A stretch of 64,000 nt of DNA, taken from NCBI RefSeq assembly GCF_021228795.1, contig NZ_CP089309.1, positions 4,957,501-5,021,500 of the forward strand, written 5' to 3'. Under the pieces are notes generated by a model that worked only from the letters and a program-made list of their open reading frames with translations, made no database searches and was not told where the DNA came from. The position numbers and the translations under genes were made by a program. The stretch comes from Thiocapsa bogorovii. GTDB taxonomy: Bacteria; Pseudomonadota; Gammaproteobacteria; Chromatiales; Chromatiaceae. This document shows positions 1 through 64,000 of the stretch, piece by piece (the first letter of the stretch is position 1; every line of letters begins with the position of its first letter).

Positions 1-42
1 AGCGAAAGCCAATCCAAGCGTGGTCTTCATCAGCGGTTTCAT
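1..42 (-). CDS. Start of an exported protein gene (partial)
   Basis: Only the first 14 codons are in the window; the gene runs off its left edge. The start reads MKPLMKTTLGLAFA, a basic N-terminus followed by a hydrophobic stretch, as expected for a signal peptide. A good ribosome binding site (GAGGAG) lies about 7 bases upstream of the ATG. It lies 3' of the RND efflux pair on the same strand, about 215 bases beyond the end of the transporter gene, so it may or may not belong to that operon. No function can be given. Confidence 0.5.
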   Translation of the reverse strand, partial: MKPLMKTTLGLAFA

Positions 43-257
43 GTTGGTTCTCCTCGTCGGTCAAAGCCGTGGCGTGGGATAGTACGCCATTGAATAGTAT
101 AGGCATTGTCGACGCGGAAGCTAGCGGGGATCCGATGAATCCCTCGGTTCGATCGGGCCTCCGGGCGCACCCCCTTCGGCCTCGACGTGCGTGGGCGGCC
201 GTGAGCGCGTCGAGAGACAGCGGCCAGGTACCCGGGCCGCGCCCGGTGAGCCGACGA

Positions 258-3200
258 TCAGGACTGTCGCGCCGGTTCGGGGGGCTGGACACCGATGGTG
301 CGGTGTCGCTCCGGCGAGAGGAGCATGTAGAACGCGGGCACCACGAAGAGCGTGAAGAGCGTGCCGATCCCAAGCCCGGTGACGATCACCAACCCGATGT
401 CGAAGCGGCTGACGGCGCCTGGACCGCTGGCGGTCAGAAGCGGGATCATGGCGACCAACATCGAGACCGTCGTCATCAGGATGGGGCGCAGCCGGATCGA
501 AGACGCTTGCTCGACCGCTTCGCGTTTGGACAGACCTTCGCGCTCGCGAAGCTGGTTGGCAAACTCCACGATCAGGATCCCGTTCTTGGCGATCAGACCG
601 ATCAGCGTGATGAGCCCGACCTGGGTATAGATGTTGACGCTGGCGAACCCGAGAAAGAGGAAGGCGAGGGCGCCTGCGATGGTGAGCGGGACGGACATGA
701 GGACCACGAAGGGGTCACGCCAGCTCTCGAACTGAGCGGCCAGCACCAGGTAGATGATCAGGAGCGAGAGGAAGAAGGTCACCTCGAGTGCGGCACCCTC
801 GGTCTTGAACTGACGCGACTCGCCCTTGTAGTCCCAGCGCACGCCGCGCGGGAAGAGTGCGGAGGCCTCTTGCTCGAGATAGGCGAGGGCGGCCCCCAAG
901 GGCACGCCGGGCGTCATGACGCCCGAGAGAGTGATGGCGTTGAGCTGCTGGAACTGGACGCGTTTTGAGGGCTCGACCTCGTCGTGGACCTCGATCAGGG
1001 CCGATAGCGGGATCAGATCGCCCGCAGCGTTACGGACATAAAAATCCCGTAACGTTCCGATATCATTGCGGAATTGCTGTGCGACCTGAGGAATGACCTG
1101 ATAACTGCGGCCTTCGAGGCTGAACCAGTTGACGTAGTCCTCGTTGAGCATGGCTGAGAGACTGCGTCCGAGATCGGCCATGCTGATCCCGAGATCGCCG
1201 GCGAGATCGCGATCGACCTCGAGGACGGTGCGCGGCCGCTCGTACTTGATGTCCTTGCTCAGGAACATGAAGTTTCCGCTGGCCATGGCCTTTCCGAGCA
1301 GCTGGTCGGCGAGTGAGTCGAGCTCGGCGAAGGGGCGATCCGACAGCACGACGAACTCGACCGGAATCCCGTTGCCCGGTGTGGGCAGGCTCGGTCGGGG
1401 GAAGACCACCGTTTGCATGCCGGTGATCTCCCCGAGCATGCCCTGGAGCTGCGGCTGGATATCCATCTGGGAACGCTCGCGCTCCGACGGCGGCGACATC
1501 TTGAAGCCGCCGAAGGTCATGCTTTGGTCCCCGCCCATGCCGGCGATGATGAAGCTCTCCTTGTACTCGGGAAAGGACTCGAACATCGGCAGCATCTCGT
1601 CGATATACCGAAGATTCAGGTCGACGGTGGCGGTCTGGGGCGTGGTGCCCATGAAGAACAGGATGCTCTGATCCTCGGTCGGTGCCAGCTCCTTTTTTGT
1701 CATCGAGTACATCCCGTAGATGGCGGCCAGGATGACGACGGCGACCAAGAGGGTGACACCCGGATATTTGAGCCACCCGTGCAGCAAGCGCCGATAGCCC
1801 TCGGCAAGTCCGGTGAAGACGTGCTCGACGCCGCGCTCGAAACGGCCTTGTTCGCTCCCGGCACGAAGGACGTGCCCTGCCAGCATCGGCGAGAGGGTCA
1901 GGGCGACGATACCCGAAACCACCACGGCTCCGGCGAGGGTGAAGGCGAACTCGGTGAAGAGGGATCCGACCAGCCCGCCCATGAAGCCGATGGGCGCGTA
2001 GACGGCAACCAATGTCGTGGTCATGGCGATGATGGGCATGGCCAGCTCGCGCGCGCCGTCGATCGCCGCCTGCGTTCCGCTCTTGCCCATCTCGATGTGT
2101 CGGTGCACGTTCTCGACCACGATGATGGCGTCGTCGACAACAAGACCGATCGCCAGAACCATTGCAAGCAATGTCAAGAGGTTGATCGAGAAACCCAGGA
2201 GCAACATGATAAACCCGGCGCCGACGATCGAGAGTGGCACCGCGACCGACGGGACCAGGGCGGCACGGATCGAGCCGAGCGAGAGAAAGATCACGAGCAA
2301 CACGATCAGCACCGCTTCGGCGAGCGTCTTGAAGACCTCGGTGATGGATTCCTGGATGAACTCGCTCGCATCGTAGGGCACGAACGCCTTCAGACCTTCC
2401 GGGAACTGGGTCTCGAGCTCGGGCATCAGGTCGCGCACGCGTGCGGCGACGTCGAGCGGATTGGAGCCCGGCGCGGGCTCGATGCCGATGAAGATGGCCG
2501 GGATGCCCTTGTAGAGCGTTGCGGAATCATAGGTCTTGGCACCCATCTCGACCTCGGCGATGTCGTCGAGGCGAATCAGGGTGTCGTCTTGGGTGCGCAC
2601 CACCAGGCGCTGGAAATCCTCGACCCGGCTGACGTCCGTGGTCGCCGACAGATCGATCTGGACCTGATCGCCGCGAAGCCGCCCGATACCGGCGAGATAG
2701 TTGTTTTCGGCGAGCACGCGGGCGACCTCGTCGCCGCTGACACCGAGCGAGGCCATGCGCGCGGGGTCGAGCCAGATCCGCATCGCGAAGGTTTGATCGC
2801 CGAAGATCTCGGCCTTGGCGATGCCTTCCAGCGCCTGGAGCTGGGGCTGGACGACCCGGATGAGGTAGTCCGTGATCTGAGGAAGCGTCATCTCCTCGCT
2901 GTAGAAGGCGAGATACATGAGTGCGGTCGAGTCTCCGGTCGTGGAGTCGATGACCGGGTTCTGCGCGGCCTCGGGCAGCACGTTGAGGCGGCTGGCGACC
3001 TTCGCCTGAATCTCGGCGACGGCGGCGTTGGGGTCGTAGTTGAGGCGCATGTTCGCCTCGATGACCGACACCCCGGCGGTGCTGGTGCCGACCAGATATT
3101 CGATCCCGTTGGCTTCGGCAACCGCCTGCTGGAGGGGTGTCGTGATGAAGCCCTGGACCAGATCGCTGCTGGCGCCGGGGTACGCGGTCGTGATGGTGAC

Positions 3201-3332
3201 GACGGTGTTTTGTGTCGCCGGGTATTGGCGGATCTCCAGGTCGACGAAGGCACGGATGCCGAGGATGAAGATCAGCAGGCTGACGACGGTGGCAAGGACC
3301 GGGCGGTGGACGAAGATGTCGGTGAATTTCAT
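258..3332 (-). CDS. RND efflux transporter, AcrB/MexB type inner-membrane permease
   Basis: This is a 1024-residue proton-driven pump of the HAE1 branch of the RND superfamily, which exports drugs, detergents or metabolites through a trimeric inner-membrane subunit. The N-terminus (MKFTDIFVHRPVLATVV) is typical, with TM1 at about residues 12-30. The TM4 proton-relay pair is D400-D401 in the motif GLVVDDAIIVVENV. Two large periplasmic domains and twelve expected TM helices fit the normal length of 1020-1050. The start overlaps the end of the membrane fusion protein gene by 4 bases (ATGA), so the two are translationally coupled. No outer-membrane factor gene lies beside it. The family is certain; the substrate cannot be read from sequence. 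Confidence 0.95.
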   Translation of the reverse strand: MKFTDIFVHRPVLATVVSLLIFILGIRAFVDLEIRQYPATQNTVVTITTAYPGASSDLVQGFITTPLQQAVAEANGIEYLVGTSTAGVSVIEANMRLNYDPNAAVAEIQAKVASRLNVLPEAAQNPVIDSTTGDSTALMYLAFYSEEMTLPQITDYLIRVVQPQLQALEGIAKAEIFGDQTFAMRIWLDPARMASLGVSGDEVARVLAENNYLAGIGRLRGDQVQIDLSATTDVSRVEDFQRLVVRTQDDTLIRLDDIAEVEMGAKTYDSATLYKGIPAIFIGIEPAPGSNPLDVAARVRDLMPELETQFPEGLKAFVPYDASEFIQESITEVFKTLAEAVLIVLLVIFLSLGSIRAALVPSVAVPLSIVGAGFIMLLLGFSINLLTLLAMVLAIGLVVDDAIIVVENVHRHIEMGKSGTQAAIDGARELAMPIIAMTTTLVAVYAPIGFMGGLVGSLFTEFAFTLAGAVVVSGIVALTLSPMLAGHVLRAGSEQGRFERGVEHVFTGLAEGYRRLLHGWLKYPGVTLLVAVVILAAIYGMYSMTKKELAPTEDQSILFFMGTTPQTATVDLNLRYIDEMLPMFESFPEYKESFIIAGMGGDQSMTFGGFKMSPPSERERSQMDIQPQLQGMLGEITGMQTVVFPRPSLPTPGNGIPVEFVVLSDRPFAELDSLADQLLGKAMASGNFMFLSKDIKYERPRTVLEVDRDLAGDLGISMADLGRSLSAMLNEDYVNWFSLEGRSYQVIPQVAQQFRNDIGTLRDFYVRNAAGDLIPLSALIEVHDEVEPSKRVQFQQLNAITLSGVMTPGVPLGAALAYLEQEASALFPRGVRWDYKGESRQFKTEGAALEVTFFLSLLIIYLVLAAQFESWRDPFVVLMSVPLTIAGALAFLFLGFASVNIYTQVGLITLIGLIAKNGILIVEFANQLREREGLSKREAVEQASSIRLRPILMTTVSMLVAMIPLLTASGPGAVSRFDIGLVIVTGLGIGTLFTLFVVPAFYMLLSPERHRTIGVQPPEPARQS

Positions 3333-4495
3333 GTCGCCGTGTCCTCGGGGCCGTGTCCGGATTCGGACTCGGACTCGGGTTCAGGGGTGTGCTCGGGCTC
3401 GGATGGACTGGCGGCGGGCGCCTCGATCCCCGCATCGACGATCCGGACCTCTTGCCCGTTGCCGAGCTTCACTTGCCCGGACAAGACGACACGGTCGCCC
3501 TCGGCGAGCCCCTCCAACACCGCGATCTCGTCCCCGCGCACTGCGCCTGTGCGGACTTGGCGACGCTCGACGAGGGTCTTGCCATCCTCCTCGCGGATGA
3601 CGAAGACCGCGTCGCCGTAGGTATTGAAGGCGATGGCTTCACGCGGGATGGTCAGCACCGCGTCCTCGCGCGGCAAGAGGGTCGCGACCCGAGCAAACAT
3701 CCCGGGGCGAAGCGCCAGATCCGGATTGCTCAGGCCCGCACGGACACGAACATTGCGGGTGCCCTGATCGATCCCAGGACTGATGACCTGAATGGCTCCG
3801 TCGAAGCTTCGGTCCGGATGGGCGGAGACGCGCACCTGCACCCGTTGCCCGACCTTCAACAGGCCCAGGTGGCGCTCGGGCAGAGCGAAGTCGACATAGA
3901 TGGGATCCAGGGTTTGAAGCGGGACGATCGAAGATCCTTCTGCGAGGAACTGCCCGAGGTCGATCTGGCGAATGCCGAGTTGTCCATCGAAGGGCGCGCG
4001 GATCGTCTTCTTCTGGATCGTGGCCTGCTTGGCCTTGACCTGTGCGCGGGCCTGGTCGAGTTGCGCGCTGATCTCGTCGAAGTCGCCTTGGGCAACGGCG
4101 CGCTCCTTGAGAAGCGAACGGTTGCGGTCGACCTTGATCTGCGCGAGTCGCTCCGCGGCCAGCAATCCCTCCAGGTCGGCGAGATCGACCTCGTCGGCCA
4201 GCCTGACCAGGATGTCGCCTTTCTTGACCATTGCACCCGATTCGAACTCGATGGCCGTGACCTGTCCGGCCACCTCGTTGTTGACCTCGACGCCTTGGAT
4301 CGCCTGCAGGGTACCGACCGCCTGCAGTGTGGGCTCCCAGGCGGTCGTCTCGACCGTGACGGCGGTCACCGTCGGCGCCGGCATGGGTTGCGAGAACATG
4401 GCGATCTCGGACTGGATCTGACTGTATTTGACGTAGGCGAGGGCGCCGATCACTGCGGCCAGCACCATCAACACAAGCAGAATACGGACGAACAT
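3329..4495 (-). CDS. RND efflux periplasmic adaptor (membrane fusion protein)
   Basis: This 388-residue protein links the RND permease to an outer-membrane channel. An N-terminal hydrophobic anchor (about residues 3-23) precedes a barrel-sandwich/lipoyl half (GTLQAIQGVEVNNEVAG), a coiled-coil hairpin rich in Gln/Arg/Ala (about 120-160), the second lipoyl half (IRAPFDGQLGIRQI), then beta-barrel and membrane-proximal domains. The C-terminal tail is acidic and low in complexity (PEPEHTPEPESESESGH), which is unusual and probably disordered. It is the first gene of a two-gene operon and overlaps the permease gene by 4 bases. The family call is firm; the specificity is unknown. Confidence 0.93.
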   Translation of the reverse strand: MFVRILLVLMVLAAVIGALAYVKYSQIQSEIAMFSQPMPAPTVTAVTVETTAWEPTLQAVGTLQAIQGVEVNNEVAGQVTAIEFESGAMVKKGDILVRLADEVDLADLEGLLAAERLAQIKVDRNRSLLKERAVAQGDFDEISAQLDQARAQVKAKQATIQKKTIRAPFDGQLGIRQIDLGQFLAEGSSIVPLQTLDPIYVDFALPERHLGLLKVGQRVQVRVSAHPDRSFDGAIQVISPGIDQGTRNVRVRAGLSNPDLALRPGMFARVATLLPREDAVLTIPREAIAFNTYGDAVFVIREEDGKTLVERRQVRTGAVRGDEIAVLEGLAEGDRVVLSGQVKLGNGQEVRIVDAGIEAPAASPSEPEHTPEPESESESGHGPEDTAT

Positions 4496-4582
4496 GGGCG
4501 GGTTGTGCCTCTAGCTGTGGATACGCCTTTGAAGTGGCTTCGGGTCGCTGTGTTTAGGGATCCGAAGCCCTCTGCGATGGGG

Positions 4583-5764
4583 TCAGTCCGATAGGACCTG
4601 TTTCGCCTCGTTGATCTTGGATGCCAGATAGTCCGAGCCCCCTCGGTCGGGGTGAAGACGCTGGATCAGTCGCCGGTGAGCGCTCCGAACCTCTTGCGGA
4701 ACCGCATCGAGACCGATGCCGAGGATGGCGCGCGCTTCGTCCGGATGCATCCTTTCGATCGGTGCCCGCGGAGTCTCGGCGTTTCGGCGGCGCGGTGCCT
4801 CTTCCGTCTTGCGACCGCGCTCGCGATCGAGGTACACCTCGAGCGCCTCGGCCGACTCGGGGTCGCCCGCATAGCAGGTCTCGAGCATCTCGACGAGATC
4901 CTCCGTCGGGATCTGATCGAGTGAACGCCCGGCATCTGGCCCGACCAGTACCTCGCCGCCGATCCGACCCGAGAGATGGTCGATCTCGAGCAGGACGCAG
5001 CGCGTGGCGACACGAGACCGGGTCGGACTCTGATAGTTGCTCGCGCCCTTCAGCTCACGAACCCACATCGCGGTGGCGCCTGCCACCGCGCTCGGCATCA
5101 GAACGAAATTGACCAGCGGCACCATGCTCAGCATCGCCGCAGAAGCGCCGAAACCAAGGCTCATGCCGCGTTGCTGGCCCAGACGTCGGCGCATCTCGCG
5201 AAACTTCATCCCGTGGTTTCCCATCGGATAATCCGAGTACTGAACGGCCAATACCCAGGCAATGTAGAGAAACCAGAGGATCTGTCCAACGATGGGTACA
5301 AATAGCAAGAGCAGGAAAGGAATCCCAAGAACAAGGGCATAAAGCAGTTTTCGGAGCTCTTCGACGAGCGTCGGCACGATGTCGGACATGACGCCGGCAA
5401 GGGTGCTGCCCTCACAGAGCGGGCGCTCGGTCAGCATTCGCTCGACCTTCTCGGCCAAGAGGCTGTTGAAGGGCGAGGCGATCAGGTTTGCCACCAGCGC
5501 AAAGAGGTTGAAGACCACGACGAGCAAGACCAGGACGAAAAGAGGCCAAAGAACCCAGTCCAGCCAGCCGAGCCAGCTCGGAAGGCGTGCGTCGAGGGTC
5601 GCGAGGGCGTTCTCGAACACACGCACGCCCAGGGCGATGGCTGCGGCGAAGATCAGAACGTTGACCGCGAGCGGGACAACGACGAACCGCCGCAACCCGG
5701 GTCGGGTGATCAGCCGGATGCCCTGGAGCAGGTATCCGGCACCTGAGAGGGGGTTGGTTGCCAT
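4583..5764 (-). CDS. CysZ/EI24-like membrane protein fused to a C-terminal J domain
   Basis: The first ~240 residues match the CysZ/EI24 family (start MATNPLSGAGYLLQGIRLI, hydrophobic segments near 30-50, 72-98, 145-178 and 205-235, numbering from an in-frame GTG at 5773). CysZ proteins are linked to sulfate uptake for cysteine synthesis. After residue 255 the sequence changes to a soluble region (LLEIDHLSGRIGGEVLVG) like that of gammaproteobacterial membrane-anchored DnaJ-like proteins, and ends in a J domain with HPD at 374-376 (QRLHPDRGGSDYLASKINEA). A normal CysZ is about 250 residues; here the frame runs without interruption through 393-396. The CysZ part seems to replace the single membrane anchor of the J protein. 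The start is ATG 5764, or GTG at 5773. Confidence 0.8.
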   Translation of the reverse strand: MATNPLSGAGYLLQGIRLITRPGLRRFVVVPLAVNVLIFAAAIALGVRVFENALATLDARLPSWLGWLDWVLWPLFVLVLLVVVFNLFALVANLIASPFNSLLAEKVERMLTERPLCEGSTLAGVMSDIVPTLVEELRKLLYALVLGIPFLLLLFVPIVGQILWFLYIAWVLAVQYSDYPMGNHGMKFREMRRRLGQQRGMSLGFGASAAMLSMVPLVNFVLMPSAVAGATAMWVRELKGASNYQSPTRSRVATRCVLLEIDHLSGRIGGEVLVGPDAGRSLDQIPTEDLVEMLETCYAGDPESAEALEVYLDRERGRKTEEAPRRRNAETPRAPIERMHPDEARAILGIGLDAVPQEVRSAHRRLIQRLHPDRGGSDYLASKINEAKQVLSD

Positions 5765-6159
5765 AGCGATCACGGGCGGCCGCAGCCTTGGTTAGTCGTG
5801 TGAGTGCGAAGCCGGGTCCCGCAACCACGGGTCGGCATGGGCGTCCGTGCGCGTCTCGGCGGGCGGGCGACATCCGTAGCAGTATATCCGGGGCGCCCGG
5901 GATGCGGCAGTCGATCAGCGACTTCCGCATGACGACTCAAGAGGTGCCGAGACGGCTGCGTCTGTGTGTGAGCCCCTCGCTTGCCTCAGTGAGCCTGAGG
6001 TGCTGGGAGCCCGAGCGCGCGCCTCTCCGCGGGCCCCATTGCATCGCGATTGTCGTTCTCGATAGTGGTTCTCCCTTGAACCCGCGCGCCTATTCAGGCA
6101 GCCTAAGCGGGTTTTATGACCAAATCCATTTTTAATCGTCCCACACGAGGATCAACCAG
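5765..6159. other. Gene-free stretch between divergent genes
   Basis: About 395 bases separate the CysZ-J gene (minus) from the Pro/Ala-rich protein gene (plus). An ORF on the plus strand (5788-6135) has no recognisable protein character and no ribosome binding site. A weak stem (CCTCA/TGAGG near 5984-6000) is the only local structure noticed. The promoters of both genes should lie here, but no convincing -35/-10 pair was found. A GAGGA ribosome binding site for the plus gene lies near 6148. Confidence 0.5.
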
Positions 6160-7689
6160 ATGAAAGAGGTCGTGGCCACGCTCGCACAAGCGCGGGCAAA
6201 ACTGGCGACTATCGATATCGGTAAGACGTCCGTCTGGACCGTGGCCGTCGTGACTGTTGTCGGAACCCTGTACGTCACGCTTGCAGACCCTTTCGAGGCA
6301 CCCGCACCTCTTTCGCCGATTCAAGTCGCCGCGAATCTTGCGCCCATCGGGACGGTGGCGGTGACGGCGCCGCCGCCGTCGGCTGCCGCGCCCGCGGGGG
6401 GCGCAACCGAGCCGGCGCCTGCGGTGAGCGCAACCGAGCCTGCGTCTGCGCCCGAGCCCATGGCGCAGGCAACTGCCGACGAGGCGCCCGCGGAGGCCGA
6501 GGCAGCTCCGTCCCGAGTGGCCGGCGCGTCGCACTTCGCGCCCTTGCCGGCGGCGCCTGCAGCAAGTACGGCTCCACCGGAGCAGGTGTCGGAGGAGGCC
6601 GCACAAGTCCCTGCCGAGCAAGCCCCTGCCGAGAAGGTCTCTACGGTACCTGAGACTGCTCGGTTGGAGGCGGCCGGGGCCAGCCATTTCGCGCCCCTGC
6701 CGGTAGCGCCCGTGTCGGCGCCTGAATCCTTGCCGGCGGTGGAATCCGCTGCGGCCGAAACCGCTTCGGCAACTGGTCCCGAGGCCGAGGCTCCAACTGT
6801 CCCCGAGACCGAGAGTGAGGTGCCAACGGCCGATGCCGGACCGGCCGGAGAGCCGCTTCCGGTGACGCCCACGCCTCCGGCGGTCCGCCCGCCGAAAGAC
6901 TATCGGATGCCGCATTTTGCGCCCCTCCCGGGTTCGAAGACGGCCGCTCCGCCGAGCCCTGAGGTGACGCCTTCCCTAGCGCATCCGACGCTTCCGAACC
7001 TTCCGGATGAGCGAGCTCCGGTCGTCGCGGCTCCGCCGGCTGCTGCGCCCGTCGAGGAGTCTGCCGTCGCCGAGGGCACGCCCGAGGAGCCGGCCGCGCC
7101 TCAGGATTCTGCGCCCACGACCCCGGACTCCCTCATTGAGGTGCCGGTGGTCGTCGTGCCGTTGGCCGCGGATCTTGCTTCCGAGCCTCCGGCGACGGCG
7201 CCCGCGCCGGCCGAAGCGCACATGATCGAGGCGGAGGTTGTCGAGGCGCCGCTGATCAAGACGCCGGCGTCCCCCGAGTCGCCTGCCGTGCCGAACGAGC
7301 CGCCGGTCGCTGCCGCACCGGCTCCGGCAGAGGCACCGGTTGCTGCGGCACCGGCTCCGACAGAGACGCCCGTCGCGGCAGAGGCTCCTGCTCCGGCAGC
7401 GGCTTCGGCAGAGGCACCTGCTGCGATAGAGGCAGCCGCTCCGGCAAAGGCACCTGCTGCGACAGAGGCAGCGGCTCCGGCAGCGGCACCTACTGCGACA
7501 GAGGCAGCCGCTCCGGCAGAGGCACCTGCTTCGGCAGAGGCCCCCGTCCCGGCGGAGGCCCCCGCCCCGACCCCGAAGCCGGCCGTTATCGCGCCGGTCG
7601 TGCCTGCCCCCGCAACGGAGGTCGTTCCGAATCCGCCCGTTGTCGAGCCGATGCCACGTTGGATGAATCACTTCGGACCCATGCGCTAG
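6160..7689 (+). CDS. Pro/Ala-rich membrane-anchored protein with repeated HFAPLP motif
   Basis: I do not recognise a characterised family. The 509-residue protein has a short cytoplasmic N-terminus, one TM segment (about 24-42, SVWTVAVVTVVGTLYVTLA) and then about 465 residues of Pro/Ala/Glu-rich sequence that must be largely disordered and extended. Within this linker a short motif recurs: HFAPLP at 125-130, 176-181 and 252-257, and a variant HFGPM in the last few residues (WMNHFGPMR). Three 36-bp tandem units encode part of the linker. The layout resembles periplasm-spanning linkers such as TonB or TolA stalks, but no C-terminal fold is visible. A DUF2333 gene follows 156 bases downstream on the same strand. 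Function unknown; a spacer that displays short binding motifs is inferred. Confidence 0.7.
   Translation: MKEVVATLAQARAKLATIDIGKTSVWTVAVVTVVGTLYVTLADPFEAPAPLSPIQVAANLAPIGTVAVTAPPPSAAAPAGGATEPAPAVSATEPASAPEPMAQATADEAPAEAEAAPSRVAGASHFAPLPAAPAASTAPPEQVSEEAAQVPAEQAPAEKVSTVPETARLEAAGASHFAPLPVAPVSAPESLPAVESAAAETASATGPEAEAPTVPETESEVPTADAGPAGEPLPVTPTPPAVRPPKDYRMPHFAPLPGSKTAAPPSPEVTPSLAHPTLPNLPDERAPVVAAPPAAAPVEESAVAEGTPEEPAAPQDSAPTTPDSLIEVPVVVVPLAADLASEPPATAPAPAEAHMIEAEVVEAPLIKTPASPESPAVPNEPPVAAAPAPAEAPVAAAPAPTETPVAAEAPAPAAASAEAPAAIEAAAPAKAPAATEAAAPAAAPTATEAAAPAEAPASAEAPVPAEAPAPTPKPAVIAPVVPAPATEVVPNPPVVEPMPRWMNHFGPMR
7432..7539 (+). repeat. Three 36-bp tandem repeats inside the Pro/Ala-rich gene
   Basis: Three consecutive 36-base units start at 7432, 7468 and 7504. 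Each encodes a 12-residue unit of the form AAAPAxAPxxxE and differs from the others by only a few bases. Partial, less regular copies extend upstream to about 7306. The unit length keeps frame, so copy number could change without breaking the protein. Confidence 0.8.
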
Positions 7690-7845
7690 AGCGCCCTTTC
7701 CGCATCGGCCCCGCTCGATGGGCCGGTGCGGGTGTTGCCGGCCAGACGCCTGACGTCGCAGTCGCAAGGTCGACGTCGCTTTGAGGTTCCCGAGCGACAC
7801 GGCGGGCCCGCGAACGCATAAGCCCCAAAAAATACGGAGAACGTG

Positions 7846-8901
7846 ATGGAAAAGCCGCACCTCCCCAAGACGGTGACCGAAGTCGTCAAGCTCTACGATC
7901 CGCGGACTTGGCGCGAGAAGGGGCTGTGGTGGACAGCGGGGTTGTTCGTCGTCACCTACATCCTGGTGATTACGATCCTCGCGGTCTTCTGGTCGCGCTC
8001 GCCGGCGACCTTCGACGTCCGGGAAAAAGCAGCGAGCTTGGCCGGCGGCGATACCTCGACCCTTGTCACGGGCACCTACACGACGGCGGTCGCCATCGGT
8101 ATCGCCGAGACCCTATTGAACAAGCCCGGCGGCTATCTGAGCAACGACTTGACCCCCCCGGGTCTGTTCCTCGACAACATCCCGAACTGGGAGTTCGGTG
8201 CCTTGACCGAGCTGCGCGACTTGGCCCGCGCGATGCGCAACGACTTCGCCCGTTCGCAGTCGCAATCGGTCGAAGATAAGGATCTTCAGGTGGCGGAACC
8301 TCAGTTCAGCTACGACTCCGAGTCCTGGATCCTTCCGTCGACCGAGTCGGAATATCGCAAAGGGGTCGAAGCGATGTACCGTTATTTCGCTCGACTCAGC
8401 GACGGAAACAAGGGGGACGGGCAGTTTTTTGCGCGGTCCGACAATCTGAGATCTTATCTCGCTGTCGTCGAAAAGCGGTTGGGCAGCCTCGCGCAACGCC
8501 TCTCATATGCCGTCGGGCAAGCGCAGCTCGATCTGTCGCTTGCCGGCGACCCGAGCGCCCGGGAGGCCCGCCCGACCGACGAGGTGATGCGCAACAAGAC
8601 ACCCTGGCTGGACATCGACGATGTCTTCTTTGAGGCGCGAGGCTATACCTGGGCCTTGATGCAGACCTTGCAGGCCCTGTCGATCGATTTCGAGGCCGTG
8701 CTGAAGGACAAGACCGCGCAACGATCGCTCGAAGAGATCATCCGCGAGCTCGGTAACACGCAGAATCCCATCTGGAGTCCCCTGATCCTGAACGGAACGG
8801 GATTCGGTCCGATGGGTAATCATTCGCTCGTGATGGCGTCCTACATCTCGCGTGCAAACGCGGCGATCATCGATTTGCGTAATCTCTTGGAGAAAGGCTG
8901 A
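7846..8901 (+). CDS. DUF2333 family membrane-anchored protein
   Basis: This 351-residue protein fits the DUF2333 family (COG5345) of gammaproteobacteria, whose function is not known. One N-terminal TM segment lies at about residues 27-48 (GLWWTAGLFVVTYILVITIL); the rest is predicted periplasmic. The C-terminal block NHSLVMASYISRANAAIIDL is the family signature. ATG 7846 is preceded by ACGGAGA at a good distance; an in-frame GTG at 7843 is the alternative. It follows the Pro/Ala-rich gene on the same strand, so the two may act together at the envelope. Family call good, role unknown. Confidence 0.85.
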   Translation: MEKPHLPKTVTEVVKLYDPRTWREKGLWWTAGLFVVTYILVITILAVFWSRSPATFDVREKAASLAGGDTSTLVTGTYTTAVAIGIAETLLNKPGGYLSNDLTPPGLFLDNIPNWEFGALTELRDLARAMRNDFARSQSQSVEDKDLQVAEPQFSYDSESWILPSTESEYRKGVEAMYRYFARLSDGNKGDGQFFARSDNLRSYLAVVEKRLGSLAQRLSYAVGQAQLDLSLAGDPSAREARPTDEVMRNKTPWLDIDDVFFEARGYTWALMQTLQALSIDFEAVLKDKTAQRSLEEIIRELGNTQNPIWSPLILNGTGFGPMGNHSLVMASYISRANAAIIDLRNLLEKG

Positions 8902-8902
8902 T

Positions 8903-8922
8903 CGCCGCGCGACGGCGCGGCG
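8903..8922. terminator. GC-rich hairpin between convergent genes
   Basis: CGCCGCGC and GCGCGGCG form a perfect 8-bp stem with a 4-base loop, placed between the ends of the DUF2333 gene and cysC, which converge. No T-run follows on either strand, so intrinsic termination is only inferred. Confidence 0.45.
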
Positions 8923-8938
8923 TGCGGCGCGCGGGATC

Positions 8939-9598
8939 TCAGGCCCTCGGCAGGATGATCCCGCTGTCGCGCAGGTAGGCGATCACCTCGTCGGCCAGAA
9001 CATCCGGCGGGTTCCGTCCGGCATGGAGTTGAAGCTCCGGTGCGGACGGGGCCTCGTAGGGATCATCGATTCCGGTAAAGCCCTTGATCTCGCCGGCGCG
9101 CGCCTTCTTGTAGAGCCCTTTTGGGTCGCGCGTCTCGCAGATCTCAATCGGGGTATCGACGAAGACCTCGATAAAATCCCCTTCCGGCATGGCACGCCGA
9201 ACCCTGTCACGGTCCGCGCGATAGGGGCTGATGAAGGCGGTGAGGGCGATGATGCCGGCTTGGGCGAAGAGGTGTGCCACCGCACCGATGCGTCGAATGT
9301 TCTCTTCGCGATCGATCGCGGAGAAGCCAAGGCCGAAACGCTGGGCGAACTCCTCGCCGTGAACGTCGCGGAGCATCCCGGGACCCGCGTTGAGTGCGTG
9401 ACGGACATTGTCGCCGTCCAGCACCGCACTGTGGATGCCCTGCTGGTGGAGCCGATGGTCCAGCGTATTGGCGATCGTGCTCTTCCCCGAGCCGCTGAGC
9501 CCGGTGAACCAGAGCACACAGCCCTTGTGTCCCTTCATTGCCTCGCGATCCGAGCGAGAGACCTGATGTTCGTGCCAGGTCACATTCGTGTCGTTCAT
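8939..9598 (-). CDS. cysC: Adenylylsulfate kinase (APS kinase)
   Basis: CysC phosphorylates adenosine 5'-phosphosulfate at the 3' position with ATP to give PAPS, for assimilatory sulfate reduction or sulfation. The 219-residue sequence has the Walker A motif GLSGSGKST (33-41), the DGDNVRHALN substrate loop, the FISPYRADRD motif and the DPKGLYKKARAGEIKGFTGI lid typical of the family. The length is normal. It stands alone here, without cysD/cysN (ATP sulfurylase) or cysH beside it. The call is firm. Confidence 0.96.
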   Translation of the reverse strand: MNDTNVTWHEHQVSRSDREAMKGHKGCVLWFTGLSGSGKSTIANTLDHRLHQQGIHSAVLDGDNVRHALNAGPGMLRDVHGEEFAQRFGLGFSAIDREENIRRIGAVAHLFAQAGIIALTAFISPYRADRDRVRRAMPEGDFIEVFVDTPIEICETRDPKGLYKKARAGEIKGFTGIDDPYEAPSAPELQLHAGRNPPDVLADEVIAYLRDSGIILPRA

Positions 9599-9821
9599 GG
9601 TCTATCCTCAAGGCGGTTTTAGATGTGGCGACCCTTCGAAGCAAGAATAATACCGTATTTGAGACTCCGGCCATGCGGCGGACGCGATACGGATCGGCGC
9701 GAAGTGGTTTGGAACGCTCTACGCGATCGACCTTGCGGCGGCGTTTTGGCGGACGCTTCGTAAGCGAACGCGAGCCGGAGCATCGCGTTCACAGTCGCGA
9801 ATGGACGTCGGGCGTCGGCGT

Positions 9822-10217
9822 TCAGGTTGCAGATGCGCCGGACAGCGAGAACCGCGTTTCGACCGTGCCGCCGCAGCCGACGATGCACTCGTCATGCTGA
9901 GTCGTACAGATACTCATGTCCGCCGCCGGGCATGTCTCGGGCCTGACGCAAAGCGCGCCCGGCGTGGCCAGGCAGGCGTCGTGGTCCGCCGAGAGCTGCT
10001 CGGCATACATCCGACAGTCGTCCTCGCGGGTCCGTTGTCGCTGCTCGCACTGACTCCGGCTCAATTCGCAGTTTGCCAAACACGCCTGTGCTTGCGGGTC
10101 GCTGGGCGGAACCACATGTCTTTCCTGCAGGTGATTTGTGCATCCGGCGGCGGCAAGTATCGCCAAGAGGCCGATCAAAAAGCGTGGCCCGCGTGCTGAT
10201 AGGATCCAGTCTGCCAT
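9822..10217 (-). CDS. Small Cys-rich lipoprotein
   Basis: The 131-residue product starts with a lipoprotein signal peptide (FLIGLLAILAAAGC, lipid-bearing Cys at residue 26). Ten further cysteines follow, the first two as a CLANC pair, so several disulfide bonds in the periplasm are likely. No family was recognised. ATG 10217 is preferred over an upstream TTG (10229) because it gives a normal signal peptide. The next gene upstream on this strand ends at 10244, so the two may be co-transcribed. It could be a metal- or redox-related envelope protein, but nothing proves that. Confidence 0.6.
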   Translation of the reverse strand: MADWILSARGPRFLIGLLAILAAAGCTNHLQERHVVPPSDPQAQACLANCELSRSQCEQRQRTREDDCRMYAEQLSADHDACLATPGALCVRPETCPAADMSICTTQHDECIVGCGGTVETRFSLSGASAT

Positions 10218-10243
10218 CGATGATCTCAATTGGGTCGTTCAGG

Positions 10244-10549
10244 TCATTGTCGTCTGCGCAAGCGGCGACCGAGTAGATAGAGTAGGGCTGCGTTGATGCC
10301 GACGCCGATTGCAAGCAGCGCTAGGTTGAGTGCGGCCGAGTCGATCCCGATGAGACCGCTGATCTGATTCACAAACAGGCTCCATGGTAGCGCAAAGAGG
10401 ACGAGAAAGATTCCGGATGATGGATCGCCGCCGAACAGCAGCAAGGCGATTGCACCGACCGACACGGCCAGGTAAACGACGATGAGGTTGCGTATCGCCG
10501 TCGGGATTTCGCGCTGCGCGACGCTGGTCTTACGGGGGGCTTGTGGCAT
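10244..10549 (-). CDS. Small membrane protein, three predicted TM segments
   Basis: The reading frame can be extended upstream, but the only good start is ATG 10549, preceded by a near-perfect AGGAGG ribosome binding site. That gives 101 residues (MPQAPRKTSVAQRE...). Three hydrophobic segments cover about residues 22-40, 46-62 and 73-92, and the protein ends in a basic tail (GRRLRRRQ). No known family was recognised. It is divergent from the small Lys-rich gene, with a perfect 35-bp inverted repeat between them. Confidence 0.65.
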   Translation of the reverse strand: MPQAPRKTSVAQREIPTAIRNLIVVYLAVSVGAIALLLFGGDPSSGIFLVLFALPWSLFVNQISGLIGIDSAALNLALLAIGVGINAALLYLLGRRLRRRQ

Positions 10550-10633
10550 GATGACCTCCTGCCGATTCGGGGACTGGACGCCGACCATGATCGAGCAGAG
10601 TCGGGCCGATTGGGGGCCCATCAGACCAAACCA

Positions 10634-10668
10634 TTCGAACGACCGGGTCGATCGCCCGGTCGTTCGAA
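10634..10668. promoter_or_regulatory. Perfect 14-bp-arm inverted repeat in a divergent intergenic region
   Basis: TTCGAACGACCGGG (10634-10647) is followed by a 7-base spacer (TCGATCG) and the exact reverse complement (10655-10668). It lies between the divergent starts at 10549 and 10691, 23 bases before the second. Its position suggests an operator for one or both genes, or a hairpin in the leader of the plus-strand gene. Confidence 0.6.
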
Positions 10669-10690
10669 GACGGGCAGTGGAGAGACTCCG

Positions 10691-10798
10691 ATGAGCAAAG
10701 GTGAAGACAAGAAGAAGGAAGCGAAGAAACAGCCGTTGAAGAACATGAAGGAGAAGCGCGCGGAGAAGAAGGCCAAGAAGGGCGGTCGCAGCGGCTGA
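10691..10798 (+). CDS. Tiny Lys-rich basic protein (35 residues)
   Basis: The product begins MSKGEDKKKEAKKQPLKN and is about 40 percent lysine/arginine, with an amphipathic, very basic character. Similar short Lys-rich proteins occur in other proteobacteria, from general knowledge, without a defined role. The ATG at 10691 has GGAGAG about 6 bases upstream. The frame can be read further upstream, but that part looks non-coding and overlaps the divergent gene start. Nucleic-acid or ribosome binding is a guess from charge only. Confidence 0.6.
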   Translation: MSKGEDKKKEAKKQPLKNMKEKRAEKKAKKGGRSG

Positions 10799-10815
10799 GC
10801 GCAGACTGTACCGCG

Positions 10816-11946
10816 TCACCGGGATCCCGGGGCATTTGCGGATGATGTTCGCGCCGGAGGACTGCTTGTGACCGCGTCTTCCGGCGCATTCGGCTCGTCG
10901 CCCATGCAGGGAAAGACCACCAAATGGTCGGCTTCAAGCCGGATCCCGATCTCATCCCCGACGGCGTGTTGGTGATGGCTCGGGACCAAACAAAGCACCT
11001 CGGTTCCGCTCTCCAACCTCAGCTGATACAGGTATTCGGCACCGCGAAATGCGCGTTCCACGACGACCGCTCGCCTCGGGCTGGTCTCGTCATACAGCAT
11101 GTCGTCGGGTCGGATCAACACCTCCGCCGTCGATCCGGGCGGCAGACCATGCGGTTTGCTTCCGGCGACGCGTCCGAGCTCCGTCTTCACGCGTGTTTCG
11201 TCCACCACGATCGCCGGGAGCAAGACGCCTTGGCCGATGAAACCGGCAACGAAACGATCGGCCGGCTCGTGGTAGAGGCCGAATCCGGTTCCCCATTGAC
11301 GGATGCTGCCATCGGCGATCACGCCGATCTGATCGGCCATGGCGAAGGCCTCGAGCTGATCGTGGGTGACGAGGATCGCGGTCACGCCCTCGCGTCTGAG
11401 CAAATCCCTGACCTCGCGTGCGAGCTGCTCGCGCAGCTCGGCGTCCATGCTCGAGAAGGGCTCGTCGAGCAACAGGATCTCGGGGCGCGGTGCCATGGCG
11501 CGGGCGAGGGCGACCCGTTGCTGCATGCCTCCGGAGAGTTCGTGCGGATACAGGGATGCCGCGTGACCTAGGTCGACCAGGTCAAGGAGCTCTGCGACAC
11601 GATGCTCACGCTCGGCACGCTTGAGTCCGCTCAGGCCAAACGCGACGTTGCGTGCGACCGTGAGGTGCGGGAACAACGCGAAGTCTTGAAAGACCATGCC
11701 GACCCGACGTTGCTCGGGGGGGATGGTGTGGCCGGGAACCGAGACGCGGTGTCCGTGCAACAGGACCTCGCCGCGGCTGACCGGCTCGAAACCGGCGATG
11801 GCGCGCAGCAAGGTCGTCTTGCCGCAGCCGCTCGGCCCGAGCAGACACCCGATGATGCCATGCTCGAGGACGAAGGACACATCGCGCACGATCGTGGTGT
11901 CGCCATAAGCGACGCTGACGTCTCTGACCTCAAGCTGTGTCGGCAT
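10816..11946 (-). CDS. fbpC: Ferric iron ABC transporter ATP-binding protein
   Basis: The 376-residue ATPase powers periplasmic iron import. It has Walker A GPSGCGKT (37-44), Q-loop VFQDFALFPHL, the ABC signature LSGGMQQR, Walker B ILLLDEPFSSMD and the switch His in LVTHDQLEA. A C-terminal regulatory domain of the OB/TOBE type follows (about 240-350). Its start overlaps the permease gene end by 17 bases. Gene order fbpA-fbpB-fbpC on the minus strand is the classic FbpABC/FutABC arrangement. The ATPase alone could also fit polyamine or sulfate importers; the neighbours decide for iron. Confidence 0.9.
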   Translation of the reverse strand: MPTQLEVRDVSVAYGDTTIVRDVSFVLEHGIIGCLLGPSGCGKTTLLRAIAGFEPVSRGEVLLHGHRVSVPGHTIPPEQRRVGMVFQDFALFPHLTVARNVAFGLSGLKRAEREHRVAELLDLVDLGHAASLYPHELSGGMQQRVALARAMAPRPEILLLDEPFSSMDAELREQLAREVRDLLRREGVTAILVTHDQLEAFAMADQIGVIADGSIRQWGTGFGLYHEPADRFVAGFIGQGVLLPAIVVDETRVKTELGRVAGSKPHGLPPGSTAEVLIRPDDMLYDETSPRRAVVVERAFRGAEYLYQLRLESGTEVLCLVPSHHQHAVGDEIGIRLEADHLVVFPCMGDEPNAPEDAVTSSPPARTSSANAPGSR

Positions 11947-13576
11947 TGCGGGACTTGGTGATGGAACGGCTCAGCAGGATAACCGGAACCAAGCCTGCAA
12001 GCACGATGGTCAGCGCGGCCGGCGCGGTGTCGGCCAAGCGCTCGTCGGAGGCCAGTTCGTAAGCGCGCACCGCGAGGGTGTTGAAATTGAAGGGCCGCAG
12101 GATCAGGGTGGCCGGGAGCTCCTTGAGCACATCGACAAAGACCAAGAGCACCGCGGTGAGCAGGCTGCCTCGGAGCATCGGGATGTGGATGCGTCGCAAC
12201 ACCTGTCCCGGTCGATAACCCATCGCGCGACCGGCCTCGTCCATGGACGGCCGGATGCGCCCGAGCCCCGCCTCGACGGTCTGAAGTGACACGGCCAGGA
12301 AGCGCGTTAGATACGCGAAGATCAGCGCGGCCAGGGTTCCGCTCAGCAACAGTCCGGTGGAGACGTCGAAGGTGCGGCGCATCCAGGCGTCCAAGGTATT
12401 GTCGAACCAGGCGAAGGGGATGATGACGCCGATGGCGATCACCGTACCGGGAATGGCGTAGCCGAGACCTGCGACCTTCACGGCCGCGGTGACCGTGCGG
12501 GTCGGATGCAGGCGCTTGCCGTAACCCAGCACCAATGCAAGCACCAAGGCGATCAGCGCGGCGATCGAGGCGAGCTCGAGGCTATTGCGTACCAAGCCCC
12601 AGAAGGCGGCGTCGTAGGCACCCCGGGCGATGGTCAGCGCCCAGGTTGCGAGCTGTCCCGCGGGGATAAGGAAACCCAGCATCAGAGGGGCCGCGCAAAA
12701 GACGATCGCCGCGAAGGCGCGCCAGCCGGTGAGGTGGTAACGGCGGATCGATTGATGCCGCCGACTGGTGTCATGGTATCGCGCCTGGCTGCGCGAGATC
12801 CGTTCCAGCGCAATCAGCACCAGGACGAAGCCGAGCAGCATCGCCGAGAGTTGGGCCGCGGCCGCCGCGTTGTTCAGACCGAACCAGGTGCGGAAGATCC
12901 CGGTCGTAAAGGTTTGCACGCCGAAATACTGCACCGTACCGTAATCGGCCAGGGTCTCCATCAGGGCCAGGGTCAGCCCGGCGACGATGGCCGGGCGTGC
13001 CAAGGGCAGGGCGACCGAGAAGAAGGTGCGCCAGGGGCCGTTGCCGAGTGTGCGGCTGACGTCGAGCACGCAGATCGACTGGCTGAGAAAGGCGGCTCGG
13101 CCGAGCAAATAAACATAAGGGTAGAGGACCAGGGCGAGCATCGTGGCAGCCCCTTCCAGTGAACGGATCTCGGGAAACCAATAGTCTCCGAAACCCCAGC
13201 CGGTCCAGTCCCGCAGGGTGCTCTGAACCGGACCGGCGAAATCAAGCATGCCGGTATAGGTGTAGGCGATGATGTAGGCGGGCATCGCCATGGGTAGGAT
13301 CAGCGCCCACTCGAACAAGCCGCGTCCCGGAAAGCGACACATGCTTGTCAGCCAGGCCGTTCCGACGCCGCCGACCAGGGTTCCGACGGCCACGCCGAGC
13401 ATCAACAGCAGGGTGTTGAGGACGTAGTCGGCGAGGACCGTGTCGACGAGGTGCTGCCAGACATCGCCGGCGGGAACCAGGACGAAGCCGACGATCACCA
13501 GGACCGGCAGCCCGGTCAAGAGTGCGATCGCGACGATGCCGGCCGACCACAACCCTCGGCGCTCATGCGTGCTCAC
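11930..13576 (-). CDS. fbpB: Ferric iron ABC transporter permease
   Basis: This inner-membrane permease of about 548 residues contains two fused BPD_transp_1 halves, each with about six TM helices and an EAA-type loop (EAGRAMGYRPGQVLRRIHIP in the second half). That is the form found in FbpB/SfuB iron importers. GTG 13576 is preferred as start because GAGG lies 5 bases upstream and the protein then begins VSTHERRGLW just before TM1; the frame also extends to 13651. It lies between fbpA and fbpC and should form the membrane channel of that importer. Confidence 0.9.
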   Translation of the reverse strand: MSTHERRGLWSAGIVAIALLTGLPVLVIVGFVLVPAGDVWQHLVDTVLADYVLNTLLLMLGVAVGTLVGGVGTAWLTSMCRFPGRGLFEWALILPMAMPAYIIAYTYTGMLDFAGPVQSTLRDWTGWGFGDYWFPEIRSLEGAATMLALVLYPYVYLLGRAAFLSQSICVLDVSRTLGNGPWRTFFSVALPLARPAIVAGLTLALMETLADYGTVQYFGVQTFTTGIFRTWFGLNNAAAAAQLSAMLLGFVLVLIALERISRSQARYHDTSRRHQSIRRYHLTGWRAFAAIVFCAAPLMLGFLIPAGQLATWALTIARGAYDAAFWGLVRNSLELASIAALIALVLALVLGYGKRLHPTRTVTAAVKVAGLGYAIPGTVIAIGVIIPFAWFDNTLDAWMRRTFDVSTGLLLSGTLAALIFAYLTRFLAVSLQTVEAGLGRIRPSMDEAGRAMGYRPGQVLRRIHIPMLRGSLLTAVLLVFVDVLKELPATLILRPFNFNTLAVRAYELASDERLADTAPAALTIVLAGLVPVILLSRSITKSRNADTA

Positions 13577-13631
13577 GATCGCCTCATCTTGAAGAAGGAC
13601 TGCCTCCGGGTTGCGGGTTGGGCCGCACGAG

Positions 13632-13649
13632 GGGGCCTGGTCAGGCCCC
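13632..13649 (-). terminator. Intercistronic hairpin between fbpA and fbpB
   Basis: GGGGCCTG and CAGGCCCC form a perfect 8-bp stem with a 2-base centre in the gap after fbpA. There is no T-run. Such hairpins often protect the mRNA of the binding protein or reduce read-through, giving more FbpA than FbpB/C. That role is inferred. Confidence 0.45.
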
Positions 13650-13676
13650 ATTATCCCTTCTCCACCGCTCGTCCGT

Positions 13677-14720
13677 CTATTTCCAACCGGCGCGGTCCAT
13701 CAGGCGTACGGCATCCGGACCGAGCTCACCGAGTTTGGAGAGCTGAATGTCGTCTGCTTTGAATTCGCCCCAGGACTCCAGCAGGGCGCTGACCGGCGCG
13801 CCGGGGACGACGGGGTACTCTCCGTTGACCTCCGCGTACCAGGCCTGAGAATCCGCGCTGACGAGGAATTCCGCGAGCTTGATCGCCGCATCCTTGTTCT
13901 TTGCCGCGCCGGTCATGGCGATGCCGCTGACGTTGACGTGGGCTCCGCGCCCGTCCTGATTGGGCCAGAAGACCCGGACCGCCTCCGCCGCGGACATCTG
14001 GGTCGGATCGCCCGAGGTCAGCATTCCGGCGAGATAGTAGGTATTGGCGATGGCGATATCGCATTGCCCGGCCGCTGCGGCGGCGATCTGATCTCGATCG
14101 CCGCCTTTAGGAGGACGCGCCATGTTGGCGACGAGACCCGTCGCCCACGTCTCGGTGGACTCGACCCCGTCGGCGGCGATCATGGCGGCGACCAACGACT
14201 GGTTGTAGACATTGTCCGAAGAGCGGATACAGATACGACCCTTCCATTCGGGGTCGGCGAGCGCCTCGTAGGTCGTGAGGCTGGTCGGATCGACCTTGCC
14301 CTCGACATAGAGTATGGGGCGCGCGCGCAGCGATAAACCGAACCAATGACCTTCGGGGTCACGATAGGCCTCCGGGATCGCCTCGATCAGCACCTGACTG
14401 TCGATTGGCTGGGTCACACCGGCCTCTTTGGCACGATAGAGGTTGCCGGCATCGACGGTGATCAACAGGTCGGCCGGCGAGTTGATCCCCTCGCTCTCAA
14501 GGCGCTTGAGCAAGGTCTCGGCCTTGTCCGTGACCATATTGACCTTGATGCCGGTCTGCTCCGTGAAACGGTCCAGCAAGGGTTTAATCAGCTCTTCCTT
14601 GCGCGCCGAGTAGAGGTTGACCTCCTCTTCGGCCGAGGCGATGCCCGGCGGGATGGCGAAGAGGAGTGCCGCGGCGATCCCGCCGGTGACCGAGGAGATG
14701 AGATAGCGTGATGGCGTCAT
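13677..14720 (-). CDS. fbpA: Periplasmic ferric iron-binding protein
   Basis: The 347-residue transferrin-like protein captures Fe(III) in the periplasm and passes it to FbpBC. A signal peptide (cleavage near ASA-EEE, about 30) leads into VNLYSARKEELIKPLLDRF, the usual N-terminus of the family. The paired iron-ligand tyrosines are Y228-Y229 in NTYYLAGM. Length is normal. It is the first gene of fbpABC and has its own promoter with a Fur-like palindrome. A hairpin follows the gene. Confidence 0.94.
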   Translation of the reverse strand: MTPSRYLISSVTGGIAAALLFAIPPGIASAEEEVNLYSARKEELIKPLLDRFTEQTGIKVNMVTDKAETLLKRLESEGINSPADLLITVDAGNLYRAKEAGVTQPIDSQVLIEAIPEAYRDPEGHWFGLSLRARPILYVEGKVDPTSLTTYEALADPEWKGRICIRSSDNVYNQSLVAAMIAADGVESTETWATGLVANMARPPKGGDRDQIAAAAAGQCDIAIANTYYLAGMLTSGDPTQMSAAEAVRVFWPNQDGRGAHVNVSGIAMTGAAKNKDAAIKLAEFLVSADSQAWYAEVNGEYPVVPGAPVSALLESWGEFKADDIQLSKLGELGPDAVRLMDRAGWK

Positions 14721-14783
14721 GCAGTAAGGCCTCCTGATGGCCGAGTGTGGGTTGTGGTCGCGATCGTTTTCCGTCCGACATTT

Positions 14784-14812
14784 ATAATAATGGGAACGCT
14801 TCGCATTAACAA
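14784..14812 (-). promoter_or_regulatory. fbpA promoter overlapped by a Fur-box-like palindrome
   Basis: On the minus strand a -35 TTGTTA (14807-14812), 17-base spacer and -10 TATTAT (14784-14789) form a good sigma-70 promoter. A 19-bp palindrome (14789-14807; plus strand AATGGGAACGCTTCGCATT) covers the spacer. Its halves agree in 7 of 9 positions and resemble Fur boxes of the AATGCGAAT-N-ATTCGCATT form. Binding of Fe-Fur would block the promoter, as expected for an iron importer. Confidence 0.65.
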
Positions 14813-14969
14813 GTCTGCACTGAATGCGTTGCTAAAATTCGAATATAATCGCGTCATTATTTGAGTGTCGGCGCAGAAACCCTTGAAACCGGGGTGCTGC
14901 GCTCGGACATGAGTGACGTCGAGTCTCAAGCCCAGCCAGCCCGATGTGTCCTAGATGTCCTGCGGAATG

Positions 14970-14997
14970 TTGAATCCCGCCGCGAAGGGCGTATAGT
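14970..14997 (+). promoter_or_regulatory. Probable sigma-70 promoter of sufB
   Basis: TTGAAT (14970-14975), a 16-base spacer and TATAGT (14992-14997) precede sufB by about 40 bases, with GGAGAG as ribosome binding site just before ATG 15039. The 318-base gap 14721-15038 thus holds this promoter and the divergent fbpA promoter. No clear IscR site was recognised. Confidence 0.5.
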
Positions 14998-15038
14998 AAA
15001 TACCCAGTAAAACGCTCAAGAAAACGGAGCCAGGAGAG

Positions 15039-16484
<1,446 letters not shown>

Positions 16485-16491
16485 ACCTACT

Positions 16492-16572
16492 GAACCGCGT
16501 TCGGATAATCATGCGGAATCGGCACACGCGCTCGGTCTCGCAGCGATAGACGCACTTCGCGCGACGGGGTTC
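16492..16572. repeat. 81-bp intergenic element with AACCGCGT inverted ends (copy A)
   Basis: The segment begins GAACCGCGT and ends ACGGGGTTC, an imperfect inverted match (8 of 9). It starts 8 bases after the sufB stop codon. Two other segments of 81 and 83 bp in this window have the same kind of ends. Its right end TTCGCGCGACGGGGTTC also resembles that of copy B. Confidence 0.5.
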
Positions 16573-16698
16573 AAGTCTTTAAAACGAGATTAAACATATC
16601 GATCGCGTCAGCTCGGATGTTGACTCTTCGACCCTCAGCTCGATCCAATCAGAGAATTGAGCATGGCCTGCCGGACGCGATCGATCAGGAGACTTATG

Positions 16699-17450
<752 letters not shown>

Positions 17451-17454
<4 letters not shown>

Positions 17455-18776
17455 ATGGCGCAGCGTCCACCAGTTTCGACACCTGGCTATCCGCCCGGAC
17501 GGACGGTGAGATCGGTGCCGGGCTCGATTGGCTTGAGGCGCATCGGCGCAACGCCCTGGACCAAGTGCGCGAGCAAGGCGTTCCGGGCACCAAGCAGGAA
17601 GCGTGGCGCTACACCAGTCTGAAGCGACTGATCGAGCAGGGGTTCGCTCGGGTCGAGGACGAGGTCACGGCGCTGCAGCTGATCGACATTGAGGAGCTGC
17701 TGATCCCCGAGTTGGACAGCCATCGTGTCGTGATGGTGAACGGACGCTATACGCCGTCGTTGTCGGCACTCGGCGACCTCCCGCGTGGTGTTCGCGTGAC
17801 CGGTCTGCGGGCCCTGCTCGCAAGCGATCCGGACGCCCTGCGAGAGCGTCTCAACGGCGTAGCCGGCGAGAGCCAGCCGTTGTTTGCGGCACTCAACACG
17901 GCGGGTCTGGACGACGGGCTCGTGGTCTTGCTCGACCGAGGTGCGATCCTCGAGCGCCCGATCGAGCTGATCCATCTCTCCGTCGGGATGGACGAGCCGC
18001 GCGTTGCACAACCCCGTCACCTGGTTTCGCTTGCCGACGGTGCGCAGGCGACACTGATCGAGCGTTATGTGAGCCTCGGGGAGTCACTCTACTGCACCAA
18101 CTCGGTCCTGGAACTATCGCTGGGTCGAGACGCCGTGCTGAAGCACGACCGCATCCAGATCGAGAGCCCGAACGCCTTCCACATCACGGGCCTCTACCTG
18201 AACCAAGACGCCAATAGTCGTTATGTCGGCGTCAACATCGGTCTGGGTGGAGCCTGGGCGCGCACCGATCTGGTGACCCGCTTCAGTGGGCAGCACGCCG
18301 AATGCGACCTTCAGGGACTCTATCTCGCGGGCGATCGTCAATTAATCGACTACCACATCGACGTGGATCACGCGGTTCCGGCGTGTTCGAGCCGCGAGAC
18401 CTTCAAGGGCATCCTCTACGGCAAGGGTCGAGCGGTCTTTGACGGTCGGGTTGTGGTGGCAAAGGATGCGCAGAAGACCGACGCGGCCATGTCCAACAAG
18501 AACCTCATGCTGTCCGAGAACGCCGAGGTCGATACCAAGCCGCAGCTCGAGATCAACGCCGACGATGTGAAATGCAGCCACGGCACGACGGTTGGCCAAA
18601 TCGAACCCGAGAAGCTGTTTTATCTGCGATCGCGCGGCATCTCCGCGCCGCTTGCACGTCGCATGCTGTGTTTGGGATTCGCCGAGGAGATCATCGATGC
18701 TCTGCACAGCGATGCACTGCGCGAAGCGGTGTCGGAGGAGGTCGGGCGACGGCTCGAAACCGCTCCCCTGACCTAA
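17451..18776 (+). CDS. sufD: Fe-S cluster assembly protein SufD
   Basis: SufD pairs with SufB in the SufBC2D scaffold and is needed for iron acquisition. The 441-residue sequence shows the N-terminal helical part (RTKQEAWRYTSLKR-like segment PGTKQEAWRYTSLKRLI) and the conserved C-terminal motif DVKCSHGTTVGQI followed by LFYLRSRGI. Start and stop overlap sufC by 4 bases. A cysteine desulfurase gene (sufS) normally follows; here there is only a 231-base gap before the DUF59 gene. Confidence 0.96.
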
Positions 18777-18897
18777 GACGGGGTTCACTCAGGCGGGGTT
18801 CAGGGTGTTTTTCGAGAAATGATCCGAAGAGGGCATCGGTACGGACTCCGGGAGAACTTGAGTCGTTGCGGTTCAGAGTCCGAGAACTTAATGACTT

Positions 18898-18978
18898 GAA
18901 CCGCGTCCGCTCCGGAGGCGTCGGCTCGACAAGGGTCGAGCCGATCGAAGACATCTCATGTCGCGCCCGACGCGGTCC
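18898..18978. repeat. 81-bp intergenic element with AACCGCGT inverted ends (copy B)
   Basis: The segment begins GAACCGCGT and ends ACGCGGTCC. It lies between sufD and the DUF59 gene. A strong internal hairpin at 18921-18944 (10-bp perfect stem TCGGCTCGAC, 4-base loop AAGG) could act as a terminator or processing site. Confidence 0.5.
18921..18944. terminator. Perfect 10-bp stem-loop in the sufD-DUF59 spacer
   Basis: TCGGCTCGAC and GTCGAGCCGA pair exactly around the loop AAGG. No T-run follows, so it may be a weak terminator or an mRNA-stabilising hairpin. It sits inside repeat copy B. Confidence 0.45.
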
Positions 18979-19007
18979 AACTGAAAATTGTAGTCAAGAG
19001 GTCGAGC

Positions 19008-19412
19008 ATGAACAGACTGGCCCGCTTCGCCGGCTTCGGTAAGCATGACGAGGACAATGCGAACACGGCCGTTCTCACGGAGGACGTTCCCGTCGAGCAG
19101 ATGAACGCCGAGGAGCTCAGGGATCCGATTATCGAGGCGCTTCGCACGGTGCAGGATCCCGAGATCCCCATCAACATCTATGACTTGGGTCTGATCTATC
19201 GAGTCGACATCTCGCCGGTCGGCGACGTCTCAATCGACATGACGCTGACCGCGCCGGCCTGCCCGGTTGCCGGCATGATGCCGATCATGGTCAAGGATGC
19301 AGTCTCGAAGGTCGAGGGTGTGGGTCAGGTTCAGGTCGAGCTGGTGTGGGATCCGCCGTGGAGTCAGGCACACATGAGCGACGAGGCACGCCTCCAGCTC
19401 GGTTTGATGTGA
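19008..19412 (+). CDS. SUF-associated DUF59/MIP18-family Fe-S assembly protein
   Basis: This 134-residue protein has an N-terminal extension of about 40 residues and a DUF59 domain (DPIIEALRTVQDPEIPINIY, then LTAPACPVAGMMP with the conserved Cys). Such proteins (SUF_assoc / SufT group) help deliver or mature Fe-S clusters in the cytoplasm. Its place after sufBCD supports the role. The start at ATG 19008 follows AAGAGG. It converges with the phosphodiesterase gene 12 bases downstream. Confidence 0.88.
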   Translation: MNRLARFAGFGKHDEDNANTAVLTEDVPVEQMNAEELRDPIIEALRTVQDPEIPINIYDLGLIYRVDISPVGDVSIDMTLTAPACPVAGMMPIMVKDAVSKVEGVGQVQVELVWDPPWSQAHMSDEARLQLGLM

Positions 19413-19424
19413 CCGCAGCCGCCG

Positions 19425-20624
19425 TCAGGTCCTCAATAGACACAAGGGGACTCGAAGCTCGGCCTCGCTGAGCCCTCCGTGAACCCCGATCTGCTGATGT
19501 GGCTGCTCGAAAGGCAGCCACTGTCGAATCACACCGTTGGCCTTCGGAAGCAGACAGACATCCCCGACACGCTCCATGAAGCGCACATGCTGCCTCCCGG
19601 TGCCGAAAAGCCCCTCCTCGACGAGCTGTTCGCTCGCCACCAAGTCGACTCGGTTCACCAAGACATCGCTGCAATAAGCGCGAAAGGCGTCCGCATGGCC
19701 GGAGCGCAAATAGCAAAAAGCCGCACGCGGCTCGCCGCACAGCGGAAGTAAGAGGTGGCTTTCGAGCTCGGGATGATCGGCGAGGTCGATCGCATCCGCG
19801 GCAGAGGTATCCAATTGGCCGTGATCCGCGCTGATCAACAGCAGGCTGTCCGTGTCGGTGATGTCATGCATGAAGGTCGCGATCTCCTGCTCGATCGCGA
19901 GCAGGTGTGCCTGCGCGGCTGGGCTCTCCATCCCATGCTCGTGACCGATGGCGTCCAGTCCTGGCCAGTACAGATAGAGATATTTGGGCTCACGGCGTCG
20001 CCCCCAACCGCGCAGAACCCCGGCGGTCCGAGTGAACATGTCGCGCAATCCCTTGAAGACCACCAACTCGCCGCGTCCCAGATGGGCGCGGTTGAAGTCG
20101 GAGCGGGCGATATGTGCCGGCGACACCAGGACGCTGCGGGTGGTGATCCGATCGGACACGGGTGTAGTCCCGAAGAGTTTGACCGGATCGATGCCGGCCT
20201 GCCGATAGGGCACGCCGCCGAAGCGGGGCGTGCCGGGCAGCACCGTCATCACGCATCCGAGCTCGCCCAGATAGGTATGCCAGCCGGTTAGCCCGTGTAC
20301 GAGCGGCGCCTCGCCGGTCAGAAAGGTCGGGATCGCAGCCGCCGTCGTCGAGGGAAAGACCGAGGTGAGAGTCGCGCGCCGGGCTCGGCTCAGAATTCCG
20401 TCCGGTGATCGCCTGGCGAGCCAATCGGCGCCGAGCCCGTCGATGACCAGCAGAATGAGATTGGTGGCTTGTGCCAGCTCGTCCGTCGGCAGATCGCGCA
20501 GGCTCGGGGCGTCGGATCGCCCGCCGCGGGCCTGAATGATGCTGCTCATCAGATTGAGGATGGAGCCGCCGTCGTAGTCCGGTCGCGCCATCCTGGTCGC
20601 TTCCGATGGCCGGGGATTGACCAT
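19425..20624 (-). CDS. Alkaline-phosphatase-superfamily phosphodiesterase/nucleotide pyrophosphatase
   Basis: The 399-residue enzyme belongs to the type I phosphodiesterase/NPP branch of the alkaline phosphatase superfamily. Visible metal and catalytic motifs are LLVIDGLGADWL (metal Asp), VFPSTTAAAIPTFLTGE (nucleophile Thr), DAIGHEHG and ISADHGQLD. It lacks a signal peptide, so a cytoplasmic location is likely. The start is set at ATG 20624, preceded by a GGGGGGTGG tract, rather than the longer frame to 20705, which adds Arg/Ala-rich sequence. Substrate unknown. It converges with the suf cluster. Confidence 0.85.
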   Translation of the reverse strand: MVNPRPSEATRMARPDYDGGSILNLMSSIIQARGGRSDAPSLRDLPTDELAQATNLILLVIDGLGADWLARRSPDGILSRARRATLTSVFPSTTAAAIPTFLTGEAPLVHGLTGWHTYLGELGCVMTVLPGTPRFGGVPYRQAGIDPVKLFGTTPVSDRITTRSVLVSPAHIARSDFNRAHLGRGELVVFKGLRDMFTRTAGVLRGWGRRREPKYLYLYWPGLDAIGHEHGMESPAAQAHLLAIEQEIATFMHDITDTDSLLLISADHGQLDTSAADAIDLADHPELESHLLLPLCGEPRAAFCYLRSGHADAFRAYCSDVLVNRVDLVASEQLVEEGLFGTGRQHVRFMERVGDVCLLPKANGVIRQWLPFEQPHQQIGVHGGLSEAELRVPLCLLRT

Positions 20625-20959
20625 GATTCCACCCCCCGTTGCGTGTTGGTCGGTCAAGGCCGCGCGCGCCGGGCGCACTGCGGCGGCTGCGAGAGCGCGG
20701 CGCATCCGTTAGCCGATGATGTCGCCGAGCGGGGTTGCGGTCCACGCGACGATCAGAACGGCCATGATGTCCATCTTCCCGGTGCCGGCCACGCGCGCGC
20801 AGGCGATCGAAAGGGTCTGTCCGGAAGCGGGATCACGAATCCTTGAGCCATGCAGGCGACAAACCGCACTGCGAGTCCGTAGCGGTCTAGGACTGGATGC
20901 AGGTTGGCGATCCGGGAGGTCGAGGTCATCGCAATTTCGGCGTCGAGACTCGTCGCGGA
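20625..20959. other. Gene-free stretch between uppP and the phosphodiesterase gene
   Basis: About 335 bases with no supported gene. Open frames here on both strands have arginine-rich translations without recognisable features. It should contain the promoter of the phosphodiesterase gene and the 3' end of the uppP transcript, but I saw no clear promoter or terminator. Confidence 0.4.
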
Positions 20960-21772
20960 TCACCACACCAGCATCAGGATGACGGCGCCCAGCAGGATTC
21001 GGTAGATCACGAAGGGTAGCATGCTGATGCGCTCGATGAATTTCAGGAAGTAGTGAATGGTCAGGTAGGCGAAAACGAATGAAAGGACCGCTCCGAGCAA
21101 CAGGGACATCCAGTCGACCGGCTCTCCGGCCTGCACCAGATCGAGCGTTTCGAGACCGCCCGCCATGATGATGGTCGGGATCGCGAGGAGGAACGAGAAG
21201 CGCGAGGCCGCCTTGCGGGTCAGCCCGAGCATGAGCGCCGCCGTGATGGTGATGCCCGAGCGTGACGTCCCGGGAATGATCGCGATCGCCTGCATGACGC
21301 CGACGAACAGGGCCGCCCTCCAGCCGACGCTGTATTCGTCGCGAGCGCGTTTTCCGCTGATGTCCGCCCACCACAGCAGCAACCCGAATCCGATGCTGGT
21401 GGCCGCGACGACCAATGCCACCAAGGTCGGGTCGTCACGCAGAACCTCGAGAACCGATTTCAGCGGCAGGCCGAGCAGGATCACCGGCAGGGTAGCGAGG
21501 ATGATCATCCAGCCGAGGCGGGCATCGGGCGCGTCGAATCTTCGTGTCCGCAGCGATTGCAACACAGCGATCGTCATGGTCGCGATCTCGCGTCTGAAAT
21601 AGAGCATCACCGCGGCAAGCGTGCCGAGATGCAGCGCGACATCGAAGGCGAGACTCTGCAGCTCGTAGCCGAACAGCAGCGGTGTCAGGATCAGATGTCC
21701 CGAGCTCGATATCGGCAAGAACTCCGTAATGCCCTGAACCAGTGCGAGCAAGACAATCTGAATGGTTTCCAA
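20960..21772 (-). CDS. uppP: Undecaprenyl-diphosphatase (bacitracin resistance protein)
   Basis: UppP (BacA) removes a phosphate from undecaprenyl diphosphate, recycling the lipid carrier for peptidoglycan and polysaccharide synthesis at the inner membrane. The 270-residue multi-TM protein shows both catalytic motifs: LVQGITEFLPISSSGHL near the N-terminus and PGTSRSGITITAALMLGL at about 165-185. Length is normal. It lies downstream of the PPTase gene on the same strand, 77 bases apart. Confidence 0.96.
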   Translation of the reverse strand: METIQIVLLALVQGITEFLPISSSGHLILTPLLFGYELQSLAFDVALHLGTLAAVMLYFRREIATMTIAVLQSLRTRRFDAPDARLGWMIILATLPVILLGLPLKSVLEVLRDDPTLVALVVAATSIGFGLLLWWADISGKRARDEYSVGWRAALFVGVMQAIAIIPGTSRSGITITAALMLGLTRKAASRFSFLLAIPTIIMAGGLETLDLVQAGEPVDWMSLLLGAVLSFVFAYLTIHYFLKFIERISMLPFVIYRILLGAVILMLVW

Positions 21773-21849
21773 CGAACGGCGCTCCTTGGGATTGAAGGGT
21801 CGGATTATACGCGGCGTGACGGCCTTTACGCTGCGGCCTCATTGACCGA

Positions 21850-22590
21850 TCATGCCCGCGGCAACAAATCGAATGTCGTCCAGTCCGACACCGGCGGCAG
21901 TTTCGGGCTTGCGACTGCGGCGATATAACCCGTCTCCGGGATGCAATGCAGAACGGCCGGCGGCTGTGCGCCGGCGGGTCGGGGCCGGAAGAGACCGCGC
22001 CCGTCGGCCTTGGCATCCGCCTCGAGTGCGGTCCAGGCACGGTAGAAACGGGCGAGGCGCTCATGTTGCGGAGCCGATGCGATGTCTCGGACCGCCTCGG
22101 GTGCGAACATGCGTTCCGCCACCGCCTCGATGCTATGCCGGGGGCGGATCCACTCGCAGTCCACACCGAGATCGGTGCTTGATCCGACCCCGGAGCACAC
22201 GGCCACCAAGGCCAGATCGCCGGTGGTCGTAAGATTGAAGGAGAGCGGCACCGCTGGAGAGGCAAGCGCAGGTTTGCCGGCCGGACCGTATGCGAAGCGC
22301 AGCGATTCCGGCGGCTCCTCGAGATACCGCGAGAGGATCTCGCGAAGTCCGGCGTGGGCGCGCACATAGCGCTCCCGATAGGGCTGATGGCGCATCCGCG
22401 CAGCGCGCGTGCGCTGGCGTGCACCGAGCAGGCTCAGCCCGTGCGCGAGCTCGATCCCCGTTGCGTCGGTGCGGATCCGCCACAGATGGATCTCACCCGA
22501 TCGGATCGCGCAACGGATCGGCCCGGCGGCCCAATCGATCGTCGGCGGAGCCGCCATTGCCCCGTCTTCATCCTGTCTTTGGATCGACAT
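21850..22590 (-). CDS. 4'-phosphopantetheinyl transferase, Sfp type
   Basis: The enzyme transfers the phosphopantetheine arm from CoA to a carrier-protein serine. Over 246 residues it shows GKPALASPAVPLSFNLTTTG, the magnesium motif LGVDCEWI and the helix motif FYRAWTALEADAKADGRGL. In the last motif the usual first lysine of WxxKEAxxK is replaced by leucine, while the second lysine remains. No carrier-protein or synthase gene is nearby, so the target is unknown; fatty-acid ACP is the default guess. ATG 22590 is assumed; MAAPPTIDW 11 codons later is an alternative. Confidence 0.87.
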   Translation of the reverse strand: MSIQRQDEDGAMAAPPTIDWAAGPIRCAIRSGEIHLWRIRTDATGIELAHGLSLLGARQRTRAARMRHQPYRERYVRAHAGLREILSRYLEEPPESLRFAYGPAGKPALASPAVPLSFNLTTTGDLALVAVCSGVGSSTDLGVDCEWIRPRHSIEAVAERMFAPEAVRDIASAPQHERLARFYRAWTALEADAKADGRGLFRPRPAGAQPPAVLHCIPETGYIAAVASPKLPPVSDWTTFDLLPRA

Positions 22591-22593
22591 GCG

Positions 22594-22623
22594 TTGTGAC
22601 CTCCATCGTCATCTTCCTATAAT
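22594..22623 (+). promoter_or_regulatory. Probable sigma-70 promoter for the small gene before tex
   Basis: TTGTGA (22594-22599), an 18-base spacer and a perfect TATAAT (22618-22623) point towards the plus-strand gene at 22730. It lies immediately upstream of the divergent PPTase start. Confidence 0.5.
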
Positions 22624-22729
22624 CGACAAACTCCCGGCAAACAGGGTGCATCGCTCTTGGTCGGTAAGATGACGATCCAGAGGAGGCGCGCGTGTCGGGC
22701 CATCTTGCTCAACGCCGGAGGCCAGGGCT

Positions 22730-22945
22730 GTGCAGACTCTTGAGCAGTGTCGTGTGGATGCGCGCATCGAGGCGGTGTGCCGCAAGGGTTGCAGCCAGGT
22801 CAGGCAAGACATCGCCGCCCTGGAGGCAGGGGCGCAACTGCCCGAGACGCGCGATCTGAGCGAGGAGGAGCGACGCGCCTTGCTTCGCGAGCTCAAGCAG
22901 ATTATGGCCGTCTACGGCGATGCCTGCCGACTGCCGACGCCCTGA
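22730..22945 (+). CDS. Small conserved protein upstream of tex
   Basis: The 71-residue product starts with GTG (MQTLEQCRVDARIEAVCRKGC) preceded by GGAGG 8 bases upstream. It is mainly helical and charged, with Cys residues at 8, 17, 21 and near the C-terminus. Similar short proteins occur in other gammaproteobacteria, as far as I recall, without assigned function. It lies 78 bases upstream of tex on the same strand and shares its likely promoter. Confidence 0.65.
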   Translation: MQTLEQCRVDARIEAVCRKGCSQVRQDIAALEAGAQLPETRDLSEEERRALLRELKQIMAVYGDACRLPTP

Positions 22946-23023
22946 GCCTCTGCGCGCGTCCTGTCGGGGGTGTATGCTCCCGCAGCCATCCATCCAGATC
23001 CGCCGCATCGGAACCCATCGCGC

Positions 23024-25408
23024 ATGACCGACATCACCCGGACCCTCAGTCAGGAGCTTGCCGCTCGACCCGAGCAGGTCGAGGCCGCCATCCGACTGCT
23101 CGACGAGGGCGCGACCGTGCCCTTTATCGCGCGCTATCGCAAAGAGGCGACCGGAGGGCTGGACGATATCCAGCTGCGCTTGCTCGAAGAGCGCCTGGTT
23201 TATCTGCGCGATTTGAACGAGCGTCGCGCGACCGTGCTCAAGAGCATCGAGGAGCAGGGCAAGCTGACGCCGGAGCTCCAAGCCGAGATCGTCGGCGCCG
23301 AGACCAAACAGCGCCTCGAAGACCTCTACCTGCCCTTCAAGCCCAAGCGGCGTACCAAGGCCCAGATCGCGCGCGAGGCGGGGCTCGAGCCCTTGGCCGA
23401 TGTGCTGCTCGCGGATCCGAGCGAGTCGCCTGAATCAAGCGCGGCGTTGTATGTGGATTCGACCAAGGGGGTCGAGGACATCGCCGCTGCCCTGGAGGGT
23501 GCGCGTCAGATCCTGATGGAGCGTTTTGCCGAGGATCCGGAGCTGACCGGGCGTCTGCGCGATCACCTCTGGGAGAAGGGCATTCTGGTCTCCAAGGTCA
23601 TGGCGGGCAAGGAAGAAGAGGGCAATAAGTTCTCGGATTATTTCGACTATCGCGAGCCCCTCGCGCGCGTCCCGTCGCACCGCGCGCTCGCCTTGTTTCG
23701 CGGGCGCAACCAAGGCGTCTTGCACCTGGAGCTGTTGGCCGGGGAGGGCGATGATCCGGATGCCGCCTGTCGCGGTCTGATCGCCTCGCGCTTCGGGGTC
23801 CGTCAGGCGGGGCGCCCGGCCGACGAGTGGCTGATCGAGACGGTCCGCAAGACATGGCGGATCAAGCTGCTGACACGGCTCGACCTGGAGCTCAAGGGGC
23901 GCATGCTGGAGGCGGCCGAAGAGGAGGCGATCCGCGTCTTCGGGCTCAACCTCAAGGCGCTTCTGTTGGCCGCCCCGGCGGGCCGGCTTCCGACGCTCGG
24001 GCTGGATCCCGGATTGCGCACCGGGGTGAAGGTCGCCATCGTCGACGGCACCGGGCGTGTCGCGGCGACTGACACGATCTATCCCCATGTGCCGAAGAAC
24101 CAATGGGATGCCTCGATCGCGCGTCTCGCCCTGTTGGCGAAGGAGCACGGGGTGAAGCTCGTGAGCATCGGCAACGGGACCGGCTCGCGCGAGACCGACC
24201 GGCTGGTGCGCGAGCTGATTCAGAGGCATCCGGAGCTCGGTCTGCGCTCGCTCGTCGTGAGCGAGGCCGGCGCCTCGGTCTATTCGGCCTCCGAATTCGC
24301 CTCCAAGGAGCTGCCCGAGCTGGATGTCTCGCTGCGCGGCGCGGTCTCGATCGCACGCCGGCTCCAGGATCCGCTCGCCGAGCTGGTGAAGATCGAGCCC
24401 AAGGCGATCGGCGTCGGGCAGTACCAGCACGATGTGAACCAACCCCGACTCGCGCGCGCCCTGGACACCGTGGTCGAGGACTGCGTGAACGCGGTCGGGG
24501 TGGATCTGAACACCGCTTCCGTGCCGCTTTTGACGCAGGTCTCCGGGCTCAACCGCACCCTCGCCGAGAATATTGTCCAGTTCCGCGAGACCAACGGGGC
24601 CTTTCCCAACCGCAAGCGTCTGATGGCCGTCCCGCGGTTCGGCGAGAAGGCGTTCCAGCAGAGTGCGGGATTCCTGCGGGTCCGCGATGGCGATGAGCCT
24701 CTGGACGCCTCGGCGGTTCATCCGGAGGCCTATCCGTTGGTGCGCAACATCCTTGCGGAGACTGGCAAACCCATCACGACCCTGATCGGCGACAGCACGA
24801 CCTTGCGCCGTCTCGATCCCGCCCGTTTCATCGACGAGCGATTCGGTCTGCCGACCGTCAAGGACATCCTCGCCGAGCTGGAGAAGCCCGGTCGCGATCC
24901 GCGTCCCGAGTTCAAGACCGCTCAGCTCAAGGAAGGCGTGGAGACACTCAAGGACCTGAAGCCCGACATGGTCCTAGAGGGCACCGTCACCAACGTGACC
25001 AACTTTGGCGCCTTCGTGGATGTCGGGGTCCATCAGGACGGTCTGGTACACATCTCCGCCTTAGCCGATCGCTTCGTGAAGGATCCGCATGCCGTGGTCA
25101 AGTCCGGCGACCTCGTGAAGGTGAAGGTGATGGAGGTCGATCTCGTGCGAAAACGGATCGCGCTCAGCATGCGTTTGGGCGATGTCGCGCCCGAGCGCGC
25201 GGCCGGCGATGCCTCCGACAGCCGCTCGCCGGGTCGAGGATCTAGTCCGAGGGTCCACACCCCGCCGAGTGGTCGGCCCGCCCGCACAACCGAGACACGC
25301 CCGGCGTCGGACCGGCGAGGTGCGACACGCGCCAAGGCGCCTGCGCCCGCGGCGGCCCCGGGCGGCGGAACCATGGCGGATGCCTTCGCCAAGGCCAAAC
25401 GCCGCTGA
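23024..25408 (+). CDS. tex: Tex, S1-domain RNA-binding transcription accessory protein
   Basis: Tex is a conserved nucleic-acid-binding protein that contacts the transcription machinery. The 794 residues contain an N-terminal helical Tex_N region ([16 protein letters not shown]), a YqgF/RNase H-like domain ([18 protein letters not shown]), helix-hairpin-helix units ([37 protein letters not shown]) and an S1 domain ([20 protein letters not shown]). A basic, low-complexity tail of about 70 residues follows S1 and is likely disordered. ATG 23024 ([12 protein letters not shown]) matches the family start; the frame also extends to 22970. Confidence 0.96.
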
Positions 25409-25439
25409 CTCAGCGCATCGCCACAAGGCGACGGCCGCG

Positions 25440-25778
25440 ATGGGCCGCTCTTCCTCCGCCGACGAGCTTCTGCGCACGCGTGTCTACCGCGGGCCGTCCT
25501 CGATTCACGGTCAGGGCTGTTTCGCGAAGATCGCGTTTCGCAGCGGCGACTTCATCGGAACCTACGAGGGCGCCGATGTGGACCGCGACGGCACCTATGT
25601 GCTTTGGACCTACGACGCCGACGGGAACGTCCTCACCGCTCGCGAGGGTCGCAACCTTCTGCGCTGGCTGAACCACAGCGACGATCCGAATACGGAATTC
25701 GACGGCTTCGATCTTTACGCTCGTCGCGCGATCGCGATCGACGAGGAGATCACCTTCGACTACGGCGGGGGCGGCTGA
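25440..25778 (+). CDS. SET-domain protein (putative protein-lysine methyltransferase)
   Basis: This 112-residue protein is almost only a SET domain. It has the N-terminal GQGCFAKIAFRSGDFIGTYEG segment with SAM-contact glycines, the motif LNHSDDPN and the closing EEITFDYGGGG. SET proteins of this short type use SAM to methylate lysines; bacterial targets are mostly unknown. The start ATG 25440 lies 31 bases after the tex stop, so co-transcription with tex is likely. A ribosome or nucleic-acid-linked substrate would fit that context, but this is inference. Confidence 0.85.
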   Translation: MGRSSSADELLRTRVYRGPSSIHGQGCFAKIAFRSGDFIGTYEGADVDRDGTYVLWTYDADGNVLTAREGRNLLRWLNHSDDPNTEFDGFDLYARRAIAIDEEITFDYGGGG

Positions 25779-25842
25779 CGAGTTGCTTTGGGCGCGGCGC
25801 GCCCCGACACTACCCACCCTAGCAGTCACCCCGCGAGTCACC

Positions 25843-27075
25843 GTGAAGCGCCTGACCAAGTTCTTGTTGCCCGTTCTGATCCTCGCCATCGGTTTCGGAG
25901 TCTTTCAGTACCTCAAGCAGACCCGCCCCGAGCGTCCGCCGGCGGAGATCGTTGAGCGCGTCTGGCGAGTCGAGGCCGAGGCGGTCGAGCCGCGCCGGCT
26001 TTCACCAGGGCTTGAACTCTACGGGAGTGTCCAGACGCCGGATCTTCTGCGTGCGGCGGCGTCGGCCCAAGCACGCGTTGCTCAGGTGCTGGTGCGCGAG
26101 GGCGATCGTGTGGAGGCAGGACAGCTTCTGGTGGAGCTTGACCCCCGTGACTTCAGCTATCGGCTCGCACAGGCTCGCGCCCAGATCGACGAGCTCGAGG
26201 CCCAGGTCGAGAGCGAGCGCACCCGACACGAGACCGATCTCGCCGCGCTCGAACAGGAGCGCAAGCTGCTCGCCATCGCTCAAGACGGCGTCGAGCGCGC
26301 ATCGCAGCTGACGAAGCAGAGGGTCGGTTCCCAAACCGATTTGGATGTCGCCGAACAGGAGTTGGCCCGCCAAGCGTTGGCCGTGAGCAACCGCGAGATG
26401 AGTATCGCGGATTTCGCGTCGCGCCAACGGGCGCTCGAGGCAAAACTGGCGAGCGCTCGGGCGCGTCTCGCCGAGATCGCATTGGAGCTCGAGCGCGCAC
26501 CGGTGGTCGCGCCCTACGATGCCATCATCGCCAACGTTTCGGTCACGGCGGGTGATCAGGTGCGCAAGGACGATGTCCTGCTGACGCTCTATGCGATCGA
26601 CAGCCTGGAGGTCCGAGCGCGAATCCCGGCGCCCTTTCAAGCGGAGCTGACCGCCTCTCTGCAGGCCGAGGGACGATTGCCGGCGACGGCTACAGTCGGG
26701 GATCGTACCCTTCAACTCTCCCTGGAACGCCTCGCCGGCGAGGCGACGGCGAGCGGAATCGACGGACTCTTCGATGTCGAGGACGAGGCGGGTCTTCTGC
26801 GTGCCGGGCAAATGATCGCGTTGCGGCTGGACCGTCCGCCGCAGGAAGGTGCGGTGCCTGCCCCATTCGGTGCCGTCTACGGCGGTGATCGCGTCTACAA
26901 ACTCGTCGACGGCCGCATGAAGGGCGTGCCCGTGCGCAGTCTCGGGAGCTGGTTCACGGAGGCGGGCGAGGAACGTCTTCTGGTTCAGGCCCCCGATCTC
27001 GCTGCCGGAGACCGCCTGATCGTGACCCATATGCCCAACGCGGTGGACGGGCTGCGGGTGGAGATGGTGCAGTGA
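25843..27075 (+). CDS. RND efflux periplasmic adaptor (second pump)
   Basis: About 410 residues. An N-terminal anchor (FLLPVLILAIGFGVFQYL) is followed by a lipoyl half (QARVAQVLVREGDRVEAGQL), a long coiled-coil hairpin (about 95-200, with DELEAQVESERTRHETDLA), the second lipoyl half (VVAPYDAIIANVSVTAGDQV) and barrel domains. GTG 25843 gives the best N-terminus; the frame extends to 25783. It overlaps the permease gene by 4 bases (GTGA). No outer-membrane factor is adjacent. Substrate unknown. Confidence 0.9.
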   Translation: MKRLTKFLLPVLILAIGFGVFQYLKQTRPERPPAEIVERVWRVEAEAVEPRRLSPGLELYGSVQTPDLLRAAASAQARVAQVLVREGDRVEAGQLLVELDPRDFSYRLAQARAQIDELEAQVESERTRHETDLAALEQERKLLAIAQDGVERASQLTKQRVGSQTDLDVAEQELARQALAVSNREMSIADFASRQRALEAKLASARARLAEIALELERAPVVAPYDAIIANVSVTAGDQVRKDDVLLTLYAIDSLEVRARIPAPFQAELTASLQAEGRLPATATVGDRTLQLSLERLAGEATASGIDGLFDVEDEAGLLRAGQMIALRLDRPPQEGAVPAPFGAVYGGDRVYKLVDGRMKGVPVRSLGSWFTEAGEERLLVQAPDLAAGDRLIVTHMPNAVDGLRVEMVQ

Positions 27076-30000
27076 CGAACAGCAGACCCGCCAAGGAGAA
27101 GGTGGTCAAGGGGCATCAAAACGACATCGTCGGCCTCTTTGCCCACCACAAGGTCGCGGCCAACCTGCTGATGGCGATCATGATCCTGAGCGGGATCTTC
27201 GCGCTGGATCGCCTGAACGTACAGTTTTTCCCGAACTTCGACCTGGACCTGGTCACGGTGCGGGTGGTCTGGACGGGCGCGAGCGCGGAGGATATCGAGG
27301 ACGGTATCACCAATCCGCTCGAGCAGCGTCTGCGCTCGGTTGATGAGCTACGCAAGATGACCTCCACGTCGACGCAGGGCATTTCGTCGATTACGCTGGA
27401 GTTCAACGAAGGGGTGGACCCCTTGTTGGCCCTGGACCAGGTGCGACGCCTCGTCGATGATTTCCGCAACCTCCCGCAGGACGCCGAGAAGCCCGAGGTG
27501 GCGCTCGTGACGCGCTATGAGTCCGTCGCCCGTCTGGTCCTGACCGGCCTCGAACGTCCGGACGAGCTCCGACATCTAGCGCGCCGCTTCGAGTCCGAGC
27601 TGCTCGAAAACGGTATCGACAAGGTGGAGATTCGCGGGCTGCCGCTCGAAGAGATCAGCATCCAGGTCGACCAGGCGCAGCTCGAGGAGCTCGGCCTCGG
27701 TCTGCCGCAGATCGGCGAGCGAGTCGGTGCCTTCAGCCGGGATCTACCGGCCGGGGCGATCGGTCGCGGCGAGGCTACGCGTGAGCTGCGCAGCCTGGAC
27801 AAGCGTCGTGACGCGCTCGAGTTCGCGCAGATCCCGATCAAGACCGAGGAGACATTGAATCTGCAGCTCGGCGATATCGCCGAGATCGAGCGTGTGCCGC
27901 GTGACTCGACACTAAGTCTTTCGATGAACGGAAGTCCTGCGGTCGAGATGATCCTGCAGCGGGCCGAGACGGGCAACTCGCTCGCAGCAGCCAAAGCGCT
28001 CGACGAGTGGCTGGCCGAGACACGACCTCTGCTCCCGCCCGGCGTCGAGCTGGTCGTCTACGACGCCTCCTGGGAGCTGATCCGCGACCGCATCATGTTG
28101 CTGGTGACCAACGGGGCGGGCGGTCTTATCTTGGTCGTGGCGATCCTCTTCTTGTTCTTGAGCGGTCGGGTCGCCTTCTGGGTCGCCTGGGGTATCCCTG
28201 TGTCCTTCATGGCGACCCTCTTCATCCTTTATCTCGCCGGCGGCAGCATCAACATGATGAGCCTCTTCGCGCTGATCATGGCGCTGGGCATCATCGTGGA
28301 CGATGCCATCGTGGTCGGCGAGGATGCGATGGCCCATCATCAGATGGGCGAGGATCCGCTCCTTGCGGCCGAGGGCGGGGTCCGCCGGATGCTGGCGCCG
28401 GTGGTCGCGTCCTCGCTGACCACCATCGCGGCCTTTCTCCCGCTGATGTTGGTTGGCGGGGTCATCGGCAACATCCTGAACGTCATTCCTTTGGTGATCG
28501 TCGCCGTCATCCTCGCCTCGCTCCTGGAGAGCATGCTGGTGCTGCCGGGGCATCTGCGCAGCGCCTTCGTGCACTCGCACAAGGTCAAGCCAGACTCGCT
28601 GCGTTCACGTTTGGACCGAGGCTTCGAGTACTTTCGCGACCGGCTGTTTCGGCCCCTGGTGACGGTCGCCGTTCACCATCGCTTCGCGACCATCGCCAGC
28701 GCAGTGGCGGCTTTGATGATCGCCATCGGTCTCCTGGCCGGAGGGCGCTTGGGTTTCGTGTTCTTCCCGACACCGGAAGGTCAAATCGTTACGGCGAACG
28801 CGACCTTTGTCGCCGGCACGCCGCGCGCGCGGGTCGATGCGCTCTTGGAGCACCTCGACGAGACGCTTTGGGAAACCGAACGGGCCTTCGATCAGGGCAA
28901 GCTGGTCAATCTGGCGATCGCGTTGCACGGCTCCAAAGGCGACAGTAGCGGCTCCTCCTCGGATCAGCTTGGCGCCTTGCAGGTGGAGCTGGTCGCGCCG
29001 GATGCTCGCGAGGTGCGCAACGAGGAGTTCATCCGGGCCTGGCAGGAGCGCATCGAGCTTCCGGCCGGACTCGAGGGCTTTACGATCGCCTCGCGGCGAG
29101 CCGGCCCGCCCGGTCGAGACCTGACGGTCCGACTCTTCGGTGCGGATGCGGCAACGTTGAAGGCAGCGGCACTGGACATCTCCGAGGTTCTGAAAGGGAT
29201 CTCGGGCGTGACGGCGGTCGAGGACGACATGGCCTTCGGGCGCGAGCAGATCATCTACTCGCTCACGCCCGCAGGACAGGCGCTCGGTCTCACGGTCGCG
29301 GACTTGGGGACCCAGCTGAGGACCGCCTTCGAGGGACAATTGGTCCAGATTTTTCAGGACGGTGCCGACGAGGTCGAGGTCCGCGTCAAGCTCCCGAAGG
29401 CCGAGCGTGAGCGTCTCGGAACGCTGGAGCGCATCAACATCCGTCTTCCCGACGGCACCTCGGTGCCGCTGACGACGGTCGCGCAATGGCGCTCGCAACG
29501 CGGCTTCGAGATCCTGCGTCATGCCGAGGGCAAGCTGGCGGTGGAGGTCTCGGCGGACGTCGACTCCGACGTCAACAACGCCGGTGCCATTATCGAAGGG
29601 CTGATCGCCTCGACACTGCCCGAACTCGGCGCGAACTACGGGATCAGCTACTCCTTCGAGGGGCGCTCTGCCGATCAACGCGAGACCCTGGGCGACATGC
29701 GCAAGGGCTTGGTGCTCGGCCTGATTCTGATCTACATCATCCTGACCTGGGTCTTCTCGTCCTACGGATGGCCGTTGGTCGTCATGGCTGCGATCCCGTT
29801 CGGCTTGACCGGTGCGCTTTTCGGGCATTGGCTGATCGGGATCGACGTCACCATTCTCTCGCTGTTCGGGATGTTCGGCCTGTCCGGGATCGTCATCAAC
29901 GACTCGATCATCCTGGTCAAGTTCTATCAGGAGCAGCTCGACCAAGGGGTCGCCAGCCGCGATGCCCTCATCGAGGCCGCCTGCCAGCGTCTGCGGGCCG

Positions 30001-30221
30001 TGCTGTTGACCTCGCTGACCACGATCGCCGGCCTGACGCCGCTCTTATTCGAGAAATCCGTTCAGGCCCAGTTCCTGATCCCGATGGCGACCTCGATTGC
30101 ATTCGGGCTTGGCTTTGCGACCGTGCTGGTCCTGCTCGTCATTCCGGCATTGCTCTCGATCCACGATAGCGTGCATGGACGGCTTGGCCGGTTGTTCAGG
30201 GCGAACCCGGCACCGGCGTGA
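27072..30221 (+). CDS. RND efflux transporter permease (second pump)
   Basis: This 1049-residue permease differs from the pump at 258-3332. It starts with about 20 soluble residues before GLFAHHKVAANLLMAIMILSG, and its TM4 motif is LGIIVDDAIVVGEDAM with the Asp pair kept. The branch resembles AcrB/MdtB-like and uncharacterised HAE-type pumps that work with a single adaptor. GTG 27072 overlaps the adaptor stop; GGAGAT lies upstream. A 24-base hairpin lies just after the gene. Confidence 0.94.
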   Translation: MTNSRPAKEKVVKGHQNDIVGLFAHHKVAANLLMAIMILSGIFALDRLNVQFFPNFDLDLVTVRVVWTGASAEDIEDGITNPLEQRLRSVDELRKMTSTSTQGISSITLEFNEGVDPLLALDQVRRLVDDFRNLPQDAEKPEVALVTRYESVARLVLTGLERPDELRHLARRFESELLENGIDKVEIRGLPLEEISIQVDQAQLEELGLGLPQIGERVGAFSRDLPAGAIGRGEATRELRSLDKRRDALEFAQIPIKTEETLNLQLGDIAEIERVPRDSTLSLSMNGSPAVEMILQRAETGNSLAAAKALDEWLAETRPLLPPGVELVVYDASWELIRDRIMLLVTNGAGGLILVVAILFLFLSGRVAFWVAWGIPVSFMATLFILYLAGGSINMMSLFALIMALGIIVDDAIVVGEDAMAHHQMGEDPLLAAEGGVRRMLAPVVASSLTTIAAFLPLMLVGGVIGNILNVIPLVIVAVILASLLESMLVLPGHLRSAFVHSHKVKPDSLRSRLDRGFEYFRDRLFRPLVTVAVHHRFATIASAVAALMIAIGLLAGGRLGFVFFPTPEGQIVTANATFVAGTPRARVDALLEHLDETLWETERAFDQGKLVNLAIALHGSKGDSSGSSSDQLGALQVELVAPDAREVRNEEFIRAWQERIELPAGLEGFTIASRRAGPPGRDLTVRLFGADAATLKAAALDISEVLKGISGVTAVEDDMAFGREQIIYSLTPAGQALGLTVADLGTQLRTAFEGQLVQIFQDGADEVEVRVKLPKAERERLGTLERINIRLPDGTSVPLTTVAQWRSQRGFEILRHAEGKLAVEVSADVDSDVNNAGAIIEGLIASTLPELGANYGISYSFEGRSADQRETLGDMRKGLVLGLILIYIILTWVFSSYGWPLVVMAAIPFGLTGALFGHWLIGIDVTILSLFGMFGLSGIVINDSIILVKFYQEQLDQGVASRDALIEAACQRLRAVLLTSLTTIAGLTPLLFEKSVQAQFLIPMATSIAFGLGFATVLVLLVIPALLSIHDSVHGRLGRLFRANPAPA

Positions 30222-30240
30222 CCTTTCTCGGGTGGCGCAT

Positions 30241-30264
30241 GCGACACCGCCCCGGCGGTGTCGC
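30241..30264. terminator. Strong hairpin between convergent genes
   Basis: GCGACACCGCC and GGCGGTGTCGC form an 11-bp perfect stem with a 2-base centre, 20 bases after the RND permease stop and 51 bases beyond the end of the opposing RIO kinase gene. It could serve as a bidirectional terminator; neither strand has a clear T-run. Confidence 0.5.
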
Positions 30265-30315
30265 GACTCTCCCGGCGCTATGCGCCGATCCAGGTCGATC
30301 CGTACGAATCGCGGG

Positions 30316-31161
30316 TCATGCCTCCTCGCGCCCTTGGCGACGCCTGATCGCATTCTCGCGCGCATCGTTGATTTCCCGCATGATGCTTTCGATGTCGGCT
30401 TCCTTGTTGGCGCCCTTGAAGTGCCCGGTCAACGTGATCTCGGGCGTCAAGGCACCGGTTTCGTAGATGTACCAGATCTCCTTCGCGTAGCTCGTCGAGA
30501 GCAGCTCCGGGGCGAATTGACCGAAGTAGGACGCCAGGTTCCCGACATCGCGCTCCAGCATTCGCGCGGCATTGTTGTTGGCCGCCGCGTCGACCGCTTG
30601 CGGGAGATCGATGATCACGGGACCATCCTGATCGACCAGGATGTTGAATTCCGAGAGATCGCCGTGCACGATGCCGCTGCAGAGCATGCGCACCACATCC
30701 TTGAGAAGGATCCCGTGGTACCGAAGCGCGTCCTCGCCCGTCAGGTCCAGATCATTGAGCCGCGGCGCCGCATTGCCCTCGTCGTCGGTGACCAGCTCCA
30801 TCAACAAGACGCCCTCGACATAGAGGTGAGGCTTTGGAACACGCACACCCGCAGCGGCCAAGCGGTAAAGTGCATCGACCTCGGTATTCTGCCAAACGTC
30901 CTCCTGCTGTTGGCGTCCGTATCGCGAGCCTTTCGCCATCGCCCGCGCCTGCCGGCTGTTTCGCACCTTACGGCCTTCGCTGTATAAGACCTGCTTGTGA
31001 AAACCCCGCTGATTTGCTTCCTTGTAGACCTTGGCGCAGCGCACCGCGCCATCGGCATGCACCACATAGACGGCGGCCTCCTTGCCGCTCTTGAGCGGAC
31101 GGATCACCTCGTCGATGAGACCGTCGCGGACCAAGGGTTCGAGACGCTTTGGAATCTTCAT
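30316..31161 (-). CDS. RIO1-family protein kinase-like protein
   Basis: The 281-residue protein has the RIO fold: the ATP-binding KSGKEAAVYVVHADG with the following RCAKVYKEA lysine, the catalytic loop GIVHGDLSEFNILVD, and the metal-binding IIDLPQAVD. In archaea and eukaryotes RIO kinases act in small-subunit ribosome maturation; bacterial members are scattered and little studied. ATG 31161 (MKIPKRLEPLV) has AGGA 5 bases upstream; ATG 31167 is an alternative. It converges with the RND operon. Confidence 0.9.
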   Translation of the reverse strand: MKIPKRLEPLVRDGLIDEVIRPLKSGKEAAVYVVHADGAVRCAKVYKEANQRGFHKQVLYSEGRKVRNSRQARAMAKGSRYGRQQQEDVWQNTEVDALYRLAAAGVRVPKPHLYVEGVLLMELVTDDEGNAAPRLNDLDLTGEDALRYHGILLKDVVRMLCSGIVHGDLSEFNILVDQDGPVIIDLPQAVDAAANNNAARMLERDVGNLASYFGQFAPELLSTSYAKEIWYIYETGALTPEITLTGHFKGANKEADIESIMREINDARENAIRRRQGREEA

Positions 31162-31445
31162 AGACATCCTGGTGTGAAATGGCAAAGTCCGGGCGAAATC
31201 GGCGCCGCCCAAGAGCAGTTTCTCGACGCCCGAATGACCGCCGATGGCGTTCGAGCGATACTCGTTGAGTTGATGACCGGGAATTGCGACGGACGCTCGA
31301 CCCGACGGCGCGGGAGGAGGGCTCGATCGGAAGGGCCAAGGCCAAGATTAACACGTTGGCCCGGGCTGACTGTGCCGGCGTCTCTCCACGACAGGTTACG
31401 CATTCGAAGCGCAAGAGTATCGTGAAACCGGACTCCCGAACCGCC

Positions 31446-31706
31446 ATGCGACACCTTATCGACGAGGTGCGCGCAGCGATCCCGTTCGACGCGGATGATG
31501 CGCGCGTCTGCAGCGGTGATTGCGCCGGTTGCTCGCAGAAGCTGTTGGACTATCTGGAGGGAGAGCTGGATGCCTGGCAGCAGCGGCTCGCCGAGGGCGA
31601 CCGGCCAAGCCTTGGAGACCTATCGCGTCTAGCCAAGACCGCTCGCAAGATCCATCGTGTATTGGTGCGAAACGGCATCCTGTCCGAGGTGGCCGAGCCG
31701 ATTTGA
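31446..31706 (+). CDS. Small conserved Cys-containing protein
   Basis: The 86-residue product (MRHLIDEVRAAIPFDADDA) carries a CSGDCAGCSQKLLDYLEGEL segment with three cysteines and a helical C-terminal half (RLAKTARKIHRVLVRNGIL). Related small proteins occur in Pseudomonas and other gammaproteobacteria, from memory, with no known role. ATG 31446 is chosen because the longer frame (to 31284) adds unrelated basic sequence; GTG 31422 is possible. The CxxxCxxC spacing could bind a metal. Confidence 0.65.
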   Translation: MRHLIDEVRAAIPFDADDARVCSGDCAGCSQKLLDYLEGELDAWQQRLAEGDRPSLGDLSRLAKTARKIHRVLVRNGILSEVAEPI

Positions 31707-31757
31707 CATGAGTACGACATCACTCCGTTTTGTTGGTCAGCCCATTGGAGGAATGTG

Positions 31758-31999
31758 GTGACAGCGATGACGGCACGCGAAGCGCGTGCCAATCTCTATC
31801 GATTGATCGACGAGGTCGCATCTTCGCATCGGCCGCTGCGGATCTCCGGGAAGCGAAACAATGCGGTCTTGATCTCCGAAGAGGACTGGGAGGCGATTCA
31901 GGAGACGCCGTTTCTGGTGTCTGTCGCCGGGAGCTCGAATCCATCCGTGAAGACATGGCAACCCCTGTTCACGGGTGCAGCGAGGGTCCAGGCTGGTGA
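31758..31999 (+). pseudogene. yefM: Frameshifted YefM/Phd-family antitoxin gene
   Basis: The N-terminal 58 codons (VTAMTAREARANLYRLIDEV, then LISEEDWEAIQETPFLVSVAG) match the DNA-binding part of YefM antitoxins. At about 31931 the match moves to the next frame (ELESIREDMATPVHGCSEGP and a final Gly-Trp), which is the usual toxin-binding tail (compare ESIREGMATPVEECSEEL). One missing G at GCCGGG^AGCTC explains it. GTG 31758 has GGAGG 7 bases upstream. Unrepaired, frame 1 runs on into unrelated sequence. The tail would end at TGA 31997-31999, overlapping the toxin start as in intact yefM-yoeB pairs. Confidence 0.75.
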
Positions 32000-32037
32000 A
32001 TTGGCGGATGGTTTAGACCAAACAGGCCCAAAAAATG
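31996..32037 (+). pseudogene. yoeB: Remnant of a YoeB toxin gene with early stop codon
   Basis: From GTG 31996 (overlapping the antitoxin TGA as GTGA) the frame reads VNWRMV-stop-TKQAQKM, matching the YoeB N-terminus (WRLVFTKQAQKDAKKL) with TAG in place of the Phe codon. After the AAAAAA run near 32032 the similarity is lost, and copA begins on the other strand at 32122. The toxin is therefore truncated and cannot be made. Confidence 0.6.
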
Positions 32038-32121
32038 CGCAGACGCCCGCTGTTTTGCCCTGGTCAGGCGACTGTGCAGTACGTCCGCCGAGCTCTCCCG
32101 GGAGATCACAACAGGACACAA

Positions 32122-34587
32122 TCACTTGGCGGCAAGCTGGCGGGAGTCCCGCGCGGCTTGACCGAATCGCCGCAGCCGCAGGCTGTTGGTGACGACGAAG
32201 AGGCTCGACACGCTCATGGCGGCGGCGGCAAGCATGGGGTTGAGGAGCCATCCGGTGAGCGGGAAGAAGACGCCGGCGGCGAGCGGGATGAGCGCGACGT
32301 TGTAGGCGTAAGCCCAGAAGAAGTTGATGCGGATAGTGCGAAGTGTCTTGCGCGCCAGCGCGATCGCGGCGGCCGTGCCGCGCAGGTCGCCCTGCATCAG
32401 GATGACCTCGCCGGCTTCGACCGCGATATCCGTACCCGTGCCGATCGCGATGCCGACATCCGCCTGCGCAAGGGCCGGGGCGTCGTTGATGCCGTCCCCG
32501 ACGAAGGCGACGCGACGCCCCTCGGCTTGCAGACGCTTGACCTCGGCGGCCTTGTCCGCCGGAAGCACCTCGGCGAGGACGCGCGTGATGCCGACTTGGC
32601 GAGCGATTGCCTCGGCGGTCCGGCGCCCGTCGCCGGTCAGCATCCCGACCTCGAGCCCGAGCGCACGCAGTTGGGCGATTGCCTCTTGGCTGCCGGCCTT
32701 GATGGGATCCGCGACCGCAAGGACCGCGATCAGGCGTCCATCCGCCGCGACATAGATCGGGGTCTGGCCTTCCGCGCCGAGGCGCTCGGCGACCTCGCTC
32801 GCGGCGTCCAAAGACACCTCCATCCGCTCCATCCAGCGCCGCGCACCGACCGCGATCCGTTGCTGGCCGACTTGGCCCTGAATGCCGAACCCGGGCTCGG
32901 CTTCGATCTGCGTGACCTCAGGCAGGGTCAATTCCCGTGCCTTGGCGTTCCCAACGACGGCAGCGGCGATCGGATGCTCGCTGTGATGCTCGACGGCCGC
33001 CGTCATCGCCAGTGCCGTGTCCTTCTCCATACCGTAGGCGTGGAGCGCGACGAGTGCCGGACGGCCCTCGGTCAAGGTCCCGGTCTTGTCCAGGACGAGG
33101 GTGTCTACGCGGGCCAGCGTCTCGAGCGCGGCACCGTTGCGCACGAGGATCCCCAAGGCCGCGCCGCGTCCGGTCGCGACCATGATGGCGGTCGGCGTCG
33201 CGAGCCCCATCGCGCAGGGGCAGGCGATCAGCAGCACGCTGACCGCGGCGACGAAGGCATAGCTTAAGGCCGGTTCCGGACCCAGCCAGAGCCAGACCGC
33301 GAAGGTGACGAGCGCGACGACCATGACCAGGGGCACGAAGACGGCCGCGATCCGGTCGGCGACGCGCTGGATCGGCGGTTTGCCGGACTGGGCATCCTCG
33401 ACAAGCCGGATGATCTGCGCCAGCACCGTCTCGGCACCGACGCGGGTCGCGCGGTAGCGGAAGGATCCGGTTTGATTGAGTGTGCCGCCGATGACCGCGT
33501 CTCCGGGATCCTTGCGCACCGGTACCGGCTCGCCGCTGATCATGGATTCGTCGACCCGACTGCCGCCCTCGGTCAGGGTGCCGTCGACCGGGATGCGCTC
33601 GCCCGGGCGCACCTGGATGACGTCACCCGGAACGACCGCGTCGGCGGGGACCTCGATCTCGCCGTCCGGGCCGATGATGCGCGCGGTCTTCGGCTGGAGG
33701 GTCACCAGACGTCGAATGGCCTGCGAGGTTCGTCCCTTGGCGACCGCTTCGAGATAACGCCCGAGCAGGATCAGGGTCACGATGACCGCGGCGGCCTCGA
33801 AATAGAGATGGACCGTCCCGGCGGGAAGCATCCCCGGAAGGGTCAGCGCCAGCAGCGAGTAGAGATAGGCCGCGCCGCTGCCGAGCATGACCAGGCTGTC
33901 CATGCCGGGGCTGCGATGCCGAAGCTCGGTCAGACCGCGCACGAGGAAGCGCCGCCCGGACCAGAAGAGCACCGGGGTGGCCAGTACCAGCTCCAGCCAG
34001 GCCCAGAGGCCCTTCGGTGCCAGCTTGGCCATGAGCGCATCGAGTCCCGGCAGGAGCATCGGCCCCATGCTGATGAGCAGCAACGGAAAGGTCAGGGACG
34101 CGGCGACGCGCAGATCGCGTGCGAGTCGGTCGAGCTCGTGCGCCTTGCGCATCTCGTCCGACTCCGACCGTTGCTCGGGCGTAGCGGGCTCGTACCCGGC
34201 CGCGCGGATCGCTTGGGCGATACGCTCCGGACTTACCGAGGCCGGGAGATAGCCGACGGTCGCCGATTCAGTGCCGAGGTTGACGGTCGCCTCGATCACG
34301 CCGGGCACCGCTTGAATGGCCCGTTCCACGCGTGCGACACAGGACGCGCAGGTCATGCCGCCGACGCCGAAGGTGATCGATTCGACCCGGGGCTCGTAAC
34401 CCGCGCCGCGCACCGCATCGAGCAGGGCCGGCACGGTCGCCTGATCGTAGCGTACAACTGCGGTCCCGGCCGCCAGGTTGACCGTCGCCGATGCCACGCC
34501 CGGAGCACGGGCGATGGCGCGCTCCACCCTCGCCACGCAGGAGGCGCAACTCATGCCGGCGACACCGATGCGGACCTCTTGGGTCAT
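32122..34587 (-). CDS. copA: Copper-exporting P1B-type ATPase
   Basis: CopA pumps Cu(I) out of the cytoplasm using ATP. The 821-residue protein begins with two heavy-metal-associated domains (GMSCASC at residues 11-17 and GMTCASC at 77-83), followed by the TM region with [13 protein letters not shown] (Cu site CPC), the phosphorylation motif DKTGTLTEG, a SEHPIAAAV motif and the hinge [21 protein letters not shown] 34587 overlaps the upstream gene by 4 bases. No CueR gene or CopZ chaperone is adjacent, and the upstream partner is uncharacterised. Confidence 0.95.
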
Positions 34588-35132
34588 GGGTCGACCTGGC
34601 TCCAGACGCCCGGCAGGGCCAACGGATCGTCGACGAGGTCGCCGAGAGCGCCGTCGATCACGGGCGCCAAGAGCCCGTAGCCCACCCGCCAGCGGACGGT
34701 GCCCACCTGCACCGACGCGGTCTTTGTATTCAGCTTCACAACCTGTCCGAACCGCTCCTGTCCGTCGCGGTCCTTGAAGGCGACCCGGTCGCCCACGCTC
34801 AGACGATTGCGATCGACCGCTTGGCGTTTCTGTGCGGAGATCGTCACGTCTTCGCCGTCGAGATCGATCTGATAGAAGGGAATGCTCCACCGCTTTGCGT
34901 CGCCGAGATTCTCGATCTCCGCACGGCTCCGGTTGATCCGCAACATCTTGGCCTCCAGCAGCCTATTCTCGACGTGGTCGAACCAACGCACCGTCTGGCC
35001 GACACGCAGTGCTTGCTTGACGGCACGGACGCGCTTCGGGTCGTCGAGCTGGTTGCTGATGGCTGCATTCAAACGATAGAGCTCGAACAGGCTGGCTCGG
35101 CCCAGCGCATCCATAACCTCTGTATAGTTCAA
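34584..35132 (-). CDS. Unknown protein with KOW/SH3-like segment, upstream of copA
   Basis: The 182-residue product ([20 protein letters not shown]) is not a characterised family that I know. It has a helical N-terminal third, then two segments that look like small beta-barrels: [21 protein letters not shown] and [20 protein letters not shown], the second resembling a KOW/Tudor-like RNA-binding fold. Its stop overlaps the copA start (ATGA), so the two are translationally coupled. A copper link is suggested only by this context; there is no Cys- or Met-rich metal site. Confidence 0.75.
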
Positions 35133-35443
35133 GTCGACGTCTCCGATATCTGCAAGGATGCGCGCCAGCCTGCGGCACCAGGACGATGTGCGGGATCGGC
35201 GCGGATGATTCTAACGAGATTTGGACATACGCGAGCGCGAGGGTTTCCCAGGCCATCGGTTGACCTCGATGGCTTCGGTTTGGGTCATGTCGTCGATCGA
35301 TCGGGCGGCTTAAGCCCCGCATCCACGCGGTAGGGCGTTTTCCGCGAAAGTATCGCGCAAGACGTCGATGCGCATTTCCGGAAATCCCCCCACGTTTTCC
35401 CGCCCTCGCGATCGGTCGAATCACTCGCCCGGTATCGGACGCC
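35133..35443. other. Gene-free stretch upstream of the copA operon
   Basis: About 311 bases with the promoter of the minus-strand operon expected at its left end and the end of the LTA-synthase-type gene at its right. A 24-codon minus-strand frame near 35215-35290 (MTQTEAIEVNRW) has no support. No CueR-type dyad or clear hairpin was identified. Confidence 0.4.
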
Positions 35444-37348
35444 TCAGAGCTTGGGCTTGAGCTTATCTGAAGGCGGCAGGCTGGCGGCTGCCCGGAATCC
35501 CGGTGTGGGCTCAAGACGGCGCAGTGCATGTTGGGCGCCGCCGAAGATGTCGCGCGCGAGGATGCGGATGGCCGCGAGCCAGGAGGTGGATGCCTCGCAG
35601 GCAGAGGGTTGGTTCTCGGAGTCGCGACAGATGGTCGCCGTTTCACCGTCGCTGATGAGGTGCAAGCCGGGAAGCGGCCGGACTGCCGGCGACCCGGGCT
35701 CGGGTGCGGTCAGAGCCATCATCGAGGGGCGCGTATCGCTCAAGAGTCTTAGGAGCAGTCCGGGGAGTTGGTAGAAGGGAAGGTCGCCGGTCTTCACGAC
35801 GCCGCGTTGTCCGTCGATCAGGATCAGGGGCGTGGCGACCAGGGTGCGGAACATCGCGTCGTTGAACTCGGCTCGGTTGGGCGCCAAAAGGCCCGATTCT
35901 CTGAAGCCGCCGAACTGGTTGCCGAGTGCCGGGAGATGGTCGCCGAAGAGGACGATCAAACCGTCGGGATCGCGCTGCCGAAGCTCGCCCAGGAAGTCCA
36001 TCAGCTCGCGTGACTTGTAGTACATCGTATTGGCGTAAGCCTCGACCGTCGCGTGCCCCTCGGCTGCCCTGATGACGTTTGGGCGTTGCGCATTGAGCGG
36101 GTACGGCAGATGTCCGAAATAGGTCAGGACATAGTTGAAGACGGGCGTGGGTCCCTGCAGCTGAGGTCCGAGGCGATCGAGTACCTGGCGATAGAGCGAT
36201 GCATCGCTCAGGAAGCCCTTGTTCATGTCGTCGAGCTCGAAATCGCCGTCGGACCAATAGGTCTCGAATCCGATACGGCGATAGGCGTTGACCCGATTCC
36301 AGAAGGACGCCGCGTTGGGGTGGGATGCGAATGACCGGTAGCCGGCGCTCGCCAGATGGCGCGGCAGACAGGGTGCGTCGTTGCGCAGTCCGCCCTCGAA
36401 GAAGACGTTGTCGCGCTCAACCGGGAAGCCGCAGAGGATCTCGAACTCGGTATTGGCAGTGTAGCCGCCGAAGACAGGCGAGAGGGCATGGGCGTGTCCC
36501 GAGGCGGCCCAGAGCTCGCGGAAGGCGGGATCGATCGGATCCGCGGAGAGCCCGGATGCGTCGAGCAGCATCGGATCCCAGAAGGATTCGAGCACGATCA
36601 TATGCAGGTTCCGCGAGGGGAGAGCGGTCCCCGCCACCTTCACCAGGTCCTTCGGTGCGGTAGCGCCGAGCCGCGCGAGCGCGTCTTGCACCTCGCCGGG
36701 CGTCGGAGGGGGCTCGCGCCGGGCGCGGCTGCGCACGCCCTCCTGCAGGAGTTGCAGCGGAAGACCTCGTGCCTCGAAGTTGCCTCTTTGGTTCCAAACC
36801 GAGTTGCCGAACTGCTTGTCCAGAGCATGGCTTGCAGGCTCGGGGAAGGCAAGGAGCAGAGCGACGGCAAGCGCGACGACGCCGAGGTTGATCCAGGACC
36901 AAGGCCGACGCCAGGCGATCGTCCACCAGAGCAGGATCGTCGGGACGGCGACCATGAGGACAGCCCCCGCGAGCGGCCATCCCTCGAGCAGCAGCAACAT
37001 GTTCTTGGCCGCGACGAAGTCGTCCGGCATCAAGGGGCCACCCAGGATCGACATCTTGAGCGCGTTGCCGAGCGTCAGCGCCGTGAACAGGGCAGCCGTT
37101 GCCAGTGCAAAGCGCACGAGGTTGCTCGACATGCCGTAGAGCAGCGTGCCGATCATCAGGTGCGCGATCAGGTCGGCCCGGAAAGCCTCGGGGCCGGGCT
37201 TGACCTCGAACAGGAGATCCATGGCCGCCTGGGCAGCCAGATACCAGGCCGAGACGAAAAGCATCGCGCCGATCCAGCCGAGGACAAGGCGGAATCCGCG
37301 TAGAAGAGTGTTCTGAAGACGGAGGTGATTCATCGATACTCGGCTCAT
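35444..37348 (-). CDS. LTA-synthase-type sulfatase/phosphoglycerol transferase
   Basis: The 634-residue protein has about five N-terminal TM helices (to about residue 170) and a periplasmic sulfatase-fold domain. Active-site features visible are the metal Glu in MIVLESFWD (254), the nucleophile Thr in GGYTANTEFEIL (297), and VLFGDHLPALGNQF. Gram-negative relatives (OpgB, CptA/EptA neighbours, LtaS-like) add phosphoglycerol or phosphoethanolamine to glucans or lipids, so an envelope-modifying role is likely. The start ATG 37348 has AGGGG 8 bases upstream. Confidence 0.87.
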   Translation of the reverse strand: MSRVSMNHLRLQNTLLRGFRLVLGWIGAMLFVSAWYLAAQAAMDLLFEVKPGPEAFRADLIAHLMIGTLLYGMSSNLVRFALATAALFTALTLGNALKMSILGGPLMPDDFVAAKNMLLLLEGWPLAGAVLMVAVPTILLWWTIAWRRPWSWINLGVVALAVALLLAFPEPASHALDKQFGNSVWNQRGNFEARGLPLQLLQEGVRSRARREPPPTPGEVQDALARLGATAPKDLVKVAGTALPSRNLHMIVLESFWDPMLLDASGLSADPIDPAFRELWAASGHAHALSPVFGGYTANTEFEILCGFPVERDNVFFEGGLRNDAPCLPRHLASAGYRSFASHPNAASFWNRVNAYRRIGFETYWSDGDFELDDMNKGFLSDASLYRQVLDRLGPQLQGPTPVFNYVLTYFGHLPYPLNAQRPNVIRAAEGHATVEAYANTMYYKSRELMDFLGELRQRDPDGLIVLFGDHLPALGNQFGGFRESGLLAPNRAEFNDAMFRTLVATPLILIDGQRGVVKTGDLPFYQLPGLLLRLLSDTRPSMMALTAPEPGSPAVRPLPGLHLISDGETATICRDSENQPSACEASTSWLAAIRILARDIFGGAQHALRRLEPTPGFRAAASLPPSDKLKPKL

Positions 37349-37652
37349 GCCAACGACCCCTCTCCCCGGCGGGTCGACGGAGCATCGAGGACGAAAATGA
37401 AAACGTCAGTGAGTAGTCACCAAAGTGTAATACGCGCCCTTGTCCCTGGCCAGCTCATGGCCTTTCGAAATTTTTTGTGTGGGCTTTCAGGAGACTATCG
37501 GGAGTCTATCGGTGTCGGTGGGGGTAGGCGCGGCCGAGCGATTCAGCGTAGACTCCGGCGTGCGATGCTTTTCGATCCGTCTGCTCGGGGCCGATCGCAA
37601 TCCCCGGCTGCGTGCTTCCACACCATCAGCCCAGTCGTCTTGAGGCTTACGA
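37349..37652. other. Divergent intergenic region upstream of the MBX-like operon
   Basis: These 304 bases must hold the promoter of the 14-gene plus-strand cluster and that of the minus-strand LTA-synthase-type gene. The notable structure is a tandem 11-bp direct repeat GGAGACTATCG / GGAGTCTATCG at 37490-37511 (10 of 11 identical), a possible regulator site. An A/T-rich patch (GAAATTTTTTGTG) precedes it. No convincing -35/-10 pair was found. Confidence 0.4.
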
Positions 37653-38177
37653 ATGGATGACACCCCCGTCGATCCTCGGCCGTCGATCGGTCACTACCTC
37701 TTCTCGGTTCTCGTGCTCGCCCTGCTTTGGCTTTTGCTGGCAGGCAGCCTGGCGACGGCAGAGCTGATCGCGGCACTGGCTGTCGGCATCCTCGTGACCT
37801 CCATCGCCGGACCGCGCCTGGCCGTCTTGAGCGGGGTTCGGCTTTCGCCTTTGGCGCCTTGGCACCTTCTGCGCTATCTGCTGACCTTCCTCGTTGCGCT
37901 GGTGGCGGCCAATGTGGACATGGCGCGCCGCGTACTGTCGCCGTCGTTGCCGCTGCGTCCCGCTTTAATCGAGGTCCGGACCGCACTGCGCTCTTCGCTC
38001 GGGCGGATGTTGTTGGCCAACAGCATCACGCTGACGCCAGGCACGCTCGCCGTCGATATCCGCGGGGACCGGATCTTGGTCCACTGGGTGGATTGCCCGC
38101 CCGGAACCGATCTCGACCGGGCGACCGCCGCCATCTCGGATGCCTTCGAGCGCCATATCCGCGGGTTCCTCAAATGA
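37653..38177 (+). CDS. mrpE: MrpE/MnhE-type cation antiporter subunit (MbxA-like)
   Basis: The first gene of the MBX-like cluster encodes a 174-residue protein of the MnhE family: two N-terminal TM helices (FSVLVLALLWLLLAG; ELIAALAVGILVTSIAG), a third at about 68-85, and the cytoplasmic tail with SSLGRMLLANSITLTPGTLA and ILVHWVDCP, both family hallmarks. In Mrp antiporters and MBH/MBX complexes it helps form the sodium-translocating module. It overlaps the next gene by 4 bases (ATGA). Confidence 0.92.
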   Translation: MDDTPVDPRPSIGHYLFSVLVLALLWLLLAGSLATAELIAALAVGILVTSIAGPRLAVLSGVRLSPLAPWHLLRYLLTFLVALVAANVDMARRVLSPSLPLRPALIEVRTALRSSLGRMLLANSITLTPGTLAVDIRGDRILVHWVDCPPGTDLDRATAAISDAFERHIRGFLK

Positions 38178-38440
38178 CGCTCAATACCTTGGAGATCTTA
38201 GCCGCCGTAATGCTCGGAGCGGCGCTCCTGATTGCGTTGCTGCGCCTCGTCACGGGGCCGTCGGCACCGGATCGCGTGGTCGCGGCGGATACCTTGACGG
38301 TGATCACGACCATCGCGATCGTCGGCTTGGCGCTCCTGTTCGCAAATCCTCTCTATCTGGACGTGGCCCTCGTCTTCGGTGTCTTGGCCTTCGTCGGTGT
38401 GGTCGCGATCGCCCGGGCGATCGAGGGAGGGCGCTCGTGA
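38174..38440 (+). CDS. mrpF: MrpF/MnhF-type subunit (MbxB-like)
   Basis: This 88-residue, three-TM protein matches MnhF: LLRLVTGPSAPDRVVAADTL in the first loop is the family signature, followed by TM helices VITTIAIVGLALLFANPLYLD and VALVFGVLAFVGVVAIAR. It is part of the cation-translocating unit of the complex. ATG 38174 overlaps the MrpE stop, and its own stop overlaps the next start (GTGA). Confidence 0.92.
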   Translation: MTLNTLEILAAVMLGAALLIALLRLVTGPSAPDRVVAADTLTVITTIAIVGLALLFANPLYLDVALVFGVLAFVGVVAIARAIEGGRS

Positions 38441-38787
38441 GGCTGCTCGCCGATGTCTTTCTGTTGATCGGGGCCGCCTTCGCCTGTCTCGGCGCCTTGG
38501 GCTTGGTGCGGATGCCAGATGTCTACACGCGGATCCAGGCCGGCACCAAGGCGGTGACCCTGGGGGCTCTCGCCTTCCTGATCGGTGCCGCGTTGCTCTT
38601 CCCGCAGTGGTGGGCCAAGTTGCTCTGCATTCTCGGGTTTATTCTCTTTACGAGTCCTGTGTCGTCCTCGACGATCGCGCGTGCAATCCATCTGTCGGGG
38701 ATCACGCCGTGGCGGGCGCCCACGCCCGAGGCGTCCGGGCAGGCCCCGATGTCGCCACAGGCCGCCAAGCCCGCGGAGGGTCGCTGA
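38437..38787 (+). CDS. mrpG: MrpG/MnhG-type subunit (MbxC-like)
   Basis: The 116-residue protein starts at GTG 38437 and has the MnhG features: a first TM helix, then GLVRMPDVYTRIQAGTKAVT, which is nearly invariant in the family, then two more TM helices and SPVSSSTIARAIHLSGI. The tail of about 20 residues is Pro-rich. It is translationally coupled on both sides within the cluster. Confidence 0.92.
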   Translation: MRLLADVFLLIGAAFACLGALGLVRMPDVYTRIQAGTKAVTLGALAFLIGAALLFPQWWAKLLCILGFILFTSPVSSSTIARAIHLSGITPWRAPTPEASGQAPMSPQAAKPAEGR

Positions 38788-39059
38788 TGACAACCTGGGT
38801 CGCCTTGGTGGTGGTCGTGCTGATGTTGGTCTCGGCGCTTGCCGTCTTGCTCTTGCGAAGCTTCGTCGCGGCCGTGGCGGCGACGGCGGTCGTCGGGTTG
38901 GGTTTGACGGTGCTTTTCGTGCTGATGCGGGCCCCGGATGTCGCCATGACCGAAGCGGCGGTCGGGGCGGGGCTGAGCGGGGTCATCCTTGCGCTTGCGC
39001 TGCGTCGCCTGGGCCTCTGGCGAGTCGAGGATAACGGCCAAGGGGGCGGGGATGCGTAA
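38787..39059 (+). CDS. DUF4040 subunit (MbxD-like, MrpA C-terminal segment)
   Basis: The 90-residue, three-TM protein corresponds to a piece of the MrpA C-terminus that is a separate small gene in MBH/MBX complexes (MbhD/MbxD, DUF4040). The core is VVGLGLTVLFVLMRAPDVAMTEAAVG; the segment APDVAMTEAAVG is the hallmark. It helps build the proposed sodium path together with MrpE, F, G and B. ATG 38787 overlaps the MrpG stop; its end overlaps the start of the next gene by 8 bases. Confidence 0.88.
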   Translation: MTTWVALVVVVLMLVSALAVLLLRSFVAAVAATAVVGLGLTVLFVLMRAPDVAMTEAAVGAGLSGVILALALRRLGLWRVEDNGQGGGDA

Positions 39060-39741
39060 CCTGGCCTCGCTTCTCTTCGCCGGCGGTTTAGCCTTTCTGC
39101 TCCTGACGCTTCTGTCTCAGCTCGCCTTCGGGACGCCGCCGATGCGGGTCGGTGCGGAGATCCTGGCGGTGGCGCCCGGCGAGGTCGGTGCCGCGAACCT
39201 AGTGACCGCGATACTGTTGGGCTACCGCGGGTTCGATACGCTCGGCGAGCTGGCGATCCTCTTTGCTGCGGCTACGGCTGCGGGGGTCGTGCTCGGGCGC
39301 CGCCGTGACGACGCGCGTCGCGATCCGCCCGGTGGAGAAGTCTTGCGCACCGGCGCCGATCTGCTGTTCCCCTTGTTGGTCGTCGTCGGATTCTATGTGA
39401 TTGCCCACGGGCATCTCACGCCGGGCGGCGGTTTTCAGGGCGGTGTCATCCTGGCTGCGGCCTTCTTCGTCGCTCTCCTCGCGCAACCGGCGCGCCATCT
39501 CAGTCATGGCCTGATCCTTTGGATCGAAGGTCTGGCCGGGGCCGCCTTCATCCTCATCGGGATCTGGGCCTTGGTCGCGGACGGTGACTTTCTTGCGCCC
39601 TTGCTCGGTCCAGGGCGGATGGGCGACCTGGTGTCCGCCGGGACCCTGCCGCTGCTGTCTCTGGCCATCGGGCTGAAGGTCGGCGCGGAGCTGGCCGGGA
39701 TCATGGCACACATCGCCGACGCGGAGGCGCCCGACACATGA
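39052..39741 (+). CDS. mrpB: MrpB/MnhB-type subunit with MbxE-like N-terminal part
   Basis: At 229 residues this is longer than a plain MnhB (about 140). The first ~80 residues, with NLVTAILLGYRGFDTLGELA, correspond to the MbhE/MbxE piece of MrpA; the rest is MnhB (LLFPLLVVVGFYVIAHGHL, then PGGGFQGGVILAAAFFVAL). It thus merges MbxE and MbxF in one chain. ATG 39052 is preceded by a G-rich AAGGGGG site. It overlaps the MrpC gene by 4 bases. Confidence 0.88.
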   Translation: MRNLASLLFAGGLAFLLLTLLSQLAFGTPPMRVGAEILAVAPGEVGAANLVTAILLGYRGFDTLGELAILFAAATAAGVVLGRRRDDARRDPPGGEVLRTGADLLFPLLVVVGFYVIAHGHLTPGGGFQGGVILAAAFFVALLAQPARHLSHGLILWIEGLAGAAFILIGIWALVADGDFLAPLLGPGRMGDLVSAGTLPLLSLAIGLKVGAELAGIMAHIADAEAPDT

Positions 39742-40262
39742 TGTCCCTGACCTTGGAGGGCGTGGTCTTGATCGGCGCGCTCGGGCTGATCGTGATCGGC
39801 GCTCTGGGCATGGCCATCTCGAATCACCTCTTTCGGATGCTGTTGGCACTGGTTATTGCCGAGTCCGGCGCGAATCTGCTGATCGTGCTTTCGGGTTACC
39901 GGGTCGGCGCGAGCGCGCCCATCCTTGGCTTCAGTGATCCGACGACGCCCATGGTCGACCCCATTCCGCAGGTCTTGGTACTGACCGCGATCGTCATCGG
40001 CGTCGGCGTGCAGGCGTTGGCGGTCGCTCTTCTGCTCAAGGTGTATCGTGTCTACGGCACGCTGAACGTGCGCGAGCTGCGCGACCGCATGGACGCCGAT
40101 GTCGCGACCGCCGCCGGCGTCGAGGCCGATGCGAGTCAGGATGCGCCCGCGGGCGAGCGTCCCTTGCCGCCGGTTCCGGCGCGTGCCTCGGGAGGGGCGG
40201 GGGGATTCGGAAGACGCGGTCCGGTCACTTTCCCGCCCCACTCCGACGAGCGGCGCCCATGA
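39738..40262 (+). CDS. mrpC: MrpC/NuoK-type subunit (MbxG-like)
   Basis: The 174-residue protein has three TM helices of the MrpC/NuoK family: IGALGLIVIGALGMAISNHLF, LLALVIAESGANLLIVLSGYR with the conserved TM2 Glu, and VLVLTAIVIGVGVQALAVALL. The extra C-terminal tail of about 60 residues is hydrophilic and low in complexity, longer than normal. It sits between MrpB and MrpD as in Mrp operons, with 4-base overlaps on both sides. Confidence 0.9.
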   Translation: MMSLTLEGVVLIGALGLIVIGALGMAISNHLFRMLLALVIAESGANLLIVLSGYRVGASAPILGFSDPTTPMVDPIPQVLVLTAIVIGVGVQALAVALLLKVYRVYGTLNVRELRDRMDADVATAAGVEADASQDAPAGERPLPPVPARASGGAGGFGRRGPVTFPPHSDERRP

Positions 40263-41815
40263 TCCCGGATATCGCACTCCCGAATCTCTTTGTCGCGCAG
40301 CCCGGGCAACTGGTCCTGCCGGTAGTCCTGCCGCTCTTGGCCGCCTTTCTGATGCAGCCGCTGGCGCGCGTGTCTACCGCTCTGGCGCGTGGACTGGGCC
40401 CGTTGGTCCTCATCCTCTCCGCTTGGATCACGGCGCAGCTTTGGATCCAGCTCGGTGATGCGCCCTTTACGCTGGCGATCGGCGGCTTCGCCCCGCCGCT
40501 CGGGATCCTCTTTTATGCCGACGGGATCGCATTGCTCTTCGCGCTCGCCGTGCCTGTCTTTGCGCTCCTGTTTTGGCCTGGATCGGGATCAGGGGGAGAC
40601 GCGGTCGCCGGATCGGGCCCTGATTCCAATCAGGCCGACCGCGATCAGGCCGCGCGTCGCGATGCACTGGTGCTCCTGCTGGTGGCGGCGACCACCGGAC
40701 TTGCCCTGTCCGGCGATCTCTTCAACCTCTATGTCTTCTACGAGCTTGCCGCCGTGGCCTCCTTCGGTCTGGTGGCGCTGTCCGGCACCGGCCGTGCGCA
40801 GGTCGCGACCTTCCGTTACCTGATGATCAGTGCCTTCGGGTCTGTGCTTGCACTCGTCGGCATTGCGATTCTCTACATGCAGACGGGCACCTTGAACCTC
40901 GGCCAAATCGCGCAGCTGGCGCCCGAGACCCTGAACAATCCGATCGGTTCGGCGGCCTTCGCGCTCATGCTGATCGGCTTCGGCGTCAAGGCGGAGCTCT
41001 TTCCGGTCAACACGTGGGTGCCTGAGGTCTACGCCGGCGCGCCGGCGCGCGTGTCCGCCTTGCTGGCCGGCTTGGTGTCGAAGCTCGCGGTGCTGGTGAT
41101 CGTTCGTCTGCTGGTGTTGATCTTCCCGCAGCCCGAGGCCGCTCAGATGCTGCTCGTGCTGGGTGTGCTCGGGGTCCTGACCGGCGAGTTTGCCGCTTGG
41201 CGCGCCAAGGACTTCCCGCGGATGCTGGCCTTCTCATCGATCGGCCAGCTCGGCATCGTCTTTGTTGCCTTCTCGATCGGCGGCGAGATCGGACTCTTGG
41301 CCGGGCTTGCCGTCGCGCTGCACCACCTGATCGTCAAATCCGCCTTGTTCGGGCTGGCGGTGCGCTGGAATGGCTCGTTGGAGGCACTTTCCGGTGCCGC
41401 GCGCACCTCGCCGCTGGGGGCGGCCCTGTTTGTCTTGTTTGCCCTGTCGCTGGTCGGGGTTCCGCCGCTGCCTGGGTTCTGGGCCAAGCTGACGGTCCTG
41501 ATCGGTCTGGCCGAGCGAGGAACGCCGCTCGACATGACCGCGCTGATGGTGATCCTGCTGGTGACCGCAGTGGAAGCGAGCTATCTCTTCCGGGTCGCGA
41601 TCCGGCTCTATCAAGACAATCCGGATCCGGTCGCCCCGCATGCCCGCCGGGATCTCGGGGTGGCCGCGCTGCTCGGAGCCGTTCTGGTCGCCGCGACCCT
41701 GGGTCTTCGGCCGGTTGCCGATGTCCTCGGTGCGGGCGCTGCGCAACTCGGCGACCGTGCGGGCTATATCGAGACCGTTTTCCCGTCTCACGTCGCCGGA
41801 AAGGATCGACCATGA
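40259..41815 (+). CDS. mrpD: MrpD-type antiporter subunit (MbxH-like, NuoN/NuoL family)
   Basis: This 518-residue antiporter-like subunit has about 14 TM helices. Key features are the TM5 region FNLYVFYELAAVASFGLVAL with its conserved Glu, the TM7-8 region LIGFGVKAELFPVNTWVPE with its Lys, VYAGAPARVSALLAGLVSKL, and HHLIVKSALF in TM12. A hydrophilic insert of about 20 residues (GSGGDAVAGSGPDSNQADRD) lies near residue 115. It moves protons or sodium ions. It overlaps its neighbours by 4 bases each. Confidence 0.92.
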   Translation: MIPDIALPNLFVAQPGQLVLPVVLPLLAAFLMQPLARVSTALARGLGPLVLILSAWITAQLWIQLGDAPFTLAIGGFAPPLGILFYADGIALLFALAVPVFALLFWPGSGSGGDAVAGSGPDSNQADRDQAARRDALVLLLVAATTGLALSGDLFNLYVFYELAAVASFGLVALSGTGRAQVATFRYLMISAFGSVLALVGIAILYMQTGTLNLGQIAQLAPETLNNPIGSAAFALMLIGFGVKAELFPVNTWVPEVYAGAPARVSALLAGLVSKLAVLVIVRLLVLIFPQPEAAQMLLVLGVLGVLTGEFAAWRAKDFPRMLAFSSIGQLGIVFVAFSIGGEIGLLAGLAVALHHLIVKSALFGLAVRWNGSLEALSGAARTSPLGAALFVLFALSLVGVPPLPGFWAKLTVLIGLAERGTPLDMTALMVILLVTAVEASYLFRVAIRLYQDNPDPVAPHARRDLGVAALLGAVLVAATLGLRPVADVLGAGAAQLGDRAGYIETVFPSHVAGKDRP

Positions 41816-43680
41816 CGTCACTCGATCACCTCTTGCTGGTCTCGGCGCTGACACTCGCTCTGATGCTGCTGTTCGGACGGACGCGGATCGCCGGACGGCT
41901 TGCGGTCGCCCTCTACGGTGTCCAATTCCTGCTGCTCATGCAGACCGGGGCACTCCTCGGCGAGCCGGTCGCCTCCTCGCTGACGGTCTCGGTCCTGGAT
42001 CTTCCGATGCATTGGCGCTACGACGCGCTCTCGTGGTTCTTCGCCATGATCACCATCGGGGCAGGATTCTTTTGTGCCTGGTATGCCGCCGGGGTGTGGC
42101 AGGAGCGCTATCGCGAACAGGGACACAGTCCGCGACTCTTCCATGTCGCGCTCGCGGCGAATGTCTTGACCATGTTGATCCTTCTGGGCAGCGGAGACCT
42201 TCTCTCGCTCTTTATTGGCTGGGAGTTGGTGAGCTGGGCGAGCTTTCTGCTGATGGCCGTCGGCGGCGGTCCGGCCGGACGGGCTGCCTTGCGCTATCTG
42301 GTCTACGCCTTCTCCGGAGGGATGGCGATCCTGGCCGGTCTGATGCTGATCTATACCCAGACCGGCTCTTTGGAGTACACGCGCGTTCTGACCCTATTCG
42401 GCGAGCTGTCCGACGCCCGGGTTTGGACACTGCTTCTGCTGATCGGCGGCGGCTTTGCGGTCAAGATGGGGCTGTTGCCTTTTCATCTCTGGCAGGCCGC
42501 AGCCTATGCCGAGACGCCCGGTCCGGGATCGAGCTTTCTCGGGGCCATCTCGGCGCGCATGGGTCTCTATGCCCTCATCCTGCTCCTCGTCGCCATGGTC
42601 GGCATCGGGCGATTGACGGCGATGGAAGTCCCTTTCACCTTTCTGAGCGCGCGCGACCTGATCGCCTGGATCGCCGCTCTGACGGTGATCATTCCGACCT
42701 ATATCGCACTGCAGCAGCACGACGCCCGTTATCTACTGGCCTGGCACGGCATCGGACAGGGCGGCTACATGCTGCTGGGTCTGATGGTCGGCAATGCCGT
42801 CGGCTCCGCGGGCGGCCTGTTTCATGTCTTCACCTACGGCATCACCCAGGCGGCCTTGCTGATGGCGGTCTTCGCGGTGGTTTACCGCACGGGCACAGCG
42901 GACCTCAATAAGCTGGGCGGCCTCGTCGCACGCATGCCGCTGACCTTTCTGGTGCTCTTGTTCGGCATCATCAGCCTGGCCGGGCTGCCGCCGATGGCCG
43001 GCTTCGTCTCCAAGTGGATGGTCTATCGCTCGCTCGTCGCGGAGGGCATGCCGCTCCTGTTCGTCGCCGCCGTGGTCGGAACGCTCGGCACCATCCTGTC
43101 GGTCTATAAGCTCATCCACAACATCTTCCTCGGCCAACTGCGCATCGAGCATGAGCAGGTGCGCGAGGCGCCGCTGAGCATGCTACTGCCGATGCTGGGT
43201 CTCTCGACTCTGATCTTTCTGGTCGGGCTGATGCCCGGACCCGCGCTAAGCTGGGTCGCGGCGGTTCAGACCTCGCTCGGGCTGCCGCCGGTGCCCTATA
43301 CCTTGGGCGGGATCGAAGATCCGCGCGGCGGTCTCGACATGCTCTGGCTGGTCGGCATCCTCATGGCCGGCTTCGGTGTCGGTGCGTTGATCTTCTTTGG
43401 ACTCGGCGGCAAGTCCAAGCGGGTCCATCAGCTTGACAACTATGCCGGTGGCCACTTCCTGACCGCGGATGTGCGCTACCAATACAGCGACAACTTCTAT
43501 GCCGGACTTATGCACTTGATCGGTCCCTGGTATCGGGGAGCGTTCCTCTGGCTGGAGAAGGCGTTGACGGCAACGGTGGCCTTCATCTCGGCGGTCACGA
43601 ACGGGCTTTATCGCTACGCACAGCCGGCGCTTTTCGTGTTGGCGACTGCGGTCGCACTGCTCGCCTTGACGACCGCATGA
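41812..43680 (+). CDS. Second antiporter-like subunit (MbxH'-like, NuoL/HyfB family)
   Basis: From ATG 41812 the protein has 622 residues and is again a proton/sodium antiporter-like subunit, with SLFIGWELVSWASFLLMAVG, AVKMGLLPFHLWQAAAYAE and LISLAGLPPMAGF-type motifs (SLAGLPPMAGFVSKWMVYRS). The C-terminal part has additional helices and a loop (LDNYAGGHFLTADVRYQYSD). A second MrpD-like subunit is what separates MBX/MBS complexes from MBH. The longer open frame to 41197 is a shadow over mrpD. Confidence 0.9.
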   Translation: MTSLDHLLLVSALTLALMLLFGRTRIAGRLAVALYGVQFLLLMQTGALLGEPVASSLTVSVLDLPMHWRYDALSWFFAMITIGAGFFCAWYAAGVWQERYREQGHSPRLFHVALAANVLTMLILLGSGDLLSLFIGWELVSWASFLLMAVGGGPAGRAALRYLVYAFSGGMAILAGLMLIYTQTGSLEYTRVLTLFGELSDARVWTLLLLIGGGFAVKMGLLPFHLWQAAAYAETPGPGSSFLGAISARMGLYALILLLVAMVGIGRLTAMEVPFTFLSARDLIAWIAALTVIIPTYIALQQHDARYLLAWHGIGQGGYMLLGLMVGNAVGSAGGLFHVFTYGITQAALLMAVFAVVYRTGTADLNKLGGLVARMPLTFLVLLFGIISLAGLPPMAGFVSKWMVYRSLVAEGMPLLFVAAVVGTLGTILSVYKLIHNIFLGQLRIEHEQVREAPLSMLLPMLGLSTLIFLVGLMPGPALSWVAAVQTSLGLPPVPYTLGGIEDPRGGLDMLWLVGILMAGFGVGALIFFGLGGKSKRVHQLDNYAGGHFLTADVRYQYSDNFYAGLMHLIGPWYRGAFLWLEKALTATVAFISAVTNGLYRYAQPALFVLATAVALLALTTA

Positions 43681-43717
43681 CCGCCGCTTTGAACCGGGTT
43701 TCTCGAAGGTGGTAAAG

Positions 43718-44611
43718 GTGATCGGATTGATGATCGAGCTGATTCTCATGCCCTTGGCGGCCTTCGTCATCGGGCTTGCCATGGTGCTGATGATGCGTAG
43801 GATCGGCGCGCGTTTGCAGCGGCGCGTCGGGCCGCCGCTGCTTCAGCCACTGTGGGACATCATCAAACTGCACGGCAAGGAGACCCAGACCTCGCACGGC
43901 CTGATCCACGAGTTCGGCATCGTGATGGCGATCGGCGGATTCGTGGCCGCGGTGACGCTCATGCCCTTGCCGGGCATGAACGGCCTGGCGGAGCAGGGCG
44001 GTTTGATCGCGCTCGTCTATATGATGATGATCCCGTCGCTCGGCCTCGCGCTCGGAGTCGGCCAATGCGCCAACCCGAACGGGTCCATCGGCATCTCGCG
44101 CGCATTGACCGCGATGCTGGCTTACGACATCCCGATGGTGATCGTCATCTTCGGGGTCGCCTTCTTCTACGGCTCGACGAGTCTCGTACAGATTATCGAC
44201 GCTCAGCAGGCCGGCGGCTTCGCGACTTGGGGCATCGCCGAGATGCCGCTGCTCGCCCTGGCCGGACTCTTCGCGATGCAGGCCATGCTGGGCAAGCAGC
44301 CCTTCGAGATCTATGTGGCCCCGGCCGAGATCGCGACCGGGCCGATGGTCGAAATGGGCGGCAAGTTCCTCGGCGGTCTCTTCATCATGCAGTGCTTCCA
44401 ACTCTACGCGGCGGGCGCGCTCTATACCCTTCTGTTCCTTGGGGGAGGGGAGAATTGGCTGACATTCCTGATCAAAGTCTTTGCCGTGGTCGCCATCCCG
44501 ATGAGCATCGCTTTTCTCTTCCCGCGGTATCGGACCGAGGATGTGGTGCGGCTGGTTTGGAAATGGCCGGCAATGATCGGCTTACTGGGCATTGCCTTTC
44601 TGATGTATTAA
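43718..44611 (+). CDS. NuoH-like membrane subunit (MbxM-like)
   Basis: The 297-residue multi-TM protein is the NuoH/MbhM/MbxM-type anchor of the peripheral redox arm. Signatures are RRIGARLQRRVGPPLLQPLW, then DIIKLHGKE, and GKQPFEIYVAPAEIATGP with its conserved acidic residues. GTG 43718 is chosen because GAAGG lies 9 bases upstream; GTG 43709 is the alternative. The stop codon merges with the left end of repeat copy C. It links the antiporter half and the redox half of the operon. Confidence 0.88.
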   Translation: MIGLMIELILMPLAAFVIGLAMVLMMRRIGARLQRRVGPPLLQPLWDIIKLHGKETQTSHGLIHEFGIVMAIGGFVAAVTLMPLPGMNGLAEQGGLIALVYMMMIPSLGLALGVGQCANPNGSIGISRALTAMLAYDIPMVIVIFGVAFFYGSTSLVQIIDAQQAGGFATWGIAEMPLLALAGLFAMQAMLGKQPFEIYVAPAEIATGPMVEMGGKFLGGLFIMQCFQLYAAGALYTLLFLGGGENWLTFLIKVFAVVAIPMSIAFLFPRYRTEDVVRLVWKWPAMIGLLGIAFLMY

Positions 44612-44692
44612 ACCGCGTCCGATGCGACATGCACCGTTTTTCAGTGGGTTGATTGTCGATTGCATCGATGCGCATTGGCTCTCACGCGGTTT
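44610..44692. repeat. 83-bp intergenic element with AACCGCGT inverted ends (copy C)
   Basis: The segment begins AAACCGCGT and ends ACGCGGTTT, a perfect 9-bp inverted pair. It fills most of the 169-base gap between the NuoH-like and NuoB-like genes, in an otherwise tightly packed operon. It includes the last bases of the NuoH-like stop codon. Confidence 0.5.
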
Positions 44693-44780
44693 GAGATGAT
44701 GAAGACAGGCTTTGTATGCTTGGCGTGTCGTTGGGCGACGATCGTTCGACCGAGACTCGATTGCCGATGGGGTATCCGTT

Positions 44781-45515
44781 ATGACTGAGCTGATCAAGAC
44801 ACCGCGCGCGGGCGAGACCCTGCCGGTCACGGCCGGGAAGCGAACGAATCCGCTTGCGAATGTCTTCGACGAGTTGGTGCGCTTCGCGCAGTCTCGCTCG
44901 CTCTTCATGCTGCACTATTGCACCGGCTGCGGTGCAATCGAGCTGCCCCCGGCCATGACCTCGCGGTTCGACATGGAGCGGCTCGGAATTCAGCCGATGG
45001 TCTCGCCGCGACAAGCGGACATCCTGCTCGTGACCGGCTATGTCTCGGTCAAGACGCTCAAGCGCGTCATTCTGACCTACGAGCAGATGGGCTCGCCGAA
45101 GTATGTGATCGGCATCTGCTCCTGCACGGTCAATGGCGGCATGTATTGGCAAAGTTATGCGACGGCGAAGAAGCTCAACGACTATATGCCGGTGGATATC
45201 TACATCGCGGGCTGTATGCCGCGTCCCGAGGCCGTGATCGCCGGGCTTCGCGAGTTGATGGAGAACATTCGGCAAGGCAAGGCCGACTCCTGGAAAGACT
45301 ACTACAGGCACTACGATCACTACCTCGGTCACCAGCAGCGGTTGTTCGGCGAGACCTGGCAGACCCCCACCGACGTGATCTCGGAGGCCAGACATTACGG
45401 TCTTTTTGGTCCCGATACGCTGGGTACGCATACCGCGCTCTTGGAGCAACACCAGAAGCCGCTGGAAGCGCTTGAGATGAAGGTGGATATTCCGGAGTTG
45501 ACGGCGCGGCGCTGA
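44781..45515 (+). CDS. NuoB/[NiFe]-small-subunit-like protein (MbxJ-like)
   Basis: The 244-residue protein binds the [4Fe-4S] cluster nearest the active site. Its cysteines are C47 and C50 (HYCTGCGAIE), C113/C115 (GICSCTVNGGMY) and C145 (IAGCMPRPE). The CxGC pair is like that of group 4 hydrogenase small subunits rather than the adjacent CC of complex I NuoB. It has a C-terminal extension of about 80 residues. ATG 44781 follows repeat copy C. Confidence 0.88.
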   Translation: MTELIKTPRAGETLPVTAGKRTNPLANVFDELVRFAQSRSLFMLHYCTGCGAIELPPAMTSRFDMERLGIQPMVSPRQADILLVTGYVSVKTLKRVILTYEQMGSPKYVIGICSCTVNGGMYWQSYATAKKLNDYMPVDIYIAGCMPRPEAVIAGLRELMENIRQGKADSWKDYYRHYDHYLGHQQRLFGETWQTPTDVISEARHYGLFGPDTLGTHTALLEQHQKPLEALEMKVDIPELTARR

Positions 45516-45625
45516 CGCCTACCGCGATCCCGGTTTGACATTGCGGCGTTGATGGTCGGATTCGCTGTGCTCGCTACGTCTTCTCTAAGCCCCGGCCAAA
45601 TAGATGTTATCGATTGGAATCCCGA

Positions 45626-46204
45626 ATGACTAAAGACCTCTCGACCTGGCTGGATACGTTGCTCAGCGAGCTGCAAGGCATCGAGGTGCGGCGCAAAAGC
45701 AGTCGGCGGATTCGTGTCGATGTGCAACCGGATGCCCTGCCGGCCTTGTTGGAGCTGCTCCGTGGGCGCGCCTCCTATGTCCATCTCTCCGCGATCAGCT
45801 GCGTGGACTGGATCGAGGAGAACGAATTCGAGTTGGTTTACCATGTATGGTCGTACGAGATCGGATCCTTGGTCTCGGCGCATACCCGGATTGCACGCAA
45901 TCCCGGCGTCTATATCTCCGTCTACGATATCTACACCCCCGCAGCCTTCTTCGAGCGCGATATCCACGAGATGTTCGGTGTCTTCTTCGAGGGCAGTCCC
46001 GACATGAGTAAATTCATCCTGACCGAATGGGATGGACCGCCGCCGATGCGTAAGGACTTCGACTCGGAGGCGTGGGTCAACGCGCACTTCGATTTTCAAG
46101 ACTACCAACCGGATTGGTTGACGGAGATCGAGGCCAAGGGCGGCGGCGTCGCCGTGCGTCCCGACGAGCAGCGTTTCAGCCGGAGGGACGTCGATGCGTC
46201 CTGA
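45626..46204 (+). CDS. NuoC-like subunit (MbxK-like)
   Basis: This 192-residue subunit of the 30-kDa complex I family shows ERDIHEMFGVFFEGSPDMSK followed by the RKDF segment (PMRKDFDSEAW), the family signature. In complex I-like enzymes it joins the NuoD- and NuoB-like subunits. ATG 45626 is preferred over an upstream TTG at 45614. Its 3' end overlaps the NuoD-like gene by 11 bases. Confidence 0.88.
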   Translation: MTKDLSTWLDTLLSELQGIEVRRKSSRRIRVDVQPDALPALLELLRGRASYVHLSAISCVDWIEENEFELVYHVWSYEIGSLVSAHTRIARNPGVYISVYDIYTPAAFFERDIHEMFGVFFEGSPDMSKFILTEWDGPPPMRKDFDSEAWVNAHFDFQDYQPDWLTEIEAKGGGVAVRPDEQRFSRRDVDAS

Positions 46205-47336
46205 GAACTACGAGGCTCAACGCCAGCCGCCGAGCCACGAATACGAGCTCAATATCGGCCCCAATCATCCGGGCATCGAGGGCAACTATGCCTTCAAGTT
46301 GAGACTCCACGGCGACAGGGTACTGGAAGGCAAGGCCGATGCCGGGTATCTGCACCGCGGATTCGAGAAGCTCATGGAGGGGCGGCTCTGGATCCAGAAC
46401 CTCGCCATCACACCGCGGATCTGTGTTCCGGACCCGGTCCCGATGGAGGTCAGCTACTGTCTGGCCGTCGAGGAGCTCTGCGGTCTCGAGATCCCCGAGC
46501 GTGCTCAATGGTTGCGGGTGCTCCAGCTCGAGCTCTCGCGCATCGCCGCGCATCTGTTCACCTTCGGCGGACATGCCGCCACCACCGGCATGTACAGCCC
46601 CATGTTCTGGGGGATCGCCGATCGTGACCTGGTCCTGGATCTCTTCGAGGAGCTCACCGGCGGACGCGTCTACCATATCTACAACATCCCGGGCGGCGTG
46701 CGGCGCGACGCCCCGGACGGTTTTCTCGATCGCGTCGGGAGTACGTTGGATTATCTCGACTCGCGTCTGCCGGACTACGACAATCTGCTGTTCACCAACC
46801 AGGTCTTCGTGCACCGGGCGAAAGGGGTGGGCACGATGAGCCGCGAGCAGGCGCTCGAATGGGGCGTGACCGGCCCGAACCTGCGTGCGACCGGACTCGA
46901 GTTCGACGTGCGTCGCGACGATCCCTACCTCGTCTACGACGATTTGGATTTCGACATCCCGACCGAGGAGGCCGGAGACGCCTGGGCTCGCACCTTGGTT
47001 CGGCGCAAGGAGCTGGTGCAGAGCATCCGGATCGCGCGTCAGGTCATCGCCGCTTTGCGGTCCATCGACGGCCCCATCCGCTGTCCGATCCCCAATCCAT
47101 TGGCCTGGAACGTCCCGGCCGGCTCGGTCTATACCCGTGTGGAGTCATCCAAGGGGGAGTTGGCCTGGTACGTGGTGTCGAACGGTAGCGAGCGACCCTA
47201 TCGCACCCACGTGCGCGGTCCCTCGCAGATGCATGCGGTGCAGGTGCTCGAAAAGCTCTCCGTCGGTTGCCGACTCGAAGACGTTGCCCAGACCATGTTT
47301 TCGCTCGACGCTTGCCCCCCGGAGGTGGATCGCTGA
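46194..47336 (+). CDS. NuoD/[NiFe]-large-subunit-like protein (MbxL-like), degenerate NiFe site
   Basis: The 380-residue protein has the fold of complex I NuoD and group 4 hydrogenase large subunits (NIGPNHPGIEGNYAFKL; GYLHRGFEKLMEGR; THVRGPSQMHAVQVLE). The [NiFe] ligand motifs are altered: the N-terminal RxCGxC position is R75-I-C77-V-P-D80 and the C-terminal DPCxxC position is D372-A-C374-P-P-E377. One Cys of each pair is kept and the second is Asp or Glu. A normal NiFe centre is therefore unlikely. MBX/MBS sulfane reductases of archaea are the closest functional comparison by gene order. Confidence 0.88.
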   Translation: MRPENYEAQRQPPSHEYELNIGPNHPGIEGNYAFKLRLHGDRVLEGKADAGYLHRGFEKLMEGRLWIQNLAITPRICVPDPVPMEVSYCLAVEELCGLEIPERAQWLRVLQLELSRIAAHLFTFGGHAATTGMYSPMFWGIADRDLVLDLFEELTGGRVYHIYNIPGGVRRDAPDGFLDRVGSTLDYLDSRLPDYDNLLFTNQVFVHRAKGVGTMSREQALEWGVTGPNLRATGLEFDVRRDDPYLVYDDLDFDIPTEEAGDAWARTLVRRKELVQSIRIARQVIAALRSIDGPIRCPIPNPLAWNVPAGSVYTRVESSKGELAWYVVSNGSERPYRTHVRGPSQMHAVQVLEKLSVGCRLEDVAQTMFSLDACPPEVDR

Positions 47337-49180
47337 TGCGCGACATCGACTACAAGGATAGGGGCGGGATACTGAACCCGCTGAAGAGTCTCTCCTTTTT
47401 CGGTCGCAGGTCCGTGACCGTGCCGCTGGAGCCGCGCGCCGCGTCGGCCAACTATCGTGGCTTCCATGTCAACGACTGGGAGGCCTGCATCGGCTGCAGT
47501 ACCTGTCAGAAGGTCTGCGACAACGCGGCCATCACCATGGTCAGCATCCCCGATCTGCCGCAGGATCCCGCGAAGGGGATCCGCAACCTGCGTCCGGCCA
47601 TCGACTACGGACGCTGCTGCTGGTGCGCACTCTGCGTGGATCTTTGTCCGACCGGCTCCATCTCGCTGTCCCGCGAGTATGTCCATACCTGTCTCGACAG
47701 CGAGCTGGACAGCTATTTCGTGCTGCCCGATTCCAATGGCATCCACGGCACACCGTATCCGAAAGGCTGGGCCAAGTCGGAGGATGCCGACCTGGTCGCG
47801 CTCGAACGCGCGCGGATGGAGGAGCTCCCGCCCGCCGAACGAATCGGCAACTTCAATGAGATCGTCGCCGGCTACGACGCGAACCAGGCGATCATCGAGG
47901 CCTCGCGCTGCGTGCAGTGCGGCATGTGTTTCGACGCCTGCCCGACCCACATGAACGCGCCCGAATACATCCGCGCCATCTGGAAGGGCGACCTCGAGCA
48001 GGCGGTCCGCGAGATCTATCGGACCAACCCGTTCGCCCACACCTGCGGCCGCGTCTGCACGCATCGCTGCGAGGATGCGTGCTCGGTCGGGCACCGCGGC
48101 ACGCCGATCGCCATCCGTTGGCTCAAACGGTATGCCATGGACGCCGTGGATCACGAGCGGGTGAAGACGATCGCCGCCGAGGGCAAGGCGCGGTTCCTCT
48201 CCGGCAAGCGCGTCGCCGTGGTGGGGGGTGGTCCGGCGGGACTCACCGCTGCCTTCGACCTGATCAAGGAGGGCCATGAGGTCACCGTCTTCGAGGCCCG
48301 ACCCAAGGCCGGCGGCATGGTGCGCTACGGGATCCCGGACTATCGCCTCCCGCAGGATCGCATCGACCGCGATGTCGACGTCATCGCCTCGCTGGGCGTG
48401 AAGATCCGGTACGGCACGCAGGTCGGAACAGACATCACGATGGCCGAGCTCGAGCAGGACTATGACGCCGTCATCCTGACCATCGGTCTCTGGATGGGCC
48501 GCTCGACCCGCATTCCGGGCTCCGATCACCCGCGGGTCAAGCGCGCGGTGACCCTGCTGCGCGACGTGGCCGATCAGGTCAAGGTCTCGGTGCCGACCTC
48601 CGCGATCGTGATCGGCGGCGGAAACGTGGCGATGGACGTCGCCCGGACGATTGCACGTCTCCAGAAACAGACCTACGGCCAAGTCAAGGTCACGGTGACC
48701 GCCTTGGAGGACCTGGAGCACTTCCTCGCCGATCCCGAAGAGATCAAAGAGGCCAGAGAGGAGGGCGTCGAGATCCTGCCCGCCCGTGGCCCGCAGGAGA
48801 TCCTCTTCAAGCCGCGTAAGTATGAAGTCGACAAGGTCCATGGCTTGCGGACTTGGCGCGTGCTCTCCATCTTCGACGCGCAGGGGCGGTTTGCGCCGAG
48901 ATATGATGAAGCCGACGAGCAGATCCACGAGGGCGAGATGGTCGTCGAGGCCATCGGTCAGGCCGCCGAGGTCGAATTACTCGGCGAGGAGCTGACGGAG
49001 CGCCTCGACTGGAACCGCGGCCGATTGAAGATCGACGATCAGGGCCGGACCAATCTGCCCTGGCTCTGGGCCGCCGGAGACATGGTGCGGGGTCCGGATG
49101 TCGTCTCCGCGGTGGCCGACGGACACCGGGTGGCCTCGAGCATCACTAGCGTTTTATCGATTCGGGAGGACGCGGCATGA
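47336..49180 (+). CDS. NuoI-like ferredoxin fused to GltD/NfnL-type flavoprotein
   Basis: The 614-residue protein first has a two-cluster NuoI/MbxN-like domain (C51-C54-C57-C61 and C94-C97-C100-C104). A GltD-type N-terminal domain follows with CVQCGMCFDACP (192-202) and CGRVCTHRCEDAC (237-249). Next come the FAD motif VAVVGGGPAGL (from 294), RYGIPDYRLP and the NAD(P) motif VIGGGNVAMDVAR. GltD/NfnL domains pass electrons between NAD(P)H, FAD and Fe-S clusters. The fusion would wire NAD(P)H to the NuoB/NuoD-like core. ATG 47336 overlaps the NuoD-like stop, and its stop overlaps the rubrerythrin start (ATGA). Confidence 0.9.
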   Translation: MRDIDYKDRGGILNPLKSLSFFGRRSVTVPLEPRAASANYRGFHVNDWEACIGCSTCQKVCDNAAITMVSIPDLPQDPAKGIRNLRPAIDYGRCCWCALCVDLCPTGSISLSREYVHTCLDSELDSYFVLPDSNGIHGTPYPKGWAKSEDADLVALERARMEELPPAERIGNFNEIVAGYDANQAIIEASRCVQCGMCFDACPTHMNAPEYIRAIWKGDLEQAVREIYRTNPFAHTCGRVCTHRCEDACSVGHRGTPIAIRWLKRYAMDAVDHERVKTIAAEGKARFLSGKRVAVVGGGPAGLTAAFDLIKEGHEVTVFEARPKAGGMVRYGIPDYRLPQDRIDRDVDVIASLGVKIRYGTQVGTDITMAELEQDYDAVILTIGLWMGRSTRIPGSDHPRVKRAVTLLRDVADQVKVSVPTSAIVIGGGNVAMDVARTIARLQKQTYGQVKVTVTALEDLEHFLADPEEIKEAREEGVEILPARGPQEILFKPRKYEVDKVHGLRTWRVLSIFDAQGRFAPRYDEADEQIHEGEMVVEAIGQAAEVELLGEELTERLDWNRGRLKIDDQGRTNLPWLWAAGDMVRGPDVVSAVADGHRVASSITSVLSIREDAA

Positions 49181-49680
49181 TCGAAGGAGCCGTGAGCAGC
49201 TACGAGAAGATCAAGTCCAAGACCTCGCTGCGCGAGATCCTGGAGGTCGCCTGCAGCTTCGAGGCGAGCGCGCGTGATTTTTACACCGACCTGATCCCCA
49301 AGGTCGGCAAGAACATACGTTGGCTGGTCGAAGAATTAGCTGCCGAGGAGCAGCAGCATTTCGATCTATTGAACGGACTGGCGAGCCGAGAAGACATCGC
49401 CGAGCAGATCAAGGCAGAGGTCCGAATCCCGGCGACCGACACCCGATTCTCCGATGCTGTTCAGTTGCCGGACTTGGGTGCCAAGCCGGACGATCAGGCG
49501 ATTCTGCAGTATGCGATGGGTCGCGAGCAGATTGCCATGGAACATTATCACTCGCTGGCGGAGGGCACCGAACCCGGACCGATTCATGATCTCTTCAGCT
49601 ATCTCGCCGACGAGGAGACCAAGCACAAGGCCGAGCTGGAAAAGGTCTACTACGAGGTCGTCCACTCGGGCGGGGTCTGA
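49177..49680 (+). CDS. Rubrerythrin-like ferritin-fold diiron protein
   Basis: The 167-residue four-helix protein keeps a rubrerythrin/ferritin-like pattern of metal ligands: CSFEASARDFY, LAAEEQQHFDLL, ALQYAMGREQIAMEHYHSL-type segment (ILQYAMGREQIAMEHYHSL) and LADEETKHKAELEKVYYE. It lacks the C-terminal rubredoxin CxxC domain, so it should take electrons from a partner. ATG 49177 overlaps the flavoprotein stop, showing it is the last gene of the MBX-like operon. Peroxide reduction protecting the oxygen-sensitive clusters is a reasonable inference. Confidence 0.87.
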   Translation: MIEGAVSSYEKIKSKTSLREILEVACSFEASARDFYTDLIPKVGKNIRWLVEELAAEEQQHFDLLNGLASREDIAEQIKAEVRIPATDTRFSDAVQLPDLGAKPDDQAILQYAMGREQIAMEHYHSLAEGTEPGPIHDLFSYLADEETKHKAELEKVYYEVVHSGGV

Positions 49681-49860
49681 TACGACGCCGCATTGAAGCC
49701 TGTCCGGAGCGCGCAGCGCGAACCGCGGCATCTTAGGTGACTCGAGCCGAGTCGCGCGCCATCACCCCGACCGACCGCTTGTTGAGGCTTTCTCGAGCCG
49801 TTCCGAAGGAAACCCGTCACACGGGGCGGCGCCGGTTCTGCTGCTGCGCGCGGATCGGAA

Positions 49861-50346
49861 TCAGCGTCCGGAAATCCGTTTCGCATTGGCGAGCAGGTCG
49901 TCGATCTCGCGTTCAGCTTCGACCCAGTCCTCTGCTTCGTGTCCGGGCGCGAAACGACGTTTCTCTGCACGGTAGTAGGCCGCCTCATGGATCATGTGCA
50001 TCCGCTCCTCGTCCGACACATTGGCGAGTAACTTCAGGCTGATCGATTTGCTTTCGGGTGCGTTCCGGGCGACTCCGGATTTTGCGGGTGCCTTCTTGGC
50101 GGGTGTCTTTTTCGCGACGGGGGTCGCCGTGGCGGTCCGTGTCGCTGACGGCGCTGCCTTCTTCTTCGTGGCTGTCTTTGCGGGGGGCGCGGGGGCCTTG
50201 CCCGGTGCCGGTTTCGCCGCCGGTTTGACGGCAGCGGCTTTTGTGGGAGCCTTCTTCGCCACGGTCTTCTTGATGACTGGGTTCTTGCTGTCTACGGCCG
50301 CCTTCGGGGCCGTCTTTTTGGTTACGATCGTTTTGTCGTCGGCCAT
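49861..50346 (-). CDS. Histone-H1-like Lys/Ala/Pro-rich protein with DUF2934 domain
   Basis: The 161-residue product has an N-terminal region of about 115 residues built of KKTxxKKAPxK-like sequence (TKKTAPKAA, VAKKAPTKAAA, KKTPAKKAPAK), like the tail of histone H1 or AlgP/HctB-type DNA-binding proteins. The C-terminus (RMHMIHEAAYYRAEKRRF, then HEAEDWVEAEREID) is a DUF2934 domain. ATG 50346 has GAGG about 9 bases upstream. Non-specific DNA binding by the basic tail is likely; the partner of DUF2934 is unknown. The longer frame to 50604 overlaps the ABC permease gene. Confidence 0.8.
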   Translation of the reverse strand: MADDKTIVTKKTAPKAAVDSKNPVIKKTVAKKAPTKAAAVKPAAKPAPGKAPAPPAKTATKKKAAPSATRTATATPVAKKTPAKKAPAKSGVARNAPESKSISLKLLANVSDEERMHMIHEAAYYRAEKRRFAPGHEAEDWVEAEREIDDLLANAKRISGR

Positions 50347-50519
50347 GTCGCTCGCTCGCCTCTTGGATTCCGGTATGGTCTCTTCGGGGTTTTTACTAAG
50401 ACCCCGTCGGTCATTGGACGTCGTTGATTCAAGACCGGCGGTTCCTCTCGTCATCGCCGATAAGGATACACGGGATTCTTGTTCTCGGGGCAAGAACAGA
50501 GGTATGAATTTCGGGCATC

Positions 50520-53038
50520 TTATTCCGATCTCAACGCCTGCGCCGGATCCGTGCGGGCAGAACGATAAGCCGGGTAGAGGCCCGCCAGCAAGGCGGCGCT
50601 CCAAGCGAGCACGACATCCTGGATCAGTGTCAGCGATGGGATCCGCATCTCCATGGTCCAGCCGAAGGATCGCAGATTAACGACCTCGATGAGGAGGTCC
50701 GCCATCACGAGTCCGAGGGGAATCGCCAGCACGCCTGCCGAGAGACCGAGAATCGAGGTTTGGGTCAGAATCAACAGGGTCAGCTCGCGCCGGGTTATGC
50801 CCGTCGCGCGCATCACCGCGTAATCGCGACGCCGCTCCAGCTCGAGCGCCATCAAGGCGCTCAGCACGCCGATGAATGCCACACCGATGGCCAGGAGACG
50901 CAGGACATGGGTTATGGCGAAGGTGCGGTCGAAGATGTCGAGCGATTGCTCGCGGATCTGCTCGTTCAGGCTGACGAGGACCGGGGCATCGAACGTCTCT
51001 GTCAGGGCGCGAATCCGCTCGAAGACCTCGGCTCGATCCGCGTTGTCGTGCACCATGATGCCGATAGAGGAGACGGCGTCGTCGGCCCAGAGCGTGGCGT
51101 AACGGCCACCCGACATGATCAGCATCCCCGCATCCGAGCCGTAGTCGCGAAAGATGCCGCCGATCTCGAAGGACTGCCAGCCCCTTTGCGTGAAGAGTTC
51201 AACCCGGTCGCCGACCCCGACGTCGTGATGATAGGCGTAGGGCTCCGAGGCGAGGATCAACTCGCCGGTCTCGAAACGCGTCCAGAGATCCGCGGCTTCT
51301 CCGCCGTCGAAGCTGAAACCGCTCGGACTGACCGACGAGGAGGTCAGCCCGAGCAGCAGCACCGAGCCGGTCTCCGACTCGACCCGCACGCTGCGCCCCA
51401 TGCTGATCTCGGCGATGCCCGGAAGGCCGGCCAGCCGTTCCGCAAGCCCGGAGGGCAGGACGCCATCGGCGCGATTCCCTGTCTCGGAGGGCGCAGAGAC
51501 ATAGATGTCACTTTGCAGGGTCGTGTCGAGCCAGACGATCAGACTGCTGCGAAAGCTGTCGATCATGACGCCGACTCCGAGGGTCGAGGAGATGGCGACG
51601 GTCAGTGCGGCTGCGGCGATGCCTGTACGGGTGATGGATGCAGCCACACCGCGCGCCGCGAGCACGGCGGGGATACCGCCGATCGGACCGACAATGCGCG
51701 CCAATCCGAGTGCAATCGCGCGGAGCACGGCGGGGACACAAAGGCTGAAGCCGAGAATCAGGATCAGAATGGCTAAGAAGCCGAGACCGATCGAGCGACT
51801 CGGGATCTGTGCTGCACCCCATCCGACGACCATCAGGGTCAGACCGAACGCTCCCAGCCAGAGCACCCAGCGCTGTCCTCGGCGCTCCAGGCTATTGGCA
51901 CGCAGCACGTCACGCGGCTGAGCCCGCGCGGCCTCGATTGCAGGTCCGAGCGCGGCGACCAAGGTAATCAGAAGTCCGGCGGTCATGCCTTTTACGACCG
52001 ACAGCGGTGTGACGAAGAGCTCGCGCACGGTCAGTGCGAAGTAGATGTCGTTGATGGTGCGTGTGACCAGCTGCACCAAACCCCAGCCGGTCAGGACACC
52101 CAAGGTCAGGCCGAGTAGAGCGCCGACGAGTGCGAAGAACAGGGCCTCGGACAGGACCAAGGTGAATAGCTGTGCGCGCGTGCAGCCGAGTGTCCGCAGC
52201 GAACCCAGCAGGCTGCGCCGCTGCAACACGGCGAATGTCATGGTGTTGTAGATGATGAATCCGCCGACCAGCATGGCGAGCAGGCTCATGGCGGTCAGAT
52301 TGGTATGGAAGGCCCGTGTCATCTGACGCAGGGTCTCGCTGCGTTGCTCGGATGCGACCAGCCGCAGACCGGGCGGAAGCGCTTCGGCCAGAGCAGACGC
52401 CTCTTCGGGCGTGATGACCAGATCGATCCGGTCGATGGTGCCGACGCGCTCTGTGATCTCTTGTGCGGTTGCGATGTCTGCGATCGCCAGACCCTCGAAA
52501 CCGCTGGTCTGATTCGAGGTCAGGATGCCGACCAGCTCGGCCGAGAGCTCGCGGGCCCCGATCCGCAGCGGCAAGGTGTCGCCCGGAACGACACCGAGTC
52601 GCCGGGCGTCGCTCGCGCTCAGCAGAAGGGTATCGGGCTGTGTCAGGATTCGTTTCAGCGATGGACCTTCGACCGAGAGGCCGGTGCCTCGGACGGACGA
52701 AAAGGCCAGCAGATCGAGCCCGATCAGCGTGAAGGTCGCGTCGGCGATCCGCACCGGCGCCTCGATGATCGGCGAGGCATCGATCGCTGCAAGCCCGCCG
52801 TGGCGGCGCAGGTCTGCATAGACCGCATCCGGGATGCCGCCAGAGGCGGATTCGATGCGGTGGGTCGCACGTCCGGCGACCCGCTCGATCGAGAGGTCGA
52901 AGGCCCGCCTCGCGCTCTCGTTGGCGATGTCCACGGCGATCACGACTGCCACGCCGAGTGCGATGCCGAGGACCGAAAGACCGGACTGCCAGCGGTGGCG
53001 GGCCAGATAGCGCAGGCTGGCGCGGACGAGGACCGGAA

Positions 53039-53042
<4 letters not shown>
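50520..53042 (-). CDS. ABC transporter permease, MacB/FtsX type with duplicated FtsX core
   Basis: The 840-residue membrane protein has an N-terminal TM ([20 protein letters not shown]), a periplasmic MacB_PCD-like domain, three TM helices (about 250-380), a central TM pair, a second periplasmic domain and a final FtsX unit ([34 protein letters not shown]). This layout fits the LolC/YbbP-like group of mechanotransmission ABC systems, which act on lipids, lipoproteins or exported peptides. Its start overlaps the ATPase gene end by 4 bases. Substrate unknown. Confidence 0.9.
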
Positions 53043-53769
<727 letters not shown>

Positions 53770-53773
<4 letters not shown>

Positions 53774-54021
53774 GCGAGCCAACGCACCAGATAATAGACG
53801 CGCTGGCCCTCCGATGAGCTCGACGGCCCGTAGACGATCGCCGCATGGAGTCCGCGCTCTGCGTGCGCCCCCGCGCGAGCCCCGGCAAGCGCCGTCGCTT
53901 CGTCGTCGACCACCGTCACGCAACCCTCCGGGTAGCGAGCACGGTCGGTGCGTTTCGTCTTGATGATCGCGAACCTGTGGTCCAGCGAGGTCGACTCGGG
54001 GTCGATGAGAATATTGGGCAT
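53770..54021 (-). CDS. Small unknown protein leading the ABC operon
   Basis: The 83-residue product ([20 protein letters not shown]) contains [19 protein letters not shown] and ends [10 protein letters not shown] recognise no domain. Support comes from the exact ATGA overlap of its stop with the ATPase start and from protein-like composition. No strong ribosome binding site was seen before ATG 54021, and the frame stays open upstream to 54243, so the start is uncertain. It probably has an accessory role in the export system. Confidence 0.5.
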
Positions 54022-54160
54022 GAGGTATACGGTCTCGGAGGCTTGGATCGGCGGGTGCGTGCGGGACACTCGCTCGGCGGGCGAAACGTCCGCCACTTGG
54101 ACAGAAGTGGTGCGTCCGCTCGGCGGGCGCAAGTGCGAATCGAAGGGAGGCGTCGGCCTT

Positions 54161-54189
54161 TTGGGCGTTGGTCGCGCTTCTGTTATCCT
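54161..54189 (+). promoter_or_regulatory. Possible promoter of the GH57 operon
   Basis: TTGGGC (54161-54166), a 17-base spacer and TATCCT (54184-54189) lie about 75 bases upstream of the first GH57 start. Each hexamer matches the sigma-70 consensus in 4 of 6 positions, so support is moderate. Confidence 0.35.
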
Positions 54190-54262
54190 CGGCACCTTCG
54201 AACCGTTGCTCCTCCGGCCGTCTACGAATGCCGTCCCCCTCATGCCATCTCGGAGTCGTACC

Positions 54263-55624
54263 GTGATCGCCCAGCACGCGCTCGTTCTGAACCTGCATCA
54301 GCCCGCCGGCAATCTCGAGGAGCTCCTCGACAACCAGAGCTGGGAGGCGAAGGAGATCCTGTTCGCCCTGGATCGTATCCCGCGCAGTCTATGGGGCCAC
54401 GAAGATCTGGCACGCGTCCATGTCTCCCTTTCCGGCACCCTGCTCGAGACCCTGTCGAATCCCGAGTTCCAAAAGCGTGTCTACGGCACCGTGGATTGCG
54501 GGTCGCTCCTGTGGCACTTCCAGAACGAGACGCTGTTCGAGGTCTTGGGCACGGGTTACTACCACCCGGTGCTGCCCCTGATCCCCGAGGCGGACCGCGA
54601 GGAGCAGCTGCGCCGCTGGCTCGGCATCGCACATCACCTGCTCTGGCGCCCGCGCTTCCAAGGTTTCTGGCCGCCCGAGATGGGCTTCTCGATGGAGTTG
54701 ATTCCGCTGCTGCGCGCTTTCGGCTATCGGTACGTCATGGTCGACAGCGAGCACGTGGAGCCGATCTCGCCGATGAGCTGGCAGGAGCTTCGCTATCGTC
54801 CGCATATCGCGCGTTTCGGCGGCGAGGCGATCACGGTCATCGTGCGCGATCGCGATCTCTCCGATGCCCAGGAATCCGGGATGGAGCTGGATTGGTTTCT
54901 CGCCGAGGTCGCCGAGCGGACCAAGTGGTGCGACTTTACCCCCCTGGTGACCACCTGTACCGACGGCGAGAACGGGGGTTGGTTTCGCAATGTGACCGAA
55001 GGGGCCAACTTCTGGAGTGCCTTCTATCTGCCGCTGCTCGAGCGCGTCGCCGCCGGCGAGGCCGCGATCGCACCCACCTTCATCAGCCGCTATCTGGATA
55101 CCTACGGGGCCCACGGCGAGGTGCGCGTGCGCACCGGTGCCTGGAACACCGGGTGGCACCATGGCCGCGACTTCACCCAATGGACCGGCTCGGATCGCCA
55201 GAAGGAGGCGATCGAGGCCTTCGCCAAGGCCAGCCGGATGGTCCATGATGCACGTTGGTACGCCACCGAGCGGGGCGTCCGCGAAGGTCCCGAGGCCGAA
55301 GCGATCGAGGAGGCGATGTGGCGTCTGCTGCGCGCCGAGACCAGTTGCCATCTTTACTGGGGCGAGGCCTGGGTGCCGCGGGCCGAGGCGGATCTCGAGG
55401 CCAGTCGGGCCGCGCTCGAGCGTATCGGGATCCGCCCGGAGCCTACGGATGCGAATATGGATGCACCCGCACCTGAGCCCGGGTCAGAGCCCTTGTCCGA
55501 CTTGACCCCGGCACCCGATGCGCTCACAACGAACATTCCCGCCGAACCGGCCGCCGACACCCCTCCGACCCATGCACCCGATGGGCCGGCCGTCTCCGAA
55601 ACACCGGCACCAAAATCCTCTTGA
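54263..55624 (+). CDS. Glycoside hydrolase family 57 protein (first of two)
   Basis: The protein of about 453 residues belongs to GH57, whose members are amylases, branching enzymes or 4-alpha-glucanotransferases acting on alpha-glucans such as glycogen. Motifs are LVLNLHQPAGN, FWPPEMGFSMELIPLLRAFG (candidate nucleophile Glu) and TTCTDGENGGWF (candidate acid Asp), with TGAWNTGWHHG towards the end. A Pro/Ala/Glu-rich tail of about 65 residues is unusual. GTG 54263 has CGGAG 7 bases upstream; ATG 54242 is the alternative. Confidence 0.85.
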   Translation: MIAQHALVLNLHQPAGNLEELLDNQSWEAKEILFALDRIPRSLWGHEDLARVHVSLSGTLLETLSNPEFQKRVYGTVDCGSLLWHFQNETLFEVLGTGYYHPVLPLIPEADREEQLRRWLGIAHHLLWRPRFQGFWPPEMGFSMELIPLLRAFGYRYVMVDSEHVEPISPMSWQELRYRPHIARFGGEAITVIVRDRDLSDAQESGMELDWFLAEVAERTKWCDFTPLVTTCTDGENGGWFRNVTEGANFWSAFYLPLLERVAAGEAAIAPTFISRYLDTYGAHGEVRVRTGAWNTGWHHGRDFTQWTGSDRQKEAIEAFAKASRMVHDARWYATERGVREGPEAEAIEEAMWRLLRAETSCHLYWGEAWVPRAEADLEASRAALERIGIRPEPTDANMDAPAPEPGSEPLSDLTPAPDALTTNIPAEPAADTPPTHAPDGPAVSETPAPKSS

Positions 55625-55669
55625 TCCACCCCGGCAACCCCGGAACAACCCTTCCTCAAGGAGTCCAGC

Positions 55670-57136
55670 GTGAAACCGCTACCCGAGTACGTCGATGACC
55701 TTCCGAATATCTGCGGCCATGAGGCGGACGTCGAGGCCGTCGCTGCCGATGCGCGGACGCGTTCGCTCTTCGCCGATCGCGGCGGCATCGATTTCGGCTC
55801 GATCCGCTCGGCGACCGCCATCGCCCTGCACCAGCACCAGCCCCTGATCCCGGCGGGCGGCGGGGATCTGCGCAGTGCTGCCTTGATCAGCAACCTCCAG
55901 TACATGATGGAGAACCAGCACATCGGGGACAATTACAACGCCCCCGCCTTCGTCTGGTGCTACAAGCGAATGGGCGAGTTCATCCCGCAGTTGATCGGCG
56001 AGGGCAAGTCACCGCGCTGCATGCTCGAGTACTCGGGCACGCTGCTGCACGGTCTGCGCAAGATGGGCGAGCATCATGTGATCGATGCGCTCAAGGGCAT
56101 GACCTGTAACCCGGACTACAACTGGGCCGTCGAGTGGCTCGGCATGCCTTGGGGCCACGCGGTCGCACCCTCTACGCCGGTGCAGGATTTTCGTCTGCAC
56201 GTCAAGGCGTTTCAGCATCACTTCGCGGCCATCTTCGGGTGGGAGGCGCTGGAGCGGGTGCGCGGCTTCTCCCCCTCCGAGATGGCCCTGCCGAATCATC
56301 CCGATGTCGCCTACGCCTTCGTCAAGACGCTCGTGGACTGCGGTTTTCAATGGGTTCTGGTGCAGGAGCACACGGTTCAGCAGGTCGACACCGGGCGGCA
56401 TCCGGAGCGCCCGCACATCCCGCATCGCTTAGTCGTCACCAACTCGCACGGCGATACCGCCAGCATCATCGCCATCGTCAAGACCCAGGGGTCGGACACC
56501 AAGCTGGTCGCCCAGATGCAGCCCTGGTACGAGGCACAAGGGTTGCAGCGGGTCGCGCTCGCCGGCAAGTCGATCCCGCCGCTGGTCACCCAGATCGCCG
56601 ACGGCGAGAACGGCGGCGTCATGATGAACGAGTTCCCGGGGAAATTCATGGAGGTGGTCGGGGCGTCGAGTTACACCGACACGCCTATGATGAACGGGAG
56701 TGAATATCTGGAGCATCTCTTTGCGCTCGGGATCAAGGAGTCCGATCTCCCCGAGGTCCAGCCCCTGTTTAACGATCGCATCTGGGCGCGCATTCAGCCC
56801 GGCGACGGGCCGGAAAAGCTGGAAAAGGCGATCACCGAGCTCAAGCAGGAAGACGGCCGATTCCACATGGAAGGCGGCAGTTGGACATCCGACCTCTCCT
56901 GGGTGAAGGGCTACGACGACGTGTTGGGTCCGATGGAGGAGGCGAGCGTCAACTTCAACCAAAAGGTCCTGATCCCCGGTGTGCCCACCAACGACCCGCG
57001 TTATCGCAACGCGCTCTTCCACCTCATGGCCTCCCAAACCAGCTGCTATCGCTATTGGGGTCAGGGTCTTTGGACCGACTACGGGCGCGAGATCTGCCGA
57101 CGGGTCAATGCGATCCTCGAGCAGGATTTCGGCTGA
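55670..57136 (+). CDS. Glycoside hydrolase family 57 protein (second of two)
   Basis: This 488-residue GH57 enzyme is clearly a different subgroup from its neighbour. It has IALHQHQPLIPAGGG, then RGFSPSEMALPNHPDVAYAF (candidate catalytic Glu) and VTQIADGENGGVMMNEF (candidate Asp). About 55 N-terminal residues precede the first motif. It lies 45 bases after the first enzyme, with AAGGAG before ATG 55670. The pair, with no glycogen synthase nearby, probably remodels storage alpha-glucan. Exact reactions cannot be assigned. Confidence 0.87.
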   Translation: MKPLPEYVDDLPNICGHEADVEAVAADARTRSLFADRGGIDFGSIRSATAIALHQHQPLIPAGGGDLRSAALISNLQYMMENQHIGDNYNAPAFVWCYKRMGEFIPQLIGEGKSPRCMLEYSGTLLHGLRKMGEHHVIDALKGMTCNPDYNWAVEWLGMPWGHAVAPSTPVQDFRLHVKAFQHHFAAIFGWEALERVRGFSPSEMALPNHPDVAYAFVKTLVDCGFQWVLVQEHTVQQVDTGRHPERPHIPHRLVVTNSHGDTASIIAIVKTQGSDTKLVAQMQPWYEAQGLQRVALAGKSIPPLVTQIADGENGGVMMNEFPGKFMEVVGASSYTDTPMMNGSEYLEHLFALGIKESDLPEVQPLFNDRIWARIQPGDGPEKLEKAITELKQEDGRFHMEGGSWTSDLSWVKGYDDVLGPMEEASVNFNQKVLIPGVPTNDPRYRNALFHLMASQTSCYRYWGQGLWTDYGREICRRVNAILEQDFG

Positions 57137-57161
57137 CGACAATCTGGGAAAAGACCTTGCA

Positions 57162-57557
57162 ATGAACGCATTACCGAACACAGAGGATCTCTCGGCCAGT
57201 TTCGAACTGCCGGGCGAAGAGCGCTATATCGCGTTTCTTGCGCGTGTCACGGAACGGGGCGAGGTCTGGACCTTAAAGGGAGATGATGGCTTCATCGCTT
57301 TCTCCGACGATGAGGGACGGGATTGTTTTCCCTTCTGGCCCGACGCGGCATGTGCCACGGCGCTGGCGACGCATGATTGGGCCGATTGCCGCGCCGAGCC
57401 GCTGGCGCTCGAGGTCTTCATGACCCGTTGGTTGACCGGTATGGCGAAGGACGGCCGGATGGTCGCGGTCTTCCCCGCGCCGGATGGCTCGGGCGTAGTC
57501 ATTGCGCCCGAGACCCTGTTGGAGGATCTTCGGGAGGAGGGGGAGCAGGGCGCTTAA
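57162..57557 (+). CDS. DUF2750 family protein
   Basis: The 131-residue protein matches DUF2750: RYIAFLARVTERGEVWTLKG, then FSDDEGRDCFPFWPDAACAT and a C-terminal LEVFMTRWLTGMAKDGRMVA. The family is small, soluble and uncharacterised. It follows the second GH57 gene by 25 bases and is probably the last gene of that operon. ATG 57162 gives the natural start. Confidence 0.82.
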   Translation: MNALPNTEDLSASFELPGEERYIAFLARVTERGEVWTLKGDDGFIAFSDDEGRDCFPFWPDAACATALATHDWADCRAEPLALEVFMTRWLTGMAKDGRMVAVFPAPDGSGVVIAPETLLEDLREEGEQGA

Positions 57558-57653
57558 CGGGGCTGTGTTGAAGGGATGATCCGAGGCCGCTCGCCCGCGG
57601 GCTGAACGGTTGCTCGCGCGTCCGTCGAGGTCACTCGCTTTGGTCACGACGGG

Positions 57654-57851
57654 ATGAACGCCGTGAACGATACCTTGAGCAAGATCAAGGCTCAGGCAGA
57701 GCGTGCCCGAAACTCGCACGAGGAGGTCAAGGAGACCTCGGCGGAGAAGCCCACCCCTGCGGCATCATGTTGCATGTTCCCGGCGGTCGTTAAATCTGCC
57801 GGGGTCGCTCCCGTCCAAGAACATCGCATACCGCCGTCAGGCGCGGTTTAA
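57654..57851 (+). CDS. Doubtful small open reading frame
   Basis: A 65-codon frame starts MNAVNDTLSKIKAQAERARN, which looks helical and protein-like for about 35 residues, then becomes nondescript (PTPAASCCMFPAVVKSAG). A weak GGGA tract precedes the ATG. It converges with, and overlaps by 4 bases, the end of the Fe-S reductase gene. It could be a small protein of the GH57 region or chance; no family was recognised. Confidence 0.3.
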   Translation: MNAVNDTLSKIKAQAERARNSHEEVKETSAEKPTPAASCCMFPAVVKSAGVAPVQEHRIPPSGAV

Positions 57852-59317
57852 GTCTCGGTGATCTCGCACGCGATCCGGTCATCGGCAACTCCCTCGCTGC
57901 GGAGCAGGTCCGCCAGCCTTCCGATGGGCGCTTCCGGGCCGGCCAGATAGAAACGCAGTCCGCGCAGATCCGGGTGATCGGCGCGGATCACCGCAAAGAC
58001 ATCCTCCGCACGGCCGCTCATCAGCGGCGTCAGTTGGAAGTTGTCCAGCGCATCCGTGAGCGCGCGGCCCCAACGTCCCTGGTGGTGCCCCTCCGGATAT
58101 TGCGTGTCCCAGTAGAGGTGGAAGGACTCGATCACGTCGATGGAGATGGCGTGCTCGATCAGGCTCTTCGCCGGCGCGATGCCGTCGCCGAAGGCGATGA
58201 AGACCGCCGGTTCCGGCGCGTCCTCGGTCAGCACGAAGCGCCCGTAGGGCCCCTCGACCGCGATGAGGTGGCCGGGGTGCAGAGGCTTGAAGACCGCTTC
58301 GGAAAAGGTATCGGTGCCCCGTCTGACGTAAAACCAGAGGTTTCGGGCGTTGCAGGGACAGCTTGCGATCGGCAGCTCGCGGCTTGCGCCGTCTTCCAGC
58401 GTCAGGCGCACGCGTTGCCCAGACATGAACCGCAGGGTTTGAGTCCGCGGGGTCTGGACGTTCAGCGCGACCAGGTTCTCCGAGATCTGTTCGAGCTTGC
58501 GTAGACTGGCTCGGATCTCCTGATGCGGGAGATCGTTCACGCAAAGCGCCTCGGCCGCCTCGATCACGACGTCCGTGACGGCGGTGTGCGAGCAGGTCAA
58601 GAGATAACCCATCGCCTTCTCGCGCTCGCTCAGCACATAGTCGTGCTCGCGGATTCGCCGCGTCTCACCGCTGATCAATCGCCCCTTGCAGGCCCCGCAG
58701 TTGCCGCTCGCGCAACCGTAATTAAGGTTGATTCCGGCGCGCACCGAGGCGTCGAGAATCGACTCGTTGCCCTCGACGAAGTAGTCGTGACCGCTCGGGA
58801 TGAGTTTGACGTTGGCTGCCATGATGCGAAGGAAGGTGTCTTTGGCGAAGAGTTGTGCGCGCTCGTCCGTGACCGCACTGCCGATCAGAGCCGTGCGGGC
58901 GTCGAGGAACCAGTCGCGCGTCTCGCATGCCTGTCCCCCGATATGATCGGGGGGCGCGTCGGCAAGCGCCTTCAGACGCTCGCCGACCTGGTCCAAAAGG
59001 TCCTCGGCGGCGCTCAAGGCCGACATACGCTCGACGAGCGTCTTGCTCATTGCCCGCAGCCGTGCGACCAGGACTTGCGGGCTGGGCAGCGCGGCGTCGT
59101 GCCCCTCGGTCTTGGGAAGCGCATCGCTTTTGATGCGCTCGACCCGCTCGAGCGCCGCGTCGTCCGTCAGACTGACGGCGGGAAAGGCACGAAGGAGATC
59201 GCTGACGGCGACCGAACCCTCGAAGGTGGCGATCTCGCCGCGTCTGATGCGTCGCTGCAGCTCGGCGCGGGTGACGCCGGCGAGCCGTGCGGCGCGGGAC
59301 AGGCTCAGGTAGTCCAT
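57848..59317 (-). CDS. HTH-like / 2Fe-2S ferredoxin / flavin reductase fusion protein
   Basis: The 489-residue protein starts with a MerR/excisionase-like helix-turn-helix segment (LSRAARLAGVTRAELQRRIR, about 5-45). A helical linker follows, then a plant-type 2Fe-2S domain with C202, C207, C210 and C242 (NYGCASGNCGACKGRLISGE). The C-terminal half is an FNR-like FAD/NAD(P)H reductase module (GPYGRFVLTEDAPEPAVFIA, FGDGIAPAKSLIEH). It resembles CDP-6-deoxyglucoseen reductase-like electron transfer proteins. The N-terminal HTH is unusual. The redox partner is unknown; it stands alone on its strand. Confidence 0.85.
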   Translation of the reverse strand: MDYLSLSRAARLAGVTRAELQRRIRRGEIATFEGSVAVSDLLRAFPAVSLTDDAALERVERIKSDALPKTEGHDAALPSPQVLVARLRAMSKTLVERMSALSAAEDLLDQVGERLKALADAPPDHIGGQACETRDWFLDARTALIGSAVTDERAQLFAKDTFLRIMAANVKLIPSGHDYFVEGNESILDASVRAGINLNYGCASGNCGACKGRLISGETRRIREHDYVLSEREKAMGYLLTCSHTAVTDVVIEAAEALCVNDLPHQEIRASLRKLEQISENLVALNVQTPRTQTLRFMSGQRVRLTLEDGASRELPIASCPCNARNLWFYVRRGTDTFSEAVFKPLHPGHLIAVEGPYGRFVLTEDAPEPAVFIAFGDGIAPAKSLIEHAISIDVIESFHLYWDTQYPEGHHQGRWGRALTDALDNFQLTPLMSGRAEDVFAVIRADHPDLRGLRFYLAGPEAPIGRLADLLRSEGVADDRIACEITET

Positions 59318-59608
59318 GGGCGTGAGGTCTCCGATAGGGCTGGAGGCGTGCGTTCCCCCAGCACAGAAAGTGCTGCCGTGTTCGATCGACCGATCAGCCG
59401 CGCTTGACGCAATGCGGACACCGCGGTTCGCGATGACTGTGGTTGTCTGCTTCGGCCGCCAGTTGGGCTTCTCCTGTGCGCCGGGCTCGATGAGGAATCA
59501 ACGCGAAAAATCTCCCCCCGATCCCGATATCGTCCTTTCCAGAGCCTCCGCGCCTCCCGGCGTGCCTTCATTCCATCGGTTCAATCCACCTGACGAAGGA
59601 GAGCTGAC

Positions 59609-59935
59609 GTGGACGACAACACCAAGACCCAGATCGAGGCCGCCGCATTCCGTGGCTTGGTCGAGCACCTGCAACGCCGTACCGACGTGCAGAACATCGA
59701 CCTCATGAACCTGGCCGGCTTCTGTCGAAACTGCCTGTCCAAGTGGTATATGAACGCCGCTTCCGAGCACGGCGTCGAAATGACCTACGACCAGGCACGC
59801 GAGGCGGTTTACGGAATGCCGTATGCGGACTGGAAGACCCGCTATCAGCGGGAGGCAACCGCGGAGCAGGCGCGCCTGTTCGAGGAAACCCAGCCCTTGC
59901 ACGCCTTCGTCAGCGGCCACGGTGGAAAGGCTTAG
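59609..59935 (+). CDS. DUF1244 family protein
   Basis: The 108-residue protein carries the family signature NLAGFCRNCLSKWYMNAA with its CxxC-type cysteines, then EAVYGMPYADWKTRYQ. DUF1244 proteins are small, alpha-helical and conserved in proteobacteria without a known function. It starts at GTG 59609 with AAGGAGAG upstream at a good distance. The 291 bases before it hold no other gene. Confidence 0.88.
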   Translation: MDDNTKTQIEAAAFRGLVEHLQRRTDVQNIDLMNLAGFCRNCLSKWYMNAASEHGVEMTYDQAREAVYGMPYADWKTRYQREATAEQARLFEETQPLHAFVSGHGGKA

Positions 59936-59977
59936 ACGCTCGGGCTAGAGCAGGTCGTTACAATGACAATGCCGGCA

Positions 59978-60057
59978 CGTAGGGTGGACGAGCGAGAGCG
60001 AAGTCCACCTGGGCCAGGGCCGGCGCTGGTGGACTGCGCTGCGCTTGTTCACCCTAC
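59978..60057. repeat. Inverted pair of GTAGGGTGGAC-type intergenic repeats
   Basis: The left copy (59978-60009) begins CGTAGGGTGGACGAGCGAG and ends GTCCACC. The right copy (60028-60057) is the same motif in the opposite direction (GGTGGACTGCGCTGCGCTTG, then TTCACCCTAC). Each copy is itself partly palindromic (GGTGGAC/GTCCACC). A further partial copy, GCGCTTGTCCACC, follows near 60077-60089. Similar GTAGGGTGGAC elements are widespread in proteobacterial intergenic regions. Confidence 0.65.
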
Positions 60058-60153
60058 AGCGCGTGTCCGCTCTATAGCGCTTGTCCACCCTTCCGCGTGC
60101 TCACCCTTCCGCCTGTCTACCCGAGAGCTCCGAATCGGCGGCGTGGCCGTGTG

Positions 60154-60648
60154 TTAGAGATCGCCGGTGGCGCCCGCGGTCATGATCTCCTCAATCGTAT
60201 CGCGCACCTTGATTGCATTATCCATCAGGTTCGGCGGTAGGTCGGCCATCCCGATGACCTTATTGAGGTCGAGCGTCGTCAGCCATGCCTTGCCGTCCTG
60301 ATCTTCGATCAGGGTGATTCGACAGGGCAGATATGCTGAGAAGTCAATGTTTTCCTTGATCATCTCGCTGGCGATCCGAGCGTCGCAGAACTGGAAGATC
60401 TCGATGCGTTTGGTCTCCACGCCCATCGACTCCAGCTCCTTGTAGAGCGGCAGGTGAGCGACGAGTTTGAAGTTCAGCGTGTTGGCCCGAAGTTTCATGG
60501 ACTCGACGGCGTCGTCCATCGAAACATCTTCGGCCAGTGGCATCTTCAGCACGGTGTCGGCGATCGTCATGCTTTCGGCATGTGTCTGTGTGGCGAGGAA
60601 GGTCAAGGGCAGCAGGGCGATCAGCAGGGACAGTAGGACTTTCTTCAT
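60154..60648 (-). CDS. Exported DUF302 family protein
   Basis: The 164-residue protein has a cleavable signal peptide (MKKVLLSLLIALLPLTFLA, cleavage near THA-ES) and a DUF302 domain with LVAHLPLYKELESMGVETKR, IEIFQFCDARIASEMIK and LPCRITLIEDQDGKAWL. DUF302 proteins are found often in sulfur-oxidising and metal-handling bacteria, without a settled function. The two conserved Cys could bind a metal or form a disulfide. It lies downstream of the cupin gene on the same strand. Confidence 0.87.
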   Translation of the reverse strand: MKKVLLSLLIALLPLTFLATQTHAESMTIADTVLKMPLAEDVSMDDAVESMKLRANTLNFKLVAHLPLYKELESMGVETKRIEIFQFCDARIASEMIKENIDFSAYLPCRITLIEDQDGKAWLTTLDLNKVIGMADLPPNLMDNAIKVRDTIEEIMTAGATGDL

Positions 60649-60684
60649 TGTTGCATCTCTCCGGTGGATAAACTGTTGATGAGT

Positions 60685-60966
60685 TCAGTCGAATTTGTAG
60701 TGCTTCTCGACCGGCTCGACGACCTCCCAGGTGCATTCCATGCCGGCGGGGAAGGTGATCAGGTCGCCGCGTCCGAAGGTCTGGGGCTCGCCCCCGGTCG
60801 GGGTCACATGAAAACGCCCTCGCACGACGTAGCAGGTCTCGGAACGATCGTAACGCCAGGGAAAGGTCGAGGGCTCTTTTTTCCAGACCGCCCAGTCCTC
60901 AACGCCGAGGACATCCAGTTTGGCGGGGGAGGGTTTGTGCTCGCAGTAAATCTGAAGGTCGGTCAT
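60685..60966 (-). CDS. Small cupin-domain protein
   Basis: The 93-residue protein (MTDLQIYCEHKPSPAKLDVL) is one cupin barrel of the DUF861 type: WRYDRSETCYVVRGRFHVTP and RGDLITFPAGMECTWEV. The metal-binding His residues of classic cupins are mostly absent, as usual in this subgroup. ATG 60966 has GGAG 8 bases upstream. It lies 36 bases ahead of the DUF302 gene and may be co-transcribed with it. Confidence 0.85.
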   Translation of the reverse strand: MTDLQIYCEHKPSPAKLDVLGVEDWAVWKKEPSTFPWRYDRSETCYVVRGRFHVTPTGGEPQTFGRGDLITFPAGMECTWEVVEPVEKHYKFD

Positions 60967-61151
60967 CCATCGGCTCCGGGGTCGGCCGCCGCGATCGGCG
61001 GGTCTGGCTTTGCTGGGTCGGCATTCTGGAGCCAATCCGTTGGATTTTCCACCCGAGCGGCTGATGGCCGGTCTGGTTCGGGCGGCGTACGCCCCGGTCG
61101 CTATACCTGAAACCCTTTGTGTTCTTTGTGCCTTTGCGGTTAGATCCGGTC

Positions 61152-61661
61152 ATGAATGACCCGAACACTCCCTCCGAGCAAGAGCCGAGCGCTGTCCCCC
61201 TTGCCGAGCTGATGCTCCGATCGGCACTGCGCCTTGCTGTCGCTGAATCCTGTACCGGCGGTTGGTTGGCGAAGGTCATTACGGATCTCCCCGGGAGCAG
61301 TGCCTGGTTCGATTGCGGGTTCGTCACTTACAGCAATGCGGCCAAGCAGGAGATGCTCGGCGTGCGTGCCCAGACGCTGGCCGCGCAGGGCGCCGTGAGC
61401 GAGGCGGTGGTCGCGGAGATGGCCTCGGGCGTCCTGAGTCGCACCCGAGCCCACGTCGCTGTTGCCATTAGCGGCGTGGCCGGACCCGGCGGCGGCAGCC
61501 CCGAGAAGCCTGTCGGAACCGTCTGTTTCGCCTGGGCCTGGCCCGAGGGGCGGATCGAGACCCGACGTCTGCACTTCGACGGCGATCGCGATGCCGTGCG
61601 GCGCCGCTCGGTGCAGGTGGCGATCGACGGGCTGCTCGAGCGGCTTCCGGACCGTGGCTGA
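61152..61661 (+). CDS. pncC: Nicotinamide-nucleotide amidase (CinA C-terminal family)
   Basis: PncC deamidates NMN to NaMN in the pyridine nucleotide salvage cycle. The 169-residue sequence shows LAVAESCTGGWLAKVITDLPG (catalytic Ser), FVTYSNAAKQEMLGV and GVAGPGGGSPEKPVGTV, all family signatures. ATG 61152 is chosen; the frame extends to 61119. It precedes thpR and recA, a common gammaproteobacterial order. Confidence 0.94.
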   Translation: MNDPNTPSEQEPSAVPLAELMLRSALRLAVAESCTGGWLAKVITDLPGSSAWFDCGFVTYSNAAKQEMLGVRAQTLAAQGAVSEAVVAEMASGVLSRTRAHVAVAISGVAGPGGGSPEKPVGTVCFAWAWPEGRIETRRLHFDGDRDAVRRRSVQVAIDGLLERLPDRG

Positions 61662-62169
61662 ACGCTGGTTCTTTGCCCTTTGGCCCGATGACGCCGTCCG
61701 CGACGCCTTGGCTGCGCGCGTCCGCGAGCTTCTGCCCGTCGGCGCCCGTGCGATCCACCCGAGCGATTTTCACCTGACGCTTGCCTTCCTCGGTCCGCTC
61801 GCACCCGACGTGCTCGGGTGTGCGGAGGGGGTTGCAGATCGGATTCGAGCCCCCGAGCTCGAACTCGAGCTCGATCGCGTCGGTTGTTTCGCGCGAGCGC
61901 GCGTGTTGTGGTGCGGGCCCGCATGCCCGCCCGAGACCTTGCCGGCCCTCGTTTCGGATTTGCAGGTGCGGCTCGCGACCTGCGGTCTTGCCGCCGATCC
62001 GCGTCCCTATCGGCCGCATATCACACTCGCGCGCCAGGCCGCCGCCGCGCCGCCGGGGTCCGAGTGGTCGACGCCGATTCGTTGGTCGGTCCGCGAGATC
62101 GTGTTGGCTGCCGGATACGGCGGTCCCAGGCCGCGTTATCGGGTGCGTCGTCGGTGGGCGTTGCACTAG
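61654..62169 (+). CDS. thpR: RNA 2',3'-cyclic phosphodiesterase (LigT/2H family)
   Basis: The 171-residue enzyme has the two 2H motifs, FHLTLAFLG and PHITLAR, that form the active site hydrolysing cyclic phosphates in RNA. The N-terminus (VAERWFFALWPDDAVRDAL) is typical. GTG 61654 overlaps the pncC stop by 8 bases, so the genes are coupled. Length is normal. Confidence 0.92.
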   Translation: MAERWFFALWPDDAVRDALAARVRELLPVGARAIHPSDFHLTLAFLGPLAPDVLGCAEGVADRIRAPELELELDRVGCFARARVLWCGPACPPETLPALVSDLQVRLATCGLAADPRPYRPHITLARQAAAAPPGSEWSTPIRWSVREIVLAAGYGGPRPRYRVRRRWALH

Positions 62170-62437
62170 CGTCCCACCGCCCGCGTTCAATGCGGGCTCA
62201 TCGCGCTTGCGGCCTGCGCAACTTGTACGCCTTACCAGCCCGGACGGGCGCTATGCCTTGTGACGTTTGCCGATTCGCTATGCGATAATCGGGATCTGGC
62301 TGTTTCGGGCGGCATGAGCCTCGGCGGAGGCCCGGCGCGCTCGCCGGCCGCTGTCGGGACGCCGGCGAGTCGCATCCGGACATTGCAGAACGAGACACCT
62401 AGGAATGATCAAGCCGATCAGGTTCAACGGAGACCCA

Positions 62438-63490
<1,053 letters not shown>

Positions 63491-63510
63491 ACCGAAGCCC
63501 TCGCCGAGCG

Positions 63511-63966
63511 ATGGAAGAACCGGGTCCTGTAGCGGAGATCGTTGATCGAGCCCGCCGGCTGCTCGCAACCCGCGAGCATTCCCGAGCCGAGCTGATGCGT
63601 AAACTCCGAGCGCGCGGCTTCGATGATGCCGGGATCGGGGAGGCGCTTGACAGGCTGGTCGCCGAAGGCGCACTCGATGAAGAGCGTATGGTCGAGCAGT
63701 ATGTTGCCGAGCGTGCCGCCAAAGGGTTCGGACCTCTGCGAATTCGCGCCGAGCTACACGAAAAAGGTCTGACCGATACCCTCATCGACCCTCATCTCGG
63801 TGCCATGCGGGATGACTGGGTCGCCTATATGGCAGAGATCTACGATCGCCGATTCGGCAGTGAGCCACCGCCCGACCGTGCCGAGTATGCTCGACGTGGC
63901 CGCTTCCTCGAGCAACGTGGGTTTCCCTCCGAGATGATCCGCCGCTTCCTGCGCCGGCCCGATTGA
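63511..63966 (+). CDS. recX: RecA regulatory protein RecX
   Basis: RecX binds and limits RecA filaments. The 151-residue protein is made of three-helix repeats: [40 protein letters not shown] and [17 protein letters not shown], the last being a typical RecX motif. It starts 20 bases after the recA stop, so it is co-transcribed. Length fits the family (about 150). The remaining 34 bases of the window hold nothing recognisable. Confidence 0.94.
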
Positions 63967-64000
63967 CCGGCCGGCGTCCGCAGTCCAACCGAGCATACCC

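Follow-up and report, generated by a model that had tools for sequence, protein, structure and literature searches.

A cluster of fourteen genes in Thiocapsa bogorovii raises the question of which redox reaction its product would couple to ion movement, and at which subunit electrons would enter. The cluster (37653-49680, forward strand) lies in a 64,000-nucleotide stretch of the genome, here called the window, and had been read as an MBX/MBS-like cation-pumping redox complex (the original prediction). On balance we think it likely that it encodes an MBX/MBS-type, Mrp-derived ion-translocating oxidoreductase in which the subunit where electrons enter has been turned into an NAD(H) dehydrogenase module.

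Gene order, distribution and the Mrp-type module

All fourteen ORFs were intact and in the predicted order (Table 1), and a Pfam match above cut-off was obtained for each of the 14 proteins. An Mrp module, two antiporter-like subunits and a NuoH/B/C/D/I core do form one cluster, in the order which the original prediction gave as archaeal. Most genes overlap, as had been noted, with 1-11 bases shared at 10 of the 13 junctions. The other three junctions are gaps of 28, 169 and 110 bases, the first of which separates the last Mrp-type gene from the first redox gene; these gaps weigh against taking co-transcription of the cluster as given. One promoter-like match was found in the 169-base gap, at a frequency equal to chance level. 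The GTG start of MrpG was our choice, the ORF listing having used the preceding codon.

Table 1. Coding features of the cluster, with positions in the window.
Feature	Position	Strand	Evidence
MnhE / MbxA-like Mrp subunit, 174 aa	37653..38177	+	Pfam MNHE 1.3e-35
MrpF / MbxB-like, 88 aa	38174..38440	+	Pfam MrpF_PhaF 7.9e-16
MrpG / MbxC-like, 116 aa, GTG start	38437..38787	+	Pfam PhaG_MnhG_YufB 1.3e-24
MbhD (DUF4040) / MbxD-like, 90 aa	38787..39059	+	Pfam MbhD 1.6e-18
MbhE+MnhB two-part subunit, MbsE-like, 229 aa	39052..39741	+	Pfam MbhE 6.5e-7, MnhB 2.7e-22
MrpC / NuoK-like, MbxG, 174 aa	39738..40262	+	Pfam Oxidored_q2 1.2e-20
First antiporter-like subunit (MrpD, MbxH), 518 aa	40259..41815	+	Proton_antipo_M 4e-55
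Second antiporter-like subunit (MbxH'), 622 aa	41812..43680	+	best solved match 6u8y_X, 184.8 bits
NuoH / MbxM-like membrane anchor, 300 aa	43709..44611	+	6u8y_M 187.4 bits
NuoB / MbxJ-like, 244 aa	44781..45515	+	6u8y_J 218.8 bits
NuoC / MbxK-like, 192 aa	45626..46204	+	Pfam Complex1_30kDa 2.5e-26
NuoD / MbxL-like, 380 aa	46194..47336	+	6u8y_L 383.4 bits; tree
NuoI (MbxN) fused to NfnL/GltD-type flavoprotein, 614 aa	47336..49180	+	Pfam, NF010590, PDB, model and Foldseek
Leu457-Glu458-Asp459 codons, just past strand 452-455 of NAD(P) fold	48704..48712	+	acidic where NfnL-type enzymes read Tyr-Arg-Arg
Rubrerythrin-like (ferritin fold) protein, 167 aa	49177..49680	+	Pfam Rubrerythrin 7.5e-14

Loci were collected for a NuoI or NuoI-GltD relative, and gene order was counted only where more than 9 kb of upstream sequence was available. 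The 13 core genes were all collinear in 48 of these 52 loci, so the order is not a product of chance. MBX clusters of the fused form described below occur in Thermotogota, Spirochaetota, Bacteroidota, Cloacimonadota, Halanaerobium and Proteobacteria, and a cluster of the window type is present in a Lamellibrachia tubeworm endosymbiont; with the same arrangement in many bacterial phyla, the form is not peculiar to a gammaproteobacterium, as had been suggested. The rubrerythrin-like gene is often found downstream of the core at other loci and is fused on in one spirochaete, while in 10 of 12 Thermotogota loci a ferritin-like gene directly follows the fused subunit. Its di-iron ligand set (Glu29, Glu57/58, His61, Glu117, Glu146/147, His150) is complete in 36/36 rows, and no rubredoxin domain was among its Pfam matches.

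In the membrane module, Glu56 of the MbhD/DUF4040 protein (51/51 aligned rows) and Glu42 of MrpC (19/19) are kept throughout. The best solved match of MrpD was 6u8y_H (186.9 bits), and its Glu162, Lys360 and Lys410 are conserved in 56, 55 and 57 of 60 rows; Lys244 is present in the window at a position that varies in relatives (Glu 34/60, Lys 22/60). In MbxH', Glu138 is found in 60/60 rows, Lys218 in 58/60 and Lys401 in 52/60, with Arg in the other 8. The presence of a second H subunit was borne out, its best solved match being chain X of MBS 6u8y, which we take to be MbsH'. The MbxE-like N-terminus noted for the MrpB gene is also present, but it does not appear to be special: in the solved MBS, MbsE likewise extends across the two membrane modules (TMH1-2 and TMH3-6; PMC7684303) and, as we equate it with the MbhE+MnhB subunit, the two-part form seems normal for the family.

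A NuoI subunit fused to a flavoprotein

The gene previously called NuoI-like does contain a NuoI domain, but as a whole it encodes a NuoI::NfnL/GltD fusion, which had been overlooked. The NuoI part (residues ~1-120), with MBS 6u8y as its best solved relative, carries two [4Fe-4S] motifs, a Fer4_20 domain (170-274) carries two more, and FAD/NAD(P) folds occupy residues ~290-608. Seventeen cysteines are invariant in 70/70 rows, 16 of them within the four cluster motifs. In a Foldseek analysis a predicted model (pLDDT 86.7) came closest to NfnL-type enzymes, with 5jca_L as the best match. The NF010590 (PRK13984) model covers residues 12-608 at 800 bits, short of its cut-off of 946, and we assign the protein to another subfamily of like architecture. 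A fused subunit above that cut-off was detected in 27 of 41 Thermotogota genomes and in one of 14 control genomes, likely that of Thermotoga maritima.

Because NuoI is fused to an NfnL/GltD-type flavoprotein, a pyridine-nucleotide site is predicted within the complex itself, and the link to NAD(P)H, formerly a guess, becomes a prediction from anatomy; the sulfur-compound side of that guess we infer. As a general rule for such folds, an acidic residue goes with NADH preference and arginine with NADPH preference. The acidic motif was present in 52 of 70 fused-subunit rows, including the window, and YRR in 18. An acidic residue in place of Tyr-Arg-Arg predicts NADH, and we consider NADH rather than NADPH quite likely to be the nucleotide used, although an Arg after the Glu in 11/12 Thermotogota loci weighs against a simple NADH reading. 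Bacterial MBX clusters have already been published. No description of the NuoI-NfnL/GltD fusion was found in the open literature searched, nor of a purified bacterial MBX-type enzyme in the portions of it that were accessible, and we know of no purified enzyme of the fused form.

The same anatomy might suit an ion-gradient-coupled NAD(P)H:ferredoxin oxidoreductase, in which the fused subunit would be the meeting point of ferredoxin and NAD(P)H, with the core coupling their exchange to ion flow. Ferredoxin is the donor of archaeal MBS (PMC7684303) and the assumed donor in the published model of T. maritima MBX, where the accessible text (PMC9431562) makes no mention of a flavoprotein; the mbx cluster of Caldanaerobacter subterraneus yonseiensis has been named 'Mbx ferredoxin:NADP oxidoreductase' (PMC4596419), and in Mesoaciditoga the cluster is directly followed by two genes, one NfnS-like (named by eye) and one NfnL-like. 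Ferredoxin could dock at the NuoI clusters, while the fused module argues for another donor. Such an enzyme would leave the NuoB-NuoD chain without a substrate, yet its MBS-type cluster pattern is conserved, and the genome already holds three rnfC genes; we regard it as unlikely. Together with a separate NuoD near 544 kb of the same genome, which groups with complex I in our tree, the rnfC genes indicate that NADH-linked ion pumping is already available, and this counts against the role we propose as well.

Flavin-based bifurcation or confurcation, in which the NfnL-type FAD would send NADH electrons both to a low-potential acceptor and to the MBX core, appears improbable. The bifurcating enzymes NfnI, NfnABC and StnABC figured in the top ten Foldseek matches for the fused subunit, but an NfnS-type second flavin subunit is absent from the 14 genes, and the fold is also that of glutamate synthase and dihydropyrimidine dehydrogenase, which are not known to bifurcate.

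Residues and relatives of the redox core

On sequence grounds the core belongs with MBX/MBS rather than complex I, Fpo or the group 4 hydrogenases. NuoD scored 262.8 bits against complex I and 125.9 against MBH, and NuoH 66.5 against MBH and 62.8 against the best complex I-type chain, all below the MBS matches in Table 1. In a phylogeny of NuoD, a check proposed with the original prediction, 71 of the 91 rows, the window protein and the solved MBS among them, formed one clade (SH-aLRT 97). Separate from it stood complex I (3 rows, SH-aLRT 100), archaeal Fpo/Nuo (7 rows, 98) and the group 4 hydrogenases (7 rows, 100); the tree was a quick search, and where the long MBS row belongs within the clade is unsure. 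Three archaeal rows, which we labelled MBX by motif, adjoin this clade (74 rows together, SH-aLRT 95). The tree, the best solved relatives and the active-site residues thus all bear out an MBX/MBS-like complex that is distinct from complex I and from a plain Mrp antiporter.

NuoB aligned with 6u8y_J free of gaps, the next chain scoring 115.4 bits. Its Cys50, Cys115 and Cys145 align with the cluster ligands of MbsJ and are kept in 66, 67 and 66 of 67 rows, the misses being gapped rows. Cys47 aligns with the non-ligand MbsJ Cys25 (the alignment around C25xxC28 has no gaps), and this position is Gly in 35 and Cys in 31 rows, as expected for a non-ligand. The proximal cluster thus appears to follow the three-cysteine MBS pattern, with Cys47 a conceivable fourth ligand in the window protein. 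In NuoD, Cys77 and Cys374 align with MbsL Cys85 and Cys385. The CxxC pair of group 4 hydrogenases is absent (RICVP and DACPPEVDR hold a single Cys each), two of the four NiFe cysteines being lost.

These residues bear on a further reading, in which the complex passes NADH electrons to quinone in the manner of complex I, with a replacement module for NADH entry. NuoD and NuoB exceeded the curated NCBIfam complex I models PRK06075 (434.9, cut-off 360) and PRK06411 (186.6, cut-off 116), and quinones are to be expected in the host, which its reaction-centre genes suggest is a phototroph. The cut-offs of TIGR01957 and TIGR01962 were missed, and NuoH and NuoC fell below every cut-off. However, Glu29 and Val78 of NuoD occupy the sites of the Nqo4 quinone residues His38 and Tyr87, and among 71 rows Val78 is found in 71, His at position 29 in one and Tyr at the Val78 site in none, which with the tree makes this reading very doubtful. 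A mere Na+/H+ antiporter with decayed Nuo-like genes, recalling the Solemya symbiont MrpEFGBBCDD set that resembles the first eight genes and was classed as an antiporter (PMC4287430), is barely credible: eight Mrp-type genes do precede the redox genes, but the redox ORFs are open, their cluster cysteines invariant and the 13-gene order kept over many phyla.

Proposed function and known systems

The architecture, the cluster-ligand pattern, the loss of quinone and NiFe residues and the fusion can be read directly from the proteins, and the function is most likely that of an NADH/polysulfide oxidoreductase coupled to Na+/H+ translocation. Electrons would be exchanged between NADH and the FAD of the NfnL/GltD-type domain, and from there through the four [4Fe-4S] clusters of the fused subunit with the MBS-type three-cysteine [4Fe-4S] cluster in NuoB. 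There a sulfane substrate (polysulfide or a similar disulfide), for which we see an even chance, would be reduced or formed, and the redox step would be coupled via NuoH to the two antiporter-like subunits and the Mrp-type Na+/H+ module. The assembly of the subunits, Na+ as the coupling ion and the direction of electron flow we infer. Sulfide-driven, ion-powered NAD+ reduction is possible: since the gap between NADH and polysulfide is small, it is at least as plausible as sulfur reduction in a sulfide-oxidising phototroph. More speculatively, and with a fairly low likelihood, the complex may serve sulfide-oxidising phototrophs and chemolithotrophs as a "second complex I" running in reverse, an MBS-kind core with NADH input via the NfnL/GltD fusion instead of NuoEFG, in which an ion gradient made by light or respiration would drive electrons from sulfide/polysulfide to NAD+ without quinone. 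If true, this would let the cell avoid the costlier route of driving complex I backwards.

MBS and complex I have been seen as one evolutionary line in which NADH input arrived with NuoE/F/G. The fused MBX looks like a second route, unlike complex I, from NADH to the ancient ion pump, with the input gained from a different flavoprotein family. It widens the range of couplings between NADH and ion pumping and calls into question the view that only ferredoxin feeds bacterial MBX. For purple sulfur bacteria and animal symbionts it suggests a connection from sulfur compounds to NAD+ that bypasses quinone and can be tested. Experimental work may prove simpler with the versions from mesophilic gammaproteobacteria than with enzymes of hyperthermophiles.

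Among known systems, MBS of Pyrococcus furiosus (PDB 6U8Y; PMC7684303) provides the closest solved chains for NuoD, NuoH, NuoB and both antiporters, and has in common with the window cluster the second H subunit, the NuoD cysteine pair, the absence of the quinone His/Tyr and, as it appears, the three-cysteine proximal cluster pattern. It differs in its N subunit, MbsN of this ferredoxin-fed complex having 208 aa (6u8y), whereas the N subunit of the window cluster is fused to an NfnL/GltD flavoprotein, and the window cluster adds the rubrerythrin-like gene. T. maritima has a bacterial MBX cluster (PMC9431562; PMC2246101), and its mbxA is up 4.36-fold after S0 (PMC9431562); over 12 Thermotogota loci, identity to the window was 46-50% for NuoD and 45-48% for the fused subunit. 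The C. subterraneus yonseiensis cluster is likened by description. So is a putative Mrp-Mbx complex in Endoriftia, the symbiont of Riftia and, like the window host, a gammaproteobacterial sulfur oxidiser; PMC11636981 mentions it in a single sentence and one legend that give no anatomy, marks its function as unknown, and reports that it shares network neighbours with the reductive TCA cycle. NfnL-type flavoproteins, Xfn and GltD (5JCA, 4YLF, 5VJ7, 6S6S) match the C-terminal 460 residues of the fused subunit, with FAD and NAD(P) folds and two [4Fe-4S] sites, whereas the window protein has the acidic residue, a ferredoxin-like CxxCxxCxxxCP first motif and the N-terminal NuoI domain. Complex I has NuoB, C, D, H, I and antiporter homologues in common with the window complex, for which NADH input is also predicted, but there the NADH module would be of NfnL/GltD type, the quinone residues are absent, and no Pfam match to NuoE, NuoF or NuoG was found among the 14 cluster proteins.

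Gene cluster and core subunits

ORF reading of the window gave fourteen open genes, and the names proposed for them in the original prediction (Mrp-type genes, two antiporter-like subunits, NuoH-, NuoB-, NuoC-, NuoD- and NuoI-like genes and a rubrerythrin-like gene) agreed with the Pfam matches. Neighbouring genes overlapped by 1–11 bases at 10 of the 13 junctions; the intergenic gaps are given in the table below. The gap between NuoH and NuoB was poorly conserved (mean column identity 61%, four sequences). Promoter-like sites were at chance level (3 observed, 2.1 expected), terminator-like sites exceeded chance in this GC-rich region (19 observed, 7.9 expected) and no Rfam family matched over 37300–50000.

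Features of the cluster and of the fused subunit
Feature	Position or length	Strand	Basis
Fourteen-gene cluster	37653–49680	+	ORF reading
Fused NuoI-flavoprotein gene	47336–49180	+	
Gap, second antiporter subunit to NuoH	28 bases	+	
Gap, NuoH to NuoB	169 bases	+	
Gap, NuoB to NuoC	110 bases	+	
Fer4_20	fused-subunit residues 170–274		profile match
Pyridine nucleotide-disulphide oxidoreductase domain	fused-subunit residues 292–591		profile match

The host genome (G000:C1) is a single contig of 5.65 Mb and has three genes that exceed the rnfC family cut-off, at 2.15, 2.54 and 5.42 Mb. It also contained two hits for the photosynthetic reaction-centre family, dsrA and, elsewhere, a separate complex I-type NuoD. 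Such gene content fits a purple sulfur bacterium already equipped with complex I and Rnf.

When compared with solved complexes, NuoD scored 383 bits against chain 6u8y_L of the Pyrococcus furiosus sulfane reductase MBS, compared with 263 for complex I Nqo4 and 126 for the membrane-bound hydrogenase MBH. NuoH gave 187 bits with MBS, whereas MBH reached 66.5 and the best complex I-type chain 62.8, NuoB scored 219 bits with MBS versus 115 for the next, and both antiporter subunits matched MBS chains H and X best. In a 91-row NuoD tree, a quick search with seven group 4 hydrogenase rows as outgroup and a tool warning on long branches which included the MBS row, the window NuoD fell in a 71-row clade containing the solved MBS (SH-aLRT 97). 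Complex I, archaeal Fpo/Nuo and the group 4 hydrogenases stood apart, with support of 100 (3 rows), 98 (7 rows) and 100 (7 rows), respectively. Three archaeal rows labelled MBX, the archaeal labels having been assigned from cysteine motifs, lay just outside the 71-row clade and were joined to it within 74 rows at 95.

The proximal cluster of MBS has three cysteine ligands, while MbsJ C25 and MbsL C85/C385 are dispensable for activity (PMC7684303). Residues C50, C115 and C145 of the window NuoB matched the three MbsJ ligands in a gapless alignment and were conserved in 66, 67 and 66 of 67 rows, the misses being gapped rows. At the MbsJ C25 position Gly was present in 35/67 rows and Cys in 31/67, the window among the latter. 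Of the 71 NuoD rows, 59 keep C77 and 45 keep C374. The complex I quinone residues were missing from NuoD, with Val78 in all 71 rows and His at position 29 in one. Both antiporter subunits of the window retain their membrane Glu and Lys residues. These are largely conserved in the aligned rows, except at position 244 of the first subunit (Glu in 34/60 rows, Lys in 22/60).

Membership of complex I was rejected by the NuoD tree and the missing quinone residues, although NuoD and NuoB did pass the NCBIfam complex I models PRK06075 and PRK06411. Hydrogenase identity was rejected as the CxxC pairs were absent. The original assignment as MBX/MBS-like and not complex I is in agreement with both the NuoD phylogeny and the active-site residues.

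The fused subunit, its predicted coenzyme and its history

The gene originally described as NuoI-like does encode a NuoI part (approximately residues 1–120), but the flavoprotein fusion had been missed, and Pfam and NCBIfam matches extended over a whole protein of 614 aa. NCBIfam NF010590 covered residues 12–608 with 800 bits, below its cut-off of 946. The best solved relative of the N-terminal part was MBS subunit N, and those of the C-terminal part were NfnL-like and GltD-like enzymes. For an AlphaFold2 model built from a 41-row alignment (mean pLDDT 86.7, pTM 0.85), the best Foldseek match was P. furiosus NfnI alpha (5jca_L, 3.1e-41). Seventeen cysteines were invariant in 70/70 rows, 16 of them within four [4Fe-4S] motifs. 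Because the NuoI-like gene carries this NfnL/GltD-type fusion, a pyridine-nucleotide site is predicted within the complex itself, on the fused subunit.

All five NfnL-type chains compared (9bov, 9n5u, 5vj7, 8oh5, 4ylf) have Tyr-Arg-Arg (YRR) at the corresponding place of the NAD(P) fold. The window subunit has Thr-Ala-Leu-Glu-Asp, with Glu458 directly past strand 452–455 of the NAD(P) fold in the model. This acidic form was observed in 52 of 70 fused-subunit rows, with YRR in the other 18, and in 12/12 Thermotogota loci, where Arg followed the Glu in 11. An acidic residue at this place of a Rossmann fold generally indicates NADH, and by this rule NADH is the predicted coenzyme of the acidic-type subunit. 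On the fused-protein tree (47 rows) a single branch split the two types (SH-aLRT 99), which spoke against many switches of coenzyme type. We read the many changes of this label on the NuoD tree, 8 for acid and 5 for YRR, as probable discordance between gene histories.

Two proteobacterial MBX lineages, named after the trees (quick searches) had been seen, were compared: A, the window type, and B, the Halochromatium/Tropicimonas type. A single clade of A and B was rejected by NuoD, NuoB and NuoH (AU p 3e-66, 4e-8 and 4e-50; NuoD in another run, 1.3e-5). The fused-protein tree placed A and B together with support of 99.9–100, and rejected neither of two alternative topologies (AU 0.28 and 0.10). 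With those alternatives still standing, the trees no more than suggest that the two proteobacterial MBX cores may have swapped their electron-entry cassette. A second proteobacterial MBX lineage was observed at L025, L026, L028–L030, L040, L056, L057, L060, L088 and L110 (gathered loci). Identity of the second lineage to the window was only 46–49% for NuoD, 53–57% for the fused subunits and 55–68% for the rubrerythrins where present.

Rubrerythrin-like companion and proposed mechanism

The last gene of the cluster encodes a ferritin-fold protein whose di-iron ligands were invariant in 36/36 proteobacterial rows. With a profile built from these rows, a relative was picked up immediately downstream of the fused gene at 10 of 12 Thermotogota loci, six spirochaete loci and one Cloacimonadota locus. 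In the spirochaete locus L059 a rubrerythrin-like part formed the C-terminus of a 749-aa fused subunit (E 1e-9), with most ligands lost. At E 0.01 the profile matched neither the Bacteroidota loci nor the extended C-terminal parts of L061 and L098. In Halochromatium roseum (L088:105 onwards) a rubrerythrin-like gene was found approximately 10 kb upstream, before MnhE, and not after the fused gene. In our reading the rubrerythrin-like protein has long accompanied the module, perhaps in a structural role, and in oxygen-exposed hosts may have taken on protection against peroxide or oxygen as well.

Electrons would pass between NADH and a sulfane substrate by way of FAD, four [4Fe-4S] clusters and the proximal [4Fe-4S] cluster, with coupling via NuoH to the two antiporter-like subunits and the Mrp-type module. 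The potential of NAD+/NADH is approximately −320 mV and that of polysulfide/sulfide approximately −260 to −270 mV. Across so small a difference, NADH-driven sulfur reduction could move fewer than one ion for each pair of electrons if the gradient is of normal size, and the possibility that the complex runs in reverse in a phototroph that oxidises sulfide has to be taken seriously.

Distribution and published MBX clusters

The full-length fusion was found in 16 of 56 related genomes, the window's own included, and two more had a split or partial form. It was present in 5/11 genomes of the same genus and in one of six drawn from the phylum, that one being the window's own. A restriction of the arrangement to gammaproteobacteria was contradicted by a scan across phyla, in which a sample of GTDB genomes yielded at least 80 retained loci, about one quarter of them plain GltD-type genes with no adjoining MBX genes. 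Among the matches listed, titles of cluster-bearing loci included Thiodiazotropha, Sedimenticola, a Lamellibrachia symbiont, Tropicimonas, Halochromatium roseum, Halanaerobium, Rectinema, Mesoaciditoga, Bacteroidales, Cloacimonadota, Chlorobiota and Acidobacteria. The NF010590 cut-off was exceeded in 27/41 Thermotogota genomes.

In the scan and relatives together, NuoD lay beside NuoI in at least 73 loci, and the genes found were collinear in at least 68; the five flagged were two unfused loci and three cut loci (L036, L040, L091) in which antiporter paralogues were not told apart. L037 and L078 are the same contig, counted twice. All 13 core genes were collinear in 48 of the 52 listed loci having more than 9 kb upstream; of the remaining four, two lack a single gene at the threshold applied and the other two are the unfused loci. 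Clusters with an unfused NuoI (approximately 130–150 aa) and the E gene relocated to the end were carried by two further related genomes, G005 and G028. At loci L041 and L042, which belong to the window's genus and family, NuoI is unfused and MnhE lies behind it, an arrangement that makes up a third type of MBX cluster in this group.

Other arrangements were also observed. L054:10007–11806 combined a NuoI-GltD fusion gene with a fragment resembling rubrerythrin, and had no MBX core gene in the 10 kb upstream. In Mesoaciditoga (L094:11833–14081), which has a YRR-type fused subunit, NfnS-like (named by eye) and NfnL-like genes directly followed the MBX operon, the latter also matched in the NF010590 search. 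In two Bacteroidota (L069:11757–12782, L070:11803–12780) a gene resembling, by eye, dihydroorotate dehydrogenase overlapped or abutted the end of the fused gene.

Published work describes the Thermotoga maritima MBX as a transferred twelve-gene operon (PMC2246101), with mbxA up 4.36-fold after S0 and the donor taken as ferredoxin (PMC9431562), an MBX cluster in Caldanaerobacter (PMC4596419) and, in the Riftia symbiont, a "putative Mrp-Mbx complex" with network neighbours shared with the reductive TCA cycle (PMC11636981). Searches of open-licence PMC papers brought up none that describes an MBX complex with a NuoI-GltD fusion. Bacterial MBX clusters are already in print, and the flavoprotein fusion, though possibly in print elsewhere, appears to be new among them.
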